DNA of 64,000 nt from contig NZ_CATNVD010000006.1 of NCBI RefSeq assembly GCF_951230155.1, positions 1 to 64,000 on the forward strand. Direction: 5' to 3'. Every line of letters begins with the position of its first letter. Within the stretch, counting starts at the first letter, position 1. Made by a program: the position numbers and the translations under genes. Shown piece after piece: positions 1-64,000 of this stretch. Under the pieces are notes generated by a model. The model was not told where the DNA came from and did not search any database. It was given only the letters and a program-made list of their open reading frames with translations. This DNA is from Parablautia sp. Marseille-Q6255. Lineage in GTDB: Bacteria; Bacillota; Clostridia; Lachnospirales; Lachnospiraceae.

Positions 1-140
1 GAAGCAATGAAAAAGCCCCTTTAGGGGCAGCTGTGAATGTGGTGCAGTTGGCAGACCTTCAGTGCGCCTTCCGGGCGCAAGCAGGTAATAGCCCCTTATA
101 GGGGCAGTGCAAGCCACCGGCTAAGCCGGTGGTCTTGACT
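1..140. repeat. Cluster of four short hairpins (mobile palindromic repeat-like)
   Basis: Four compact inverted repeats lie side by side: GCCCC/GGGGC at 15-28, TGCGCC/GGCGCA at 63-79, GCCCC/GGGGC at 91-105 and CCACCGGC/GCCGGTGG at 114-132. The two GCCCC hairpins are near-copies of each other. No protein is seen here. The arrangement resembles the hairpin-bearing ends of IS200/IS605-type elements or their non-autonomous derivatives, but no transposase is visible and the left side is cut by the window edge, so the family assignment is inference. Confidence 0.5.
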
Positions 141-144
141 AAGA

Positions 145-873
145 TCATGAGCTTTTGCTGGTATCTTCGAGCGTGGCGATCTGTTCGGCCGCAAATGTAT
201 GGATCAGACGATAATCCTCTTCGCAGTAATGGATCCCGTCGATCGTCGCCACCTCATTTGCCATCAGATAAGTAAAGCTGTCGATATACGTCTCTGGAAA
301 GCACTGCTTCAGGTGACTGTTAAAATCTGCGATCTCCTCATTGGTGATGTTTTTGCATACTGCCGGATCGATCGGATTCACGGAAAGAAAATAAAAGTGC
401 GTGTCGGGATACTGTTTGGTCAGGGAGGTGTACAGCTCTATGTAGCGATCCAGATTATCGTAATCATTTACGCCAAAGTTGAAAACAACAGGAGCCCCGG
501 GATATGCGGCGATCGCGTCCTTTACCTGGGGAAGCCCGGATTCGGCAAGCCAGTTGTAGCCTTCCCCGGAGGCTCCGATGTAGAGATCATCGTTGTCCAT
601 GGCATTTTGCATACCGATCGTGCGGGAATCACCGACCCATATGACGAAGAGCTCGTCCTCTTTTTTCTCCGTATCAGCTGCAGCAGAAGCAGTGTCTGAT
701 ATCTGCGTCTCATGCAGGGTGGCCAGAACAGCATCCGCCTCCTCCTGTGTCTGCGTTTCGCCGGATGGAAATACGTCTGCTTTATGCTGCCATGTCAGAT
801 AAACAGTCAGTGCGCTTAAAAAAACAAGCCCGGCAACAGCAGATACGATTGCGGCTGTAGTCCCTTTCTTCAT
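145..873 (-). CDS. Secreted or membrane-anchored SGNH/GDSL-type hydrolase
   Basis: This 242-residue protein starts with a lysine pair and a hydrophobic segment at about residues 7-27, which acts as a signal peptide or membrane anchor. A low-complexity acidic linker follows, then an SGNH fold: block I GDSRTIGM (nucleophile Ser), block II around GASGEG, block III NFGVND and a C-terminal DGIHY that supplies the catalytic Asp and His. Such enzymes are esterases or acyl-hydrolases, often acting on acetylated polysaccharide. The substrate cannot be read from the sequence. The ATG is preceded by AAAGGA at suitable spacing and by its own promoter, and the gene is divergent from the heat-shock operon. 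Confidence 0.8.
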   Translation of the reverse strand: MKKGTTAAIVSAVAGLVFLSALTVYLTWQHKADVFPSGETQTQEEADAVLATLHETQISDTASAAADTEKKEDELFVIWVGDSRTIGMQNAMDNDDLYIGASGEGYNWLAESGLPQVKDAIAAYPGAPVVFNFGVNDYDNLDRYIELYTSLTKQYPDTHFYFLSVNPIDPAVCKNITNEEIADFNSHLKQCFPETYIDSFTYLMANEVATIDGIHYCEEDYRLIHTFAAEQIATLEDTSKSS

Positions 874-921
874 ATAATATGTCCTTTCTGATTATCAAAT
901 AGAAGTGTCTAACTGATTTCT

Positions 922-949
922 ACTATAGCACAATTGAGTGAAATGTCAA
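922..949 (-). promoter_or_regulatory. Sigma-A promoter of the SGNH hydrolase gene
   Basis: On the minus strand a perfect TTGACA (944-949) is followed after 16 bp by TATAGT (922-927). It points into the SGNH hydrolase gene and is divergent from the hrcA promoter. Confidence 0.65.
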
Positions 950-1027
950 ATTGAATCCAACGGGAGGATTCGACAGGATATGCAAAAAGAAAAGCAAAAA
1001 GAAAATACGAAAAAATGAAAAATGGTA

Positions 1028-1097
1028 TTGACAAAAAAAGAACTGGGTATTATAGTAACAACGTAAGGTGTTAGCACTCAAAGCAAGAGAGTGCTAA
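1028..1097 (+). promoter_or_regulatory. Heat-shock promoter with CIRCE operator
   Basis: TTGACA (1028-1033), a 17-bp spacer and TATAGT (1051-1056) form a sigma-A promoter. Downstream at 1071-1097 is a perfect CIRCE element, TTAGCACTC-N9-GAGTGCTAA, the known HrcA operator. It lies at and beyond the expected transcription start, so HrcA binding would block initiation. The first gene of the operon is hrcA itself, which indicates autoregulation. Confidence 0.95.
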
Positions 1098-1123
1098 CAA
1101 GATAGCAGAAAGGAAGGATTCAG

Positions 1124-2143
1124 ATGCAGCTCGATGATAGAAAATGGACTATATTAAAAGCTATCATTAAAACTTATCTGGAAACGGGCGAGCCGGTCGG
1201 CTCCAGGACGATTTCCAAATATGCTGACCTGAACCTCAGTTCCGCTACCATACGAAATGAGATGTCTGATCTGGAAGAGATGGGGCTGATCCTTCAGCCG
1301 CATACTTCGGCAGGACGGATCCCTTCGGATGCAGGCTACCGTCTGTACGTCGATCACATGATGACGGAAAAGGATCGGGAAGTCACAGAAATGAAGGAGA
1401 TGATGATCCAGCGGCAGGATAAGATGGAGCTGGTTTTAAAGCAGCTTGCCCGTGTACTTGCGAATAACACCAACTACGCGGCTATGATATCAGGACCGCA
1501 GTACCATCAGACAAAGCTTAAATTTATTCAGCTCTCTATCGTAAATGAATCGCAGATCCTGGCGGTCATCGTGACGCAGGGGAATGTAGTCAAAAATAAG
1601 ATGATCCAGATCGAACACGGGCTGGATCCGCAGACAGTTCTCGAGATGAACATACTTTTGAATACAGCACTGAACGGTCTGACGATGGAGGAGATCAATC
1701 TTGCGACGATCTCCAGGCTAAAAGAGCAGGCAGGGATCCACAGTGATGTGATCAATCAGGTGCTTGATGCGGTCGCCGAGACGATACAGTCCGCAAATGA
1801 TGTAGAGATCTATACGAGCGGTGCGACCAATATTTTCAAGTATCCGGAGCTTTCCAGCAGCGAGAAGGCAAGTGAGCTGATCAGCGCTTTCGAGGAAAAA
1901 AAGGATCTGGTAGATATGATCAGTTCTGAGAGCAGCGAGGAAACAGGGATCCAGGTTTATATCGGACAGGAAGCGCCGGTGGCGTCGATGCAGGACTGCA
2001 GTGTTGTTACAGCCACCTATGAGATAGGCGATGGGATGTATGGCCGGATAGGTGTCATAGGGCCAAAGCGTATGGATTACGATAATGTGATCAGCACGCT
2101 GAAGACGCTGATGGTACAGCTCGACCAGATCTTCAAGAAATAG
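1124..2143 (+). CDS. hrcA: Heat-inducible transcription repressor HrcA
   Basis: The 339-residue protein has the family length of about 340. An N-terminal winged helix (residues 1-75) carries the conserved SSATIRNEMSDLEEMGL and HTSAGRIPSDAGYR signatures, and a GAF-like dimerisation domain follows. HrcA represses class I heat-shock genes by binding CIRCE, and its activity usually depends on GroEL. A perfect CIRCE lies just upstream, and grpE follows after 20 bp. The ATG has a good AAAGGAAGG ribosome site. Confidence 0.97.
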   Translation: MQLDDRKWTILKAIIKTYLETGEPVGSRTISKYADLNLSSATIRNEMSDLEEMGLILQPHTSAGRIPSDAGYRLYVDHMMTEKDREVTEMKEMMIQRQDKMELVLKQLARVLANNTNYAAMISGPQYHQTKLKFIQLSIVNESQILAVIVTQGNVVKNKMIQIEHGLDPQTVLEMNILLNTALNGLTMEEINLATISRLKEQAGIHSDVINQVLDAVAETIQSANDVEIYTSGATNIFKYPELSSSEKASELISAFEEKKDLVDMISSESSEETGIQVYIGQEAPVASMQDCSVVTATYEIGDGMYGRIGVIGPKRMDYDNVISTLKTLMVQLDQIFKK

Positions 2144-2163
2144 CAGAAAGGTGGAAAAGGCCA

Positions 2164-2808
2164 ATGGATGAAAATAAAAAAGACGACATGGTAGAGGAAA
2201 CTGCGGACAGGACAGAAGAATCTGTGGAGACACAGGAAGACGTGATGGACGCAGAATATGAGCAGGTCGCAGAGGATGGCTGTGAGCAGGAGATGGCGCA
2301 GGAGCAGCCGGAGACTGGAGAAGAAGCAGAGGAATCAAAGCTGAAAGGCTTCTTTGGAAAAAAGAAAAAGGACAAAAAGGATCAGCAGATCGAAGAGCTG
2401 ACGGACCGGGTACAGCGCCAGATGGCAGAGTTTGATAATTTCCGCAAGCGTTCGGAGAAGGAAAAGGCAGCCATGTATGAGGTGGGGGCAAAGAGCGTGA
2501 TCGAAAAGATCCTGCCGACGATCGACAACTTTGAGCGCGGGTTTGCGGCGCTGACAGAGGAACAGAAGGCAGATCCATTTGCGGATGGTATGGATAAGGT
2601 ATACCGCCAGATGATGACGACGCTTGAGTCGATCGGAGTAAAGCCGATCGAGGCAGTCGGAAAGGAATTTGATCCGAACTTCCATAACGCAGTAATGCAT
2701 GTGGAGGATGAGGAGGCAGGTGAGAATATCATTGTGGAGGAATTCCAGAAAGGATATCTGTACCGGGACAGTGTCGTAAGACACAGCATGGTGAAAGTCG
2801 CAAACTAG
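2164..2808 (+). CDS. grpE: Nucleotide exchange factor GrpE
   Basis: GrpE releases ADP from DnaK and so resets the chaperone cycle. The 214-residue protein has a long acidic, probably disordered N-terminus (about residues 1-60), a Lys-rich patch, a long alpha-helical dimerisation region (FDNFRKRSEKEK) and the C-terminal beta domain with FDPNFHNAVMHVED and GYLYRDSVVRHSMVKV. It lies between hrcA and dnaK in the classic Firmicute order and should be controlled from the CIRCE promoter. Confidence 0.96.
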   Translation: MDENKKDDMVEETADRTEESVETQEDVMDAEYEQVAEDGCEQEMAQEQPETGEEAEESKLKGFFGKKKKDKKDQQIEELTDRVQRQMAEFDNFRKRSEKEKAAMYEVGAKSVIEKILPTIDNFERGFAALTEEQKADPFADGMDKVYRQMMTTLESIGVKPIEAVGKEFDPNFHNAVMHVEDEEAGENIIVEEFQKGYLYRDSVVRHSMVKVAN

Positions 2809-2889
2809 CGCGTCACAAAATGCTGTTTATATATATTCAGAACAGTGCCGCAGGCACATGACAAATACAGAAGAAACGCAAATAGGTAA

Positions 2890-4773
<1,884 letters not shown>

Positions 4774-4796
4774 TGCGCGAAAGCAATGAGCCGTGC

Positions 4797-5080
4797 CGTC
4801 AACCTCACAGAGACAGATGCCGTGAACTTGTTCACAGGCAGATGTCTCTGTGAGGCTGACGATAGGGCGAACGCCCGCGAGCGAGGATTTGCGCAGCAAA
4901 TACGAGCTTGCAGCACGGCTTGCAGCAGATGCGATGCCGTGAACTTGTTCACAGGCAGATGTCTCTGTGAGGCTGACGATAGGGCGAACGCCCGCGAGCG
5001 AGGATTTGCGCAGTAAATACGAGCTTGCAGCACGGCTTGTAGCAGATGCGGTGCCGTGAACTTGTTCACAGGCAGATATA
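4797..5080. repeat. 117-bp tandem repeat array with long palindrome between dnaK and dnaJ
   Basis: A unit starting GATGCCGTGAACTTGTTCAC begins at 4816 and recurs at 4933 and 5050, an exact period of 117 bp, with the third copy broken off near 5080. Copies 1 and 2 are almost identical. Each unit holds the hairpin GTGAAC/GTTCAC. Around the first copy, 4797-4861 folds into a roughly 65-nt near-perfect palindrome (CCTCACAGAGACA pairing with TGTCTCTGTGAGG). This array occupies nearly all of the 375-bp dnaK-dnaJ gap. An open frame across it is only a consequence of the repeat. A further hairpin (CCCCTG/CAGGGG at 5101-5125) lies before the dnaJ ribosome site. Confidence 0.85.
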
Positions 5081-5148
5081 TCATATTGAAAACATACGAA
5101 CCCCTGGGGGATTTTCCTTCAGGGGCATCGTTGAGTAAGGTGGTACAG

Positions 5149-6336
5149 ATGGCGGAGAATAAAAGAGATTATTACGAGGTGCTCGGCGTAGACAGGAGCG
5201 CTGATGACGCAGCGCTGAAAAAGGCGTACCGGGCTCTTGCAAAGAAATACCATCCGGATATGAACCCGGGGGACGCCGAGGCGGAGAAAAAATTCAAAGA
5301 AGCTTCGGAGGCATATGCAGTTTTAAGTGATCCGGAGAAGAGAAGACAGTACGATCAGTTCGGTCATGCGGCATTTGAACAGGGAGGTCCGGGCGGCTTT
5401 GGCGGCTTTGACGGATTTAACTTCAGCGGAGATATGGGCGACATTTTCGGCGATATTTTCGGTGATCTCTTCGGCGGCAGCAGACGGCGCGGCGGCGCTT
5501 CCCGGGGACCGATGCAGGGAGCTAATCTGCGTACGAGCGTGCGGATCACATTCGAGGAGGCTATTTCGGGGTGTGAGAAGGAGATTGAGCTTACACTCAA
5601 GGATGAGTGTACAACGTGTCACGGTACGGGCGCAAAGCCCGGCACCTCACCGGAGACCTGTCCGAAATGCGGAGGAAAGGGTCAGGTGATCTTTACCCAG
5701 CAGTCACTGTTCGGTACGGTACAGAATGTGCAGACCTGTCCGGAGTGCCACGGCACAGGAAAGATCGTCAAGGAAAAATGTCCGGACTGCTACGGTACGG
5801 GATATACCTCAAGCAAAAAGAAGATCAAGGTGACCATCCCGGCCGGCATCGACAATGGACAGAGCATCCGTATCCGGGAAAAGGGAGAGCCGGGGACAAA
5901 TGGCGGACCAAGAGGAGATCTGCTCGTGGAAGTAGTCGTTGGCAGACATCCGATCTTCCAGAGGCAGGATATGAACATCTACTCGACTGTGCCGATGACA
6001 TTTGCCCAGGCAGCGCTGGGCGGCGATATCCGTATCAGTACAGTGGACGGAGATATCGTATATACAGTCAAGCCGGGTACCCAGACCGATACCAAGGTGC
6101 GTTTCAAGGGGAAGGGCGTGCCGTCGCTTCGCAATAAGAATGTGCGCGGCGACCATTATGTGACGCTGGTCATCGAGGTGCCGACAAAGCTTTCCGAGGC
6201 TGCAAAGCAGGCGCTTCGCGAGTTTGATCGGGAGAGCGGAAACAGCTTAAACCAGACTGCCGACGGCGCAGAGAAGAAGGAAAAACCGAAGAAAAAGGGC
6301 TTCATGGATAAGCTGAAAGAAACATTTGAAGACTGA
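5149..6336 (+). CDS. dnaJ: Chaperone protein DnaJ (Hsp40)
   Basis: DnaJ stimulates the DnaK ATPase and delivers unfolded clients. The 395-residue protein starts with the J domain ([12 protein letters not shown], catalytic HPD in KKYHPDMN), followed by a Gly/Phe-rich linker and four CxxCxGxG zinc motifs: [24 protein letters not shown] and CPDCYGTG. The two substrate-binding beta domains come last. The ATG at MAENKRD is chosen because the J domain begins there and GTAAGG lies 8 bp upstream; the open frame extends further upstream into repeat DNA, which is not likely translated. The array separating it from dnaK is unusual. Confidence 0.96.
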
Positions 6337-6450
6337 TGTGGTACAGGGCTGCAGCCGGAAGGCGGCAGTCCTTGTTGGATTTCAATCCTTTCTGACCGTG
6401 TGCAGGAAGGATCACAGGAGACTGGCATAAGAAAGGAGTGCAGGAAACGT

Positions 6451-7428
6451 ATGAAATGGAATAAATTTACTTTAAAGACAAGAACTGAGGTAGAGGATAT
6501 TGTGATCTCCTCTCTGGCGGATGCCGGAGTAGAAGGAGTCGAGATTGAGGACAAGGTGCCGCTTACGGAGGCGGACAAGCAGCAGATGTTTGTGGATATC
6601 CTGCCGGACGGACCGGAGGATGACGGGATCGCGTATCTGAATTTTTATCTGGAGGAGGATGCGGACAAGGAGGCAGTCCTTGCGCGTGTGAAGGAGGAGC
6701 TCGACAGTCTGCGTGACTTCCTTGACATTGGCGAGGGGACGATCACTGAGAGTCAGACAGAGGACAAGGACTGGATCAACAACTGGAAGGAGTATTTCCA
6801 TCAGTTTTATGTAGATGATATTCTGATCATTCCTTCCTGGGAAGAGGTGAAGGAAGAGGACAGGGACAAGATGATCATCCACATTGATCCAGGTACTGCA
6901 TTTGGAACAGGAATGCATGAGACGACGCAGCTTTGTATGCGCCAGCTCAAAAAATTTGTGACAGAGGAGACGGAGCTTCTCGACGTTGGCACAGGCAGCG
7001 GGATCCTCTCGATCGCGGCATTAAAGCTTGGTGCACGCCATGCGGTCGGCACAGACCTGGATCCGTGTGCGATCACGGCGACAAAAGAGAACCTCGAAGT
7101 AAATGATATCCCGGATGGCGCGATGGACGTGATGATCGGCAACATTATTGATGATAAGGCAGTACAGGATGCCGTCGGCTATGAGAAGTATGATATCGTA
7201 GTAGCGAATATTCTGGCAGATGTGCTGATCCCGCTTACGCCGGTCATTTTGAACCAGATGAAAACGGGCGGTATTTATATTACATCCGGTATCATTGATG
7301 AAAAAGAAAAGGATGTGGTAGAGGCAGTGCAGGCTGCAGGACTGGAGATCGTTGAGGTGACGCACCAAAATGACTGGGTATCCGTGACCGCGCGCAAAAC
7401 GGGTGAAACGAAGTCCGGGAGAGAATAG
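6451..7428 (+). CDS. prmA: Ribosomal protein L11 methyltransferase PrmA
   Basis: PrmA trimethylates lysines and the N-terminus of ribosomal protein L11 using SAM. The 325-residue protein has an N-terminal substrate-recognition domain (MKWNKFTLKTRTEVED) and a class I methyltransferase domain with HIDPGTAFGTGMHETT, motif I DVGTGSGILSIAA and the catalytic-loop VANILADVL. The ATG follows a strong AAAGGAGTG; upstream in-frame codons lack such a site. The order dnaJ-prmA-rsmE is the common Firmicute arrangement. Confidence 0.95.
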   Translation: MKWNKFTLKTRTEVEDIVISSLADAGVEGVEIEDKVPLTEADKQQMFVDILPDGPEDDGIAYLNFYLEEDADKEAVLARVKEELDSLRDFLDIGEGTITESQTEDKDWINNWKEYFHQFYVDDILIIPSWEEVKEEDRDKMIIHIDPGTAFGTGMHETTQLCMRQLKKFVTEETELLDVGTGSGILSIAALKLGARHAVGTDLDPCAITATKENLEVNDIPDGAMDVMIGNIIDDKAVQDAVGYEKYDIVVANILADVLIPLTPVILNQMKTGGIYITSGIIDEKEKDVVEAVQAAGLEIVEVTHQNDWVSVTARKTGETKSGRE

Positions 7429-7469
7429 AAACGGACAGAGGTGTAAATAAGTAAGCGGAGGGCAGGTTT

Positions 7470-8225
7470 ATGTATCATTTTTTTGTAGAGCCGGAACAGA
7501 TCGGAGCAAACGAGATCACGATCACTGGCAGCGACGTCAACCATATCCGAAATGTGCTGCGCATGGAAGAAGGAGAGCAGATCAGCGTCAGCAGCGGGGA
7601 GAGCGCGACACAGTATCGCTGTGCGATTACCTCCCTCTCGGAGGAGTGCGTCGTGGCGAAGATCATGTGGGCTCAGGAGGCAGACACGGAGCTTCCGGCA
7701 AAGCTGTACCTGTTTCAGGGACTTCCCAAGGGCGACAAGATGGAGCTGATCATCCAGAAGGCAGTCGAGCTTGGAGTCTATGAGATCATTCCGGTAGCCA
7801 CAAAACGCGCGGTAGTAAAGCTGGATGCGAAAAAGGCGGAGTCTAAGTGCAGGCGATGGAACGCGATCTCTGAGAGCGCGGCAAAGCAGTCAAAGCGTAT
7901 GATCGTGCCGGAGGTGAAAAATGTCATGACATTCTCCCAGGCAGTTTCATATGCAAAGGAAATCTGCACAAAAATGATGATCCCCTATGAGCTTGCCGAA
8001 GGGATGGAAGAGACACGGCGGATCTTTGCAGATATTCAGGCAGGCGATGCGGCCGCTGTATTTATCGGGCCGGAGGGAGGCTTTGATGAAGCAGAGGTCG
8101 CGCTGGCGCGGCAGGCTGGCGCTTCTGCGGTGACACTTGGCAGGCGGATCCTGCGGACAGAGACGGCCGGGATGACGGTACTGTCCATTCTGATGTTCCA
8201 TCTGGAGGGGCAGGTAAGACCATAA
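7470..8225 (+). CDS. rsmE: 16S rRNA m3U1498 methyltransferase RsmE
   Basis: RsmE methylates N3 of U1498 in 16S rRNA. The 251-residue length fits the family. A PUA-like N-terminal domain precedes the SPOUT (trefoil-knot) methyltransferase with FQGLPKGDKME, the SAM-binding FIGPEGGFDEAE and the knot signature LGRRILRTETA. It sits 41 bp after prmA, as in many Firmicutes, and is likely co-transcribed with it. Confidence 0.95.
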   Translation: MYHFFVEPEQIGANEITITGSDVNHIRNVLRMEEGEQISVSSGESATQYRCAITSLSEECVVAKIMWAQEADTELPAKLYLFQGLPKGDKMELIIQKAVELGVYEIIPVATKRAVVKLDAKKAESKCRRWNAISESAAKQSKRMIVPEVKNVMTFSQAVSYAKEICTKMMIPYELAEGMEETRRIFADIQAGDAAAVFIGPEGGFDEAEVALARQAGASAVTLGRRILRTETAGMTVLSILMFHLEGQVRP

Positions 8226-8241
8226 GAAAGGAAATCAGACA

Positions 8242-9255
8242 GTGGCGCAAAAAAGAAAACTGACAAGGACGGCAGTGCTGCAGACGGCGAAGATCGCCGT
8301 CGGGAGCAGCGCGGCGATTTATATTGCAGAGCTTTTGGGGTTGCAGTTTGCGACCTCGGCAGGCACGATCGCGCTTCTTACGATCGTGACGACAAAGTGG
8401 GGGACGCTGCGGCTTGCATGGCAGCGCGTATTCACGTATGTGCTGTCAGCGATCCTGGCGTATCTGATCCTGGAGGTTGCAGGCAGCGGGGACTGGGTAG
8501 GATACGGTGTTTATATCTTCCTGACGGTTTTGCTTGCAGAAGTATTTGACTGGAGGGCAACCGTCTCCGTCAACGCAGTGATAGGAGCGCATTTTGTGAC
8601 ACAGATGGATTTTAGTCCGGCATTTTTTTTGAATGAACTGATGCTGGTGGTGCTCGGGATTTCGATTGCCATGATCCTGAATCTCTTCCATAACAATAAT
8701 AGCCGCCGCAGCAGGATCATCCAGAATATGCGGTCAGTGGAGCAGGAGCTGCAGACGATCCTCTGTGAGATGGCGGCGTATCTGACCGGAGGGGCGCGTT
8801 ACCGAAACGTCTGGGACAGCCTGAAGGCGCTGGAGGCAAGGCTTGAGGGCTGTATTGCAGATGCCAATGAATATCAGGGCAATACATTCGCGTCACATCC
8901 GGCCTATTATATTGACTATTTTGAGATGAGAATGCGCCAGTGTGTCGTACTGCTCAGTCTTCATGATGAAATGAAGAAAATGAGAGAGCTTCCGATACAG
9001 GCAAAGGTGATCGCCGGATATATGGAATATCTGGCAGAGCACGTGCTGGAACGCAATGTACCGGACGAGCAGATCGGCAGACTTACAGCTCTCGTGGATA
9101 CGATGCAGGAGGAGCCGCTTCCGCAAAGCCATGCAGAGTTTGAAAACCGCGCTCTTTTGTACCATATTCTGATGGATCTGGAGGAATTTCTCAATTTTAA
9201 AAAGCTGTTTGTTGAGGACCTTGATGAAGAACAGAAAAAACGGTATTGGCAATAG
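8242..9255 (+). CDS. Aromatic acid exporter family (ArAE/FUSC-like) membrane protein
   Basis: The 337-residue protein has an N-terminal membrane domain (residues 10-150) with about four to five hydrophobic helices, including a GTIALLTIVTTKWGT helix and a second that ends at LNLFHNNNSRRSR. A soluble helical C-terminal domain of about 180 residues follows, the layout of the ArAE_1 plus ArAE_1_C family. Such proteins are annotated as exporters of aromatic carboxylates, but the substrate here is unknown. The GTG start follows AAAGGA at 9 bp. It begins 16 bp after rsmE and probably reads through from it. Confidence 0.8.
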   Translation: MAQKRKLTRTAVLQTAKIAVGSSAAIYIAELLGLQFATSAGTIALLTIVTTKWGTLRLAWQRVFTYVLSAILAYLILEVAGSGDWVGYGVYIFLTVLLAEVFDWRATVSVNAVIGAHFVTQMDFSPAFFLNELMLVVLGISIAMILNLFHNNNSRRSRIIQNMRSVEQELQTILCEMAAYLTGGARYRNVWDSLKALEARLEGCIADANEYQGNTFASHPAYYIDYFEMRMRQCVVLLSLHDEMKKMRELPIQAKVIAGYMEYLAEHVLERNVPDEQIGRLTALVDTMQEEPLPQSHAEFENRALLYHILMDLEEFLNFKKLFVEDLDEEQKKRYWQ

Positions 9256-9275
9256 TGGGCAGGTTGTGGTAGAAT
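9246..9275 (+). promoter_or_regulatory. Possible promoter of the ACT-protein/desulfurase/thiI genes
   Basis: TTGGCA (9246-9251) and TAGAAT (9270-9275) are separated by 18 bp and overlap the end of the preceding gene. The match is fair, not perfect; the next genes could also be read from upstream. Confidence 0.4.
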
Positions 9276-9315
9276 TGCCGTGTCACATAGTGAGAAACAA
9301 CATGAGGAGAGACGT

Positions 9316-9738
9316 ATGTTAAGCCAGATTTCAATATATACAGAAAACAAAAAGGGAGCCATGCGCGAGATCACAGAGCTGATGCAGCAGCAGGACATCA
9401 ACATCCTGGGTTCTGTCAATAATGACAGTGCGGAGTACGGGATTGTACGGATGGTAGTGTCGCAGCCGCAAAAGGCGCTGCAGTCACTTTCTGAAAAAGG
9501 ATATATGTGCAAGCTGACAGATGTGCTCGGCATTGAGATCCAGGATCGGGTAGGAGAGTTAAACCGCCTGCTCACAGCGCTTGATGAGAGCAATATCAAC
9601 GTCAACTACATGTATTTATCGTTTAACCGTGAGTCGGGCAGTCCGGTCATGGTGTTCCACACAAACGACATTACAGAGGTAGAGGAATGCCTGACGGCAA
9701 AGGGCTTTTGCGGTCTGGGCTCTCTGCGAGAGGCGTAA
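9316..9738 (+). CDS. Tandem ACT-domain protein
   Basis: The 140-residue protein consists of two ACT folds: LSQISIYTENKKGAMREITELM at the start and a second beginning near VLGIEIQDRVGELNRLLTAL. ACT domains bind amino acids or other small ligands and control enzymes or transcription. No catalytic domain is attached, so it is probably a stand-alone regulatory or ligand-binding protein. The ATG is preceded by GAGGAG at 6 bp; an upstream in-frame GTG lacks a ribosome site. It lies 38 bp before a cysteine desulfurase, but any link between the two is inference. Confidence 0.85.
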   Translation: MLSQISIYTENKKGAMREITELMQQQDINILGSVNNDSAEYGIVRMVVSQPQKALQSLSEKGYMCKLTDVLGIEIQDRVGELNRLLTALDESNINVNYMYLSFNRESGSPVMVFHTNDITEVEECLTAKGFCGLGSLREA

Positions 9739-9776
9739 GGATGACAGGGGCTTATTAAGGCAAGGAGGAGTGACAG

Positions 9777-10970
9777 GTGGAGGCATATCTGGATAATTCG
9801 GCGACGACACGCTGCACACAGAGCGTGTGCGATGCAGTGGTGCGTACCATGATGGAGGATTATGGCAATCCCTCATCCAAGCATATGAAAGGTGTGGAGG
9901 CGGAGCGGTATCTGCGGGAAGCACGGGAGACGATCGCGAGGACGCTGAAGGTAAATGAAAAAGAGATCTACTTTACCTCAGGCGCTACGGAATCCAACAA
10001 CTGGGCGATCCGGGGAGCCGCACTGGCGAACCGCAGAGCAGGGATGCACCTGATCACGACAGCAGTGGAGCATCCGGCTGTGCTTGCGCCGATGCAGTAT
10101 CTGGAGGAGCAGGGGTTCCGGGTGACCTATCTTCCGGTAGATGCGAGAGGGCGGATCAGTCTGGAGGACCTGGAGCAGGCGCTGTGCGACGATACGATCC
10201 TGGTGTCGATCATGTATGTAAATAATGAGGTCGGGACCGTGGAGCCTGTTGCGCAGGCGGCAAAGCTGGTCAAAAAATACAATCCCCGCATTCTGTTCCA
10301 CACAGATGCAGTGCAGGCATATGGAAAGCTGGCGGTTTATCCAAAACGGCTTGGCGTGGATCTGCTTTCCGTCAGCGCACACAAGATCCATGGACCAAAG
10401 GGCGTCGGTTTTCTGTATGTAAATGAAAAAGCAAAGCTGAATCCGTTCCTGCTTGGCGGCGGCCAGCAAAAGGGGATGCGTTCCGGCACGGATAATGTAC
10501 CGGGGGCTGCGGGGCTTGCGCAGGCGGCAAAGGAGGCGTATGAGTATCTTGAGGAGAGCACAGAGCATCTGCTTTGCCTGAAAAAACGCATGATGGACGG
10601 ACTGCATCAGCTTTCAGAAAGGCTTTCGGACGGGGAGACATCAGAGCTGCCCGCAGTGGTGATCCATTCTGAAGAAGGGCAGGAGAGTGCGCCGCATATT
10701 GTAAGCGCCGCGTTTCCGGGCGTGCGCAGTGAGGTGCTGCTGCATGCACTGGAGGACAGGGAGATTTATGTCTCGGCAGGTTCTGCGTGTTCTTCCAATA
10801 AAAAGCTTCCGGTCAGCCCCGTGTTAAAGGAGCTGCATCTTCGCCCGGAGCTGCTGGAGTCGACGCTGCGTTTTAGCTTCAGCCGCTTTACAACGCCAGA
10901 GGAGATTGACTACTGCCTGGAGACACTGGACGATCTGCTTCCGGTGCTGCGCAGATATGCGCGGCGTTAA
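9777..10970 (+). CDS. Cysteine desulfurase (NifS/IscS-like), likely ThiI partner
   Basis: This PLP enzyme (397 residues) takes sulfur from cysteine. It shows the family start YLDNSATTR, the PLP lysine in SVSAHKIHGPKG (about residue 203) and the persulfide-forming cysteine in SAGSACSS (about residue 337). The GTG start sits behind AAGGAGGAG. thiI begins 51 bp downstream. In Bacillus a dedicated NifS homologue (NifZ) feeds ThiI for 4-thiouridine formation, and the same pairing is the best explanation here. A role in general Fe-S assembly cannot be ruled out. Confidence 0.93.
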   Translation: MEAYLDNSATTRCTQSVCDAVVRTMMEDYGNPSSKHMKGVEAERYLREARETIARTLKVNEKEIYFTSGATESNNWAIRGAALANRRAGMHLITTAVEHPAVLAPMQYLEEQGFRVTYLPVDARGRISLEDLEQALCDDTILVSIMYVNNEVGTVEPVAQAAKLVKKYNPRILFHTDAVQAYGKLAVYPKRLGVDLLSVSAHKIHGPKGVGFLYVNEKAKLNPFLLGGGQQKGMRSGTDNVPGAAGLAQAAKEAYEYLEESTEHLLCLKKRMMDGLHQLSERLSDGETSELPAVVIHSEEGQESAPHIVSAAFPGVRSEVLLHALEDREIYVSAGSACSSNKKLPVSPVLKELHLRPELLESTLRFSFSRFTTPEEIDYCLETLDDLLPVLRRYARR

Positions 10971-11021
10971 TTCAGGAGGCGCTCCCTGTTTTGATCCATT
11001 TTAGAGAGAAGGAAAAAGAGT

Positions 11022-12200
11022 ATGTTTAAGACATTGTTGATTAAGTACGGTGAGATCGCGATCAAAGGAAAAAACCGTCATCTGTTTGAGGATGCGCTTG
11101 TGCATCAGATCATACATGCACTTAAAAAGGTAGAAGGCGAATTTCATGTATATAAGATGCAGGGAAGGATCTATGTGGACTGCCTGTCTGCATATGATTT
11201 TGAAGAAACAGTCGGCGCGCTCAAATGCGTGTTTGGTATTGTCGGGATCTGTCCGGTCATGAAAGTCGAGGAGCGAGGCCTGGAGGCGCTTGGCGATGAT
11301 GTGATCGAGTTTTTGCAGAATGTCTATGATATTGACAGCCAGACCTTTAAGGTAGTGACGAGGCGCGCGCGCAAAAGCTACCCGATCGAGTCAATGGAGG
11401 TCAACTGCGAGCTGGGCGGCAGGATCCTTGAGGCATTTCCGGGCATGCGGGTAGATGTACATGAGCCGGAGATCATGCTGCATGTAGAGATCCGCGAAAA
11501 AATCTATATTTACTCCAAGATCATACCAGGACCAGGAGGGATGCCGGTCGGTACAAACGGAAAGGCAATGCTTCTGCTGTCCGGCGGGATAGACAGTCCG
11601 GTCGCAGGATATATGATCTGCAAGCGCGGCGTCAAGCTTGATGCAACGTATTTCCATGCGCCGCCCTATACAAGTGAGCGGGCAAAACAAAAAGTCGTAG
11701 ATCTGGCCAGACAGGTGGCAAAATATTCCGGCCCGATCAATCTGCATATCGTGAATTTCACCGATATCCAGCTCTACATTTATGACAAATGCCCGCATGA
11801 TGAGCTGACGATCATTATGCGCCGTTATATGATGAAGATCGCAGAGCATTTTGCGAAAGAAGCGGGAGATCTGGCGCTGATCACGGGAGAGAGTATTGGT
11901 CAGGTGGCAAGTCAGACAGTACAGAGCCTGGCAGCGACCAATGAGGTATGTACGATGCCGGTGTTCCGGCCGCTGATCGGCTTTGACAAGCAGGAGATCG
12001 TGGATGTGGCAGAGAAGATCGACACATATGAGACGTCGATCCTGCCGTATGAGGACTGCTGTACGATTTTCGTGGCGAAGCATCCGGTGACGAAGCCAAA
12101 TCTGAACGCCATTAAGCGTTCAGAACAGAAGCTGAGTGAAAAGATAGACGATCTGGTGCGCACGGCGATCGAGACGACAGAGAAGATCTGCATTGAGTAG
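11022..12200 (+). CDS. thiI: tRNA 4-thiouridine synthase ThiI
   Basis: ThiI adenylates U8 of tRNA and inserts sulfur; in some bacteria it also serves thiamine synthesis. The 392-residue protein has an N-terminal ferredoxin-like and THUMP region, then a PP-loop ATPase with LLLSGGIDSPVAGY. It ends without the rhodanese domain of the E. coli enzyme, so persulfide must come from another protein, in keeping with the NifS-like gene just upstream. An EDCCTIF cysteine pair lies near residue 347. The AGAGAAGGAAAAAG region supplies the ribosome site. Confidence 0.95.
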   Translation: MFKTLLIKYGEIAIKGKNRHLFEDALVHQIIHALKKVEGEFHVYKMQGRIYVDCLSAYDFEETVGALKCVFGIVGICPVMKVEERGLEALGDDVIEFLQNVYDIDSQTFKVVTRRARKSYPIESMEVNCELGGRILEAFPGMRVDVHEPEIMLHVEIREKIYIYSKIIPGPGGMPVGTNGKAMLLLSGGIDSPVAGYMICKRGVKLDATYFHAPPYTSERAKQKVVDLARQVAKYSGPINLHIVNFTDIQLYIYDKCPHDELTIIMRRYMMKIAEHFAKEAGDLALITGESIGQVASQTVQSLAATNEVCTMPVFRPLIGFDKQEIVDVAEKIDTYETSILPYEDCCTIFVAKHPVTKPNLNAIKRSEQKLSEKIDDLVRTAIETTEKICIE

Positions 12201-12203
12201 AGC

Positions 12204-12245
12204 AAAAAAATACAGCTTTGCCGGAACACCTGTCGGCAAAGCTGT
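12204..12245 (-). terminator. Terminator between convergent thiI and HPr-like genes
   Basis: A perfect 12-bp stem (12212-12223 with 12234-12245) has a 10-nt loop. On the minus strand it is followed by a run of seven T (seen as A at 12204-12210), so it is a strong rho-independent terminator for the HPr-like gene. On the plus strand, where it would end thiI transcription, it lacks a good T run. Confidence 0.85.
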
Positions 12246-12309
12246 GGTTTGGATCCGTATGCAGTATGTATGACATGCATGGAATATGCTGTTTTGCGCA
12301 CGTCTGCGT

Positions 12310-12540
12310 TCAGATCATGTACGGGGAGAGGATTTCCATGATCTCATCAATGTTGTCCTCTGCATGGATATTCAGATCAATTGCCTTGGAAAGATCGAGG
12401 CTGAAGATACCCATGATGGATTTTGCATCGATTACGTATCTTCCGGAGACGAGATCAAAATCATTGTTGAATTTTGTGATATCGTTCACAAAAGATTTTA
12501 CTTTATCAATTGAATTTAAAGAAATCTGAACTGTTTTCAT
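12310..12540 (-). CDS. HPr-family protein lacking the catalytic histidine
   Basis: The 76-residue protein has the length and fold pattern of HPr/Crh. The region around Ser46 of HPr is kept (GRYVIDAKSIMGIFSLDL, Ser at position 41), but the usual GIHARP loop with phosphorylatable His15 is replaced by SIDKVKSF. It therefore cannot pass phosphate in the PTS. Like Crh, it may be a target of HPr kinase and act in regulation, though even Crh-like function is inference. The ATG at MKTVQIS follows AGGAGG at 11 nt. It is a single gene with its own terminator. Confidence 0.8.
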   Translation of the reverse strand: MKTVQISLNSIDKVKSFVNDITKFNNDFDLVSGRYVIDAKSIMGIFSLDLSKAIDLNIHAEDNIDEIMEILSPYMI

Positions 12541-12716
12541 AATTATCATACCCTCCTGAGCGTTGTTTGGTTGTTTACAACACAATCTTAACGGTTAGGG
12601 AATCAAAAGTCAAGATGCAAACCGCCAAAGATCAGGTGGTTTGTTTCGTAATAAATGGCAGGCAGAGCACACGAACGCGCAGGCGGTGAGATTCAATTGT
12701 GAAATATGGAGGTTAC

Positions 12717-14033
12717 ATGAATAAAACAAGAAAGGCGGCGCTGCACAATCTGGGCTGCAAGGTAAACGCATATGAGACAGAGGCGATGCGCCAGATGCTG
12801 GAGGAAGCCGGCTACGAGATCGTACCTTTTGCGCCGGGAGCAGATGTTTACGTGATCAATACATGCACAGTGACCAATATAGCTGACCGGAAGTCCCGGC
12901 AGATGCTGCACAGGGCGAGAAAAATGAATCCACAGGCAGTGGTGGTGGCAGCCGGCTGCTATGTGCAGACCGCGCAGAACCCGGTGGAGGATGATCCGAT
13001 GATCGACATCGTGCTGGGAAATAACTGCAAAAAAGACCTGATCCGGGCGCTTGCTGAATTTGACGAGGCAAGAGGATCAGAGAAGATAGATATCAACCAC
13101 ACAAAGGAATATGAACAGCTCTTTGTTTCCAGAACACAGGAGCATACGCGTGCGTATATAAAGGTGCAGGATGGCTGCAATCAGTTCTGCAGCTACTGCA
13201 TTATCCCGTATGCGAGAGGACGTGTCAGGAGCCGGGCGATGGATGATGTGCAAAGGGAGGTACAGGCTCTTGCGTCAAATGGATGCCAGGAGGTCGTGCT
13301 GACCGGGATCCATCTGAGCTCCTACGGAACGGATCTGGGGACGTCGCTTCTGGAGCTGATCCAGATGGTGCATGAGACAGAAGGGATCAGCCGGATACGT
13401 CTGGGTTCTCTGGAACCCGGGATCATTACGGAAGCTTTTGCACAGACGCTTGCCGGACTGCCAAAGCTGTGTCCGCACTTCCATCTGTCTCTGCAAAGCG
13501 GCTGCACGCAGACACTGATCCGTATGAACCGCCGCTATACTGCAGATGAGTTCCGGGAAAAGTGCAGGATTTTGCGGTCCCATTTTACGGATCCGGCGAT
13601 CACGACAGATGTGATCGTAGGATTTCCGGGAGAGACACAGGAGGAGTTTGAGGAGACAAAAGCCTTTCTCGAGGAGCTGTGCCTGTATGAGACGCATATT
13701 TTTAAGTATTCAAAGCGGCACGGTACACGTGCGGCAGCTATGCCGGATCAGATTGCAGAGCAGATAAAGAGTGAGCGCAGTGAATCTCTGATCGCGCTTG
13801 GGGAGGAGAACCGGCGCAGGTTTGAGCAGCTTCACGCAGGCAGGCAAAAAGAAGTGCTTTTCGAGGAAAAGCAGCAGATAAATGGAGCGCAGTACTTTAT
13901 CGGATATACGAAGGAATATATGAAGGCCGCTGTTCCGGCAGATGAGGATTACGAAAATGTACGGCTCTTTGGCCGCCTTGGCAGGGAGATCGACGCACAC
14001 GTATTTTTGCTGGAACGCGAAAGCGAAGGATGA
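12717..14033 (+). CDS. mtaB: tRNA t6A37 methylthiotransferase MtaB
   Basis: MtaB is a radical-SAM enzyme that converts t6A37 to ms2t6A37 in tRNAs reading ANN codons. The 438-residue protein has the UPF0004 domain with HNLGCKVNAYETEAM and further cysteines (INTCTVT, AAGCYVQ) for the auxiliary cluster. The radical-SAM motif is GCNQFCSYC, and a TRAM-like C-terminus follows. The Cys pattern and NLGCKVN start place it with MtaB more than MiaB or RimO. The ATG follows GGAGG at 4 nt; an upstream GTG in frame is less likely. Confidence 0.93.
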   Translation: MNKTRKAALHNLGCKVNAYETEAMRQMLEEAGYEIVPFAPGADVYVINTCTVTNIADRKSRQMLHRARKMNPQAVVVAAGCYVQTAQNPVEDDPMIDIVLGNNCKKDLIRALAEFDEARGSEKIDINHTKEYEQLFVSRTQEHTRAYIKVQDGCNQFCSYCIIPYARGRVRSRAMDDVQREVQALASNGCQEVVLTGIHLSSYGTDLGTSLLELIQMVHETEGISRIRLGSLEPGIITEAFAQTLAGLPKLCPHFHLSLQSGCTQTLIRMNRRYTADEFREKCRILRSHFTDPAITTDVIVGFPGETQEEFEETKAFLEELCLYETHIFKYSKRHGTRAAAMPDQIAEQIKSERSESLIALGEENRRRFEQLHAGRQKEVLFEEKQQINGAQYFIGYTKEYMKAAVPADEDYENVRLFGRLGREIDAHVFLLERESEG

Positions 14034-14073
14034 TGGCAGTAAATATATGTCGGAAACGATTGTCCGAAAAAGA

Positions 14074-14102
14074 TTGCAATATGTTGGGAGTTATATTAGA
14101 AT
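14074..14102 (+). promoter_or_regulatory. Promoter of the ireB-ruvX-DUF1292 operon
   Basis: TTGCAA (14074-14079), a 17-bp spacer and TAGAAT (14097-14102) stand about 40 bp before the IreB start, in the gap after mtaB. Confidence 0.6.
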
Positions 14103-14144
14103 AGGTTTACAAGAAGATACGGTAGATATAAGGACGTGAGAAGT

Positions 14145-14411
14145 ATGGCAGACATTAATAACACACAGTATTTTAATTTTAATACAGATCCGGAGGTTCG
14201 TGTAAAGCTGGTGCTTGACGTTGTGTACAATGCAATGGCAGAGAAAGGCTACAATCCGGTCAACCAGATCGTGGGATACATTATGTCCGGTGATCCGACA
14301 TATATCACGAGTCATAAGAATGCGCGCAGTATGATTATGAAGGTGGAGCGTGATGAGCTGGTAGAGGAGCTGCTCCGGGAATACATCAAGAATAAATCAT
14401 GGCAGCAGTGA
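14145..14411 (+). CDS. ireB: IreB family regulatory phosphoprotein (UPF0297)
   Basis: The 88-residue protein matches the small UPF0297 family in length and sequence ([40 protein letters not shown]). In Enterococcus IreB is phosphorylated by the PASTA kinase IreK and modulates cephalosporin resistance. The ATG is preferred over a GTG nine bases earlier because it begins with the conserved MADINNTQ. The gene runs into ruvX with a 13-bp overlap, in the order known from Bacillus (yrzL-yrrK-yrzB). Confidence 0.92.
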
Positions 14412-14854
14412 CACAGAAGATCCGCATTATGGGACTTGATTTCGGCTCTAAGACAGTGGGGGTAGCGGTGAGCGACCCTCTGGGACTTACTGCGCAGGGC
14501 GTAGAGATCATCAGGCGTACATCAGAAAATAAGCTTCGCAGGACACTTGCCAGGATCGAGGAGCTTGTGAAGGAATACGAGGTGACCTGTATTGTTTTAG
14601 GTTACCCGAAAAACATGAATAATACGGTCGGAGAGCGGGCGGAAAAATCGCTGGCGTTTAAAGAGATGCTGGAAAGAAGGACGGGTCTTCCTGTCATCAT
14701 GTGGGACGAGCGTCTGACTACGGTGGCAGCGAACCGTACGCTGATAGAGAGCGGAGTTCGCCGGGAGGACCGCAAAGAATACGTAGATATGATAGCGGCT
14801 GTATATATCCTGCAGGGATATCTGGACAGCCGGGCGAGGACAGAACATGAATAA
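14399..14854 (+). CDS. ruvX: YqgF/RuvX-type putative Holliday junction resolvase
   Basis: The 151-residue RNase H-fold protein carries the family motifs [16 protein letters not shown] (first catalytic Asp), [15 protein letters not shown] and WDERLTT. In E. coli YqgF is needed for 5' processing of pre-16S rRNA; a junction-resolvase role is only predicted. The start lies inside ireB and the stop overlaps the start of the next gene by 8 bp, so the three small genes are translationally coupled. Confidence 0.92.
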
Positions 14855-15110
14855 GAAGATCGAATTTACCCCGGTCGGAGAAACAGAAACGGTCGGGTTC
14901 TTTGTATTGGAAGAAACAAGGATCGCGGGAGTCTCTTATCTCCTTGTGACAGAGTCGCAGGAAGATGAGGCGGAGGCGTATATTTTAAAAGATACATCAG
15001 AAGACGGAGACGCTGAGGCAAGCTATGTGTTTGTAGAAGATGACGGGGAGCTGGAAGCGGTGTCCAGGATTTTTGCAGAGCTTTTAGAGGACGTGGATAT
15101 TGAGCTCTGA
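14847..15110 (+). CDS. DUF1292 (YrzB-like) acidic small protein
   Basis: The 87-residue acidic protein has the DUF1292 pattern: an N-terminal beta-rich segment ([20 protein letters not shown]), YLLVTE, and an acidic end with [14 protein letters not shown]. Its function is unknown. It follows ireB and ruvX in nearly all Firmicutes that have them, and here overlaps ruvX by 8 bp. Confidence 0.88.
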
Positions 15111-15196
15111 GGAAATAGCAAAAGAAAAATAAAAACAGGATTTAACTTAGTTTAACGAAATGCAGGTGTATTCCGTTATTGGTATGGAGGTGCAGA

Positions 15197-16870
15197 TTGA
15201 AGAAAAAAGTAACTAGTACAGAAAATCTGAAGGTGATACCGATCGGAGGACTTGGCCTGATCGGTATGAATATGACGGCATTTGAATTCAACAACAGCAT
15301 TGTAGTGGTAGACTGCGGTCTGGCGTTTCCGGAGGACGATATGCTTGGCATTGATCTCGTGATCCCGGACGTGACCTATTTAAAGGAAAATATTGACCGG
15401 GTGAAGGGAATCGTATTCACACATGGGCATGAGGACCACATCGGTGCGCTTCCCTATATTTTGAAGGAAATGAACGTGCCGCTGTATGCGACAAAGCTGA
15501 CGATGGGACTGATCGAGCGCAAGCTGACGGAGCATAATCTGATGCGTTCGACAAAGCGCAAGGTCGTAAAGCCGGGGCAGTCGATCAATCTGGGTGAATT
15601 CCGTATTGAATTTATCAAGACAAACCACAGTATCCAGGATGCAGTCGCTCTGGCGATATATTCTCCGGCAGGGATTGTCGTGCACACAGGAGACTTTAAG
15701 GTGGATTACACGCCGGTATTCGGCGATGCGATCGATCTGCAGCGCTTTGCAGAGATCGGGAAAAAGGGCGTGCTGGCTCTGATGTGCGACAGTACAAATG
15801 CCGAGCGTCCGGGCTTTACAGCTTCCGAGCGTACCGTCGGACGGACTTTCGACCATCTTTTTGATGAAAACAGCAACAGGCGTATTATCATTGCGACCTT
15901 TGCTTCGAATGTGGACCGTGTGCAGCAGATCATCAATTCGGCCTACAAGCATGGACGTAAGGTAGTCGTAGAGGGACGGAGCATGGTCAATATCATCCAG
16001 ACTGCGTCAGAGCTGGGCTATCTGAACATCCCGGACAATACGCTGATCGAGCTGGAGCAGATGAAGAATTACCCGGATGAGCAGATGGTGCTGATCACGA
16101 CGGGAAGCCAGGGCGAGTCTATGGCGGCGCTTTCCCGCATGGCGGCAAATATGCATAAAAAGATCTCCATCAAGCCCGGAGATACGGTCATCTTCAGTTC
16201 CAACCCGATCCCGGGAAATGAAAAGGCAGTATCCAAGGTGATCAACGAACTGTCCATGAAGGGGGCAAATGTTATTTTCCAGAATGCCCATACATCAGGA
16301 CATGCCTGCCAGGAGGAGATCAAGCTGATGTATTCTCTGGTAAAGCCGAAGTATGCAGTTCCGGTGCACGGGGAATATCGTCATCTCAAGGCGCAGGCAG
16401 AGCTGGCACAGGGGCTTGGCATTGCAAAGGATCATATTCATATCCTGAAGGCCGGCGATGTGCTGGAAATGAACGAGGATATGGCGAAGGTGACAGGACA
16501 CGTCCAGACAGGGACGATCCTTGTGGACGGTCTTGGCGTAGGCGACGTCGGAAATATCGTACTGCGGGACAGACAGCATCTGGCAGAGGACGGTATTGTC
16601 ATCGCAGTGCTTACGCTGGAGAAGTATACCGGACATATTCTGGCGGGACCGGATATTGTTTCAAGAGGCTTTGTTTATGTGCGTGAGGCAGAGGATCTGA
16701 TGGATGAGGCGCGCAACTGTGTGGAGGATGCCATGGCTTACTGCAATGCCCACCACATCACAGACTGGTCTAAGATCAAAAATTCCATACGGGATTCGCT
16801 CAGCGACTTTCTGTGGAAGCGTACCAAGCGCCGTCCGATGATCCTGCCGATCATTATGGAAGTTGAGTAA
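15197..16870 (+). CDS. rnj: Ribonuclease J
   Basis: RNase J combines 5'-3' exonuclease and endonuclease activity in mRNA decay and rRNA maturation. The 557-residue protein has the metallo-beta-lactamase signature THGHEDHIGALPYI, a beta-CASP domain (CDSTNAERPGFTASE, VVVEGRSM, VHGEYRHLKAQAELA) and the C-terminal dimerisation domain ending in RRPMILPIIMEVE. The TTG start is chosen because GGAGG stands exactly 6 bp before it and family members begin at this point. RNase J interrupts the gene order known from Bacillus between DUF1292 and the TrmR/TrhP genes. Confidence 0.95.
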   Translation: MKKKVTSTENLKVIPIGGLGLIGMNMTAFEFNNSIVVVDCGLAFPEDDMLGIDLVIPDVTYLKENIDRVKGIVFTHGHEDHIGALPYILKEMNVPLYATKLTMGLIERKLTEHNLMRSTKRKVVKPGQSINLGEFRIEFIKTNHSIQDAVALAIYSPAGIVVHTGDFKVDYTPVFGDAIDLQRFAEIGKKGVLALMCDSTNAERPGFTASERTVGRTFDHLFDENSNRRIIIATFASNVDRVQQIINSAYKHGRKVVVEGRSMVNIIQTASELGYLNIPDNTLIELEQMKNYPDEQMVLITTGSQGESMAALSRMAANMHKKISIKPGDTVIFSSNPIPGNEKAVSKVINELSMKGANVIFQNAHTSGHACQEEIKLMYSLVKPKYAVPVHGEYRHLKAQAELAQGLGIAKDHIHILKAGDVLEMNEDMAKVTGHVQTGTILVDGLGVGDVGNIVLRDRQHLAEDGIVIAVLTLEKYTGHILAGPDIVSRGFVYVREAEDLMDEARNCVEDAMAYCNAHHITDWSKIKNSIRDSLSDFLWKRTKRRPMILPIIMEVE

Positions 16871-16874
16871 GGGT

Positions 16875-17231
16875 ATGGACAGAGTAGAGCAGTGTACGCA
16901 AGAGCTGATCCGGGCGATACAGCAAAGCAGCGAGTATACAGGCTTTTGTGCGGCGCGCGAGAAGCTTCGCACAGAGCCGCAGCTGCGCAGGGAGGTAAAT
17001 GAGTTTCGACTGGGCGTCTTTGCAGTACAGAATTCGCAGGAGCCGATAGACCAGTATGAGGAACAGCAAAGACTGTGCCGGGAGGGAGAAAAATTCAAAA
17101 AAAATCCTCTTGTATATGAATTCCTCCATACGGAGCTGGCTGTCTGCCGTCTGCTGCAAAAGACGGCGGTTGATATTATAAAAGCAGTCGATCTGGATAT
17201 TGACGAGATCGCAGAGAGGATTGGTTTGTAG
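16875..17231 (+). CDS. YlbF/YmcA family regulator
   Basis: The 118-residue all-helical protein fits the YlbF family (LIRAIQQSSEYTGFCAAREKL, FRLGVFAVQN, LVYEFLHTELAVCRLLQKT). In Bacillus YlbF forms a complex with YmcA and YaaT that directs RNase Y processing of operon mRNAs and affects sporulation and competence. Its start is 4 bp after the end of the RNase J gene, so the two are likely co-expressed. Both the ATG and an in-frame TTG 12 bp upstream lack a well-spaced ribosome site; translational coupling to rnj is probable. Confidence 0.85.
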   Translation: MDRVEQCTQELIRAIQQSSEYTGFCAAREKLRTEPQLRREVNEFRLGVFAVQNSQEPIDQYEEQQRLCREGEKFKKNPLVYEFLHTELAVCRLLQKTAVDIIKAVDLDIDEIAERIGL

Positions 17232-17232
17232 A

Positions 17233-17952
17233 ATGATCATTCAGGAGAGAATGGCAGTTTACCTGAATTCACTGGATCGTGGAAACGGCAGCTTTCTTGA
17301 CGGGCTGGAGCAGGAAGCGCTTGCAGACGGCGTTCCGCTCATCCGGCAGAGTATGCAGAGCTTTTTGAAAACACTGCTGGCGATCCACAGACCGAAGCGG
17401 ATCCTTGAGGTCGGGACGGCAGTGGGGTTTTCTGCGATCCTTATGGCTCAGAACACAGATGCGGACTGCGAGATCACGACAATAGAAAAATACGAAAAGC
17501 GGATCCCGCAGGCAAGGAAGAATTTTGCAGCATCCGGTATGGAGGGACGCATTACTCTGATAGAGGGGGACGCGCTGGAGGTGATGAAGGAGCTTTCCGG
17601 AACGTATGACATGATCTTCATGGATGCGGCGAAGGGACAGTATATTCATTTTCTTCCTGAGGCGCTTCGCCTGCTGAGGACTGGCGGCGTGCTGGTTTCT
17701 GACAATGTACTGCAGGACGGGGATATTATTGAGTCGCACTATGCTGTGGAACGCCGCAACCGTACGATCTACAAACGGATGCGGGAATATCTGTACGTAT
17801 TAAAGCACACAGAAGGGCTCCTGACTTCGATCCTTCCGGTCGGAGACGGGGCGGCCGTCACTGTAAAACAGGCAGAAGAGATCCGTTTTGAAAGCAGAGG
17901 AAAGGAAACGTATGAGACACCCGGAATTATTGATACCGGCGAGCAGCCTTGA
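17233..17952 (+). CDS. trmR: O-methyltransferase, likely TrmR (tRNA 5-hydroxyuridine methyltransferase)
   Basis: The 239-residue class I methyltransferase of the COMT type has motif I ILEVGTAVGFSAILM, an acidic SAM-binding ITTIEKYEKR and the metal-site region MIFMDAAKGQYIHF. The next gene is a U32-family protein. In Bacillus YrrM (TrmR) methylates ho5U34 to mo5U34, with the hydroxyl added by the U32 proteins YrrN/YrrO. Same neighbours and size support TrmR. The ATG follows the YlbF stop by 1 bp, and the end overlaps the U32 gene by 41 bp. Confidence 0.85.
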   Translation: MIIQERMAVYLNSLDRGNGSFLDGLEQEALADGVPLIRQSMQSFLKTLLAIHRPKRILEVGTAVGFSAILMAQNTDADCEITTIEKYEKRIPQARKNFAASGMEGRITLIEGDALEVMKELSGTYDMIFMDAAKGQYIHFLPEALRLLRTGGVLVSDNVLQDGDIIESHYAVERRNRTIYKRMREYLYVLKHTEGLLTSILPVGDGAAVTVKQAEEIRFESRGKETYETPGIIDTGEQP

Positions 17953-19153
17953 GGTGCTCAGGACAGCCGTGATATTTGGAGCAGATGCTGTTTATATCGG
18001 CGGCGAAGCATTTGGGCTGCGCGCAAAAGCAAAAAACTTTTCAATGGAAGAGATGGCACAGGGCATACGGTTTGCGCATGAGCATGGCGTAAAGGTTTAT
18101 GTGACCGCGAATATCCTTGCGCATAACAGCGATCTGGATGGAGTGCGGGCGTATTTCGAAGAGCTTCGAGGGATGGATCCGCAGCCGGATGCGCTGATCA
18201 TTGCAGATCCGGGCGTGTTTATGATCGCAAAGGAGGTCTGCCCGGAGATCGAGCGCCATATCAGTACACAGGCAAATAATACAAACCTTGCTACCTACCG
18301 TTTCTGGTGGGAGCTTGGGGCGAAGCGGGTCGTTTCCGCCCGGGAGCTGTCTCTTGCCGAGATCCGAGAGATCCGTGACAGTATTCCGGCTGACATGGAA
18401 ATTGAAAGCTTTGTACATGGAGCTATGTGTATTTCCTATTCCGGGAGGTGTCTGCTGAGTAATTATTTTACCGGCAGAGATGCAAACCGGGGCGCGTGTA
18501 CGCATCCGTGCCGCTGGAAATATGCGGTTGTTGAGGAAACACGGCCGGGAGAGTATATGCCGGTCGAGGAGAACGAGCGAGGGACTTATATTTTTAATTC
18601 CAGGGATCTTTGCATGATCGAGCATATCCCTGATCTGATCGCAGCCGGCATCGACAGTCTGAAGGTAGAAGGGCGTATGAAAACGGCGCTCTATGTTGCG
18701 ACAGTAGCGAGGACCTATCGAAAAGCGCTCGACGATTATCAAAGAGATCCGGGGCAGTATCAGGAGCATATGGAATGGTACCGCGATCAGATCTCAAACT
18801 GTACCTACCGTCAGTTCACCACGGGATTTTTCTATGGGAAGCCGAACGAAGAGTCTCAGATATACGACAGCAACACCTATGTAAAGGAATATACCTATCT
18901 GGGTACGGTCGGCGAGACGCGCGAGGATGGCTTTTGCTGTATCGAGCAGCGGAACAAATTTTCCGTTGGAGAGAAAATTGAGATTATGAAGCCAGACGGC
19001 AGGGATCTTCTTGTCCAGGTCGCAGCGATCTGTGATGAAGAGGGAAATGCGATGGAGAGCGCGCCGCATCCAAAGCAGAAGCTCTGGGTCGATCTCCAGG
19101 GGCAGGCGCAGAGGTATGATATACTCAGAAGGCAGGAACCAAAAAGCCATTAA
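17912..19153 (+). CDS. trhP: Peptidase U32 family protein, likely TrhP (tRNA hydroxylation protein)
   Basis: The 413-residue protein carries the U32 signature FVHGAMCISYSGRCLLS followed by NRGACTHPCRWKY, whose cysteines probably hold an Fe-S cluster. A C-terminal beta domain follows. E. coli YegQ (TrhP) and Bacillus YrrN/YrrO make 5-hydroxyuridine at tRNA position 34 using prephenate. The overlapping TrmR-type methyltransferase supports that role rather than proteolysis. Bacillus has two U32 genes here while only one is present in this window. The ATG follows AAAGGA at 5 bp. Confidence 0.88.
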   Translation: MRHPELLIPASSLEVLRTAVIFGADAVYIGGEAFGLRAKAKNFSMEEMAQGIRFAHEHGVKVYVTANILAHNSDLDGVRAYFEELRGMDPQPDALIIADPGVFMIAKEVCPEIERHISTQANNTNLATYRFWWELGAKRVVSARELSLAEIREIRDSIPADMEIESFVHGAMCISYSGRCLLSNYFTGRDANRGACTHPCRWKYAVVEETRPGEYMPVEENERGTYIFNSRDLCMIEHIPDLIAAGIDSLKVEGRMKTALYVATVARTYRKALDDYQRDPGQYQEHMEWYRDQISNCTYRQFTTGFFYGKPNEESQIYDSNTYVKEYTYLGTVGETREDGFCCIEQRNKFSVGEKIEIMKPDGRDLLVQVAAICDEEGNAMESAPHPKQKLWVDLQGQAQRYDILRRQEPKSH

Positions 19154-19169
19154 TACAGAAATAAAAAGA

Positions 19170-19237
19170 GACTGCGAAAAATCTCCGAATCTCCGATCAT
19201 CATTGATTGGGTTCTGTGATTTTTCACAGTCTTTTTT
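19170..19237. terminator. Terminator between trhP and a convergent secreted-protein gene
   Basis: GACTGCGAAAAATC (19170-19183) pairs with GATTTTTCACAGTC (19218-19231), followed by six T. A run of A precedes the left arm (19164-19168), so it could also stop transcription from the minus strand. It ends the long operon from ireB to trhP. Confidence 0.8.
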
Positions 19238-19238
19238 G

Positions 19239-20129
19239 TTATCCGGCCAGTCTCTTGCCAACACCACGGTACCATTCGCCGCCAGGTGTATAGCCTTTTA
19301 CCTCTGTCCATCCGGTCTTTTTGCCCTTCTTAAAGCTTATATACATTTTTTTGCCAATGATCTTTACGTTCTGCATTTTTACAACGTCCCCTTTTTTCGT
19401 GCGAAATGCACGCTGGCTTTGACCTGCAGCCTTGTAATAAGTACGTCCTCTTACAGTGGTAAATTTGTTCTTTTTAAAATTTTTGGTATCTCTGTCACCG
19501 TAATAGAAATCCCCCAGTGCGCTTTTCACAGGAGCAGTGTTGCTGGTGCGTTTTAATTTCCTGCCTTTTATGCGGTATTCAAAGGTCCATTCTACGCGGC
19601 CGGTATCGTAGGGCTGAACAGAAAACCTGACAGAGAGCCCCTTGCTGCTGATGCCGATGACCTCAGCCATCATATTGTCTGCGCTTCCCAGGTCGGCAGC
19701 CTCAACGAGCTTTCCATTGGAGAATGCGTAGAGCTTATTGATGTACATAAAGCCGCCGTCCATTGTTGCGATGATCTGGAGATAATTTTTCTTTGGAGAA
19801 CAGGACATATACCGAAAGGACAGTCCGCTGACTCCTTTGATATTCTTTTTCAGCGCAAGCTTTCCGTCTATGTATATACGGAAATTTTTGTAAAAATAGT
19901 CGTTTAGCGATGCGGCTTTTAGCTGAACCTTTTCGGTATCACCGTCACCGTCCACATCCCGGTAGAGTGTTGCGTAGTTTCCGCGCAGGTATACCTTGTT
20001 ATCGAGCGTGGCAGCCTTCGCAGTGGTTTTTCCTGTCAGCAGCAGGCAAAAGAGCAGAAGCCACAGTGGCAGTGTGCGGGTGATGGATCGCAGGATCCGC
20101 GGCTGGTTTGTTGCTTTTGAGTTTTTCAT
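19239..20129 (-). CDS. Secreted protein of unknown function with calcium-binding-like loop
   Basis: The 296-residue protein is not recognised. It has an N-terminal signal peptide (hydrophobic WLLLFCLLLTG with an AKAA cleavage site near residue 39). The mature part starts with DVDGDGDTEKVQ, an Asp-rich loop like those of EF-hand or FG-GAP/VCBS calcium sites. The remainder is beta-rich and strongly basic, with many YI, KN and KG repeats and a C-terminal segment resembling SH3-type wall-binding modules (KGDVVKMQNVKIIGKKMYI). Cell-wall association is inference. The ATG follows GGGAGGGG at 6 bp; an earlier in-frame ATG is unlikely. Confidence 0.75.
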   Translation of the reverse strand: MKNSKATNQPRILRSITRTLPLWLLLFCLLLTGKTTAKAATLDNKVYLRGNYATLYRDVDGDGDTEKVQLKAASLNDYFYKNFRIYIDGKLALKKNIKGVSGLSFRYMSCSPKKNYLQIIATMDGGFMYINKLYAFSNGKLVEAADLGSADNMMAEVIGISSKGLSVRFSVQPYDTGRVEWTFEYRIKGRKLKRTSNTAPVKSALGDFYYGDRDTKNFKKNKFTTVRGRTYYKAAGQSQRAFRTKKGDVVKMQNVKIIGKKMYISFKKGKKTGWTEVKGYTPGGEWYRGVGKRLAG

Positions 20130-20241
20130 TTGTACCCCTCCCTTTGTATGAGCCAGATGGTAAGGCAAAAAGATGCCTGACCTCATAGTTATAGTGTATC
20201 ATGAATGCGGGAAGTTTGGAATGAAATATTAAAAAATATTT

Positions 20242-20293
20242 TTGACATATGACAAAAAAAGTTATTGACATATGACAATAACAGACGTATACT
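20242..20293 (+). promoter_or_regulatory. Promoter with two palindromic TTGnCATATGnCAA operators
   Basis: TTGACA (20265-20270), a 17-bp spacer and TATACT (20288-20293) form a near-consensus promoter for the following cofactor operon. The sequence TTGACATATGACAA occurs twice, at 20242-20255 and 20265-20278. Each is a TTG-n-CATATG-n-CAA palindrome, and the two are 23 bp apart, about two helical turns. The second copy covers the -35 box, which suggests that a dimeric regulator binds both, possibly the DUF134 protein encoded first in the operon. Confidence 0.75.
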
Positions 20294-20334
20294 GAAGCTG
20301 TAAAAGAAAAGGGATTGTCCGGGAGGTGAAGCTT

Positions 20335-20709
20335 TTGCCGAGACCGAGAAAATGCAGAAAGGTATGTGAGCTTCCGCAGATCAGGGAGTTTCATCCGACA
20401 GGCGGAGGCCCCTGCGCAGCAGCTGTGATCATGACAGTGGATGAGTATGAAGCCATCCGCCTGATCGATCAGCAGGGGTTTTCGCAGGAGGAGTGCAGCA
20501 CGTATATGCAGGTGGCAAGGACGACGGTCCAGATGATTTACAATTCTGCCAGAAAAAAGCTGGCGGCGGTGCTGGTAGAGGGACGTCCCCTGCGGATCGA
20601 GGGAGGAGATTATCAGATCTGCGATGGGGATGAAGCATATTACGGCTGCGGCGGCTGCAGGAGGCACCGGTGCGGCTGTCCAAGAGAAGCGATGGAGGTG
20701 GAAGAGTGA
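20335..20709 (+). CDS. DUF134 (UPF0251) DNA-binding protein
   Basis: The 124-residue protein begins PRPRKCRKV, has FHPTGGGPCA, and a sigma-region-4-like helix-turn-helix (TVDEYEAIRLIDQQGFSQEE then MQVARTTVQMIYNSARKKLA). The C-terminus is Cys-rich (YGCGGCRRHRCGCP) and may bind metal or an Fe-S cluster. DUF134 proteins accompany NifX-type and ParA-type cofactor genes in anaerobes. The TTG start is chosen because GGGAGG lies 8 bp upstream and family members start at this motif; an in-frame GTG overlaps the ribosome site itself. Confidence 0.88.
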   Translation: MPRPRKCRKVCELPQIREFHPTGGGPCAAAVIMTVDEYEAIRLIDQQGFSQEECSTYMQVARTTVQMIYNSARKKLAAVLVEGRPLRIEGGDYQICDGDEAYYGCGGCRRHRCGCPREAMEVEE

Positions 20710-21056
20710 AAGTTGCAGTTCCATTAGATGAGAATCAGAAGGATGTATGTATTGTGCTGGCGCGTGCGCCTTACTTTCTGTTTTGTGAGGATGGAAGGGA
20801 CATAGTTGTGGAGAATCCGGCGTCATCCGCACAGGGAGGCGCAGGGATACAGGCGGCGCAGTTTCTTTTAGACAGCGGCATCGACGCTCTGGTCACGGTG
20901 CGCTGCGGGCAGAATGCCGCCGAGGTATTTCAGGCGGCAGGCATCAAAATATGGAAATCCGCAAAGAAAGCCGCTGCGGATGATCTGGCCGCGCTGGAGG
21001 CGGGTGAGCTTGAGGAGCTTACGCATTTCCACGGCGGCTATCAGGGCGTACAATGA
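20706..21056 (+). CDS. Dinitrogenase iron-molybdenum cofactor (NifX/NifB-type) domain protein
   Basis: The 116-residue protein has the NifX/'orange protein' fold pattern: VKVAVPLDENQKDVCIVLARAPYFLFCED, then QGGAGIQAAQFLLDSGIDALVTVRCGQNAAEVFQAAGIKI. Proteins of this type hold metal-sulfur clusters. The GTG start overlaps the DUF134 stop (GTGA), showing tight coupling. The C-terminus ends in HFHGGY. No nitrogenase genes are present, so nitrogen fixation is not implied. Confidence 0.85.
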   Translation: MKVAVPLDENQKDVCIVLARAPYFLFCEDGRDIVVENPASSAQGGAGIQAAQFLLDSGIDALVTVRCGQNAAEVFQAAGIKIWKSAKKAAADDLAALEAGELEELTHFHGGYQGVQ

Positions 21057-21889
21057 GGATCGCGTGTTTAAGCGGGAAAGGCGGCGCAGGAAAGACATTC
21101 GCTGCGGTCAACCTGGCTGCCGCGGCAGGAGAAGCCACGTACATTGACTGTGATGTGGAGGAGCCAAACGGGCGGCTGTTTTTAAAGCCTGAGAAGGTGA
21201 CGGGGACGACGGTCTCCTGTCTGCTGCCGGATTTTGACAGTGAAAAATGTACCGGCTGCAAGAAATGCGTACAGTTTTGCCGCTTTCATGCTCTGATGTA
21301 CGTCAGAGAAAAGCCGATGGTATTTTCCGAGGTCTGCCACAGCTGCGGCGGCTGCAGCCTGGTATGTCCGGAGGGTGCCATTACAGAAAAGGAAAAGCCA
21401 GTCGGCGTACTGGAGGTGGGGCAGTACAAAGATCTGCACGTCGTGACCGGTATCCTGAATCCGGGGGAGGCATCCGGCGTACCGGTGATCCGGGCGGCGC
21501 TCCAGAGGGCGCAGGGCGTGACGGTGATCGACTGTCCGCCAGGCAGCGCATGCAGTGTGATGGAGAGTGTCATGGACGCGGACTACTGTGTACTGATCGC
21601 AGAGCCAACTGCCTTTGGCTTTCACAATTTCAGGATGGTGTATGAACTCGTGACGCTGCTTGACAAAAAATGCGGCGTGCTCATCAATAAGCAGGATGCG
21701 CCGTACGAGCCTCTTGAGGAGTTTTGCAGAAGCGGGCATATTCCGGTGCTTGCAAGGATCGCATATGACCCGGAGATCGCGGCACTGACCGCAGACGGCA
21801 AGATAGCAGTGGAAAAGGATGCGGGAATACGCGAAGTCTTTTCAGATCTGCTTGTGCAGATCAGAGGACAGATCGGAGGTGCGCGATGA
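21053..21889 (+). CDS. MinD/ParA-type P-loop ATPase with inserted 2[4Fe-4S] ferredoxin domain
   Basis: The 278-residue ATPase has a deviant Walker A, CLSGKGGAGKTF, and VIDCPPGS as Walker B-like site. Between them (about residues 62-105) sits a two-cluster ferredoxin insert with CTGCKKCVQFC and CHSCGGCSLVCPEGA. This architecture is known from the orange-protein (ORP) operons of sulfate reducers and related Mrp-like ATPases that assemble or move metal clusters. It overlaps the previous gene by ATGA and is followed by a paralogue. Confidence 0.9.
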   Translation: MRIACLSGKGGAGKTFAAVNLAAAAGEATYIDCDVEEPNGRLFLKPEKVTGTTVSCLLPDFDSEKCTGCKKCVQFCRFHALMYVREKPMVFSEVCHSCGGCSLVCPEGAITEKEKPVGVLEVGQYKDLHVVTGILNPGEASGVPVIRAALQRAQGVTVIDCPPGSACSVMESVMDADYCVLIAEPTAFGFHNFRMVYELVTLLDKKCGVLINKQDAPYEPLEEFCRSGHIPVLARIAYDPEIAALTADGKIAVEKDAGIREVFSDLLVQIRGQIGGAR

Positions 21890-22755
21890 AACGGCTCCTG
21901 ATTTTAAGTGGAAAAGGCGGTACAGGAAAGACGACGACAGCGGCAGCGTTTGTCGATTTCGCTCAGGCGAGAGCCGTAGCGGACTGTGACGTAGACGCTC
22001 CGAACCTGCATCTTGTGACGAAGCCAAAGACGGAGCCTGTCGTGACCGATTTCCTGGGCGGCGACAAGGCGGCGATTGATCCGGACAGATGCGTCGGATG
22101 CGGATTATGTAAGCAGCACTGCCGGTTTGATGCACTCACAGAAGAAGACGGTACGTACCGCGTCAACGAATACGCCTGCGAGGGCTGCGGCGTCTGTGCA
22201 TACGTCTGTCCGCAGGATGCCGTCTCGCTGCACACAGATGTGGCAGGCAGGAGAGCGCTGTATCCCGGGGAATCCGTATTTTCGACGGCTTCCCTGAAAA
22301 TGGGACGCGGTAATTCCGGCAAGCTTGTTACAGAAGTAAAGATGGCGCTGCTTAAAAATGCGCCGGATACTGATCTTGCGATCATAGACGGCTCGCCGGG
22401 CATCGGATGTCCCGTCATGGCGTCAGTGAGCGGTATGGATCTCGTGCTTGTCGTGGCGGAGCCGAGTCTTTCCGGTATCAGCGATCTCAAACGGCTCGTA
22501 AAGACGGCGCAGACGTTTCAGGCCAGGCTTGCGGTCTGCGTAAACAAATGGGATGTCAGCCCCGCGTGTACGCAGGAAATAGAGCGCTTTTGCGAGCAGG
22601 AGGGGCTGCCGTTTGCGGGAAGGATCCCGTATGATAAAAGCGCGTCAGCATGCGTAAATGAGGGCAGAAGTCTTGCGCAGACCGACTGTCCGGCGCGCGA
22701 TGCGCTGAAAAATATCTATGATACGGCAATCAAATTGCTTTTTGATTACCAATAA
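21886..22755 (+). CDS. Second MinD/ParA-type ATPase with ferredoxin insert
   Basis: A 289-residue paralogue of the preceding ATPase, with Walker A ILSGKGGTGKTTTA, ferredoxin insert CVGCGLCKQHC and CEGCGVCAYVCPQDA, and IIDGSPGIGCPVMAS. It overlaps its partner by ATGA. The two probably act as a pair, as in ORP complexes of Desulfovibrio, where two such ATPases bind the cofactor protein. Physiological role is unknown and may involve a redox-sensitive metal-sulfur cofactor. Confidence 0.9.
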   Translation: MKRLLILSGKGGTGKTTTAAAFVDFAQARAVADCDVDAPNLHLVTKPKTEPVVTDFLGGDKAAIDPDRCVGCGLCKQHCRFDALTEEDGTYRVNEYACEGCGVCAYVCPQDAVSLHTDVAGRRALYPGESVFSTASLKMGRGNSGKLVTEVKMALLKNAPDTDLAIIDGSPGIGCPVMASVSGMDLVLVVAEPSLSGISDLKRLVKTAQTFQARLAVCVNKWDVSPACTQEIERFCEQEGLPFAGRIPYDKSASACVNEGRSLAQTDCPARDALKNIYDTAIKLLFDYQ

Positions 22756-22784
22756 CATAACAAAATCGAAAGGAGAAAACGATT

Positions 22785-23150
22785 ATGAAAATTGCAGTAG
22801 CAGCTATGGGCAACGCAGTTGCCGGACATTTTGGACACTGTGAGAACTTTATCTTTTTTGACACAGCAGACGGAAAGATCACGGCTGAGAAGTCCGTTCC
22901 AAATCCGGGACACCGTCCGGGATTTCTGCCGAACTTCCTGGCAGACAACGGAGCTGAGGTGATCATCTCCGGCGGCATGGGCGGCGGAGCCGTGGATATC
23001 TTCAACGAGCGCGGCGTGGAAGTCATCATCGGCATACAGGGCGATGCGAGAGAAGCCGTTGAGACGTATCTGCGCGGAGAGCTTGTTTCCACCGGTTCGA
23101 TCTGCCACCATCATGAGCACGCAGACGAGTGCAAAGAGCATCACGAATAG
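22785..23150 (+). CDS. NifX/orange-protein-like cofactor protein with His-rich tail
   Basis: The 121-residue protein matches the ORP/MTH1175 type (KIAVAAMGNAVAGHFGHCENFIFFD, EVIISGGMGGGAVDIFNERGVEVIIG). It ends in ICHHHEHADECKEHHE, an extra metal-binding tail with six His and two Cys. AAAGGAG lies before the ATG. It is the last gene of the operon and has its own terminator. The fold suggests binding of a metal-sulfur cluster; the tail suggests metal loading or storage. Both are inference. Confidence 0.88.
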   Translation: MKIAVAAMGNAVAGHFGHCENFIFFDTADGKITAEKSVPNPGHRPGFLPNFLADNGAEVIISGGMGGGAVDIFNERGVEVIIGIQGDAREAVETYLRGELVSTGSICHHHEHADECKEHHE

Positions 23151-23168
23151 AAAAAACGTATCAGAATG

Positions 23169-23200
23169 GCCTCATTGCTTCGGCAGTGGGGCTGTTTTTT
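23169..23200 (+). terminator. Terminator of the orange-protein-like operon
   Basis: A 10-bp stem with two G-U pairs (23169-23178 with 23183-23192) is closed by a TTCG tetraloop and followed by TGTTTTTT. This is a clear rho-independent terminator. Confidence 0.9.
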
Positions 23201-23229
23201 AATTGCTGCAAAAGGCAGTATTTCATTCC

Positions 23230-24057
23230 TTATTGGAGGCTTCTGATGCCAACCGTGATCATTGTGATATAATCCTCCTCCTTTTTCAGCGACATTTCAT
23301 TTAGCCCCTCCTCGTAGGCGTATCCGGTCAGCGCAAGCTGATGGCGGTCGGCGTAGGAGAGGATGGATTCGTAGATTTCGCGAAGACGCTCCCAGCCCCC
23401 AAAACAGAAAGCGCGCAGATAGGTACCTGCCGGACGGATCGTTTCATATTCGGCGACGTCCTCGCGGCCGTATGCAAAGAATGCGTCGTAGCGGTCAAAG
23501 TTCCCAAGTGTGAGCTGTTCGGTGGAAATCCGGCTTCCGAAGTTGTCGTAAAGGCCGAATAATTGCTTCAGACGCAGCGAAAAATCGGCGGCCACAGAGA
23601 AATCTGCCTCTTCGTATGTGCCTGAAATGGGTGCGGAGAGGAGGATGCGCGCAGCGGGGAGCGTGATCCTTTCGATCTTTCCGTGGACGGCCGACAGGCC
23701 GAGCTCCAGTTTGTCCAGTTTTTGCTGTAAAAAAGATTTTGCTTCGAGAAGCTGTTCGATAGATCTGTCGATCAGCTTCTTTTTTTCGTGCATGACCTCC
23801 GTAAAGGAGGTTTCGGAGGACGGATCGGTGTACGCTTTGATGTCTTCGAGCGAGAGTCCGATTTTGCGCAGGATCAGGATCAGCTCAAGCTGGATCGTCT
23901 GGAAGCAGCTATAATAGTGATATCCGTTTTCATCGGTCACCTCCGGACGGAAAAGCCCGATGTCATTATAATAGTGGAGCGTCCGTTTGTTGATATTGTT
24001 CTGTTTTGCAAATTCTCCGGTGGAGTATAGATATTTTTTTCGTTTTTCGTCTGCCAT
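23230..24057 (-). CDS. MerR family regulator with GyrI-like effector domain
   Basis: The 275-residue protein begins with a MerR-type DNA-binding domain (YSTGEFAKQNNINKRTLHYYNDIGLFRPEVTDENGYHYYS), followed by the long dimerisation helix and a GyrI-like C-terminal domain of the kind that binds hydrophobic drugs. It is divergent from a GNAT gene and an ABC exporter and probably controls them from the MerR-type promoter between the genes, as BmrR does. AGAGG stands 5 bp before the ATG. Confidence 0.9.
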   Translation of the reverse strand: MADEKRKKYLYSTGEFAKQNNINKRTLHYYNDIGLFRPEVTDENGYHYYSCFQTIQLELILILRKIGLSLEDIKAYTDPSSETSFTEVMHEKKKLIDRSIEQLLEAKSFLQQKLDKLELGLSAVHGKIERITLPAARILLSAPISGTYEEADFSVAADFSLRLKQLFGLYDNFGSRISTEQLTLGNFDRYDAFFAYGREDVAEYETIRPAGTYLRAFCFGGWERLREIYESILSYADRHQLALTGYAYEEGLNEMSLKKEEDYITMITVGIRSLQ

Positions 24058-24159
24058 ACATACCTCTGTTGATTTCTGCTGTTTTCTGCAAAAGAGATAG
24101 ATTCCCTGTAGATTACGTTTTGTAAAAAACTGTGAAATTAAAAATATGATAAAAACTGC

Positions 24160-24190
24160 TTGACTGTACAGTTGCTGTACAGTATATGAT
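24160..24190 (+). promoter_or_regulatory. MerR-type promoter with 19-bp spacer and inverted repeat
   Basis: TTGACT (24160-24165) and TATGAT (24185-24190) are 19 bp apart. Between and over the -35 lies a perfect inverted repeat: ACTGTACAG (24163-24171), TTG, CTGTACAGT (24175-24183). The overlong spacer with a dyad inside it is the hallmark of MerR activation by DNA untwisting. It faces the GNAT gene and the exporter; the MerR gene is read the other way. Confidence 0.88.
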
Positions 24191-24258
24191 ACGCCACGTA
24201 AGAAGAAAAAACAAGATGCAAGAAAAGAGAGAGGACAGAATTTGCAAGGAGGATCTAT

Positions 24259-24807
24259 ATGAAAGTATTACAGATACAAAAAGAGCAGTGGGAGGAAGTA
24301 AAAGAGATTTATCTGGAGGCATTTCCGAAGCGGGAGCGCAAACCGTTTTCTTCTCTGCGGCGTGGCGTAAGGCGCGGGAAGGTACAGCTGCTGACTGCAG
24401 TGGAGGGGGATCAGGTTCTGGGCTTTACGGCGGTCATTCCGTACGAAAGCATGGTGATGGTCGATTATCTTGCCGTATCGGGAAAGATCCGCAGCAGGGG
24501 TACGGGCAGTGAGATTTTGCAGGAGGTATGCAGGATATTTGCGGATAAAAAGATCGTGCTGCTGATAGAAAAAGAGGATGCGCGGGCAGAAAACTGTCAG
24601 CAGAGGATCGCGCGCCGCAGATTTTATGTGAAAAACGGGTTTGCGTCTTCCGGGATTTTTACAGACGGGCAGAGCGGCGCGATGGAAATCATGACTTCTG
24701 GAGGCTCTGTCACGCCCGGGGAGTATCTGCGATTACAGAAATACGCGCTTGGAAGGCTGTTTTTCCGGCTTTCGAGAATCAGGATCACAAAGAAGGAAGG
24801 CGAATGA
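24259..24807 (+). CDS. GNAT family N-acetyltransferase
   Basis: The 182-residue protein fits the GNAT fold: acceptor part with YLEAFPKRERKPFSSL, then VDYLAVSGKIRSRGTGSEIL, the acetyl-CoA-binding region, and RRRFYVKNGF near the end. The acceptor is unknown. It is the first gene under a drug-type MerR promoter and overlaps an ABC exporter, so modification of the exported compound is plausible but unproven. AAGGAGG precedes the ATG. Confidence 0.82.
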   Translation: MKVLQIQKEQWEEVKEIYLEAFPKRERKPFSSLRRGVRRGKVQLLTAVEGDQVLGFTAVIPYESMVMVDYLAVSGKIRSRGTGSEILQEVCRIFADKKIVLLIEKEDARAENCQQRIARRRFYVKNGFASSGIFTDGQSGAMEIMTSGGSVTPGEYLRLQKYALGRLFFRLSRIRITKKEGE

Positions 24808-26540
24808 CCATGCAGAAAATATTTTCCAGAATCAAATTAAATGCTCGGCAGGTGTCAGGTCTTACTGTGCTGGTGCTGTTATCGGCAGTGGGAGAAATGC
24901 TGCTGCCTTCGCTGCTTGCATGGATGATCAACAATGGGGTAGCGGATGCGCACAACCGGCTGATCCTGCTTACGGCAGCGGTGATGGCAGGGATTACAGT
25001 ATTTGCCTGCCTTATCAATATCTGCTCCGTCCGGCTGGCCTCCCGCATTGCGACAGATTTTTCCGCAAAACTGCGCCAAACGGTTTTTGAAAAGGTACAG
25101 AGCCTTTCGAGTGCAGAGCTTGACCGGTTCGGAACGGCAAGTCTCGTGACGAGAAGCACTTCGGACGTCACGAATGTCCAGAACTTTCTGACGCTGCTGC
25201 TGCGTATCGGTATTCTTGCGCCGATGATGGCGGTTGCAGGACTCGTTTTCTCGGCGGCGACAGGCGGGCAGGTAAGCTTTGTGCTAACGGTGGCTATCCC
25301 GGTGCTGCTGATCGGAGTGGGTAGTATTGTAGTGATCGCATCGAAATATTCGATCAGGCTTAGAAAGAAACTCGACCAGATCAACCGGCTGTTTCTTGAG
25401 TCCTTAGAAGGTGTCCGGGTGATACGGGCGTTCAACCAGCAGGAAAAGGCGAGCGGACGGTTTGCGCAGGCGAACCGCGACTATACGCAGACAGCTATGA
25501 CAGCAGGGAAGATCGGAAGCTTTCTGATGCCTGCGATCAATGTGATCTTTGGTGTGACGACGGCTGCTGTGCTTGGCATCGGGGCGTTTTATGTAAAGAG
25601 CGGCGCGATGGAGGTGGGCTCTCTCGTGGCGAACAGCCAGTATATCAGTATGGTGCTGATGTCGGTGATGATGCTTGCCATGGTGATCATGATGTTTCCG
25701 ACTGCGTATGCGTGTGCCGGGCGGATCGCGGAGGTACTTGATACAGAAAGCAGTATACAGGACGGTGATTTTGAGGCGGAAAAACGTCCGCTTCGGTCTA
25801 CCGTAGAGTTTCACCATGTGACATTTGCTTATCCAAATGCAGACGAGCCGATTTTAAAGGATGTAAGTTTTGTATCGCGGCCAGGAGAGGTGACGGCGAT
25901 CATCGGAGGCACGGGACGCGGAAAATCAAGCATTCTGAAATTGATTCCCCGTCTGTACGATCCAATGTTCGGTACCGTCCTGATCGACGGAGTCGACGCA
26001 AAAAAATACCGCGTGGAAGAGCTTCGCGCACTGATCGGTTATGTGCCGCAGAAAAATGTGCTGTTTTCCGGCGATATTGCATCGAACTTAAATTTCGGTA
26101 AGGAAAGCGGCATGCGGGAGGAGTGGGAGCAGGCAGCTCAGATTGCATGCGCGGATGAGTTTATCGAAAAAAAGCCGGAGCAGTACCATGCGCCTGTTTC
26201 ACAGGGCGGAACGAATTTTTCCGGAGGGCAGCGGCAGCGTATGGCGATCGCGAGGGCTTTGATGAGGCGGCCGGAAATCTATGTATTCGATGACAGCTTT
26301 TCGGCTCTCGATATGAAAACGGACCAGAAGCTTCGCAAGAATATCAGAGAGCATGCCGGGGATGCCACGGTGATCCTTGTAGCGCAGCGGATCAGCACGA
26401 TCCTCGATGCGGACCGGATACTCGTTGTAGATGACGGACAGATCGTCGGTCAGGGCACGCATGGAGAACTTTTGCGCACCTGCCCTTTGTACCGCGAGAT
26501 GGCAGAATTACAGCTTGGAAAGGAGGCGGTTTCTAAATGA
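24804..26540 (+). CDS. ABC exporter subunit with degenerate ATP site
   Basis: A 578-residue type IV exporter half: six-helix membrane domain (residues 15-310), then an ATPase domain with Walker A GGTGRGKSS, signature NFSGGQRQRMAIARAL and Walker B IYVFDDSFSALD. The catalytic Glu after Walker B is Asp, as in the degenerate subunit of heterodimeric exporters such as BmrCD and TM287/288. It overlaps the GNAT gene and, by ATGA, the next ABC gene. Confidence 0.92.
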   Translation: MTMQKIFSRIKLNARQVSGLTVLVLLSAVGEMLLPSLLAWMINNGVADAHNRLILLTAAVMAGITVFACLINICSVRLASRIATDFSAKLRQTVFEKVQSLSSAELDRFGTASLVTRSTSDVTNVQNFLTLLLRIGILAPMMAVAGLVFSAATGGQVSFVLTVAIPVLLIGVGSIVVIASKYSIRLRKKLDQINRLFLESLEGVRVIRAFNQQEKASGRFAQANRDYTQTAMTAGKIGSFLMPAINVIFGVTTAAVLGIGAFYVKSGAMEVGSLVANSQYISMVLMSVMMLAMVIMMFPTAYACAGRIAEVLDTESSIQDGDFEAEKRPLRSTVEFHHVTFAYPNADEPILKDVSFVSRPGEVTAIIGGTGRGKSSILKLIPRLYDPMFGTVLIDGVDAKKYRVEELRALIGYVPQKNVLFSGDIASNLNFGKESGMREEWEQAAQIACADEFIEKKPEQYHAPVSQGGTNFSGGQRQRMAIARALMRRPEIYVFDDSFSALDMKTDQKLRKNIREHAGDATVILVAQRISTILDADRILVVDDGQIVGQGTHGELLRTCPLYREMAELQLGKEAVSK

Positions 26541-28279
26541 AAAAGACGGCAGTATGCAGGCGGATGCTGCGATACCTGAAGGAGTACCGGCAGCGATTGT
26601 TTTTTGCTCTGGTTTTTGCGGCGATCAGCACGCTGTTTATGGTAATGGCGCCGTATTTGATCGGAAAGATCACGACAACTTTGTTTAACAGCATTCGCGA
26701 CGGTGTATTTTACTGGGAGACGATCCTTTCCCTGACTGCCTCACTCGTGGCGCTGTACCTGATCTCACAGTTTTTCGCGCTGCTTCAGGGCTTTGGTATG
26801 GTAAAGATCACAGTGGGAGTCATGGAAAAGCTCAGAAGCGATATTGACGCCAAAATGCACCGCCTGAAACTGGATTATTACGATACACATACGCACGGCG
26901 ACATCCTCAGCGTAATTACAAACGATGTCGATACGATCAACAATACGATCAGTCAGAATCTGACGTCGATCGTGACGCAGATGATCACTGCGGTCGGTAT
27001 TTTGATCATGATGCTGCAGATCAGTCCAAGTCTGACGCTGATTCCGGTGATCCTTGTGCCGCTGTCTTTGCTCAGCGCGGCAGGCGTGATGAAGGCGAGC
27101 GGCTGCCACTACAGTCGTCAGCAGGAGCTGCTTGGCAGACTGAACGGTTATATTGAGGAGCTTTACAACGGTCAGCAGGTCGTACAGTCTTTTGGGTACG
27201 AAGAAAGAGCAGAATCACAGTTTGGAGAACTGAATGAGACGCTGCGCGACAGTTCCTGCAAGGCAGAGACGATGGCAGGAGCGATCAGCCCGATCACGAC
27301 GCTCGTAAACGATGCAGGGTACGTACTCTGCGCCGCCATCGGCTGTATCCGCGCGATCGCAGGGACGATCACCGTGGGAAATGTGCAGGCGATGCTGGAA
27401 TATGCGCGGAAATTTGCAGAGCCGTTTTCCTCTCTGGCAGGAATGGCGGGGAGCTTCGGCGCAGCAGCCGCAGCGGGAAGCCGTATTTTCTCTCTTCTGG
27501 ATGCGCCGGAGGAGGTACCGGACGGCGAGCACTGTGTCGTTCCAAAGGATCACAGCGGAAATGTCGTATTTCGCAATGTGCAGTTCGGCTACAGCGCAGA
27601 CCGCATGCTGATGAAGAATGTGAATGTGGAAGTTCGTTCGGGACAGAAGGCAGCTATCGTCGGACCGACCGGAGCGGGCAAAACAACGCTGATCAATCTG
27701 CTGATGCGTTTTTATGAGATAAACGGCGGTTCCATCTCGGTAGACGGTACCGATATCCGCGATATGACACGGGAGGAGCTGCGCGACCGCTTCGGCATGG
27801 TATTGCAGGATACGTGGCTCTTTGAGGGGACGATCGCAGAAAACATCGGATACGCAGACGATCAGATGAGTCGGGAAGAGATCGTTGCATCTGCGAAATC
27901 TGCATGTGCGCACAGTTTTATCAAAACGCTTCCGGGCGGCTATGATATGGTGCTTAATAAGGGAGCGGAAAATATCTCTCAGGGAGAGCGGCAGCTTCTG
28001 ACGATCGCGCGTGCCCTCGCCTCCGATCCCGAGATTCTGATCCTCGACGAGGCGACAAGCAATGTCGATACACATACAGAGGCGCTGATCCAGAAAGCGA
28101 TGCGAAAGCTGATGAAGGGACGAACGAGCTTCGTCATTGCCCACAGGCTCTCCACGATCCGCGATGCGGACATCATCCTGTACATGGAGGAAGGAAATAT
28201 TCTGGAGACGGGAACGCATGAGGAGCTGATGGAGAAGAACGGGAAATACGCATCCTTGTATAGAAGTCAGTTTGCGTAA
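26537..28279 (+). CDS. ABC exporter subunit with canonical ATP site
   Basis: The 580-residue partner half-transporter has six membrane helices and an ATPase domain with Walker A VGPTGAGKTTL, signature NISQGERQLLTIARAL and Walker B ILILDEATSNVD with the catalytic Glu. Together with the preceding gene it should form a heterodimeric multidrug or peptide exporter. The substrate is probably a hydrophobic inducer of the MerR/GyrI regulator. Transcription ends at the hairpin just downstream. Confidence 0.93.
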   Translation: MKKTAVCRRMLRYLKEYRQRLFFALVFAAISTLFMVMAPYLIGKITTTLFNSIRDGVFYWETILSLTASLVALYLISQFFALLQGFGMVKITVGVMEKLRSDIDAKMHRLKLDYYDTHTHGDILSVITNDVDTINNTISQNLTSIVTQMITAVGILIMMLQISPSLTLIPVILVPLSLLSAAGVMKASGCHYSRQQELLGRLNGYIEELYNGQQVVQSFGYEERAESQFGELNETLRDSSCKAETMAGAISPITTLVNDAGYVLCAAIGCIRAIAGTITVGNVQAMLEYARKFAEPFSSLAGMAGSFGAAAAAGSRIFSLLDAPEEVPDGEHCVVPKDHSGNVVFRNVQFGYSADRMLMKNVNVEVRSGQKAAIVGPTGAGKTTLINLLMRFYEINGGSISVDGTDIRDMTREELRDRFGMVLQDTWLFEGTIAENIGYADDQMSREEIVASAKSACAHSFIKTLPGGYDMVLNKGAENISQGERQLLTIARALASDPEILILDEATSNVDTHTEALIQKAMRKLMKGRTSFVIAHRLSTIRDADIILYMEEGNILETGTHEELMEKNGKYASLYRSQFA

Positions 28280-28289
28280 AGAGAGTTGG

Positions 28290-28350
28290 AAAAGCACTTT
28301 TAGGCGGTACTTATCATAAGATAAAATAAAACCGCTTAGAGGTGCTTTTT
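28290..28350 (+). terminator. Terminator hairpin overlapping the sigK ribosome site
   Basis: An imperfect stem of about 19 bp (28290-28308 with 28331-28350, several G-U pairs) is followed by TTTTTT, which ends the exporter operon. The right arm also contains the GAGGTG ribosome site of the sigma factor gene, and its T run merges with the TTG start. A transcript entering from upstream would either stop here or have the start hidden in the stem. Confidence 0.75.
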
Positions 28351-29012
28351 TGAAAACATTTAAAAAGCCGCTTTCTCCGGAAGAAGAGAAGTATTATCTG
28401 GCAAGATACAAAGAAGGGGATATTGAGGCCAGAAATCTGCTGATCGAGCACAATCTAAGGCTGGTTGCGCATGTTGCCAAGAAGTATCAGGCGCCGGAGC
28501 AGGATACGGATGATCTGATCTCTATTGGGATTATCGGTCTGATCAAGGCGGTGATGACCTTTGACAGTGAAAAGAACAACCGGCTCGCCACGTATGCCGC
28601 ACGATGCATTGAAAATGAGCTGCTAATGATGTTCCGTTCACGTAAAAAGCTGACGCGGGAAGTTTCGATGTACGAGAAGATCGGAGTCGATCAGGAGGGG
28701 CGCGAGCTGAGACTGATGGATGTGCTGGAGAGTGAGCCGGTCGATATACTGGGCAATCTGGAGCTGCAAAAAAATATCTTTCTCCTGTATTCCTGTATGA
28801 AGGATGTATTAAGTGACAGAGAGCTTCTGGTAATCTGCGATCGCTATGGTCTGTACGGCAGACAGGAGAAAACACAAAGGGAGATTGCCTCTGAACTGGG
28901 TATCAGCCGTTCGTATGTGTCACGGCTGGAAAAAAAGGCCCTGGAAAAGCTGAGGGAGGCGCTTGGGGAGCGATCTGCAAAGCATACAGGGACAGAATAC
29001 GAAAAGCGGTAA
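28350..29012 (+). CDS. sigK: Sporulation sigma factor SigK-type
   Basis: The 220-residue sigma-70 protein begins KPLSPEEEKYYLARYKEGD, has region 2 (ARNLLIEHNLRLVAHVAKKY, DDLISIGIIGLIKAV) and region 4 (REIASELGISRSYVSRLEKKAL). The sequence is nearest to SigK, with SigE the alternative. SigK directs late mother-cell transcription during sporulation. The gene is whole, with no excisable 'skin' element as in Bacillus, and there is little of the cleavable pro-sequence. The TTG start follows GAGGTG at 6 bp. Confidence 0.88.
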   Translation: MKTFKKPLSPEEEKYYLARYKEGDIEARNLLIEHNLRLVAHVAKKYQAPEQDTDDLISIGIIGLIKAVMTFDSEKNNRLATYAARCIENELLMMFRSRKKLTREVSMYEKIGVDQEGRELRLMDVLESEPVDILGNLELQKNIFLLYSCMKDVLSDRELLVICDRYGLYGRQEKTQREIASELGISRSYVSRLEKKALEKLREALGERSAKHTGTEYEKR

Positions 29013-29149
29013 GCAGGAACAGGCAGTATCTTCCATGGAAAAGAGCAAGGAGACGGAAGAGACTGTCGGCAGATCGCTTTGCGTCAGCGTTGACATCATT
29101 CCTTCTGATTGGTATACTTGGCACAGATCACTGTGCGGGGGCATCCGAT

Positions 29150-29824
29150 ATGATTTATGTTTGTGAATACAAAAAAGCAGATAATAGAACAAAGCAGCAG
29201 GAACGCTGTCCATCGCTCAGGAACAGGGAACAGCAGACGGCGCGCCTGCTGCTGGATGCTGCCCTGAAGCAGGAGTTTGGCGTCTGTCTCCGGGATCTGG
29301 ACTGGAAAACAGGAGCAAACGGCAAGCCGTATAGCGGAAAATATCCCCAGATACATTTTAATATCAGTCACTGCGCATGCGCATGTGCGTGCGCGGTGGG
29401 ACTGCAGGAGGTGGGGGTGGATATTGAGCGGTTGTTTGATTACAGAGACGGGCTTGCAAAAAAGGTAAGTCATGAGACAGAGGTTGCAGTATTGCAGCAT
29501 ATGACAGAAGCACAGCGGGAATGTCAGCTTCGATATCTCTGGTCACTCAAGGAGAGCTTTGTGAAATGGAATGGGAGAGGACTCGGATACGGTGTAGACC
29601 GCATTTCCTTTGCGCAGCAGCTCCCGTTTATGCCGGAAGACGGGCAGAGCCTTATATTTGACTGGAAGCAGCCAGATACCTGTACGAAATCCCGGCTGAA
29701 ATTTCTGCTCTGGCGGGGGGCGGCGTATACGCTTTGTGCGTGTGCGGAAACATTTGACTTGACAGTAAAATACATACAGGAAGAGGAGTTACACGATGGG
29801 AAGACTGACGAAGCAGGGATTTAA
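29150..29824 (+). CDS. 4'-phosphopantetheinyl transferase (Sfp superfamily)
   Basis: This enzyme moves the phosphopantetheine arm of CoA to a serine of a carrier protein. The 224-residue protein shows GKPY, FNISHC, the Mg-binding VGVDIE and WSLKESFVKWNGRGL, the Sfp-type motifs. A Cys/Ala-alternating stretch (HCACACACAVG) is odd. No polyketide or peptide synthase is in the window, so its carrier protein is elsewhere. It overlaps the next gene by 29 bp. The ATG at MIYVCEY follows a G-rich stretch; an upstream frame extension is unlikely. Confidence 0.88.
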   Translation: MIYVCEYKKADNRTKQQERCPSLRNREQQTARLLLDAALKQEFGVCLRDLDWKTGANGKPYSGKYPQIHFNISHCACACACAVGLQEVGVDIERLFDYRDGLAKKVSHETEVAVLQHMTEAQRECQLRYLWSLKESFVKWNGRGLGYGVDRISFAQQLPFMPEDGQSLIFDWKQPDTCTKSRLKFLLWRGAAYTLCACAETFDLTVKYIQEEELHDGKTDEAGI

Positions 29825-30680
29825 GGAGCTGGTACAGCAGGGAACCGTGCTGCTTGACGGAGCGACGGGCTCGAATCTGAGAAATGCAGGCATGCCGGTG
29901 GGGATATGCGCAGAGCAGTGGATCCTGGAGCATCCTGAGGTGATGAAGGAACTGCAGCGCGCTTACGTCGAGGCAGGCAGCCAGATCCTCTATGCGCCGA
30001 CTTTTTCGGGAAACAGGATTTCGCTTGCGCTGCATGGACTGCAGGAGCGACTGACGGGGCTGAATACAAAGCTTGTAGAGCTGTCGCAGGAAGCATCCGG
30101 GGGGAGGGCATATGTGGCAGGCGATATGACGACGACCGGAAAGCTGCTGGAGCCGCGCGGAGATATTTCTTATCAGGAGCTGTATGAGGTATATCAGGAA
30201 CAGGCGCGTGTACTGATAAGTGCAGGCGTGGATCTGATCGTGGCGGAGACGATGATGAATGTAGATGAGACGGTCGTGCTGCTTGATGCAGTACAGTCAG
30301 TTGCCCAGATTCCTGTGATGTGCACGCTGACTGTGGAAGCCGATGGTAGCGCGCTGTATGGAGGCAGTGCAGTAGAGGCTGTGGAGACGCTGCAGGAGAT
30401 GGGGGCAGATGCAGTCGGGATCAACTGCTCTGTCGGACCGGATCAGCTGGAAGCTGTCGTAGCTTCGATGTACCGCGCGGCGCGCATTCCCGTGATCGCC
30501 AAGCCGAATGCCGGGATCCCGGTTATGGATGAGCACGGACAGGCGCATTACAGTATGGGACCGGAGCAGTTTGCTGTTTCTATGAAACGGCTTGTAGAGA
30601 ACGGTGCGCGTATCGTTGGAGGCTGCTGCGGCACGACGCCGGAGTATATCAGTCTGCTGGCGCAGACGCTGCGCCGATAA
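29796..30680 (+). CDS. Homocysteine S-methyltransferase family protein
   Basis: The 294-residue barrel protein has the zinc thiolates GINCSVGP and GGCCGTTPEYI, and starts with LLDGATGSNL. It resembles the homocysteine-binding module of MetH and also MmuM/BhmT. It has no cobalamin or folate domain, so a methyl donor cannot be read from the sequence; it could be an S-methylmethionine enzyme or the separate homocysteine module of a split MetH. It starts inside the phosphopantetheinyl transferase gene. Confidence 0.88.
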   Translation: MGRLTKQGFKELVQQGTVLLDGATGSNLRNAGMPVGICAEQWILEHPEVMKELQRAYVEAGSQILYAPTFSGNRISLALHGLQERLTGLNTKLVELSQEASGGRAYVAGDMTTTGKLLEPRGDISYQELYEVYQEQARVLISAGVDLIVAETMMNVDETVVLLDAVQSVAQIPVMCTLTVEADGSALYGGSAVEAVETLQEMGADAVGINCSVGPDQLEAVVASMYRAARIPVIAKPNAGIPVMDEHGQAHYSMGPEQFAVSMKRLVENGARIVGGCCGTTPEYISLLAQTLRR

Positions 30681-30777
30681 GTGACGGCAGATTCTTTACG
30701 CAGAAAAGACAGAAAAGGCTGGAAAAATTTCCGGTAAAGGCTTTTTCGTGCGGTTTAGCAAAAGGAGGAAAGATGAT

Positions 30778-31437
30778 ATGAAATACAGTTGGATCTTTTT
30801 TGACCTGGATGGGACGCTTGCGCAGTCCGGCCAGGGAATCATGAACTCAGTAAAATATGCGCTTCGCAAAATGGGAAAGCCAGAGCTTCCGGAAGAGACG
30901 CTGCGCCGGTTTATCGGGCCGCCGCTTTCGGACTCCTTTGTGAGATTCTGCGGCTGTACGCCAGAAGAGGCGAAGCGGGGGATCTCGCTTTACCGCGAAT
31001 ATTATTCGGCGGGAGGCCTGTTTGAAGGCGAGCTGTATCCCGGCGTGGAGGATATGCTGCGCACCTTAAAGGAGGCGGGCTTCCGACTGGCGATCGCTAC
31101 CTCAAAGCCGGAAATCTTTTCGGTACAGGTCGTAGAGCATTTTCATCTTACTCCGTATTTTGAAGCAGTCTGCGGGGCAACGGTGGATGAAACGCGTGAG
31201 AAGAAAAGCGCTGTCATTTCGTATGCGCTTCGGACGCTTGGGATCACGCAGGAGCAGAAGGCATCTGTGCTGATGGTCGGCGACCGTGAACACGATATTC
31301 TGGGCGCGAAGGAGAACGGCCTTGACAGTATGGGTGTGCTGTATGGCTACGGTTCGAGGGAAGAACTCAGTGAAGCGGGGGCAGACTATATTGTTGAGAC
31401 GGCATCTGAGGCGGCTGAAAAGATATGCATGCTGTAA
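30778..31437 (+). CDS. HAD superfamily hydrolase (phosphoglycolate phosphatase-like)
   Basis: The 219-residue protein has the HAD motifs FFDLDGTL (nucleophile Asp), ATSKPE, and VGDREHDILGA, with an alpha-helical cap between residues 15 and 85, as in the Gph/PpaX group. The substrate is a small phosphate ester, not further defined. The ATG sits 10 bp after AAAGGAGG; a GTG start earlier in the frame is less likely. A 9-bp hairpin (31439-31460) follows the stop. Confidence 0.88.
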   Translation: MKYSWIFFDLDGTLAQSGQGIMNSVKYALRKMGKPELPEETLRRFIGPPLSDSFVRFCGCTPEEAKRGISLYREYYSAGGLFEGELYPGVEDMLRTLKEAGFRLAIATSKPEIFSVQVVEHFHLTPYFEAVCGATVDETREKKSAVISYALRTLGITQEQKASVLMVGDREHDILGAKENGLDSMGVLYGYGSREELSEAGADYIVETASEAAEKICML

Positions 31438-31508
31438 GTTTTTCTGCTGCGGCAGAAAAATAAAAGATAAGGCAGGATTTTCCTGAAAATAATATCCCCC
31501 CGGGTGGC

Positions 31509-31537
31509 TTGCGGAGCATTTTTTCCTGTGATATAGT
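31509..31537 (+). promoter_or_regulatory. Promoter of the nickel/dipeptide-type importer operon
   Basis: TTGCGG (31509-31514), a 17-bp spacer and TATAGT (31532-31537) lie about 95 bp before the binding-protein gene. No clear operator is seen beside it. Confidence 0.55.
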
Positions 31538-31630
31538 TAAAAATGTGACAAAGTTCAGTGAGATTACAGGTGGATGCATACGTCTGTTTGGTTTTGTCAT
31601 AGCAAAAGAAAATACCGGGAGGACAAACGT

Positions 31631-33226
31631 ATGAAAAGAAAATTTGCGGCAATCGTATGTGCTGCTGCGGTGCTTTGCGGCAGTATTTCAGGAGTATCTG
31701 CAAAGGCTTCCGAACAGGATGCGGCGCAGAAGAGCGAAGTAGTAGTGACGATGACGGCGGCGTCAGAGCCTGCATCGGGATTTGATCCGGCGTACGGCTG
31801 GGGAGCCGGGGAGCATGTCCATGAGCCGCTGATCCAGAGTACGCTGCTTGTGACAAATCCAGATCTGACGATCGGGATGGATCTGGCGACGGAATATTCC
31901 GTATCTGAGGACGGACTGACCTGGACGGTGAAGATCCGCGACGATGTGAAGTTCACAGACGGAGAGCCGCTGACTGCTTCTGATGTGGCATTTACTTATA
32001 ATAATTGCAAGGAAAATAGCTCTGTCAATGACTTTACGATGCTTGAGTCGGCAGAGGCAGTAGATGATACGACAGTCGTATTCCACATGACCAGACCGTT
32101 TTCTCCGTGGCCGTACACCATGGCGATCACGGGGATCGTGCCGGAGCACGCATATGATGAGAACTATGGGATGAATCCGATCGGCTCCGGGCGCTATATG
32201 CTTGCCCAGTGGGACCAGGGACAGCAGATCATCCTGGAGGCAAATCCGGATTATTATGGAGAAGAAGTAAAAATGAAAAAGGTGACGGTCCTGTTTATGG
32301 ATGAGGAGGCATCTTTGGCAGCAGCGATGTCAGGAGATGCGGATGTTTCCTATACAGCGTCTACCTTTGCGGATATGACGCTGGAGGGCTACAGCCTGCT
32401 TGTGGCAGAGAGTGTGGACAATCGCGGCATCAATCTTCCGACGATCCCCGAGGAGGAACGCGATGGTCTGGTGATCGGAAATGACGTGCTCAGTGATATT
32501 GCCGTGCGGCGCGCGATCAATATCGGGATTGACCGGGAAAAAATGATTGAAAATGTACTTGGCGGCTACGGAACTCCGGCATACAGTGTCTGCGACCAGA
32601 TGCCATGGTATAATGAAGCATCTGAGGTTTCATACGACCCGGAGGCGGCAAAGGCGCTTCTGGACGAAGCTGGATGGAAGACGGGGGATGACGGCATCCG
32701 CGAGAAGGATGGCGTGCGCGCCGCATTTACGATCCTGTATCATCCGTCTGATTCTGTGCGCCAGGCGCTTGCGGAGGACATGGCAAATCAGCTCGGACAG
32801 CTTGGCATTGAGGTGACGACAGAGGCTGCCGGATGGGATGTTGCGTACGATAAGGCACAGTCACAGCCGCTGATGTGGGGCTGGGGCGCACATTCTCCGA
32901 TGGAGCTTTACAATATCTATCATACAGCTCCCGAAAGCGATCTGGCAGAATATTCCCCGTATGCCAATGAGACGGTAGATCAGTATATGGATGAGGCGCT
33001 TTCTACTTCTGATCTGGAGCAGTCCTATGAGCTGTGGCAGAAGGCACAGTTTGACGGAGAGACCGGAGTGACGCAGGACGGTGACTGTTCCTGGATCTGG
33101 CTGTGCAATGTGAGCCATCTCTATTTTGTAAAGGATGGCCTTCAGGTAGCAGAGCAGAAAATACATCCGCACGGACACGGCTGGTCGATCGTAAACAATG
33201 TTGATCAGTGGGAGTGGACAGAGTAA
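31631..33226 (+). CDS. ABC transporter substrate-binding protein, family 5 (nickel/peptide type)
   Basis: The 531-residue protein has a signal peptide (FAAIVCAAAVLCGSISGVSA) and the family 5 SBP pattern (SEPASGFDPAYGWG, LATEYSVSEDGLTWTVKIRDDVKFTDGEPLTASDV, GSGRYML). It captures a ligand outside the cell for the two permeases that follow. The signal sequence has no convincing lipobox, so the anchoring is unclear. NikA-, Dpp- and metallophore-type proteins share this pattern, and the ligand cannot be assigned. GGGAGG precedes the ATG by 8 bp. Confidence 0.9.
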   Translation: MKRKFAAIVCAAAVLCGSISGVSAKASEQDAAQKSEVVVTMTAASEPASGFDPAYGWGAGEHVHEPLIQSTLLVTNPDLTIGMDLATEYSVSEDGLTWTVKIRDDVKFTDGEPLTASDVAFTYNNCKENSSVNDFTMLESAEAVDDTTVVFHMTRPFSPWPYTMAITGIVPEHAYDENYGMNPIGSGRYMLAQWDQGQQIILEANPDYYGEEVKMKKVTVLFMDEEASLAAAMSGDADVSYTASTFADMTLEGYSLLVAESVDNRGINLPTIPEEERDGLVIGNDVLSDIAVRRAINIGIDREKMIENVLGGYGTPAYSVCDQMPWYNEASEVSYDPEAAKALLDEAGWKTGDDGIREKDGVRAAFTILYHPSDSVRQALAEDMANQLGQLGIEVTTEAAGWDVAYDKAQSQPLMWGWGAHSPMELYNIYHTAPESDLAEYSPYANETVDQYMDEALSTSDLEQSYELWQKAQFDGETGVTQDGDCSWIWLCNVSHLYFVKDGLQVAEQKIHPHGHGWSIVNNVDQWEWTE

Positions 33227-33294
33227 GCATATTGATCACTGGATGTGATCGGACAAAGATACTTTGCAGTATGACTGCATGATGGGAGGAAAAG

Positions 33295-33346
33295 AGAGGC
33301 TGCTGCAGCGTGAGTGCATCGGAAGAAGCATTTTGCAACAGCCTCT
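33295..33346 (+). other. Hairpin between binding protein and permease genes
   Basis: AGAGGCTGCTGCA (33295-33307) pairs with TGCAACAGCCTCT (33334-33346) with one G-U pair, followed by TTAAAA. It lies in the 133-bp gap before the permease gene and may act as a partial terminator or as an mRNA-stabilising end that raises the amount of binding protein over permease, a common arrangement in ABC importer operons. Confidence 0.55.
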
Positions 33347-33359
33347 TTAAAAACGTATT

Positions 33360-34352
33360 TTGAAGCAGTATGGGATATTAATAGGAAAGAACATAATACG
33401 GATGGTGTTTTTGCTGGTGGCAGTCAGCATTGTGTCATTTATACTGATGACCATGTCACCGGTCGATCCACTTCAGGCAAATGTCGGTCAGGCGGCGCTT
33501 GGCTCGATGAGCCAGGAACAGATTGAGAAGCTGGAAGCCTACTGGGGCGTGGACGAGCCTCCGCTTAAGCGGTATCTGGCATGGGCGAAGGATTTTGTCA
33601 GAGGAGACTTTGGAATGTCGCTGCAGTATCGGCAGCCTGTTTCAAAGGTGATCGCAGTCAAGCTTGGCAATTCTCTGTTTTTAATGGTGACAGCATGGAT
33701 CCTTTCCGGCGTCATTGGTTTCATCCTTGGCGTGGCAGCCGGGGTGTTCCGCGGCCGTCTGCCTGACCGGCTGATCAAGGGCTACTGTGTCGTGATCTCC
33801 AGCACACCGGCTTTCTGGCTGGCGCTTCTTTTGCTGATGATTTTTGGCGTGTGGCTCAAAGTGCTCCCCATCGGTCTGAGTGTGCCGATCGGGCTGGAGG
33901 CGTCTGGCGTGACATTTCTGGACCGGCTGCGCCATGCGATCCTTCCGGCACTCACACTCTCGATTACAGGTATTTCTAATATCGCGCTCCATACACGTGA
34001 AAAAATGATCGACGTGATGGAGAGCGATTATGTGCTGTTCGCGCGGGCGCGTGGTGAGAGCACGTGGCAGATCGTAAGAAGGCATGCGCTTAGAAATGTG
34101 CTGCTTCCGGCGATCACGCTGCAGTTTGCATCGATCAGTGAAATATTTGGAGGCTCTGTGCTCGTAGAGCAGGTATTTTCTTATTCTGGTATGGGACAGG
34201 CGGCAGTGACGGCAGGACTTGGAAGCGATATGCCGCTTTTGATGGCGATCACGATCGTGAGCGCTGTGTTTGTGTTTGGCGGCAACCTGATTGCAAATAT
34301 CCTCTACGGAATAGTAGATCCGAGGATCCGAAGAGGAGGTAACAGGAAATGA
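33360..34352 (+). CDS. Nickel/dipeptide-type ABC permease (NikB/DppB-like)
   Basis: The 330-residue membrane protein starts with a first helix (MVFLLVAVSIVSFILMTM), an extracellular loop with MSPVDPLQANVGQAALGSMS, and five more helices. The EAA-like cytoplasmic loop is ARARGESTWQIVRRHALRN. It forms the pore with the next gene. The TTG start is the first possible after an in-frame stop and gives the usual N-terminus, but no ribosome site is visible before it. The end overlaps the next permease by ATGA. Confidence 0.88.
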   Translation: MKQYGILIGKNIIRMVFLLVAVSIVSFILMTMSPVDPLQANVGQAALGSMSQEQIEKLEAYWGVDEPPLKRYLAWAKDFVRGDFGMSLQYRQPVSKVIAVKLGNSLFLMVTAWILSGVIGFILGVAAGVFRGRLPDRLIKGYCVVISSTPAFWLALLLLMIFGVWLKVLPIGLSVPIGLEASGVTFLDRLRHAILPALTLSITGISNIALHTREKMIDVMESDYVLFARARGESTWQIVRRHALRNVLLPAITLQFASISEIFGGSVLVEQVFSYSGMGQAAVTAGLGSDMPLLMAITIVSAVFVFGGNLIANILYGIVDPRIRRGGNRK

Positions 34353-35173
34353 AACAGTGGAACAGAAGAAAGGCAACGGTGCTTATTTTAGTGATTTCGA
34401 TCCTGTTTCTGGTCACTGTTGCCGCAGCAGGCAGTCAGTGCTCGGATGCGGCTCGGGCGACAGATTTCTCACGGAAGAATCTGCTGCCATGTCTGGAATA
34501 TCCGTTTGGCACAGACTGGATGGGGCGCGATATGTTTGCCCGGACATTAAAAGGACTTTCCCTGAGTATCCTGATCGGTGTGCTTGCAGCGGCGATCAGT
34601 GCAGTGATCGCACTGGTGCTGGGCATCTGTGCGGCAACGCTTGGACGGCGGGCGGATGGAGTGATCACCTGGGTCATTGATCTGATCATGGGGATCCCGC
34701 ATATGCTTTTGCTGATCCTGATCTCTGTGGCAGCAGGACGGGGCTTAAAAGGTGTGATCATCGGCGTGGCGTTTACACACTGGACCTCCCTTGCACGGCT
34801 GATCCGGGCAGAGGTAATGCAGTTAAAAGAAAGTCCGTATGTAAAGATTGCCGGAAAGCTGGGCAAGGGAAAGTGGTATGTGGCATACCGTCATATCCTT
34901 CCGCATCTGCTGCCGCAGTTTGCGGTCGGCCTGGTACTGATGTTTCCGCACGCGATCCTTCATGAGGCGAGTATCACATTCCTTGGCTTTGGTCTGACGA
35001 GCGAGCAGCCTGCGATCGGCATTATTCTTTCGGAGAGTATGAAATATCTTGTGCTCGGGAAATGGTGGCTTGCGCTGTTCCCGGGACTGGCACTTGTAGT
35101 AACTGTTATCATGTTTTATCTGCTTGGGGAAAATCTGCGCAGGCTGATTGATCCGAACAGTGCGCATGAATAA
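34349..35173 (+). CDS. Nickel/dipeptide-type ABC permease (NikC/DppC-like)
   Basis: The 274-residue partner permease has the family motif YPFGTDWMGRDMFARTLKG after the first helix, five further helices and the coupling loop KIAGKLGKGKWYVAYRHILPH. FLGFGLTSEQPAIG near the C-terminus is also conserved. It pairs with the preceding permease and is powered by the two ATPases downstream. Confidence 0.92.
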   Translation: MKQWNRRKATVLILVISILFLVTVAAAGSQCSDAARATDFSRKNLLPCLEYPFGTDWMGRDMFARTLKGLSLSILIGVLAAAISAVIALVLGICAATLGRRADGVITWVIDLIMGIPHMLLLILISVAAGRGLKGVIIGVAFTHWTSLARLIRAEVMQLKESPYVKIAGKLGKGKWYVAYRHILPHLLPQFAVGLVLMFPHAILHEASITFLGFGLTSEQPAIGIILSESMKYLVLGKWWLALFPGLALVVTVIMFYLLGENLRRLIDPNSAHE

Positions 35174-35235
35174 GTCACATAGTGCACATGAATGAGGCAC
35201 AACAGCTGCAATGAGACGGTTGTGGATAGGAGCGT

Positions 35236-36183
35236 ATGATTTTGGAAAAAAAGTTGCCCCCGATATTGGAAATAAGGGGATTACAGATATCATTTAAACA
35301 GTATGAAAAGGGATTTTCTCAGACAGAGCTTGAGGTGATCCGGGACCTGGATGTGTGCGTCCCTGCCGGGGAGATCGTGGCAGTGGTCGGTTCAAGCGGA
35401 TCGGGAAAGAGTCTGCTTGCACATGCAGTGCTCGGCATCCTGCCGTACAATGCTTCCGTAAAAGGAGAAATCCTCTATGACGGGGAAGCGCTTACAGAAA
35501 AAAGAGTAAAAAGGCTCCGCGGTGATGAGATCGTCCTTGTACCGCAGAGCACCGCGTATCTGGATCCTTTGATGAAGACAGGAGTCCAGATACGAAAAGG
35601 TAAAAAGGATGCGGCCTCAAAGGAAAGGCTGCATCAGATTTTTCGCGAGTATGAGCTGAAGCAGGAAGTGGAGGAGCAGTATCCCTTTGAGCTGTCCGGA
35701 GGTATGACGCGCCGCATTATGAATGCAACGGCTTTGATGGGGCATCCGCGTCTGGTGATCGCAGACGAGCCGACGCCGGGGCTTCATATTTCTGTTACAC
35801 GGCGGGCAATGGAGCACTTCAGAGAGCTGGCAGATATGGGAGCAGGCGTACTGCTGATCACGCATGACCTGGAGCTGGCAGTCGAGACGGCAGATCGCAT
35901 CGCTGTATTTTATGCAGGCTCTACACTTGAGGAAGTTCCTGCTTTAGCTTTTCAGTCGTGCGATACGCTGCATCATCCGTATTCCAGAGCATTATGGAAT
36001 GCGATGCCAAAGCATGGTTTTCAGCCGATCCCCGGCACACAGCCGTATGCCAGAGAAATGCCTCAGGGATGTCCATTTGGACCGCGCTGTCCAAAGTACA
36101 CACAGGAATGCAGCGAAAAGATTCCCTGGCGTCAGACCGGGGACGGACGGGTACGATGTATCCATGCAGAGGAAGCACAGTAA
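35236..36183 (+). CDS. Nickel/dipeptide-type ABC ATPase (NikD/DppD-like)
   Basis: The 315-residue ATPase has Walker A VGSSGSGKSLLA, signature ELSGGMTRRIMNATAL and Walker B LVIADEPTPGL. The C-terminal extension CPFGPRCPKYTQEC...RVRCIH carries four cysteines, as in oligopeptide ATPases where it holds an Fe-S cluster or zinc. The PQSTAYLDP Q-loop is typical. AGGAGC lies 4 bp before the ATG. It works with the shorter ATPase that follows. Confidence 0.9.
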   Translation: MILEKKLPPILEIRGLQISFKQYEKGFSQTELEVIRDLDVCVPAGEIVAVVGSSGSGKSLLAHAVLGILPYNASVKGEILYDGEALTEKRVKRLRGDEIVLVPQSTAYLDPLMKTGVQIRKGKKDAASKERLHQIFREYELKQEVEEQYPFELSGGMTRRIMNATALMGHPRLVIADEPTPGLHISVTRRAMEHFRELADMGAGVLLITHDLELAVETADRIAVFYAGSTLEEVPALAFQSCDTLHHPYSRALWNAMPKHGFQPIPGTQPYAREMPQGCPFGPRCPKYTQECSEKIPWRQTGDGRVRCIHAEEAQ

Positions 36184-36255
36184 GATACCGTGAACAAAAA
36201 AATCACCGGAAATGGCAGCGAGGATTACAGTTTGCGGGATATGGCAGGAAAGTGA

Positions 36256-36867
36256 GTGACAGACATGATATTACAGGCAAAGAACGTTTCATTTCAATAC
36301 AAAGAGAACGCGCCACTGGTGCTCCAGAACATATCATTTGAAGTAAAAGAAGGGGAGCGTGTCGGACTGCGCGGCAAGAGCGGGATTGGAAAGACAACGC
36401 TCTGCCGGCTTCTGGCAGGATATGAGAAGCCGCACAGCGGCGAAGTCCTTCTGGATGGCAGGCCAGTGACAGAGTATCGCGGCTACTGTCCTGTGCAGAT
36501 GGTCTGGCAGCACCCCGAACAGGCAGTCAATCCGCGCAGGCGGATGTATACGGTACTCGAAGAGGGGGATGGCATCCCCCAGGAGATGACCGCAAAGCTC
36601 GGGATCGAGGAGGCGTGGAAGCAGCGCTTTCCCGCAGAGCTTTCAGGAGGAGAGCTGCAGCGCTTCTGTATTGCGCGTGCGCTGGGAAAAAGAACGAGGA
36701 TCCTTCTGGCAGACGAGATCAGTACCATGCTGGATCTGATCACACAGAGCCAGATCTGGACGTTCCTGCTGGAGGAAGCGAAGCGCAGAAACCTCGGCAT
36801 GGTCGTTGTGAGTCACAGTGATGACCTGCTTGACCGGATATGTACGAGGATTGTGGAGATCGGTTGA
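36256..36867 (+). CDS. Nickel/dipeptide-type ABC ATPase, short form (NikE/DppF-like)
   Basis: The 203-residue protein is a bare ATPase domain with Walker A LRGKSGIGKTTLCRLL, signature ELSGGELQRFCIARAL and Walker B ILLADEISTMLD. It lacks the C-terminal Cys-rich extension of its partner and of usual DppF proteins, which have over 300 residues; here it ends just after the His-switch VVSHSDD. The start may be the GTG given or an ATG 9 bp later. It closes the importer operon. Confidence 0.88.
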   Translation: MTDMILQAKNVSFQYKENAPLVLQNISFEVKEGERVGLRGKSGIGKTTLCRLLAGYEKPHSGEVLLDGRPVTEYRGYCPVQMVWQHPEQAVNPRRRMYTVLEEGDGIPQEMTAKLGIEEAWKQRFPAELSGGELQRFCIARALGKRTRILLADEISTMLDLITQSQIWTFLLEEAKRRNLGMVVVSHSDDLLDRICTRIVEIG

Positions 36868-37166
36868 GAAAAAGATTGGTTTCAGAATAAAATTTCCCAT
36901 TTATATTAAAAAATGATCGGTAAACAATCGCTACTTTCATTTACTGTCGTAATAATGAAATGATGAAAGCAGCCGAAGTACTTGTGGGGATCGTGATAGG
37001 TCTGTTAGGAGTATATTTGTTTCTTTCCAGTGGTCAGGACGTATTCTGAATAAGATCACAGTCAAAATGTACACAAATGACAAGAAAACAAGTGATAAAA
37101 TAGATAGTTTTATGTTATTGGATGAAAAAACAGTGTGAAAAAAATAAAAATATACAAAAATAGTGA
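36868..37166. other. AT-rich intergenic region
   Basis: Between the importer and the ROK gene the DNA turns markedly AT-rich. A 29-codon frame (36960-37049) could encode a small one-helix membrane peptide (VLVGIVIGLLGVYLFL), but it has no ribosome site and is not called a gene. A short inverted repeat CTTTCAT/ATGAAAG lies at 36934-36969. The ROK promoter follows. Nothing else is seen. Confidence 0.6.
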
Positions 37167-37223
37167 TTGACAGGCAAGCGAAATAGTGATACTCTGTAGT
37201 TAGATTAATTAATAACATCACAG
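37167..37223 (+). promoter_or_regulatory. ROK gene promoter and 18-bp operator motif
   Basis: TTGACA (37167-37172) is followed after 17 bp by TACTCT (37190-37195), a TAnnnT-type -10. Just past the expected start lies TAATTAATAACATCACAG (37206-37223), which occurs again in front of the importer operon. Position at the start site fits a repressor operator, and the ROK protein is the natural candidate. Confidence 0.6.
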
Positions 37224-37231
37224 GAGAAAAG

Positions 37232-38428
37232 ATGTCTTCAATAAGAGTACAGCATCAGGCAGGATTAAAATCAAATAATTGCAGAATCGTTCTTCGCTTG
37301 CTGAGGGACAATCGTCATAAGATGATTTCGCGGGCGGATCTGGCTAAAGAGACAGAAATGAGTCCGACCAGTATCACACGTTTGATCCGACAGCTGCTGG
37401 ATCTGGATCTGGTATGCCAGAATGAAGCTTTTTCAAAAGGAACAGGCGTGGGGCGTAATGGTATTCAGGTCAGCATTAATCCTGACGCATTTTATAGTAT
37501 GGGACTGTCAATCGACAGTGACTATGTAAAAGTGTGTATTATCAATTGCGTAGATGAGGTTTTGGCGGAAACTGAGGAGGCGTTAGAAGAACGCTATTAC
37601 GATCCTGCAGAGTTGCTTAAAAAGGCAAAAGATATGCTGGATCATCTGATTTTGCGCTATCATATCAGGAGAGATAAGGTACAGGCACTTGGCGTAGCAT
37701 GTGTAGGAAATGTTGATCACGTCAGAGGTTACAGCCATTTTGCATCTCAGATGGGATGGCATGATGTGGATCTTGCATTGCTTGTGTATCAGGTTTTTGG
37801 CATGGATGCATGTATTGACAACGATGTGAAGATGGCATTGATCGGTGCAACGTATCAGTTCGCACATATGCGGAATTCAGACAGCGTATATGTATCCATT
37901 GGGGCAGGGGTCGGAGCTTCTATTATGTATGATGGAAAGATGGTACGTGGACGAAACAACGCTGTTGGGGAAGTAGGACATACTCATTTTGCAGATGAAG
38001 GCCGTCAGTGTGTCTGTGGTAGAAAGGATTGTGCTTATACTTATATCTCAACCCCGGCGTTATTGGAAATGTGCAAAAAGTGTGGGCACCCGATGGACAA
38101 CTTGGAAGCCCTGGCAAAAGCGATTGATGCAGGAGAAGGATGGACAAGACCAATTATAGATCAGTATACAAAATATCTTTCTATATTTATTGCCGACATG
38201 GTTTATATTTATAATCCAGAGTACTTGCTGGTAGGAGGGGAACTGATCACATCACATCCAGTGTTTTTTGAGCAGATGCAGAGTAAAGTACAGGAAAGCA
38301 TCATACATGATAATCTGGCGTCAAAAGTTGTAATAAAGAAAAGAGAGCTGAAGAACAATGCTGCACTCGGGGCAGCGTGCGCCGCAAATGAGCAGCATGT
38401 GCTTCAGATTATCGAATCATATGAATAA
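37232..38428 (+). CDS. ROK family transcriptional regulator
   Basis: The 398-residue protein has an N-terminal winged helix (ISRADLAKETEMSPTSITRLIRQLLDLDLV) and a ROK sugar-kinase-like domain with SIGAGVGASIMYDGKMVRGRNN and the zinc site GHTHFADEGRQCVCGRKDC. Such XylR/NagC-like proteins repress sugar genes and let go on binding a sugar or sugar phosphate. It is followed by its own terminator and then by the ABC importer operon that shares its 18-bp motif. The codon use is AT-richer than in the preceding genes. Confidence 0.93.
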   Translation: MSSIRVQHQAGLKSNNCRIVLRLLRDNRHKMISRADLAKETEMSPTSITRLIRQLLDLDLVCQNEAFSKGTGVGRNGIQVSINPDAFYSMGLSIDSDYVKVCIINCVDEVLAETEEALEERYYDPAELLKKAKDMLDHLILRYHIRRDKVQALGVACVGNVDHVRGYSHFASQMGWHDVDLALLVYQVFGMDACIDNDVKMALIGATYQFAHMRNSDSVYVSIGAGVGASIMYDGKMVRGRNNAVGEVGHTHFADEGRQCVCGRKDCAYTYISTPALLEMCKKCGHPMDNLEALAKAIDAGEGWTRPIIDQYTKYLSIFIADMVYIYNPEYLLVGGELITSHPVFFEQMQSKVQESIIHDNLASKVVIKKRELKNNAALGAACAANEQHVLQIIESYE

Positions 38429-38434
38429 TTATAG

Positions 38435-38509
38435 AGTTTAATGAATTTGTGTGTGGCATCTTCATTAGCTTGAGGCTGAGCTACATATCAGATTCATTAA
38501 ACTTTTTTT
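38435..38509 (+). terminator. Terminator of the ROK regulator gene
   Basis: AGTTTAATGAAT (38435-38446) pairs perfectly with ATTCATTAAACT (38492-38503), followed by seven T. An inner stem TAGCT/AGCTA lies in the long loop. It separates regulator transcription from the downstream operon. Confidence 0.85.
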
Positions 38510-38514
38510 CATAG

Positions 38515-38532
38515 TAATTAATAACATCACAG
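38515..38532 (+). promoter_or_regulatory. Second copy of the 18-bp operator motif
   Basis: TAATTAATAACATCACAG is identical over 18 bp to the motif at 37206-37223 and stands 74 bp before the binding-protein gene, directly after the ROK terminator. A good -35/-10 pair is not visible here, so the promoter of the operon is uncertain. The duplicated site strongly suggests shared control of regulator and operon. Confidence 0.7.
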
Positions 38533-38606
38533 AAGAAATAAATGGAAAAATGTGGAAATTAAAGGAGAAGATTCCTTTAATAATAAAAAGAAGAGAGGTA
38601 GAAGGT

Positions 38607-39629
38607 ATGAGTAAAAGAAGGTTAGCAACAGTATTGGCGGCGGCAACAGTGATTACTTCTGTTATGGCTCCGGTTGGTGTATCGGCTGACGAACCAGAGT
38701 TCAAGATTGGTATCGCTTTTGCAAATGAAAATGCACAAAGATGGCATTACGATGAGAAGTTCATGGTAGAGACCATTGAAGCGGCCGGCGGGGAGGCGCT
38801 TGTTCAGTGGGCAAACTATGATCAGACAAAACAGGAAAATCAGATTGATAATCTACTGACACAGGGAATAGACGCATTGATTTTTATTGCAGTCAGCTCC
38901 AATATGTCATCGACAGTCGAGAAGGTAAAAGCAGAAGGAATTCCAGTTGTATGTTACGACAATTTTGTGCAGGACGCACCACTTGATGTTTATCTGGACC
39001 GTGATAATAAAGAAGCAGGTAAGCTTCAGATGCAGTCTGCAATGGATGCGATTGGCGGAAAAGGAAAAATTGCCATTATCCATGGGGAGCCGACCTCCAG
39101 TGTGGTTCTTGGAATGAAGGAAGGCTATGATGAAGTGTTGAAAGAATATCCAGATGTGGAGGTTGTGCTGGAGCAGTACTGCGAAGCATACAGTGCGGAA
39201 AAAGCATTAAAATATGCAGAAAACGCACTTTCAGCAAATAATGATGATATTGATGCAATCGTATGTACGGCAGATGTACTCACGCTTGGTATTCTTCCCG
39301 CACTTGAATCAGCGGGCATTGCAGGCGATGTTTACCTGACAGGAATGGACTGTGAAGTAGCTGCAATGCAGGCAGTTAATCAGGGAAAGATCGGTATTGA
39401 TATCTGGACTAAGATAGATGAGTGCGCAACGAGGGCTGCAGAGTGTGCAATCTCACTTGTAAAGGGGGAAGAGATTGAAGCAGACGAGATGGTAAAAAAT
39501 GGAGAGTATGAGGTGCCAAAGATTTTTGTACCGATTGTAGGAGTCACAAAAGATAATCTGGAAGAATGGGCAACAGAAATTGCTCCTGAGGGCTGGATTA
39601 CGATGGATCAGATTACGGCAGAGGAGTAA
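38607..39629 (+). CDS. Sugar-type ABC substrate-binding protein (XylF-like)
   Basis: The 340-residue periplasmic-binding protein has a signal peptide (LATVLAAATVITSVMAPVGVSA) and the type I fold with FKIGIAFANENAQRWHYDEKFM, ALIFIAVSSNMSSTVEKVKAEGIPVVCYDN and YLTGMDCEVAAMQAV, most like XylF. No lipobox cysteine is present. The ligand is probably a sugar or sugar derivative, but the partner genes suggest a compound with peptide-like bonds. The ATG follows GAGAGGTAGAAGG; an upstream frame extension is not supported. Confidence 0.9.
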   Translation: MSKRRLATVLAAATVITSVMAPVGVSADEPEFKIGIAFANENAQRWHYDEKFMVETIEAAGGEALVQWANYDQTKQENQIDNLLTQGIDALIFIAVSSNMSSTVEKVKAEGIPVVCYDNFVQDAPLDVYLDRDNKEAGKLQMQSAMDAIGGKGKIAIIHGEPTSSVVLGMKEGYDEVLKEYPDVEVVLEQYCEAYSAEKALKYAENALSANNDDIDAIVCTADVLTLGILPALESAGIAGDVYLTGMDCEVAAMQAVNQGKIGIDIWTKIDECATRAAECAISLVKGEEIEADEMVKNGEYEVPKIFVPIVGVTKDNLEEWATEIAPEGWITMDQITAEE

Positions 39630-39710
39630 TGAAAATCAGCCAGAGAAGGTAGAGGATATGTGGCGGGCTGTATATATGCGGCCCGTCATGAGAAAAGAGA
39701 GGTGGACAAG

Positions 39711-41243
39711 TTGGAAAAAAATAAAACAATTCTCGTCCTGAAAAATTTAACAAAAGAATTTCCAGGGGTTCGTGCTGTTTCAGACGCTTCTCTGGAAATA
39801 AAAACGGGGGAAGTACATTCTATCGTAGGTGGTAATGGGGCAGGAAAGTCGACACTAATGAAAATGCTGGCAGGAGTTTATGCGTATGATACTTTTGCGG
39901 GGACGATAGAATTAAATGGAGAGAAGTGTGAATTTAAAAATATTTTGGAAGCTCAGAAAAAAGGAATTGCTATGATTCCACAGGATCTGAATATGATGGA
40001 AGAGCTGTCTGTTGCAGAAAATCTGTTCCTTGATAAATATCCAGTCAAGCATGGTATGGTGGATTATCGTACAATGTACAGTGAAACGCAGAGGATTATT
40101 GATGAGTTCGGGCTGCATGTCAGCCCGCAGACAAAAGTAAAGGAAATAGGAATTGCACAAAAGCAGCTGATTGTTATCGCGAGAGCCATGTATAACGATG
40201 TTAAAGTATTGCTGCTAGATGAGCCGACTGCGACACTTTCTGACAAAGAATGTAAGATTTTGTTTCAGAAGGTAGATGAGATGAAGAAGAAAAATATCGC
40301 ATGTATCTATATTTCACATCGACTGGAAGAGGTGAAAGAAATTTCAGATGTTATCACTGTTATGCGAGATGGAGAAATTGTAGGTACAGCACCGAATGTA
40401 GATATGGACGAAAAACGTATTGTTTCTCTAATGGTGGGGCGAGATGTGGATGAAGTATATCCCGAGCATGATCGTACACCCGAGGAAGTGATTCTTTCTA
40501 TAAAAAATGTCACGATCAAAGATCCACGGACAGAAAATAAGCTAGTGGTTGATCATGTGTCCTTTGATGTCAGGAAGGGTGAAATCCTTTCACTTTACGG
40601 GCTTGTAGGAGCTGGACGCAGTGAGACAGCTCTTGCAATGCTCGGAGCATACAACGGAGCAGTGACATGTGAAATGGAATTGAAGGGAAAGCCGATACGG
40701 ATATTGTCTCCCAGTGATGCTGTAAAATATAAGATTGGTTATCTTCCTGAGGATAGAAAGCGGCAGGGAGTTGTAGATATTGCAAGTGTAGGTCACAACA
40801 TTACAATGTCAAGTTTGTCGGAACTTTCCAGATATTCGGTTTTGAACCATGAGAAAGAAAGAGAGATGATCCAGGATGTGATACAGCGCCTTGCGATTAA
40901 AACACCTACCCCGGAAACATTGGTACGTAATATGAGTGGTGGAAATGCCCAGAAATGTGTGCTCGGTCGGTGGATAGCAGCCAATTCAGAGATTTTGATT
41001 TTGGATGAAGCGACTCAGGGGATAGATGTGGAAGCAAAAACACAGATTTACCATATTATGGATGAGTTAGCTAAAAGTGGAAAAGCAATTATTTTTATAT
41101 CCTCTGATCTATCAGAGGTAATGGGAATTTCAGATCGGATTCTGACTATGCGACATGGAAAAGTTGTAAATATAACAGATGGAAAGAGAGCCCAGAGAAA
41201 TAAGATTTTATGGGAAGCTACTGTGGGAAATAAGGAGGAATAG
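39711..41243 (+). CDS. Sugar-type ABC ATPase with two nucleotide domains (XylG-like)
   Basis: The 510-residue protein has two fused ATPase domains. Domain 1 has Walker A VGGNGAGKSTLM and Walker B VLLLDEPTATLS; domain 2 has the altered Walker A GLVGAGRSETA, signature MSGGNAQKCVLGRWI and Walker B ILILDEATQGID, the usual pattern of the RbsA/XylG/MglA group. The TTG start is chosen because AGGTGG lies 5 bp upstream and the frame before it is unlike the family. It is 2 bp from the permease gene. Confidence 0.92.
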   Translation: MEKNKTILVLKNLTKEFPGVRAVSDASLEIKTGEVHSIVGGNGAGKSTLMKMLAGVYAYDTFAGTIELNGEKCEFKNILEAQKKGIAMIPQDLNMMEELSVAENLFLDKYPVKHGMVDYRTMYSETQRIIDEFGLHVSPQTKVKEIGIAQKQLIVIARAMYNDVKVLLLDEPTATLSDKECKILFQKVDEMKKKNIACIYISHRLEEVKEISDVITVMRDGEIVGTAPNVDMDEKRIVSLMVGRDVDEVYPEHDRTPEEVILSIKNVTIKDPRTENKLVVDHVSFDVRKGEILSLYGLVGAGRSETALAMLGAYNGAVTCEMELKGKPIRILSPSDAVKYKIGYLPEDRKRQGVVDIASVGHNITMSSLSELSRYSVLNHEKEREMIQDVIQRLAIKTPTPETLVRNMSGGNAQKCVLGRWIAANSEILILDEATQGIDVEAKTQIYHIMDELAKSGKAIIFISSDLSEVMGISDRILTMRHGKVVNITDGKRAQRNKILWEATVGNKEE

Positions 41244-41245
41244 GG

Positions 41246-42394
41246 ATGGAAGCAAAAAATAAAGCGATTTTAAAAAAAGTGGGAATTATTGCCGCTTTGG
41301 GAATACTTGTGATTATTTTTAATCAGCTTACAGATAACGCTTTTGGTTCACAGAGAAACCTGATCATGCTGTTAAAGCAGGCTTCTGTTTTAATGATCCT
41401 CACTTCCAGCCTTATGATGCTGCTGATTGAGAAAAACTTTGATTTAAGCGGTGGTTCCGGTGTATATCTGGCAGGGACAATCTGTGCTTTGATGATTGTA
41501 AAAAGTGGGATCAGTATGTACATAGCCATTCCAGTTACGTTGGTGCTCGGTGTATTTATGGGAAGCATCAATGGATTTTTCATTGGTTATCTCGGCCTTC
41601 CGGCATTTATTGTTACGCTGGCAGCACAGCAGATTTTCCGGGGCATCGGTTATACGCTAACAGATTGTGCAACAGTAGGTCCTATGCCTTCGGAGTTTAC
41701 AGCGATTTCTGAAACATTTATTTCCTCGTATGTATCAGTGGCAATTATACTTGTGATTCTAGCTGCTTTTATTGTGAGTCATCTGAAAAAGTATCGGGCA
41801 ATGGGGGCATGGTATGGAGGAAGAACAAAACTGATTGAAAATATTGCTTTGGCATCAGCAGTAGCGGCAGTACTTAGCTGGATGTTTATGGGATACCGTG
41901 GCTGCCCGATGGCTGTTGTGATCGCAACAGTTGTAGCATTTGCGGCGCACTTAATCACAACGAAAACTGTATACGGTCGACATGTATATTTAATTGGTGG
42001 AAATGTTGAAGCAGCAAGACTAGCAGGGATTAATACATCAAAAAGAATTTTTCAGTCATACCTGTTTGAAGGGCTGATGTACGGTATTGGCGGTATCGTT
42101 CTGACGGCGCGCCTGGGAGGTGCAGCTTCTACTGGTGGTAATCTTCTGGAGCTAGATGCAGTGGCGGCAGCATGTATTGGTGGTGTCAGCATGAACGGAG
42201 GCGTAGGAACCGTTCTTGGTGCAGCTTGCGGTGTCATCATTCTGACAGCGATTGATAATGTAATGAGCCTGATGAATATATCTTCTTATTTACAGATGGT
42301 AATTAAAGGAATTATTTTACTGTTGGCAATCTGCATTGACCTGTATACAAATAAAGCAAAGTTTAGATTTAAATTAAATAAAAAAGAAAAATAA
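41246..42394 (+). CDS. Sugar-type ABC permease (XylH-like)
   Basis: The 382-residue protein has about ten membrane helices, a conserved NFDLSGGSGVYLAGT-like segment (KNFDLSGGSGVYLAG), the GLPAFIVTLAAQQIFRGIGYTLT helix and LDAVAAACIGGVSMNGGVGTVLGA, all typical of the XylH/RbsC family. It forms a transporter with the flanking ATPase and binding protein. The size is that of XylH rather than RbsC. Confidence 0.93.
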   Translation: MEAKNKAILKKVGIIAALGILVIIFNQLTDNAFGSQRNLIMLLKQASVLMILTSSLMMLLIEKNFDLSGGSGVYLAGTICALMIVKSGISMYIAIPVTLVLGVFMGSINGFFIGYLGLPAFIVTLAAQQIFRGIGYTLTDCATVGPMPSEFTAISETFISSYVSVAIILVILAAFIVSHLKKYRAMGAWYGGRTKLIENIALASAVAAVLSWMFMGYRGCPMAVVIATVVAFAAHLITTKTVYGRHVYLIGGNVEAARLAGINTSKRIFQSYLFEGLMYGIGGIVLTARLGGAASTGGNLLELDAVAAACIGGVSMNGGVGTVLGAACGVIILTAIDNVMSLMNISSYLQMVIKGIILLLAICIDLYTNKAKFRFKLNKKEK

Positions 42395-42420
42395 AAATTA
42401 AGAATATGAGGTGAAAAAGT

Positions 42421-43863
42421 ATGAAAGTTGCATTAGGAATGTTTTATCATGAGGCAAATTCTTTCAATCCCAAGATGGTGGAAAAGGATGATTTTGTGTA
42501 TGTGGAAGGGCAAGAGGTTATTGACCGTATGTTTGCAAGTGAGGTATTTCAGGACGCTAACGCAGAGCTTGTGCCGTTGATTTACTGTAATACACTTCCA
42601 AACGGTATTGTCAGACGGGAAGCGTATGATTTTTATTCCAACCGGATTTTGGAGATTCTGTCTGAGAATAAGGATGTGGATGGCGTGATGCTGCATTTGC
42701 ATGGCAGCATGGAAGTCGAAGGTTTGGGTTCTGGTGAATATGATCTTCTGAAAAAAATCCGTCAGCTGTTAGGTCCTGACGTAATCATTGGGATCGCACT
42801 TGACGCACATGCGAATACTCATCCGGAATTCTGCAAACTGGTCAACGCAGTGAGAAATTACAGAACGATTCCCCATACCGATCAGAATGTGACAGAACAG
42901 ACCGTAGCAAGGCATATGGTAAAATGTATACAGGAGGGAAGAAAGACCGTCCCTCAATTTGTCAGACTGCCTTATGCAATCCATGCGGAGAAAGCGACTA
43001 TGGCAACCTGGCCGTTGAGTGAAATCTATGAAAAATTATGGAAACTGGAAGAAAGACAAGAGGTAGCAATCGCGACACTTGGGATCGGTATGATGTGGTG
43101 TGATTGTGAGACACTTGCAACGAATGTGGCAGTGACACCATCAAAAGAAGAATATACAGATTATTGTAAAGCTCTGGCAAAGGAACTGGCAGATTATGTG
43201 TATGGCTTACGGGACAGTTTTGATTTTGAACAGCTTCCGCTTTCGCCGCATGAAGCAGCCAGATATTCTGTTCGATTTGAAGGGACGCCAGTATATGTAT
43301 CTGATTCTGGAGATAACACGACTGGAGGGGCAGTGGGAGACCATACAATCATGCTGCGTGAGTACTTAAATCTCAGAGAATACTACGGTAAAAAAATTTT
43401 GGTGACAACGATATGGGATGAAAATGCGCTGGCAGTTTGTATGGAGCATAAAGAAGGAGATGAGATAGAGATTTCAATTGGCCATGATTATGATGAAAAC
43501 ACAAAGGCTGTTCTTGTAAAAGGAAAGATTAAGAAAAAAGGAAAGCTGCGTGGTTATATGGGATGCGAAGATGATGAAGTAGGAGACGTGGTTACAATTG
43601 AGACAGAGCATGTAGATATTGTACTTTGCGGTCATGCGGGTTCATTTATTTCAGTAAGACATTTTACAGATGGTGCAGGATTGAATATGGATGACTATCA
43701 GGTAATAGTGGTAAAGCAGGGATATTTATTCGCTGAGTTGCGTAAACTTGCAAAACTTGCGATTCTGGCATTGACACCGGGAGGGACACATCAGTTAGTG
43801 GAAAACCTGGAATATCATAATATAAAGCCTCCTGTATATCCACTGCAGTATGTTCCAAAATAA
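42421..43863 (+). CDS. M81 family metallopeptidase (MlrC-like)
   Basis: The 480-residue protein carries the M81 pattern: GMFYHEANSF (H10, E11), LHLHGSM (91-97), LDAHANT (127-133), RTIPHTD (148-154) and DSGDNTTGGAVGDHT (295-309). The Asp/His residues are those expected to bind zinc. MlrC itself opens linearised microcystin in Sphingomonas, and many homologues have unknown substrates. It follows the sugar permease by 26 bp and precedes two M24-like genes in the same operon. The role is probably hydrolysis of an amide bond in the imported compound. Confidence 0.9.
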   Translation: MKVALGMFYHEANSFNPKMVEKDDFVYVEGQEVIDRMFASEVFQDANAELVPLIYCNTLPNGIVRREAYDFYSNRILEILSENKDVDGVMLHLHGSMEVEGLGSGEYDLLKKIRQLLGPDVIIGIALDAHANTHPEFCKLVNAVRNYRTIPHTDQNVTEQTVARHMVKCIQEGRKTVPQFVRLPYAIHAEKATMATWPLSEIYEKLWKLEERQEVAIATLGIGMMWCDCETLATNVAVTPSKEEYTDYCKALAKELADYVYGLRDSFDFEQLPLSPHEAARYSVRFEGTPVYVSDSGDNTTGGAVGDHTIMLREYLNLREYYGKKILVTTIWDENALAVCMEHKEGDEIEISIGHDYDENTKAVLVKGKIKKKGKLRGYMGCEDDEVGDVVTIETEHVDIVLCGHAGSFISVRHFTDGAGLNMDDYQVIVVKQGYLFAELRKLAKLAILALTPGGTHQLVENLEYHNIKPPVYPLQYVPK

Positions 43864-43889
43864 CTGAGCTCTGAAAGGTTATATACTTT

Positions 43890-45326
43890 ATGCAAATAGC
43901 AGAATATGTGAAAAGAATTAAAAAATATACCAGAGAACAGGTAGCATACATGCTAGTCAGACCGCCACAGTATGCGGATATAAAACTTCCAGTTCCTATT
44001 ACTGCAAAGACAGTGAAGGAGCGCAGGAAGAATGTCCTTGCCAGGATGCAAAAGTTTCATGTGGATGTATTGTTTATCTATGCGGATCGGGAGCATGGAG
44101 CAAATTTTTCATACCTCACTGGTTTTGAGCCGCGATTTGAAGAAGCTGTGCTTGTACTTCACATAGATGGAACAGCGTATCTGATGCTTGGAAATGAAAT
44201 GCTTTCCATGGAACAATTTTGCAGGATTCCGGCAAGAGCAATTCATGTACCACATTTTTCACTTCCGAATCAGCCAATGCTACAGGAAAAGAAAATGGAG
44301 GAATATCTGGAGAAGGCAGGAATTAAAAAAGGTATGCAAGTAGGCGTTGTAGGTTGGAAATTGTTTACGTGTATATTTACAGAAAATGAGCAGATATATG
44401 ATGTGCCTCATTTTTTAATCGATGCCTTAGAACGAAAGGTAACTTCACAGGGAAGCCTGAGGAACCTCACCAAGCTGTTTATTGATCCATGCAATGGAGT
44501 GCGTGTGACGGTAAATGCGAATGAACTGGCTTATTATGAATTTGGAGCAGCAGTAGCATCAGACTGTGTTATGACCTGTCTGGAGCAAATAGAAGTGGGA
44601 AAGACAGAACTTACACTGGCAGAACCGCTTGCAGCGTATGGGCAGCCAGTCAACGTGCAGACAATCTGTGCGACCGGAGAGCGTTTTACCGATGGAGTGA
44701 TTGCGCCGAGAAATAAACCGACAGTAAGGGGAGACAGGTTTTCGGTTACCATGGGATTAAGAGGAGGTCTGACATCACGAGCCGCTTATGTGGCAAATGG
44801 TACGGATGACCTGCCAGTATCAGAACGTGGATATTTCGAGTATGGTGCTAAACCATACTTTGCAGCTCTTGCAACATGGTACGCAACAATCGGCTTAGAT
44901 ATTACTGCAGGAGAGTTGTATGATGCAATTGAATCAGTTTTGCCCAAAGAGCAGTATGGCTGGATGTTGAACCCTGGACATTTAACATCCAGCGAGGAAT
45001 GGCTCTCCTCTCCGTTTTTCGCTGGTTCAGATATCAGATTAACAAGCGGCATGATGCTTCAGGCAGACATTATCCCACGAGCATCAGCATTTGGAAGGGC
45101 AGGTGCGGAGGATGGTATCGCATTGGCAGATAAAGAACTTAGAGATCAGCTGAAAGAGCAGTATCCGCAGGTATGGGATCGTATTTGCAGACGGAGGACC
45201 TATATGCAGGAGGTGCTTGGTATTTCTCTGAAGGAGGAAGTACTTCCGCTGTCTGATCTTGCAGGTTATTATCGTCCGTTTCTTTTGAATAAACAATTTG
45301 CTTTCAAAATGGAGGAAAAGGTATGA
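43890..45326 (+). CDS. M24-like 'pita-bread' protein with lost metal site, copy A
   Basis: The 478-residue protein has an aminopeptidase P/creatinase-type N domain (YADREHGANFSYLTGFEPR) and a pita-bread C domain. The two metal Asp of M24 enzymes should sit in a GDxVxxDxG...SDxTR stretch; here it reads GDRFSVTMGLRGGLTSR (281-297) with neither. His364 (NPGHLTSSEEW) and Glu408 (AEDGIALADK) remain, and the fourth ligand is Asp393. It may therefore act without two metals, as creatinase does, or not be an enzyme. It overlaps copy B by ATGA. Confidence 0.82.
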   Translation: MQIAEYVKRIKKYTREQVAYMLVRPPQYADIKLPVPITAKTVKERRKNVLARMQKFHVDVLFIYADREHGANFSYLTGFEPRFEEAVLVLHIDGTAYLMLGNEMLSMEQFCRIPARAIHVPHFSLPNQPMLQEKKMEEYLEKAGIKKGMQVGVVGWKLFTCIFTENEQIYDVPHFLIDALERKVTSQGSLRNLTKLFIDPCNGVRVTVNANELAYYEFGAAVASDCVMTCLEQIEVGKTELTLAEPLAAYGQPVNVQTICATGERFTDGVIAPRNKPTVRGDRFSVTMGLRGGLTSRAAYVANGTDDLPVSERGYFEYGAKPYFAALATWYATIGLDITAGELYDAIESVLPKEQYGWMLNPGHLTSSEEWLSSPFFAGSDIRLTSGMMLQADIIPRASAFGRAGAEDGIALADKELRDQLKEQYPQVWDRICRRRTYMQEVLGISLKEEVLPLSDLAGYYRPFLLNKQFAFKMEEKV

Positions 45327-46732
45327 ATATTATCGAGAAAAAAACAGAGCTGACACTTTGTGAGCAGCCAATCGGGTATGCCTATGAGGAAGTACCTGAA
45401 CTTACAGCTTGGGATTATAGGCAACGAATACAAAAACTTTGGAATATGGAACAGACAAAGGCATATGATTTTATTATTATTTATGGAGACAGAGAGCATT
45501 TTTCCAATATTTATTATTTCACAGGTTATGATCCGCGGTGGGAAGAATCCCTGCTTATTCTGAAAAGAGGAGCGAGACCAATACTTTTGGTAGGAAATGA
45601 AGGCATGGGATATGTCAGTCAGCTTCAGGCAGATGTAACAGTAACTATGTATCAGACACTGAGTCTGATGGGACAGCCGAATGATGCGCGGAGTAAGAAG
45701 TTGACTGATATTTTCTGTGAGGCGGGAGTTGATGTGAAATCTCACATTGGTCTGATCGGATGGAAAACGTACCAGAAAGAGTTGTTCGATCTGCCAGAAC
45801 TGGTTACGGATGTACCATATTATATAGTAGAAACTCTTGCAAAGATTGTTGGGCTTGAAAAGATTGAAAATGCAACAGATGTACTGACTGATTGTGAGTA
45901 TGGATTGAAACATCAGGTAAGTGCGAAGGAAATTGTCCAGTTTGATGTAATTGGGACAAAAGTTTCAAGAGGGATTTATGATTGTGTGAAAAATCTCAGA
46001 CCGGGCATGAGGGAAATAGAAGCTGCGGAAAAAATCAGATTTAATGGAGAACCGCTGAATATGCATCCAAATATTAATTTTGGAAAGAACCATGTGGCGG
46101 CGGGGCTTAATAGTCCAAAGTATGATGTAAAGCTGCAGTATGGTATGCCAATGGGAGCAGGGTATGGAATGAGAGGGAGTCTTGTTCATAAATGTGGTAT
46201 GTACATAAGAGATGAGTCAGATCTTCCTGAAGAGCAAAAGGATTATGTTAAGAATTTTTTGAAACCGTATTTTGCATGTGTGATCAAATGGTATGAAATG
46301 ATGAAAATAGGAACATCCTGCGGTGATATCTATCAGATGGTAGAAGACATGTTAGGATTTGAGAAATTTGGAATAGGACTGAATCCGGGGCATTTGACGC
46401 ATACAGATGAGTGGACCAATTCGCCGTTCCAGAAAAACAGTAAAGTAAAAATTCAATCAGGTATGGCATTTCAGTGTGATTTTACGGTTACATCACAGAA
46501 ACCATTTATGAGTGCTCATGTAGAAGATGGTCTGGTAATTGCGGATAAAGCGCTCAGAGAGGAAGTAAAACGAATTGCTCCAACATGCTATCAGCGTATT
46601 GAAGCAAGAAAGCAGTTTATTTGTGATGTCCTTAACATTAATTTGCCAGAAGAAGTGTTGCCGCTTTCTGACCTGAGTTGTGTATGCTTCCCCTATATGG
46701 CGGATATTTCTGTGGTATTGGCGAAAGAGTGA
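45323..46732 (+). CDS. M24-like 'pita-bread' protein with lost metal site, copy B
   Basis: A 469-residue relative of copy A. Shared features are YGDREHFSNIYYFTGYDPRWEE, NPGHLTHTDEW (His357), Asp386 and VEDGLVIADKALR (Glu401). The metal Asp pair is again missing (GMPMGAGYGMRGSLVHK, residues 274-290). The similar loss in both copies, with a shared NPGHLT-EW-SPF signature, suggests a distinct subfamily acting as a heterodimer. It is the last gene of the operon. No terminator with a good T run is visible after it. Confidence 0.82.
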   Translation: MNIIEKKTELTLCEQPIGYAYEEVPELTAWDYRQRIQKLWNMEQTKAYDFIIIYGDREHFSNIYYFTGYDPRWEESLLILKRGARPILLVGNEGMGYVSQLQADVTVTMYQTLSLMGQPNDARSKKLTDIFCEAGVDVKSHIGLIGWKTYQKELFDLPELVTDVPYYIVETLAKIVGLEKIENATDVLTDCEYGLKHQVSAKEIVQFDVIGTKVSRGIYDCVKNLRPGMREIEAAEKIRFNGEPLNMHPNINFGKNHVAAGLNSPKYDVKLQYGMPMGAGYGMRGSLVHKCGMYIRDESDLPEEQKDYVKNFLKPYFACVIKWYEMMKIGTSCGDIYQMVEDMLGFEKFGIGLNPGHLTHTDEWTNSPFQKNSKVKIQSGMAFQCDFTVTSQKPFMSAHVEDGLVIADKALREEVKRIAPTCYQRIEARKQFICDVLNINLPEEVLPLSDLSCVCFPYMADISVVLAKE

Positions 46733-46784
46733 GAGGGGGCTGGATTTTTTATAAAAAGTTAAGCATTTCCGGGCTTTGCACCTA

Positions 46785-46813
46785 TTGAAAAACTGTGCCG
46801 AGTATAGTATAGT
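46785..46813 (+). promoter_or_regulatory. Promoter of hflK-hflC
   Basis: TTGAAA (46785-46790), 17 bp, TATAGT (46808-46813). It is about 90 bp before the hflK start and marks the end of the AT-rich block. Confidence 0.7.
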
Positions 46814-46902
46814 AGTCCTACTGTTTATATTTACAATATAAACAAAATTTGCAAAGAGTCAGAAAATTATAGCAGGCGATGGCTCTGCAGAAGGAGGACG
46901 AT

Positions 46903-47919
46903 TTGGAGAAAAAGTTTGACAAAGGAAAAGCGCTGGCCCGGGCGAAATATGTGGCAATCGGTATCGGGATACTGATCGTGATAGCGATCCTGGGGACAGG
47001 TATGTGGTATCAGATCGAAGAGCAGGAAGAGGCTGTGGTTGTGACTCTGGGAGAGGCGAAAGCCGTTTCTGAGAAGGGACTGCATTTTAAGCTGCCTCTG
47101 ATCCAGCAGGTACATAAGGTAAATACCACGATCCAGGGCTTCCCGATCGGCTATGATACGGCGACCAATGAGACAGTGGATGATGAGGCAGTCATGATCA
47201 CCTCGGATTACAACTTTATCAATGCTGACTTTTTCGTAGAGTATCGCATTTCAGATCCGGTGAAGTATCTGTATGCGTCAGATTCACCGGAGGATATCCT
47301 GAAAAATATCGCGCAGAGCTGCATCCGTACGGTGATCGCAAGCTATGATGTGGACAGCGTACTGACAACAGGAAAGTCAGAGATCCAGGCAGCGATCAAG
47401 GAGATGATCCTCGACAAGCTGGAGACACAGGATATTGGTCTGGATCTGGTAAATATCACGATCCAGGATTCTGAGCCGCCGACACAGGAGATCATGCAGG
47501 CGTTTAAGGCGGTAGAGACAGCAAAGCAGGGCAAGGATACGGCACTGAATAATGCGAACAAATACCGCAATGAGAAGCTTCCGGCTGCAAAGGCACAGGC
47601 GGACGAGATCGTGCAGGATGCAGAGGCGAAGAAGCAGACGCGTATCAATGAAGCAGAAGCTCAGGTGGCTCGTTTTAATGCCATGTATGAGGAATATGAG
47701 AAGAACCCGACTGTCACAAAGCAGCGTATGTTCTTTGAAGCAATGGAAGATGTACTTCCGGATCTGAAAGTGATCATAGATGAGGGGAATGGCGTGCAGA
47801 AGGTACTTCCACTGGAGCCATTTGCCGAGATGACACAGCCGCAGCAGGATGAGGCTGCCGGTGAGACACAGCAGACCGGTGATACCGCGGCACAGACCGG
47901 AAGCGGTACACAAAGATAA
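46903..47919 (+). CDS. hflK: SPFH membrane protein HflK
   Basis: HflK and HflC form a cage around the FtsH protease in bacterial membranes. The 338-residue protein has one N-terminal helix (about residues 15-35, KYVAIGIGILIVIAILGTGM), then an SPFH/PHB domain (EEAVVVTLGEAKAVSEKGLHFKLP) and a long coiled coil. The TTG start has AAGGAGG 5 bp upstream; an in-frame ATG 24 bp earlier has no comparable site. hflC follows after 12 bp. Confidence 0.88.
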   Translation: MEKKFDKGKALARAKYVAIGIGILIVIAILGTGMWYQIEEQEEAVVVTLGEAKAVSEKGLHFKLPLIQQVHKVNTTIQGFPIGYDTATNETVDDEAVMITSDYNFINADFFVEYRISDPVKYLYASDSPEDILKNIAQSCIRTVIASYDVDSVLTTGKSEIQAAIKEMILDKLETQDIGLDLVNITIQDSEPPTQEIMQAFKAVETAKQGKDTALNNANKYRNEKLPAAKAQADEIVQDAEAKKQTRINEAEAQVARFNAMYEEYEKNPTVTKQRMFFEAMEDVLPDLKVIIDEGNGVQKVLPLEPFAEMTQPQQDEAAGETQQTGDTAAQTGSGTQR

Positions 47920-47931
47920 GGAGGAGTACAG

Positions 47932-48804
47932 ATGAAAAAGAAAATAATCGCGGCAGTTGGCGGAGTTCTTCTTCTCATTCTTCTTGCATCTTCCGTTGTG
48001 GTGACGGCGGAGAATGAGTACAGTATCGTGCGGCAGTTTGGACGGATCAGCCGTGTTATTGAAAAGCCGGGTCTGTCCATGAAGGTTCCGTTTATCCAGA
48101 CAGCAGACAGTTTCCCGAAGCAGACGCTTCTTTATGATCTGGTTCCGTCAGAGGTCATTACGCGTGACAAAAAGACCATGATCACAGACAGCTATGTACT
48201 GTGGCGGATTTCAGATCCGACGAAGTTTGCACAGACGCTCAACGGTTCACTGATGAATGCGGAGAGCCGTATCAATACCGCTGTGTATAATGCGCTGAAA
48301 AATGCGATCAGCAGCATGACACAGGATGAGGTCATCACGAGCCGTGACGGTGAGCTTTCTGCACTTGTGATGGACAGGATCGACGAGGGTATGGATCAGT
48401 ACGGGATTGAGCTTATGATGTTTGAGACAAAGCAGCTCGATCTGCCGGAGGACAATAAGGCAGCTGTTTATGAGCGTATGATCTCCGAGCGCGATAATAT
48501 TGCCGCAACGTATACGGCGGAGGGTGACTCTGAGGCACAGGTGATCCGCAATACGACGGATAAAGAGGTAGCGATCAGCATTTCGGAAGCGAAGAAGCAG
48601 GCAGAGATCCTCGAGGCAGAAGGAGAGGCAGAGTATATGCGCATCCTTTCAGAGGCTTATAATACAGAAGAAAAGACAGAGTTTTACTCTTTTGTAAGAA
48701 GCCTTGACGCACTGAAAACCTCTATGACAGGAGAGGACAAGACGGTAGTCCTGTCAGCGGATTCTCCGATCGCACAGATTTTTAACGGCTATGCGCTTGA
48801 GTAA
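47932..48804 (+). CDS. hflC: SPFH membrane protein HflC
   Basis: The 290-residue partner of HflK has an N-terminal membrane helix (IIAAVGGVLLLILLASSVVVT) and SPFH domain (ENEYSIVRQFGRISRVIEKPGLSMKVPF), with helical RDNIAATYTAEGDSEAQ and DKEVAISISEAKKQAEIL as in other HflC. It lies 12 bp after hflK with a strong AAGGAGGAG site, and a terminator ends the pair. Confidence 0.92.
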   Translation: MKKKIIAAVGGVLLLILLASSVVVTAENEYSIVRQFGRISRVIEKPGLSMKVPFIQTADSFPKQTLLYDLVPSEVITRDKKTMITDSYVLWRISDPTKFAQTLNGSLMNAESRINTAVYNALKNAISSMTQDEVITSRDGELSALVMDRIDEGMDQYGIELMMFETKQLDLPEDNKAAVYERMISERDNIAATYTAEGDSEAQVIRNTTDKEVAISISEAKKQAEILEAEGEAEYMRILSEAYNTEEKTEFYSFVRSLDALKTSMTGEDKTVVLSADSPIAQIFNGYALE

Positions 48805-48945
48805 ACGGCAGGATGGCAGATAAGATCGGGCTAAAAGGGACTATGTAAAGAGTGTCTGTGTTTTGTAAAACGGGCGCAGAGTGAAAGAAACAGGCTGCGG
48901 ATGCGCGCAGAATACGGACAAAATACAAAAGACAGTCAGAAAAAG

Positions 48946-48979
48946 ACGGAGCGAATGGCTTTACATTCGCTCCGTTTTT
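48946..48979 (+). terminator. Terminator of hflK-hflC
   Basis: A perfect 12-bp stem ACGGAGCGAATG/CATTCGCTCCGT (48946-48957 with 48964-48975) with a 6-nt loop is followed by TTTT. It directly borders the Pho box of pstS. Confidence 0.92.
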
Positions 48980-49045
48980 ATTACGGACAATTTACGCAGG
49001 ATTTACTTTTCTCATGTTTTATATTTTACATATCACCTGTAGAAT
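48980..49045 (+). promoter_or_regulatory. Pho box and promoter of the pst operon
   Basis: ATTAC (48980), TTTAC (48991) and TTTAC (49002) start exactly 11 bp apart, and a further TTTTAC (49024-49029) stands 10 bp before TAGAAT (49040-49045). No -35 box is seen. Pho promoters of Bacillus and E. coli likewise use direct repeats at 11-bp spacing in place of the -35. A leader of about 190 bp follows, with a small GTGGCA/TGCCAC hairpin (49153-49174) and no gene. Confidence 0.75.
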
Positions 49046-49238
49046 GCTTTTTGTAATCGCGGCAGGGCGGAAATGGTCAGAGAAAAAAGAATGACAAACA
49101 CATAGCGCACCGAAATCCGCTGTTACAGGAAATCGCGCAGGAGAATATCCAAGTGGCAGGAGAGCAAGTGCCACATAATAAAAAAAGAAGTGTGCGCGTA
49201 GAAAGTAAACAGAAGCAGAGGAAAAGGAGAACAAAAAC

Positions 49239-50087
49239 ATGAAAAAAGCAGTAGCAATGGCAATGGCGGCAATGATGACAGCAGCACTTGGTGTGACAGC
49301 AATGGCAGCAGAAGGAGATATCACGATCTGTTCCAGAGAGGACGGTTCCGGTACAAGAGGAGCATTTATCGAACTGTTTGGCGTACAGGAAGAAGTTGAT
49401 GGAGAAAAGGTAGACAATACAACAGAGGCAGCAAAGATCACAAACAGCACATCAGTAATGATGAGCACAGTTGAGCAGGATCCGAACGCGATCGGTTATA
49501 TTTCTCTTGGTTCTCTTGGAGATACCGTAAAGGCAGTAAAGATCGACGGAGCTGAGGCAACAGCAGAGAATATCGTATCAGGTGATTACAAGGTGGTACG
49601 TCCGTTCAATATCGCAACGACTGCAGAGGTAAGCGACGCAGCAGCAGATTTTATCGCTTATATCATGAGTACAGAAGGACAGGAAGTTGTTTCTGAAGCA
49701 GGATACATTGCAGTAGATGAGACAGAAGCGTTCGCAGGCGGTGATGTAGAAGGAAAGGTTGTTGTTTCCGGTTCTTCTTCTGTTACACCGGTTATGGAAA
49801 AGCTGGCTGAAGCTTACAATACTGTAAATGATAAAGTGGAGATCGAGGTACAGCAGAGCGATTCTACAACAGGTATGACAAATGCAATCGACGGTCTTTG
49901 CGACATCGGTATGGCTTCCCGTGAACTCAAGGACAGCGAGCTTGAGGCAGGTCTTACACCGACTGTAATTGCACAGGATGGTATTGCAGTGATCGTAAAC
50001 AAAGATAATGAGCTTTCTGATCTGACAACAGAGCAGGTAAAGGGCATCTACACAGGCGAGATCACAACATGGGAGGAGCTGCAGTAA
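49239..50087 (+). CDS. pstS: Phosphate-binding protein PstS, circularly permuted
   Basis: The 282-residue protein has a signal peptide cleaved near AMA-AEG (residue 23-24) with no lipobox. The usual PstS order is reversed: CSREDGSGTRGAF (31-43), DPNAIGYISLGSL, RPFNIAT and STEGQEVVSEAGYI come first, and SGSSSVTPVMEKLAEAY (177-193), QQSDSTTGMTNAIDG, DIGMASREL, QDGIAVIVN and TEQVKGIYTGEITTW come second. All the phosphate-contact segments seem present. It binds phosphate outside the cell for PstCAB. Position in pst confirms the function. Confidence 0.92.
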   Translation: MKKAVAMAMAAMMTAALGVTAMAAEGDITICSREDGSGTRGAFIELFGVQEEVDGEKVDNTTEAAKITNSTSVMMSTVEQDPNAIGYISLGSLGDTVKAVKIDGAEATAENIVSGDYKVVRPFNIATTAEVSDAAADFIAYIMSTEGQEVVSEAGYIAVDETEAFAGGDVEGKVVVSGSSSVTPVMEKLAEAYNTVNDKVEIEVQQSDSTTGMTNAIDGLCDIGMASRELKDSELEAGLTPTVIAQDGIAVIVNKDNELSDLTTEQVKGIYTGEITTWEELQ

Positions 50088-50110
50088 GACGCAGCGTCTC
50101 AGAAAAAGAG

Positions 50111-50158
50111 CTGCGGCCGTCTGTACAGGTAAAACTGTCAAATACAGGGCGGCTGCAG
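50111..50158 (+). other. Hairpin between pstS and pstC
   Basis: CTGCGGCCGTCTGTA (50111-50125) pairs imperfectly with TACAGGGCGGCTGCAG (50143-50158). No T run follows. It may protect the pstS message and favour more PstS than PstCAB. Confidence 0.45.
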
Positions 50159-50186
50159 ATGGTTTAAACTCGTCAGGAGGATGACA

Positions 50187-51044
50187 ATGACTCATAAATT
50201 TTCAGAGCGCGTGATGAAGGCTGTGTTTTTCGTTGCAGCCTGCGCATCAGTGCTTGCGGTGGCGCTGATCTGTATCTTCCTCTTTACGAACGGGATTCCG
50301 GCAATGACAGAGATTGGTGTGTCGGATTTTCTGTTTGGTCAGAAGTGGAAGCCTTCCAATAAAATTTTTGGTATTTTACCGTTTATCCTCGGCAGCATCT
50401 ACGTGACTGCGGGATCTGTCGTGATCGGAGTGCCGACCGCGCTTTTGACAGCAATCTTTCTGGCGTTTTATTGCCCGAAAAGGCTGTATCCGATTTTGAA
50501 AGCAATGGTAAATCTGATGGCTGGTATCCCGTCAGTTGTATATGGATTTTTCGGTCTGGTATGGATCGTTCCGATGATGCGCGATCTGACCGGAAAAGAC
50601 GGAAGTACGATGCTGACGGCGTCCATTCTTCTTGGTATCATGATATTGCCGACCGTTACGGGAGTCGTAGAGCCTGCGCTTCGCAGTGTACCGACAAGCT
50701 ATTACGAGGGAGCGCTCGCACTTGGCGCGACACACGAACGCAGCGTATTCAGAACTGTGATCCCGGCTGCAAAGTCAGGTGTGGCGGCAGGAATCGTACT
50801 GGGGATCGGAAGATCGATCGGTGAGACGATGGCGGTGATCATGGTAGCAGGAAACCAGACCTGGATGCCGCAGGGACTCTTAAAGGGCATCAGAACACTT
50901 ACGGCAAATATTGTTATGGAGATGGGATATGCGACAGACCTTCACAGGAGCGCACTGATCGCAACGGGAGTTGTCCTGTTCGTATTTATCCTCCTGATCA
51001 ATCTTTGCGTATCGGCATTGAAACGGAGATCAGCTTATGAGTAG
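50187..51044 (+). CDS. pstC: Phosphate ABC permease PstC
   Basis: The 285-residue protein has six hydrophobic helices, starting at VFFVAACASVLAVALICIFL, and PstC motifs FLFGQKWKPSNKIFGILPFI, NLMAGIPSVVYGFFGLVWI and the EAA-like ALGATHERSVFRTVIPAAKSG. With PstA it forms the phosphate channel. The second ATG is chosen because CAGGAGG is 6 bp upstream; the first ATG overlaps the ribosome site. The end overlaps pstA by 8 bp. Confidence 0.95.
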   Translation: MTHKFSERVMKAVFFVAACASVLAVALICIFLFTNGIPAMTEIGVSDFLFGQKWKPSNKIFGILPFILGSIYVTAGSVVIGVPTALLTAIFLAFYCPKRLYPILKAMVNLMAGIPSVVYGFFGLVWIVPMMRDLTGKDGSTMLTASILLGIMILPTVTGVVEPALRSVPTSYYEGALALGATHERSVFRTVIPAAKSGVAAGIVLGIGRSIGETMAVIMVAGNQTWMPQGLLKGIRTLTANIVMEMGYATDLHRSALIATGVVLFVFILLINLCVSALKRRSAYE

Positions 51045-51945
51045 GGAAAAAGTAATAAAAACTACAGGCGGGAAGAAAAATCCCGGCAGGATCGAAGCTT
51101 ATCTCAATCTCTGGAAACGGCACCCCGGCTCGGCGTTTGTCGCAAGCCTTGTATGGCTTGCAGCGCTTCTTACAATGGGAGTACTGATCTTTCTTGTCAG
51201 CTTTATTGTGATCAAGGGAGTCCGTCATCTGACGCCGGATCTGTTCGCGCTTTCGTATAATACAGACAATGTGTCGCTGCTTCCGGCGCTTATCAATACA
51301 CTGATCATCACGGCATTTTCGCTTCTGGTTGCAGTACCGCTCGGCATTTTTGCGGCGATATTCCTTGTGGAATATGCGAATAAAGGAAGCAAAATGGTGA
51401 ATCTGATCCGTATTACGGCAGAAACGCTTCAGGGAATTCCTTCTATTATATATGGATTATTCGGACTGCTGTTTTTCTGTACAACAATCCACTGGGGACT
51501 GTCTTTGCTGTCCGGTTCTATGACGCTCGTGATCATGATTCTGCCGCTTATCATCCGCACGACGGAAGAAGCGCTGCTTGGCGTACCGGATACGTACAGA
51601 GAGGCTTCTTTTGGATTGGGGGCAGGCAAGCTGCGTACGATCTTTCGGGTAGTTTTGCCGAGTGCGATCCCGGGTATTCTCTCAGGAGTCGTGCTTGCGA
51701 CAGGAAGGATTGTCGGAGAGACGGCGGCGCTTCTGTACACGGCAGGTTCTGTGGCAAAGGTACCGGACAGTCTGATGGGTTCCGGACGGTCGCTCGCTGT
51801 ACATATGTATGTACTTTCTACAGAGGGACTGTATATGGATCAGGCCTATGCGACAGCAGTCGTGCTGCTAGTATTCGTACTGGTGCTCAATGGAGTATCT
51901 GCGCTGATCGCGCGGCGTATATCGAAGGCTTCAACGGGAAATTAA
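51037..51945 (+). CDS. pstA: Phosphate ABC permease PstA
   Basis: The 302-residue partner has the signature ITAETLQGIPSIIYGLFGLLFF and the coupling loop FGLGAGKLRTIFRVVLPSAIPG, with six hydrophobic helices after a basic N-terminus. It starts inside pstC and is followed by pstB after 18 bp. It belongs to the high-affinity phosphate importer. Confidence 0.95.
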   Translation: MSREKVIKTTGGKKNPGRIEAYLNLWKRHPGSAFVASLVWLAALLTMGVLIFLVSFIVIKGVRHLTPDLFALSYNTDNVSLLPALINTLIITAFSLLVAVPLGIFAAIFLVEYANKGSKMVNLIRITAETLQGIPSIIYGLFGLLFFCTTIHWGLSLLSGSMTLVIMILPLIIRTTEEALLGVPDTYREASFGLGAGKLRTIFRVVLPSAIPGILSGVVLATGRIVGETAALLYTAGSVAKVPDSLMGSGRSLAVHMYVLSTEGLYMDQAYATAVVLLVFVLVLNGVSALIARRISKASTGN

Positions 51946-51963
51946 AGAGATTGAGGATAAAAG

Positions 51964-52713
51964 ATGGGAAAAATAGATATTAGAAACACAGATTTGTATT
52001 ATGGTGATTTTCATGCGCTGAAGGACATTAATCTGGAAATCCCGGCGAATAAGATCACTGCTTTTATCGGACCGAGCGGATGCGGAAAATCAACGCTGCT
52101 CAAATCCTTAAACAGAATGAACGATCTCGTAGAAGGGTGTAAGATCACGGGGGAACTGCTTCTGGATGGGGAGGACATCTATGGAAATATGGACGTCAAT
52201 CTTTTGAGAAAGCGTGTAGGTATGGTATTCCAGAAACCGAATCCGTTCCCGATGAGCATTTATGACAATATTGCATACGGACCGAGGACACATGGTATCC
52301 GTTCAAAAGCAAAGCTCGATGCGATTGTGGAGAAAGCGCTTCGCGATGCGGCGATCTGGGATGAGGTAAAGGATCGTCTGAAAAAGAGCGCGCTTGGCAT
52401 GTCGGGCGGGCAGCAGCAGAGGCTTTGTATCGCCCGCGCTCTGGCAGTAGAACCGGAGGTGCTTTTGATGGATGAACCGACCTCTGCGCTTGATCCGATT
52501 TCTACATCGAGGATTGAAGACCTCGCGCTGGAACTCAAAGAAAAATATACGATCGTCATGGTCACGCATAATATGCAGCAGGCTGCGCGTATCTCAGATA
52601 AGACAGCATTTTTCCTTCTTGGAGAGGTCGTGGAGTATGATGATACGATGACTCTGTTTTCTATGCCTAAGAACAAGAAGACAGAGGAGTATATTACAGG
52701 GAGGTTCGGGTGA
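51964..52713 (+). CDS. pstB: Phosphate ABC ATPase PstB
   Basis: The 249-residue ATPase has Walker [21 protein letters not shown], signature [16 protein letters not shown] and Walker [16 protein letters not shown], all typical of PstB. The N-terminus [19 protein letters not shown] is characteristic. It powers phosphate import, and phoU begins 1 bp after its stop. Confidence 0.97.
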
Positions 52714-52714
52714 T

Positions 52715-53389
52715 ATGAGAGAACGGTATATCGAGCAGCTGGAGCAGCTTCAGAGAGAAGTGCTGGAGCTCGGAATGCTCTGCGAGAAGGCGATCATGAA
52801 AACCTGCTGTCTGCTGAAGTCCAGTGAGAACCGCAGTCAGCAGGTGAAGGAGATCAGCGCTCTGGAAAAAGATATTGATACGAAGGAACATGCGGTAGAG
52901 GCGATCTGCATTCAGCTTTTGCTGCGCCAGCAGCCGATCGCATCGGATCTGCGCAGGATATCGGCAGCGCTTAAACTGGTGACGGATATGGAGCGGATCG
53001 GAGATCAGGCAACGGACATTGCGGAGATCCTTCAGACGGGAAGTGTGGATGTCCCGGTCCAGGGAGTAAGGATTGCGCAGATGGCAGAATTTACGATGCA
53101 GATGGTCAATAAAAGTGTGGAATCCTATGTAAACCGTGATCTTGTGCTGGCGCAGGAGGTAATCGAAAGCGATGATACGCTTGATCAGATGTTTCTTGAA
53201 GTGCGCAGGACATTAAATGAGAATATTCCGCAGTTTACGGCAGACCAGATACTTGACCTGCTGATGATAGCAAAATATTATGAGCGGATCGGGGACCACG
53301 CAACGAATATCGCAGAGTGGGTAGAATTTTCTCTGACCGGACGGCACAGAGACGGAGAGGAAGTCTATGATGTCTTCGGACTGGACTGA
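52715..53389 (+). CDS. phoU: Phosphate signalling protein PhoU
   Basis: The 224-residue protein consists of two three-helix repeats with ISAALKLVTDMERIGDQATDIAE and LMIAKYYERIGDHATNIAEW, the metal-binding E/DxxxD motifs of PhoU. In other bacteria PhoU links the Pst transporter to the PhoR kinase and keeps the Pho regulon off in high phosphate. GGGAGG within the end of pstB is its ribosome site. Confidence 0.96.
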   Translation: MRERYIEQLEQLQREVLELGMLCEKAIMKTCCLLKSSENRSQQVKEISALEKDIDTKEHAVEAICIQLLLRQQPIASDLRRISAALKLVTDMERIGDQATDIAEILQTGSVDVPVQGVRIAQMAEFTMQMVNKSVESYVNRDLVLAQEVIESDDTLDQMFLEVRRTLNENIPQFTADQILDLLMIAKYYERIGDHATNIAEWVEFSLTGRHRDGEEVYDVFGLD

Positions 53390-53449
53390 GTGTCTGAACA
53401 GACAGGAGAAAAATGACAGTAAACAGTTTGACAGGATAGGAGAGCGATT

Positions 53450-55000
53450 ATGAAAAAACATACAATGAAAAAAGCAGCAGCAGGATTTCTTACCGCAGCA
53501 GTGACACTTACCGCAGCAGCTCCGGCACTTTTGGCGTCTGCTTCAGAGGCAGCTCCTGCAGTGCCGAAATACGTCTTTTTGTTTATCGGAGACGGTATGA
53601 GCTATCCGCAGATTCAGGCAACGGCAGATTACCTTGGCGCTGTGGAGCAGGGAGGAGAGGGAGATATCCTGCAGGGCCCAAAGAAGCTTGCCATGATGGA
53701 ATTTCCGGTAGCAGGCTCTGCCACGACATTTGATTCTACTTCTTTTTGCCCGGATTCTGCTTCTACAGCAACGTCTATTTCTACAGGCTATAAGACATAC
53801 AGCGGTTCAATCAATGTAGACGAGACTGGCACAGTGGAGTATGAGACGATCGCAGAGAAGGTAAAGGAGCAGCTTGGCTATAAGGTCGGTGTGGTTTCCT
53901 CTGTAAACTTAAATCACGCGACTCCGGCGGCGTTCTATGCGCATCAGGTGAGCAGGAACAGCTATTACGATATTTCTATGGAAATGATCGAGAGCGGGTT
54001 TGATTACTTTGCAGGCGGCGCGCTGCTTCAGCCGACAGGCAAGGAAGAGGATCAGCCGGACAGCTATACGCTTGCACAAGAGGCTGGCTATAAGGTGATC
54101 AGAACACAGGCAGAGGCAGAGGCTCTTACGGCAGAAGACGGTAAGGCAATCGTGATCTCTGAGACGCTGGCAGACGGAGATTCCATGTCGTATGAAAATG
54201 ACCGTGCAGAGGAAGAATGGGCACTGGCAGACTACGTAGAAAAAGGAATCGAGGTTCTTGATAATGAAACTGGATTTTTCATGATGGTAGAAGGCGGCAA
54301 GATTGACTGGGCATGTCATGCAAACGATGCGGGCTCTACAGTGAATGATACGATCGCTCTTGATAATGCGGTAGCTCAGGCAGTTGAGTTTTACAACGAG
54401 CATCCGGACGAGACGCTGATCCTCGTAACGGGCGATCACGAGACAGGAGGTCTGACGATCGGCTTTGCAGGCACAGATTACGATACCTTCCTTACGAATC
54501 TGAGCAACCAGAAAATTTCCTATGCAAAGTTTGATGAGGAATACGTTGCAAAGTACAAAGAGGAAGGAACGGATTTCGATACGGTCATGGCTGATATCAC
54601 GGAGCTTTTCGGTCTTGTTCCGCCAACAGAAGGGCAGGAGGAGACAGAGGCGACAATGGATAGCAAGGATATGCATCCGGAATCTGATGATACAGGAAGC
54701 CTTGTCATGACACAGTATGAATACGACAAGCTGAAGGCTGCGTATGAGACAACGATGTCAAGAACCGGCGAGGAGGAGATCGGTCAGGAAGAGTACCTTC
54801 TGTACGGCAGCTATGAGCCGCTCTCTGTCACAGTGACCCATATCCTCAATAACAAGAGCGGTATCAATTTTGCATCCTATGCACATACAGGACTTCCGGT
54901 AGCTGTATTTGCGCAGGGGAACGGTCAGGAGCAGTTTGCCGGCTACTATGACAATACAGATATTTACGACAAAATGGCAGGTCTGCTTGGCGTTCAGTAA
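53450..55000 (+). CDS. phoA: Alkaline phosphatase
   Basis: The 516-residue enzyme has a signal peptide (FLTAAVTLTAAAPALLASA), a metal-binding Asp in FLFIGDGMSYPQ, the catalytic Ser103 in CPDSASTATSISTGYK and GDHETGG. Further His/Asp residues follow in the usual order. It releases phosphate from organic esters outside the cell. An acidic insert lies at about residues 390-450. It follows phoU by 60 bp and has no Pho box of its own, so it probably rides on the pst promoter. Confidence 0.92.
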   Translation: MKKHTMKKAAAGFLTAAVTLTAAAPALLASASEAAPAVPKYVFLFIGDGMSYPQIQATADYLGAVEQGGEGDILQGPKKLAMMEFPVAGSATTFDSTSFCPDSASTATSISTGYKTYSGSINVDETGTVEYETIAEKVKEQLGYKVGVVSSVNLNHATPAAFYAHQVSRNSYYDISMEMIESGFDYFAGGALLQPTGKEEDQPDSYTLAQEAGYKVIRTQAEAEALTAEDGKAIVISETLADGDSMSYENDRAEEEWALADYVEKGIEVLDNETGFFMMVEGGKIDWACHANDAGSTVNDTIALDNAVAQAVEFYNEHPDETLILVTGDHETGGLTIGFAGTDYDTFLTNLSNQKISYAKFDEEYVAKYKEEGTDFDTVMADITELFGLVPPTEGQEETEATMDSKDMHPESDDTGSLVMTQYEYDKLKAAYETTMSRTGEEEIGQEEYLLYGSYEPLSVTVTHILNNKSGINFASYAHTGLPVAVFAQGNGQEQFAGYYDNTDIYDKMAGLLGVQ

Positions 55001-55150
55001 AGCAGCAGACACATAAGAGGATCACAGGCTGATCCGGATACAGGCAATGGGGCGGACACCGGACGAAGGGAGCTGGTGTCCGCCTCCTGCGTCTGTACAG
55101 GGGATCTGTGTACAGAACCGAAAAAATATCAGAAAAGCAGAGAAGAGAAT

Positions 55151-56350
55151 ATGGCGAAAAAAATCAGAAAAAAATTATGCTCCAGACAGCTTGCGGCAGT
55201 ATACGTTTCTATCGTTTTGCTGATCGTTCTTTTGATCATCCCGACAGGATATGAAGATGCGCAGATCTATCAGGATATGGATAAATGCGCTGCCGAGGTA
55301 CTGAAAACAGACGAGTCGCGGATCATTGATACCGGTCTTGTGCGAAGCGGGGAACAGAGCTGCCGCGTACGGCTTTTGGGCGGCAGGTTTAAGGGACAGG
55401 AGGCAGATGCCTTCAATATGTTAAATGGCTCTCTGGAAAACGATAAGCTGTTTGCCGTCGGGGATAAAGCGCAGGTAGTAGTCAGCTATGACGGTGATGA
55501 AATTCTGTCCGTCAATATGATCGACCACTACCGGATTCCATGGGAGATCGCTCTGGCAGCGCTGTCCATTCTGGTGCTGGTAGCGATCGCCGGCAGACAG
55601 GGGATCCGGGCGATCCTTTCTTTTGTGATCACTGTGCTGATGATCTGGAAAGTGCTTGTCCCCACTTATTTAAATGGATATAATCCGATCATTACGGGCA
55701 TGCTGATCACAGGGATACTGACTGTGGTGATCATTTCCCTCGTATATGGATTTGAGAGAAGGACGGCTGCCGCTGTGAGCGGTGCGATGGCAGGCCTCAT
55801 CGTGACGGCAGTGCTTGGCGTGATCTTTACGGACGTATTAAAGATCCACGGCGCGATCATGCCATACTCCGAGAGTCTTTTGTACAGCGGTTTTGCAGAT
55901 CTGAATCTGACAAAGATCTTTATGGCAAGTATCTTTATCGGAGCATCGGGAGCGGTCATGGATCTCGCAGTTGATATTACGTCCGCGGTCTGGGAGGTAG
56001 TCTGCAAGAAGCCGGAGATCGGCTGGAAGGAGGCTGCGCGTTCCGGCATGAATGTCGGCAGAGCAGCCATGGGCACCATGACAACGACGCTGCTGCTGGC
56101 ATATTCTGGCGGCTATGTGACGCTGATGATGGTATTTATGGCGCAGGGAACCCCGCTGTACAATATTTTTAATTATAAGTATGTAGCCTCGGAGATCCTC
56201 GATACGATCGTCGGCAGCATGGGGCTTGTGAGCGTAGCTCCGCTGACAGCGCTGTGCTCTGGCTGGCTTCTGACACACAAAAGCAGAAAATTGTGTACAG
56301 AAAATGGGGCGCAGGTTTCGACAAATACTGAGCAAACTGACGAAATATAA
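55151..56350 (+). CDS. YibE/F family membrane protein
   Basis: The 399-residue protein has one N-terminal helix (VYVSIVLLIVLLIIP), an extracellular domain of about 100 residues and seven or so C-terminal helices (ILSFVITVLMIWKVLVP, IFMASIFIGASGAVMDLAVDI). It matches the YibE/F-like family of unknown function. Its place inside the phosphate cluster suggests a link to phosphate or phosphoester physiology, but that is inference. A perfect hairpin (GGCGGACACC/GGTGTCCGCC, 55051-55084) precedes it without a T run. The ribosome site is weak. Confidence 0.83.
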   Translation: MAKKIRKKLCSRQLAAVYVSIVLLIVLLIIPTGYEDAQIYQDMDKCAAEVLKTDESRIIDTGLVRSGEQSCRVRLLGGRFKGQEADAFNMLNGSLENDKLFAVGDKAQVVVSYDGDEILSVNMIDHYRIPWEIALAALSILVLVAIAGRQGIRAILSFVITVLMIWKVLVPTYLNGYNPIITGMLITGILTVVIISLVYGFERRTAAAVSGAMAGLIVTAVLGVIFTDVLKIHGAIMPYSESLLYSGFADLNLTKIFMASIFIGASGAVMDLAVDITSAVWEVVCKKPEIGWKEAARSGMNVGRAAMGTMTTTLLLAYSGGYVTLMMVFMAQGTPLYNIFNYKYVASEILDTIVGSMGLVSVAPLTALCSGWLLTHKSRKLCTENGAQVSTNTEQTDEI

Positions 56351-56364
56351 GGAGCACACGGTAT

Positions 56365-56445
56365 TTTACTTAGATTTTACATAAAACGTCTTTGGATTTT
56401 ACGTTGTTCCTTTATAATTCCTCCTGTATTTTACAATATTTTTAC
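56365..56445 (+). promoter_or_regulatory. Pho box and promoter of the Na/Pi cotransporter gene
   Basis: TTTAC half-sites start at 56365, 56376 and 56398 (spacing 11 and 22 bp), and the last one stands exactly 10 bp before a perfect TATAAT (56413-56418). Two more TTTAC copies, 11 bp apart (56430, 56441), lie downstream of the -10. The layout mirrors that in front of pstS and indicates direct control by the PhoP-type regulator encoded nearby. Confidence 0.8.
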
Positions 56446-56475
56446 ATAGGCAGATAAAGCCATGGAGGAAAGAAA

Positions 56476-58305
56476 ATGGACATTTTTGGTGTATTGACGA
56501 TGGTGGGAGGCCTGGCGCTGTTCCTGTTCGGAATGCATGTGATGGGTGAAGGACTTTCAAAGGCATCAGGCGGAAGGCTTGAGAAGATTCTTGAGAAGCT
56601 GACTTCCAGCACACTCAAGGGCGTACTGCTTGGAGCGGGCGTGACGGCTGTGATCCAGTCATCTTCTGCGACAACAGTAATGGTAGTAGGTTTTGTAAAC
56701 TCGGGTATCATGACGCTGGAGCGCGCAGTCGGCATTATCATGGGCGCGAATATCGGTACAACGATCACGTCCTGGATCCTGAGTCTTTCAGGAATCCAGG
56801 GAGACAATTTCTTTATTCAGATGCTCAAGCCGTCTTCGTTTTCACCGATCCTTGCGATCATCGGTGTGGCGATGCTTCTGTTTTCAAAGAAGGATAAGAA
56901 AAAAGACGCCGGTACGATCATGATCGGTTTTGCCGTGCTGATGACAGGAATGGACGCGATGAGCGCTGCAGTAAAACCGCTTGCAGATGTGCCGGAATTT
57001 ACGAATCTCTTCCTGATGTTTGAAAATCCGGTATTGGGTCTGATCGCCGGCGCTGTGCTGACAGCAGTGATCCAGAGTTCTTCTGCATCTGTCGGTATTT
57101 TACAGGCGCTTTGTGTGACCGGGGCAGTGTCCTATGGATCCGCGATCCCGATTATCATGGGTCAGAACATCGGTACCTGTGTGACCGCGCTGATCTCTGC
57201 GATCGGAGCGAAGAAGAATGCAAAGCGTACGGCGTTTGTACACCTGTATTTTAACCTGATCGGTACAGTGATCTTTATGATCCTGTTTTATGCAGCCAAT
57301 GCGTTTGTACACTTTGGTTTCCTGGGCGATGCAGCGAACGCGGCAGGCATTGCGGTCGTGCATACGACATTTAACGTGCTGGCGACGCTTCTGTGGCTTC
57401 CATTCAATAAGGTGCTGGTCAAGCTGGCAAAGCTTACTGTGCGCGATACAAAGGACGAGGAAAGCCATACCGAGAAATCTCTTGCAGAGCTTGGCGCACT
57501 GGATAACCGCTTCCTGGATAATCCGGCTCTGGCAATGGCACAGTGCCGCGACGTATGTGCAAGCATGGCAAATGTGACTGTAGAAGCGCTGGATACAGCG
57601 ATCAATCAGCTTCACGCATACTCGGAAGAAAAGCTTGCGCTTGTGGTAGAAGATGAGGATATCGTAGATAAATACGAGGACCGTCTCGGAACCTATCTGG
57701 TGCAGGTAGCGAAGAATGAAATGCAGACGAAGGACAGTCATACTCTGTCTGTTCTGCTGCACAGCATTGGTGATGTGGAGCGTATTTCCGACCATGCAGT
57801 AAATATCGTAAATGCGGCAAAGGAGATCTACGATAAAAATCTGGCGTTCTCCGAGGCGGCAGTGGAGGAGCTTGAGGTATTCTCTTCAGCCGTAAAAGAG
57901 GTGGTAAGTCTTGCCATGGAGGCAATGAAGACAGAAAACTATGAGCTTGCCAAAAAGGTCGAGCCGCTGGAAGAGGTCATTGATGATATCGGCGATGAAG
58001 TAAAGCAGCGTCATATTGACCGTTTAAGAGAGGGACGCTGTACGATCGAGCTTGGCTTCGTCCTGTCCGATCTGACGACAAGCTATAAACGTATTGCGGA
58101 CCACTGCTCCAACATTGCAGTCTGTCTGATCCAGGCAGAGAATAATGAATTTGGCAGACATGAATATCTGAATTCTCTGAAGGAAGAGGACAATAAGTAC
58201 TTCAAAGAGCAGTTCCGTGAGTACCGGCGCAAATATTCTCTGCCAGAGCGCGTAAAAGGGACGCCGAAGGTGGATATGCGCGCGAGAATGCAGCAGGCGC
58301 ATTAA
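56476..58305 (+). CDS. Na/Pi cotransporter-PhoU fusion protein
   Basis: The 609-residue protein has a Na/Pi cotransporter (NptA-like) membrane domain (residues 1-310) with the duplicated QSSSATTVMVVGFVNSG and QSSSASVGILQALCVTG motifs. A C-terminal PhoU-like helical domain (about 350-560) contains SIGDVERISDHAVNI and SYKRIADHCSNIA. It should import phosphate by sodium symport and may sense phosphate by the PhoU part. A Pho box promoter lies directly upstream and a good terminator downstream, so it forms its own unit. Confidence 0.94.
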   Translation: MDIFGVLTMVGGLALFLFGMHVMGEGLSKASGGRLEKILEKLTSSTLKGVLLGAGVTAVIQSSSATTVMVVGFVNSGIMTLERAVGIIMGANIGTTITSWILSLSGIQGDNFFIQMLKPSSFSPILAIIGVAMLLFSKKDKKKDAGTIMIGFAVLMTGMDAMSAAVKPLADVPEFTNLFLMFENPVLGLIAGAVLTAVIQSSSASVGILQALCVTGAVSYGSAIPIIMGQNIGTCVTALISAIGAKKNAKRTAFVHLYFNLIGTVIFMILFYAANAFVHFGFLGDAANAAGIAVVHTTFNVLATLLWLPFNKVLVKLAKLTVRDTKDEESHTEKSLAELGALDNRFLDNPALAMAQCRDVCASMANVTVEALDTAINQLHAYSEEKLALVVEDEDIVDKYEDRLGTYLVQVAKNEMQTKDSHTLSVLLHSIGDVERISDHAVNIVNAAKEIYDKNLAFSEAAVEELEVFSSAVKEVVSLAMEAMKTENYELAKKVEPLEEVIDDIGDEVKQRHIDRLREGRCTIELGFVLSDLTTSYKRIADHCSNIAVCLIQAENNEFGRHEYLNSLKEEDNKYFKEQFREYRRKYSLPERVKGTPKVDMRARMQQAH

Positions 58306-58355
58306 GAGGCAGGCTGCACATGGAAAGGATTCTGCAAAAGCAGTTGATTGCGAGG

Positions 58356-58395
58356 GTTGGCAGGCGTATCTGACGCTTGCCAACGCTTTATTTTT
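58356..58395 (+). terminator. Terminator of the Na/Pi cotransporter gene
   Basis: GTTGGCAGGCGT (58356-58367) pairs with ACGCTTGCCAAC (58373-58384) with one G-U pair, followed by GCTTTATTTTT. Confidence 0.82.
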
Positions 58396-58431
58396 AGAAT
58401 ACACTTGAAGCAAGAAAGCGGGGGATGGTTC

Positions 58432-59112
58432 ATGGCATTGATTTATATTGTGGAAGATGATGAGAATATCCGGGAGATCGAGATGTTTGCTCTGAAAAAC
58501 GCAGGATATGAGGTGCAGGGGTTTGACTGTGCATCTGCCTTTTATGCTCGCCTGAAAGAAAAGGTTCCGGCGCTTGTGCTGCTTGACATCATGCTTCCGG
58601 ATGAGGATGGTCTTACGATCGTAAAGAAGCTCCGTTTTGCAGCGGAGACGCGCAAGCTTCCGATCATCATGGCAACAGCCAAGACAACAGAGCTTGACAA
58701 GGTAAAGGGGCTGGATATAGGAGCGGATGATTACATAACAAAGCCGTTCGGCGTGATGGAGCTGATCTCACGGGTAAAGGCGCTGATGCGCAGAAGCCGG
58801 GGGATGGAGGAGGAACGGATGATCCGTCTGGGGCCGATCTTTATGGATGATGAGAAGCGCGCCGTATTTGTGGATGATCAGCAGTGCGAGCTGACCTACA
58901 AGGAATATGAGCTGTTAAAGCTTCTGCTTTTAAATGCAGGGATTGTGGCTGCGCGCGATATGATCCTGGACCGCGTATGGGGGACGGATTTTGAGGGAGA
59001 ATCGCGGACGCTCGATATGCATATTAAGACGCTGCGGCAGAAGCTTGGAAATGCCGGAAGTATGATAAAGACAGTACGTAATGTCGGCTATATGCTGACC
59101 GGAGAAAATTAA
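58432..59112 (+). CDS. PhoP/PhoB-type response regulator
   Basis: The 226-residue OmpR-family regulator has the receiver acidic pair IVEDDEN, phospho-acceptor Asp52 in LLDIMLPDEDG, YITKPFG, and a winged helix with CELTYKEYELLKLL and GESRTLDMHIKTLRQKL. Context with pst, phoU and the histidine kinase makes phosphate control (PhoP/PhoB) the clear guess. It likely binds the 11-bp repeats found upstream of pstS and the Na/Pi gene. The ATG follows a G-rich stretch; the upstream frame overlaps a terminator. Confidence 0.9.
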   Translation: MALIYIVEDDENIREIEMFALKNAGYEVQGFDCASAFYARLKEKVPALVLLDIMLPDEDGLTIVKKLRFAAETRKLPIIMATAKTTELDKVKGLDIGADDYITKPFGVMELISRVKALMRRSRGMEEERMIRLGPIFMDDEKRAVFVDDQQCELTYKEYELLKLLLLNAGIVAARDMILDRVWGTDFEGESRTLDMHIKTLRQKLGNAGSMIKTVRNVGYMLTGEN

Positions 59113-59115
59113 TAT

Positions 59116-60435
59116 ATGAAGAAAAAGATTAATCGATACCTGATACTGACGGTCTTTCTGACATTGGTGGCAACTCTGATCATGGCGGTTGCCATCTTTC
59201 ATCATATGTACCGGGAACAGATCGTCGAAGATATGAAGACGTATGCACAGCTGATCAGCGGCATGGTGACTTCAGGAGAAGAGCTGGAAAGGCAGTATAC
59301 AGATCCGCAGCCTGATCTGCGCGTGACAGTCATTTCCACAGACGGGACCGTTACGTATGACAGCAAAGCGGGGAGCGATCAGATGAGCAATCATTCCGAC
59401 CGTCCGGAGATCAAAAAAGCCGAAAAGAGCGGAGAGGGGTACGCGGTCCGTCATTCCGATACGCTGCACCGGGATATGTACTATTATGCCGTTCAGCTTG
59501 AAAATGGCGACATTCTGCGCATCAGCAAGGAGGAGGACAGTATCTGGAGCGTATTTCGCAATACCATGTACGGGATCGCGGGAGTGGCGCTTTTGATGCT
59601 TTTGATCTGTCTGCTCTTTTCCAGATATATCACGACCAGTCTGGTACGGCCGATCGAGAAGCTGGCGCAGGATATTGACAGCATTGACGGGCTTGAGACG
59701 TACGAGGAGCTCGTCCCGTTTATTACAACGATACAGAAGCAGCACGAGGATATTATCAAGGGCGCGAAGATGCGGCAGGAGTTTACCGCGAATGTTTCTC
59801 ATGAGTTAAAGACTCCGCTCACCTCTATATCGGGCTATGCAGAGCTGATCGAGACCGGAATCGCCGGTGAAAATGAGGTGCAGCGCTTTGCGCGCGAGAT
59901 CCACAGAAATGCCAAGCGTCTGCTGACTCTGATCAATGATATTATCCGTCTGTCAGAACTGGATGGAGGACATACAGAGACTCCTTACACAGATGTGGAT
60001 CTGTATGACCTTGCGCAGACCTGCGTGGAAATGCTGCAGCTCAATGCGGAAAATCACGGGATCCATATCGCCTGCCACGGCGTACGCAGCATCGTACACG
60101 GCAATAAAGACATGATAGAGGAGCTCGTATTTAACCTCTGCGATAATGCGATCCGCTACAACCGGGTCGGGGGACGCGTGGATGTGACGGTAGGAATGCG
60201 GGGAGATCAGGTCATGCTCTCTGTAAAGGATACCGGGATCGGGATCCCGCCGGACAGTCAGGAGCGTATCTTTGAGCGCTTTTACCGTGTGGACAAGAGC
60301 CGTTCCAAGCTGACCGGAGGAACGGGGCTCGGACTTGCTATTGTAAAGCATATTGTGGCACAGCATGATGCCCGGATCGAGCTGCACAGTGAAGTGGGGA
60401 AGGGCACAGAGATGGTTGTGTGGTTTCCGGTGTAG
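59116..60435 (+). CDS. PhoR-type sensor histidine kinase
   Basis: The 439-residue kinase has membrane helices at about residues 7-30 and 155-175 that flank an extracellular sensor, then a HAMP-like linker, the H box NVSHELKTPLTSISGYAEL, N box NLCDNAIRYN, G1 DTGIGIPP and G2 GTGLGLAIVKHI. It starts 3 bp after its response regulator. It should sense phosphate supply through the Pst/PhoU system. Confidence 0.92.
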   Translation: MKKKINRYLILTVFLTLVATLIMAVAIFHHMYREQIVEDMKTYAQLISGMVTSGEELERQYTDPQPDLRVTVISTDGTVTYDSKAGSDQMSNHSDRPEIKKAEKSGEGYAVRHSDTLHRDMYYYAVQLENGDILRISKEEDSIWSVFRNTMYGIAGVALLMLLICLLFSRYITTSLVRPIEKLAQDIDSIDGLETYEELVPFITTIQKQHEDIIKGAKMRQEFTANVSHELKTPLTSISGYAELIETGIAGENEVQRFAREIHRNAKRLLTLINDIIRLSELDGGHTETPYTDVDLYDLAQTCVEMLQLNAENHGIHIACHGVRSIVHGNKDMIEELVFNLCDNAIRYNRVGGRVDVTVGMRGDQVMLSVKDTGIGIPPDSQERIFERFYRVDKSRSKLTGGTGLGLAIVKHIVAQHDARIELHSEVGKGTEMVVWFPV

Positions 60436-60543
60436 CAGCTTTTTTAGATGAAAATTAAGATTCCCCCGCTTGACTATTTTTTTAGAATGGTGCAATATTA
60501 TTAAAGAGTATTTTATTAAAATAGCATCAGAATATTGGCATCA

Positions 60544-60568
60544 GATCAGGAAGAGCAGCTTCCTGATC
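60544..60568 (+). other. 5' leader hairpin before the L,D-transpeptidase gene
   Basis: A perfect 10-bp stem GATCAGGAAG/CTTCCTGATC (60544-60553 with 60559-60568) with a 5-nt loop stands 44 bp before the start codon. No T run follows. TTGACT at 60470 could be a -35 but no well-spaced -10 is seen. Confidence 0.45.
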
Positions 60569-60612
60569 GGGATTCCTCTGTGAGATGCTGGTAGAAGGGC
60601 AAGGGACGGAAA

Positions 60613-62025
60613 TTGAAGAAAAAGAAAAAAGGGGTTAAGATAGCCCTTATTGTTATGCTCTGTCTGATCGGTATCGGCCTCGGAGTGCTGGGATATTATC
60701 TGTATGAGCAGGCAAACAGCGGTCTGTTTTTTGAAAACACAAAGATCAATGGCTACGACGTGACAGGAAAGACGGCAAAGGAGGTCATGCTGATCCTGGA
60801 ACGCGATTACAGTGCGCCGGAGCTTACGATAAATGAAGGCGGTCAGGAAGCGCTGACACTGACGCTGGAGGATATGGGATATACCGTTGATGAGATGAAG
60901 CTTTTATCAGAGCTGAAATCCTGCATGCGCGAGCAGAATGTGCGCCTGCTGTTCAGCCTGATGGGTGGAAATGAGTTCGAGGTGGAGATCCCGTTTGAAT
61001 TTGACGAGGACACGTTTAACGAAGCAGTCTCGGCTTCCCGCTTTTTAACTCCGCGAAAGGCAAGCGTGGATGCATCTCTTGAGTATAATGGCACAGAGTA
61101 TTATATTGAGCCGGAAGTATACGGAAATGAAATGGATGATGCGGATCTGCGCGTGATGGTAAAGGATTACGCAGACAAGGTCGTAGCAGCGGACAGACCG
61201 CAGAAGAACGGGACGCTCGAGGTGCCGGAATCGTTTTATTTCCTGCCGGCAGTCACACAGGATGACGGCGAGATGAATACTATGATGGGAATCTATAACT
61301 CCTACTGTAAGGCAAAGATTTCCCTGACCTTCGGTGAGAAAAAAGAGGTGGTGGACTGGTCTGTGGTGCAGAACTGGCTCAACATCGAAGGCGGGGAGGC
61401 AACGCTGAATGAAGAGGCAGTTTACGATTACGTCTACGAGCTGGCAGCCCGCTATGATACGCTTTATCATGCGCGCGATTTTACAACGCATGACGGCAGG
61501 ACAATCCACTATGAGTCGAGTGATTACGGGTATCAGATCGACTGCGATGCGGAGGCGCAGCAGCTGATCCAGGATATCTACGCAAATACGGCGGTAGAGC
61601 GTGAACCGGTCTATGCCGTCAAGGGGTATAAGCGAAACGGGCAGGATGATGTAGTCGGCACGTATGTAGAAGCGGATCTGACAAAGCAGCATCTCTGGTT
61701 CTATATTGACGGAAAGGTTGTTGTAGAGAGCGATTTCGTATCAGGGCTTCCAAAGGATGGACGCGAAACGGCAACAGGGGTGTTTATGATCCCTTACAAG
61801 ACGAGTCCGGAGGTACTGGAGGGAGATACCTGGAGAGAAGAGGTAACATACTGGATGCCGTTCCATGACGGGCAGGGGCTGCATGATGCGCCGTGGAGAA
61901 ATGAATTTGGAGGGAACATCTATCAGACAGGCGGCTCCCATGGCTGTATCAATCTGCCGCCGCAGGCAGCAGCCACGATTTATGAAAACATGCAGGAGCG
62001 GATGCCGATCTTTCTGTATAAATGA
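60613..62025 (+). CDS. L,D-transpeptidase (YkuD) with peptidoglycan-binding domains
   Basis: The 470-residue protein has a basic N-terminus and one helix (IALIVMLCLIGIGLGVLGYYLY), then two repeats of the PG_binding_4 type (TINEGGQEALTLTLEDMGY; LTFGEKKEVVDWSVVQNWL), and a C-terminal YkuD domain from VEADLTKQHLWFY with the catalytic GGSHGCINLPP. It forms 3-3 cross-links in peptidoglycan or attaches proteins. It is membrane-anchored with the catalytic part outside. The TTG start has a purine-rich ribosome site. Confidence 0.93.
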   Translation: MKKKKKGVKIALIVMLCLIGIGLGVLGYYLYEQANSGLFFENTKINGYDVTGKTAKEVMLILERDYSAPELTINEGGQEALTLTLEDMGYTVDEMKLLSELKSCMREQNVRLLFSLMGGNEFEVEIPFEFDEDTFNEAVSASRFLTPRKASVDASLEYNGTEYYIEPEVYGNEMDDADLRVMVKDYADKVVAADRPQKNGTLEVPESFYFLPAVTQDDGEMNTMMGIYNSYCKAKISLTFGEKKEVVDWSVVQNWLNIEGGEATLNEEAVYDYVYELAARYDTLYHARDFTTHDGRTIHYESSDYGYQIDCDAEAQQLIQDIYANTAVEREPVYAVKGYKRNGQDDVVGTYVEADLTKQHLWFYIDGKVVVESDFVSGLPKDGRETATGVFMIPYKTSPEVLEGDTWREEVTYWMPFHDGQGLHDAPWRNEFGGNIYQTGGSHGCINLPPQAAATIYENMQERMPIFLYK

Positions 62026-62151
62026 TCATAACGCACAAAGCCACAGCTACAGAGCAGGTAGAAAAACAGGCGGCTGGAGTCTCCGGATGAGGGGTCACAG
62101 CCGCCTAATGTGTGAAAAGTCAAAAAAAATAAAAAAATTTCATTTTAGTGG

Positions 62152-62180
62152 TTGACAAACAGAAAACCCTGATATATAAT
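62152..62180 (+). promoter_or_regulatory. Promoter of tRNA-Arg
   Basis: A perfect TTGACA (62152-62157), 17-bp spacer and perfect TATAAT (62175-62180) stand 20 bp before the tRNA, a full-consensus stable-RNA promoter. An unrelated hairpin AGGCGGCTG/CAGCCGCCT (62068-62106) lies upstream. Confidence 0.92.
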
Positions 62181-62200
62181 CAAACATGCTTAAAGGACAT

Positions 62201-62274
62201 GTGCGTTTAGCTCAGCTGGATAGAGCGTTTGGCTACGGACCAAAAGGTCGGGAGTTCGAATCTTCTAACGCACG
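62201..62274 (+). tRNA. tRNA-Arg (anticodon ACG)
   Basis: A complete cloverleaf: acceptor GTGCGTT/AACGCAC, D arm GCTC/GAGC, anticodon stem TTTGG/CCAAA with loop CTACGGA (anticodon ACG at 62235-62237) and T arm with TTCGAAT. A34 is expected to be changed to inosine to read CGU, CGC and CGA. CCA is not encoded. It is single, with its own promoter and terminator. Confidence 0.96.
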
Positions 62275-62296
62275 CTTGAAGCACCGCAGATGCGGG

Positions 62297-62328
62297 AAAA
62301 GGCACTCTGAGTATTCAGAGTGCCTTTT
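62297..62328 (+). terminator. Terminator of tRNA-Arg
   Basis: A 14-bp perfect stem AAAAGGCACTCTGA/TCAGAGTGCCTTTT with loop GTAT. The T run is part of the stem, so it may work in both directions. Confidence 0.88.
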
Positions 62329-62506
62329 CGTTTGTGGTAAATGTGTTTTTTGAACCGCGGAAGCTTTGCCTGTTGTACCGCAAAAAAATCTTTACCTCGT
62401 TCGCGGTTCATGATAAAGTAGTAATGAATTCATAAGACATAACAGATGAGGGCGGCAGGCGCAAAAGCGCTGTGCAGCACACAGATCATGCAAAGGAGAT
62501 TGGATT

Positions 62507-63916
62507 ATGGGCGGATTCTTCGGAGTTGCTTCTAAGAGTGACTGTACACTGGAATTATTTTACGGAGTTGATTATCATTCACATCTCGGAACCAGACGCG
62601 GCGGTATGGCTGTCTGTGGAGAACAGGGATTTCAAAGAGCGATCCACAACATCGAAAATTCTCCGTTTCGTACGAAGTTTGACCGGGACGTGGCAGAAAT
62701 GGAAGGAAATATTGGAATCGGATGTATTTCTGACTATGAGCCGCAGCCTCTGCTGATTCAGTCGCATTTGGGCAGCTTTGCGATCACGACAGTCGGAAAG
62801 ATCAACAATATGGATCAGCTGCTGGAGTATGTTTATGAGAATGGAAATGCACACTTTCAGGAAATGAGCGGCGGTCAGGTCAATGCAACGGAGCTGGTTG
62901 CTTCCCTGATCTGCAAAAAGGACAGTATCGTGGAGGGGATCCGTTTTGTGCAGGAGATTATAGACGGTTCCATGACGCTGCTGATCATGACAAAGGACGG
63001 CCTGTATGCGGCGCGCGACCGTTACGGCAGGACGCCTCTGGTAGTCGGGAAGAAGGAGGACGCGTACTGCGTATCCTTTGAGAGCTTTGCCTATATCAAT
63101 CTTGGATATACCGACTATAAGGAGCTGGGACCATCAGAGATTGTGTTTATTACGCCGGATGAGGTAAAAACGGTTTCTGAAGCGAGAGAGGAGATGCGCA
63201 TCTGCTCCTTCCTCTGGGTATATTACGGATATCCGACCTCTTCCTATGAAGGTGTAAATGTAGAGGAAATGCGTTACAAATGCGGAAGCATGCTTGCAAA
63301 ACGCGATAAGGGGAATATTTCACCGGATGTGGTAGCAGGTGTGCCGGATTCCGGTATCGCTCACGCGATCGGGTATGCAAATGAATCCGGCATTCCGTAT
63401 GCCAGACCGTTTATCAAATATACGCCGACCTGGCCGCGTTCCTTTATGCCGACGCAGCAAAGCCAGAGAAATCTGATCGCGAAGATGAAACTGATCCCGG
63501 TCAAGGCTCTGATCCAGAACAAAAAGCTTTTGCTGATTGATGACTCGATCGTGCGGGGGACTCAGCTCAGAGAGACCACCGAGTTCCTGTATGCGAGCGG
63601 CGCCAAGGAAGTACATGTGCGCCCGGCGTGTCCGCCTCTTCTGTATGGCTGCAAATATCTGAATTTTTCACGGTCAAAATCAGAGATGGATCTGATCACA
63701 AGACGCGTGATCCGGGAACGCGAAGGAGAGGTATCCCAGGAAGTGCTTGCAGATTATGCAGATCCGTGCAGCAAGCGATATGAAGCGATGCTCGAAGCGA
63801 TCCGAAAGGAGCAGAACTTCACGACGCTGCGCTATCACAGACTGGATGATCTGAAAGCATCCATCGGCATTTCGCCGTGTAAGCTGTGTACCTACTGCTT
63901 TAACGGAGAAGGCTGA
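62507..63916 (+). CDS. Amidophosphoribosyltransferase-like protein (PurF-like) without glutaminase nucleophile
   Basis: The 469-residue protein has the PurF layout: an N-terminal Ntn-type glutaminase domain and a phosphoribosyltransferase domain with the PRPP loop LLLIDDSIVRGTQ (342-353). Cysteines at 233, 382, 458 and 461 match the spacing of the structural [4Fe-4S] cluster of Bacillus PurF. However, the normal MCG start is MGG, so the catalytic Cys1 is missing, and the usual HRGQ segment reads HLGTRRGG. Glutamine cannot be used in the normal way. It may use ammonia, or have another role. A 9-bp inverted repeat (62351-62410) lies upstream. Confidence 0.85.
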   Translation: MGGFFGVASKSDCTLELFYGVDYHSHLGTRRGGMAVCGEQGFQRAIHNIENSPFRTKFDRDVAEMEGNIGIGCISDYEPQPLLIQSHLGSFAITTVGKINNMDQLLEYVYENGNAHFQEMSGGQVNATELVASLICKKDSIVEGIRFVQEIIDGSMTLLIMTKDGLYAARDRYGRTPLVVGKKEDAYCVSFESFAYINLGYTDYKELGPSEIVFITPDEVKTVSEAREEMRICSFLWVYYGYPTSSYEGVNVEEMRYKCGSMLAKRDKGNISPDVVAGVPDSGIAHAIGYANESGIPYARPFIKYTPTWPRSFMPTQQSQRNLIAKMKLIPVKALIQNKKLLLIDDSIVRGTQLRETTEFLYASGAKEVHVRPACPPLLYGCKYLNFSRSKSEMDLITRRVIREREGEVSQEVLADYADPCSKRYEAMLEAIRKEQNFTTLRYHRLDDLKASIGISPCKLCTYCFNGEG

Positions 63917-64000
63917 TCCCCTGTAAAAGGGCGGCGGGGAACAAAAAGCCGGGCTGACCGGGAATGAGCCCTGCCGGATATGGCCGGACAGGATATGGAG

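Follow-up and report, generated by a model that had tools for sequence, protein, structure and literature searches.

A putative operon of Parablautia sp. Marseille-Q6255 joining a ROK regulator and a XylF-type importer with M81 and M24-like proteins, and related clusters in other bacteria

Creatinase and EutD belong to a type of protein defined by the pita-bread fold without a dinuclear metal site, and both function without the metal pair. The biochemistry of the M81 family is known mainly from the breakdown of microcystin; EutE is not an M81 protein. The closest known arrangement to the genes described here is the two-hydrolase route of ectoine catabolism (EutD/EutE, or DoeA/DoeB), in which the ring is opened by EutD and the acetyl group is removed by EutE, import being of the TRAP type and regulation of the MocR type (PMC8739950). 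MlrC cleaves a peptide bond, and its zinc ligands are given as E39, D167, H169, and H191/H196, the last under two numbers (PMC9982164). Searches of one open-access library returned no paper whose title and opening abstract lines describe an association of M81 and M24-like genes within a sugar operon.

The window that we analyzed, a stretch of 64,000 nucleotides of Parablautia sp. Marseille-Q6255, is part of contig C6 of a 3.79-Mb genome. It carries seven intact ORFs on the forward strand, in the order ROK, XylF-like binding protein (SBP), XylG, XylH, M81, M24a, and M24b; an ORF check and a Pfam search found all seven open at the positions given in the first-pass annotation and matching the families named there. 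The Pfam matches comprised ROK (PF00480, 6.6e-44), Peripla_BP_4 (8.9e-53), two ABC_tran stretches, BPD_transp_2, and, in the M81 protein, PF07364 (5.2e-66) with MlrC_C (1.4e-34). The spacings were also as reported, with 2 bp between XylG and XylH, 26 bp between XylH and M81, and an ATGA overlap of M24a and M24b; the gap between M81 and M24a is 26 bp, and the tightly spaced run 3' of ROK does look like the single operon that had been proposed. By eye, a good Shine-Dalgarno sequence stands ahead of ATG 38607, which is probably the start of the SBP gene rather than 38550, and ahead of TTG 39711, the probable start of XylG in an ORF from 39660; the gap between the two genes is 81 bp with TTG 39711 and 30 bp with GTG 39660. 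No sugar kinase or isomerase is encoded in the operon itself, and hflK follows at a distance of 146 bp. A terminator-like hairpin followed by a T run lies between ROK and the importer operon (38433..38505, forward strand), with a folding energy of -33.2 kcal/mol, where shuffled sequences average -15.1 (z -6.0). It was absent from the list of a simple consensus scan, which returned no clear excess in the region of promoters (34 versus 27.0, SD 5.5) or of terminators (4 versus 5.5, SD 2.5). A search for a terminator 3' of M24b found no significant structure (z 0.35), and a search for known RNA elements gave none above the gathering score and one weak match (E 0.37).

The ROK-family transcriptional regulator (37232..38428, forward strand) consists of a ROK domain, above its Pfam cut-off, and an N-terminal winged-HTH-like part, for which the best HTH model, MarR_2, scored 22.3 of the 27 bits of its cut-off; the NagC and Mlc models matched over nearly the full length, below the cut-offs of both. 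A repeat search found a 24-bp element directly before ROK (copy 1, 37206..37229), overlapping the ribosome-binding site of that gene by eye, and again before the SBP gene (copy 2, 38515..38538), both on the forward strand and both candidate ROK operators. The two copies are 96% identical, and a weaker copy (71%) is present at 37044. Across the whole genome, the 20-bp core with at most two mismatches recovered the two local copies and one further site with one mismatch, which lies inside an ORF resembling by eye a glycerol dehydrogenase and is probably due to chance; the reversed pattern gave 0 matches. With two local copies and one site within an ORF, a genome-wide ROK regulon acting through this repeat was set aside. 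We infer from the placement of the repeat a putative operator for ROK autoregulation and operon control, at which ROK would repress both its own gene and the importer operon.

The importer comprises a XylF-like CUT2 sugar-type binding protein (38607..39629, in an ORF from 38550), a XylG/GguA-like double ATPase (39711..41243, in an ORF from 39660), and a XylH/GguB-like permease (41246..42394), all on the forward strand. It shares with the XylFGH/Ggu CUT2 importers both family and gene order (SBP, double ATPase, permease) but differs in that its scores fall below the NCBIfam equivalog cut-offs for XylF (206/389.55 bits), XylG (507.9/723.65 bits), and GguB (272.8/450 bits). The solved structure closest to the binding protein is XylF of E. 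coli (3m9w), in which we take the contacts with xylose to be R16, W17, R91, D135, N137, W169, N196, D222, and K242. R16, W17, and D222 are kept in the window protein, and the remaining six (R91, D135, N137, W169, N196, and K242) are changed to N, S, V, Y, A, and T. The XylFGH-type designation thus stands as to relationship, but because six of the nine presumed contacts are changed, it is unlikely to be a simple xylose importer; the idea of a plain xylose operon was set aside on pocket positions and equivalog scores together. The XylF-like proteins of three other loci (L041, L043, and L087) retain eight of the nine presumed contacts, and L041 and L043 each carry a xylose-isomerase-like TIM barrel (by Pfam and by similarity, respectively), L043 with an FGGY-kinase-like gene as well (by similarity). 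Pentose-type substrates are therefore plausible for these clusters, and the pocket of the window protein appears remodelled relative to XylF.

The M81 (MlrC-type) hydrolase (42421..43863, forward strand) contains both DUF1485 and MlrC_C domains and keeps the zinc-ligand positions. Its E11, D128, H130, and H152 correspond to the ligands of MlrC, the D and the two H by alignment to MlrC and the E by alignment to 3iuu, and are invariant in 22/22 M81 members of its cluster taken from loci with M24. The two Pfam domains and the ligand positions are thus common to this protein and the microcystinase, but it lies in a sugar-importer neighborhood and scores 75.5 bits against a microcystinase equivalog cut-off of 999 bits, a score on which microcystin catabolism was set aside.

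The two M24-like proteins, M24a (43890..45326) and M24b (45323..46732), both on the forward strand, stand at the margin of their Pfam families. Peptidase_M24 was unmatched in M24a at E up to 0.1, and Creatinase_N reached 20.8 bits, under its cut-off of 22; M24b scored 25.4 bits against M24, barely over the cut-off of 23, and forms a separate clade on a long branch. The predicted fold of M24a is the M24 pita-bread fold, and by homology M24b would share it. Of the five metal ligands of M24 peptidases (D, D, H, E, E), the two Asp are missing: no Asp occurs in M24a columns 287 to 301 in 69/69 and 22/22 aligned sequences. The ligand H is kept, the third ligand Glu corresponds to Asp393, and the last Glu is kept. 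M24a thus has the fold without the dinuclear metal site, as do proteins of the creatinase/EutD type, a likeness of predicted fold and missing metal pair. Structural identity with creatinase and EutD is 12 to 15% (14 to 15% with EutD, which to that extent differs), too low for catalytic residues to be mapped by sequence, and in the fold comparison creatinase was matched in score by prolidases, differences under 1 Z being ties.

The term "pseudo-peptidase" in the first-pass annotation is apt as regards the two missing ligands, but a dead protein is another matter. Were the M24-like proteins catalytically inert, acting as sensors or scaffolds beside M81 as the sole enzyme, the dense set of polar residues that is invariant in 69/69 sequences across both M24a domains (Y64, D66, E68, H69, N72, E84, E85, H364, E370, D393, and E407) would be difficult to account for, and neither creatinase nor EutD needs the metal pair to work; we consider such inertness very unlikely. 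The invariant His/Asp/Glu set and the likeness to creatinase and EutD suggest instead that these are putative working metal-free hydrolases.

A role of M24a, M24b, and M81 as genuine, if perhaps atypical, peptidases, which trim peptide portions off imported glycosylated amino acids or muropeptide-like compounds in the scavenging of glycopeptides or modified peptides, would agree with the family names, with prolidases as the best fold and sequence matches of M24a, and with the peptide bond cleaved by MlrC (PMC9982164). At other loci, M81 adjoins oligopeptide-type ABC transporters (names partly by eye); here, there is a NikA/Opp-like importer immediately upstream of the operon. We nevertheless regard peptide scavenging as unlikely: the two metal ligands are missing in all 69 and 22 aligned sequences, the importer of the operon itself is of the sugar type and not Opp, and some other clusters have deaminase- and carbamoylase-like partners.

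Related clusters, in which ROK-family, sugar-importer (CUT2 or CUT1), M81, and M24-like genes stand together, are found in other Lachnospiraceae, in Paenibacillus, and on a Pantoea plasmid. Within the same genus, one genome (G152) has the order ROK, M81, RbsA, RbsC, ADH, Gfo/Idh, SBP, M24 (ADH and Gfo/Idh by eye), and in another (G719) a ROK protein that lacks HTH is followed by M24, SBP, RbsA, RbsC, RbsC, M81, and a ROK regulator, an order also found at L053 and L057 and, in similar form with an M20 protein replacing M81 and one RbsC fewer, in Diplocloster modestus. Paenibacillus sanguinis combines CUT1, M81, a ROK-family protein (kinase-like by eye), and M24; in other phyla, the Pantoea vagans plasmid combines CUT1, ROK, M81, M24, and UgpC, and plasmids of Agrobacterium and Rhizobium carry CUT1, ROK, and M24, with M20 also in Agrobacterium. 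In Bacillus sp., Holdemania filiformis, and Enterococcus pallens, M81 and M24-like genes accompany a PTS under non-ROK regulators, with no ROK gene and, in the latter two, with a GH1-like gene (by eye). A MurNAc/muropeptide role for the PTS clusters was considered and set aside, as the suspected etherases, encoded between M81 and M24 at L046 and L060, look by eye like LysR regulators.

The window ROK is 39.2% identical to that of L062, 38.6% to those of L181/L058, 39.2% to those of L029/L053, 35.9% to that of L057, and 29.6% to that of G152, and reaches 21 to 31% with the seven further ROK matches that its genome contains (26 and 23% for the longest two). The clusters of its relatives at 36 to 39% (n = 4) hold M24 and M81, with an M20 deacylase replacing M81 in one. 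The regulator and the hydrolases therefore stay together, whereas the importer and the gene order vary.

In the species genomes scanned, at least 543 stretches encode M24-like proteins; an alignment-based scan retrieved these, M24b as the sole query having given no relatives. Among the best 80 of these at least 543 loci, M81 occurs within eight ORFs at 11, ROK at 14, and a labelled sugar importer at 21, the labels deriving from sequence clusters that miss divergent genes; 69/80 are without M81 and 59/80 without a labelled importer, from which we conclude that the M24-like family also works in their absence. The 20 loci L025 to L044, the window included, have M81 at 4, ROK at 8, and an importer at 13. 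Tandem M24-like pairs are not the rule in these clusters: among 20 loci read, directly adjacent pairs occur only in this genome, in the window and in a second cluster on contig C7. The expected co-occurrence in other genomes therefore holds for part of the family, and the main weakness of the wider argument is that most members examined have no importer or M81 neighbors.

Where M81 does occur, its proximity is not readily ascribed to chance. It is present in 14/299 genomes of the window's phylum, so that 11/80 within some 20 kb greatly exceeds chance expectation, in a locus set that includes loci from outside that phylum. Within the family sample, 8/299 genomes have M24-like genes and 22/397 have M81; among genomes G000 to G298, 17 have M81 and 5 have both. 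The hypergeometric P value for co-occurrence is 1.6e-5 (1.8e-4 excluding the window's own genome), on the assumption that all 299 genomes belong to the 397-genome sample, and in 5/5 genomes carrying both, M81 and M24 share one region. On plasmids, nine regions that carry an M24-like gene, picked for differing hosts and including two near-identical Agrobacterium clusters, gave M81 at 1, ROK at 4, a labelled sugar importer at 5, and none of these at 3. From the M81 side, 6/20 loci have a nearby M24 gene, three of the M24-like family and three of a 390-aa M24 subfamily (L182 to L184) that by eye also lacks the two Asp, in a set that left out the window, G065, G214, and G250, all with M24-like neighbors, and in which some contigs are short. 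The M81 label, placed on the M24 tree, requires 13 changes, at least 9 of them forced by well supported branches, as against a mean of 15.0 with shuffled labels (33/500 as low as 13); the association has therefore been repeatedly gained or lost and is clustered only weakly.

This weak clustering, the importer type that varies between clusters, and the many M24-like and M81 genes that lie apart from each other and without a recognized importer would fit an ordinary sugar operon in which hydrolase genes of unrelated function have hitch-hiked. The tight spacing, the recurrent association, and the fact that clusters whose importers differ share a closely related regulator argue against mere hitch-hiking, to which we assign little probability.

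The chemistry to which the hydrolases may be put is suggested by other partners of the M24-like genes. Beside M24-like genes without M81 stand M20 proteins of the ArgE/DapE type (L028 and L037, by annotation); the genome of L028 also has M81, in a neighboring cluster. Elsewhere the partner is of the hydantoinase/carbamoylase type (L115 by annotation, L123 by similarity), the TRZ/ATZ amidohydrolase type (L069), the adenine-deaminase type (L072), or the ADI/DDAH type (Shinella, L145). Amidohydro_2 partners (L025, L026, and L033) are less certain as to C-N chemistry; this family includes sugar lactonases. The latter partners, together with ROK, FGGY, xylose-isomerase-like TIM barrels, rhaM mutarotase, and GH1 in many clusters (GH1 mostly by eye), are what one would expect if the M24-like and M81 proteins were esterases or lactonases acting on acylated sugars or aldonolactones and the amide link an artefact of naming. 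Several partners are by annotation C-N acting, however, and no esterase family was seen to recur across the loci read, so that catabolism of sugar esters or lactones seems rather improbable. No creatine pathway was noticed here.

Because of the C-N partners and the ectoine-like arrangement, we favor a route in which two hydrolases act on a sugar-like C-N conjugate. The mix originally remarked upon, a sugar-type regulator and importer joined with amide-type hydrolases, holds, and a glycoconjugated amino acid or a guanidino-like molecule is compatible, as a candidate substrate, with the partner genes. We suggest, tentatively and at somewhat short of an even chance, that this is a substrate-inducible catabolic operon through which a sugar-like C-N conjugate is imported and cut by metal-free M24-like and zinc M81 hydrolases. 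The XylF-type transporter would import a small sugar-like compound bearing an amide, ureide, amidine, or guanidine; the cytosolic M24-like proteins would work, as creatinase and EutD do, as pita-bread hydrolases without metal; M81 would serve as a zinc amide hydrolase on the imported compound or on the M24 product; and together they would free a sugar or polyol part and a nitrogen part. M24b might conceivably be a diverged second hydrolase, forming a mixed complex with M24a or acting on a related intermediate. The more general proposal is that the M24-like proteins constitute a hitherto undescribed but widespread class of pita-bread hydrolases that need no metal and that, with M81 (or with M20, carbamoylase-, or deaminase-type partners), form a general two-step module releasing sugars from nitrogen-bearing conjugates and coupled to any available sugar importer; it is possible, though less likely than not.

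In summary, the strongest of the new points are that a large family seems to be metal free and misnamed and that it is repeatedly joined with M81 and sugar uptake. The annotations encountered were M24 metallopeptidase, aminopeptidase P, and Xaa-Pro aminopeptidase, with one record hypothetical. Since the partner set is conserved, what these enzymes cut is directly testable with four purified proteins. If our reading is correct, hundreds of genes annotated as M24 metallopeptidases or aminopeptidases would encode proteins that are neither metal dependent nor peptidases, and M81 would take part in the breakdown of sugar conjugates by gut, soil, and plant-associated bacteria; the recurring gene mix points to an undescribed route for nitrogen-bearing sugar-like compounds.

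The genome that carries the operon also harbors a second cluster (L025, G000:C7:87500-107400) with two further M24-like genes (8276-11083 of that locus), which adjoin genes for a ROK-like protein and an Amidohydro_2 protein, together with importer genes encoding two XylF-like binding proteins and XylH-like and XylG-like proteins, and a divergently oriented regulator assigned by eye to the LacI type. In the window, the binding proteins have plain signal peptides (38607-38700 and 49239) in which no lipobox Cys was seen by eye, an unusual feature in a Gram-positive-type cell.

A second M24 subfamily, of 390 amino acids, adjoins M81 in three other neighborhoods (L182, 12094-13269; L183, 6470-7642; L184, 9204-10391); these proteins score above the Pfam M24 cut-off, and by eye they likewise lack the two metal-ligand Asp residues. 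Single M24-like genes were found near four M81 paralogues in L031 (genome G065) and near five in L117 (Holdemania massiliensis). In the enterobacterial loci L101, L106, L109, L113, L114 and L120, a single M24-like gene occupies one chromosomal site, 3' of secD/secF-like genes (named by eye), with no labelled importer or M81 gene beside it in any of the six; the record of L114 bears the title Chryseobacterium.

CutC-family genes repeatedly adjoin M81 (L187, from Pfam; L143, from record annotation; L188, L191 and L199, by eye). The importers in these loci are of the CUT1 or oligopeptide type, and L143 and L199 also carry ROK; this constitutes a second, unexplained M81 association.

Downstream of the operon, after a 146-bp gap, lie hflK-like and hflC-like genes (46879-48804; hflC by eye) that are probably unrelated to it. 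Immediately upstream, on the same strand, is a NikA/Opp-like importer comprising a binding protein, two permeases and two ATPases (31574-36867); since M81 elsewhere sometimes adjoins importers of this type, it might be related to the operon.
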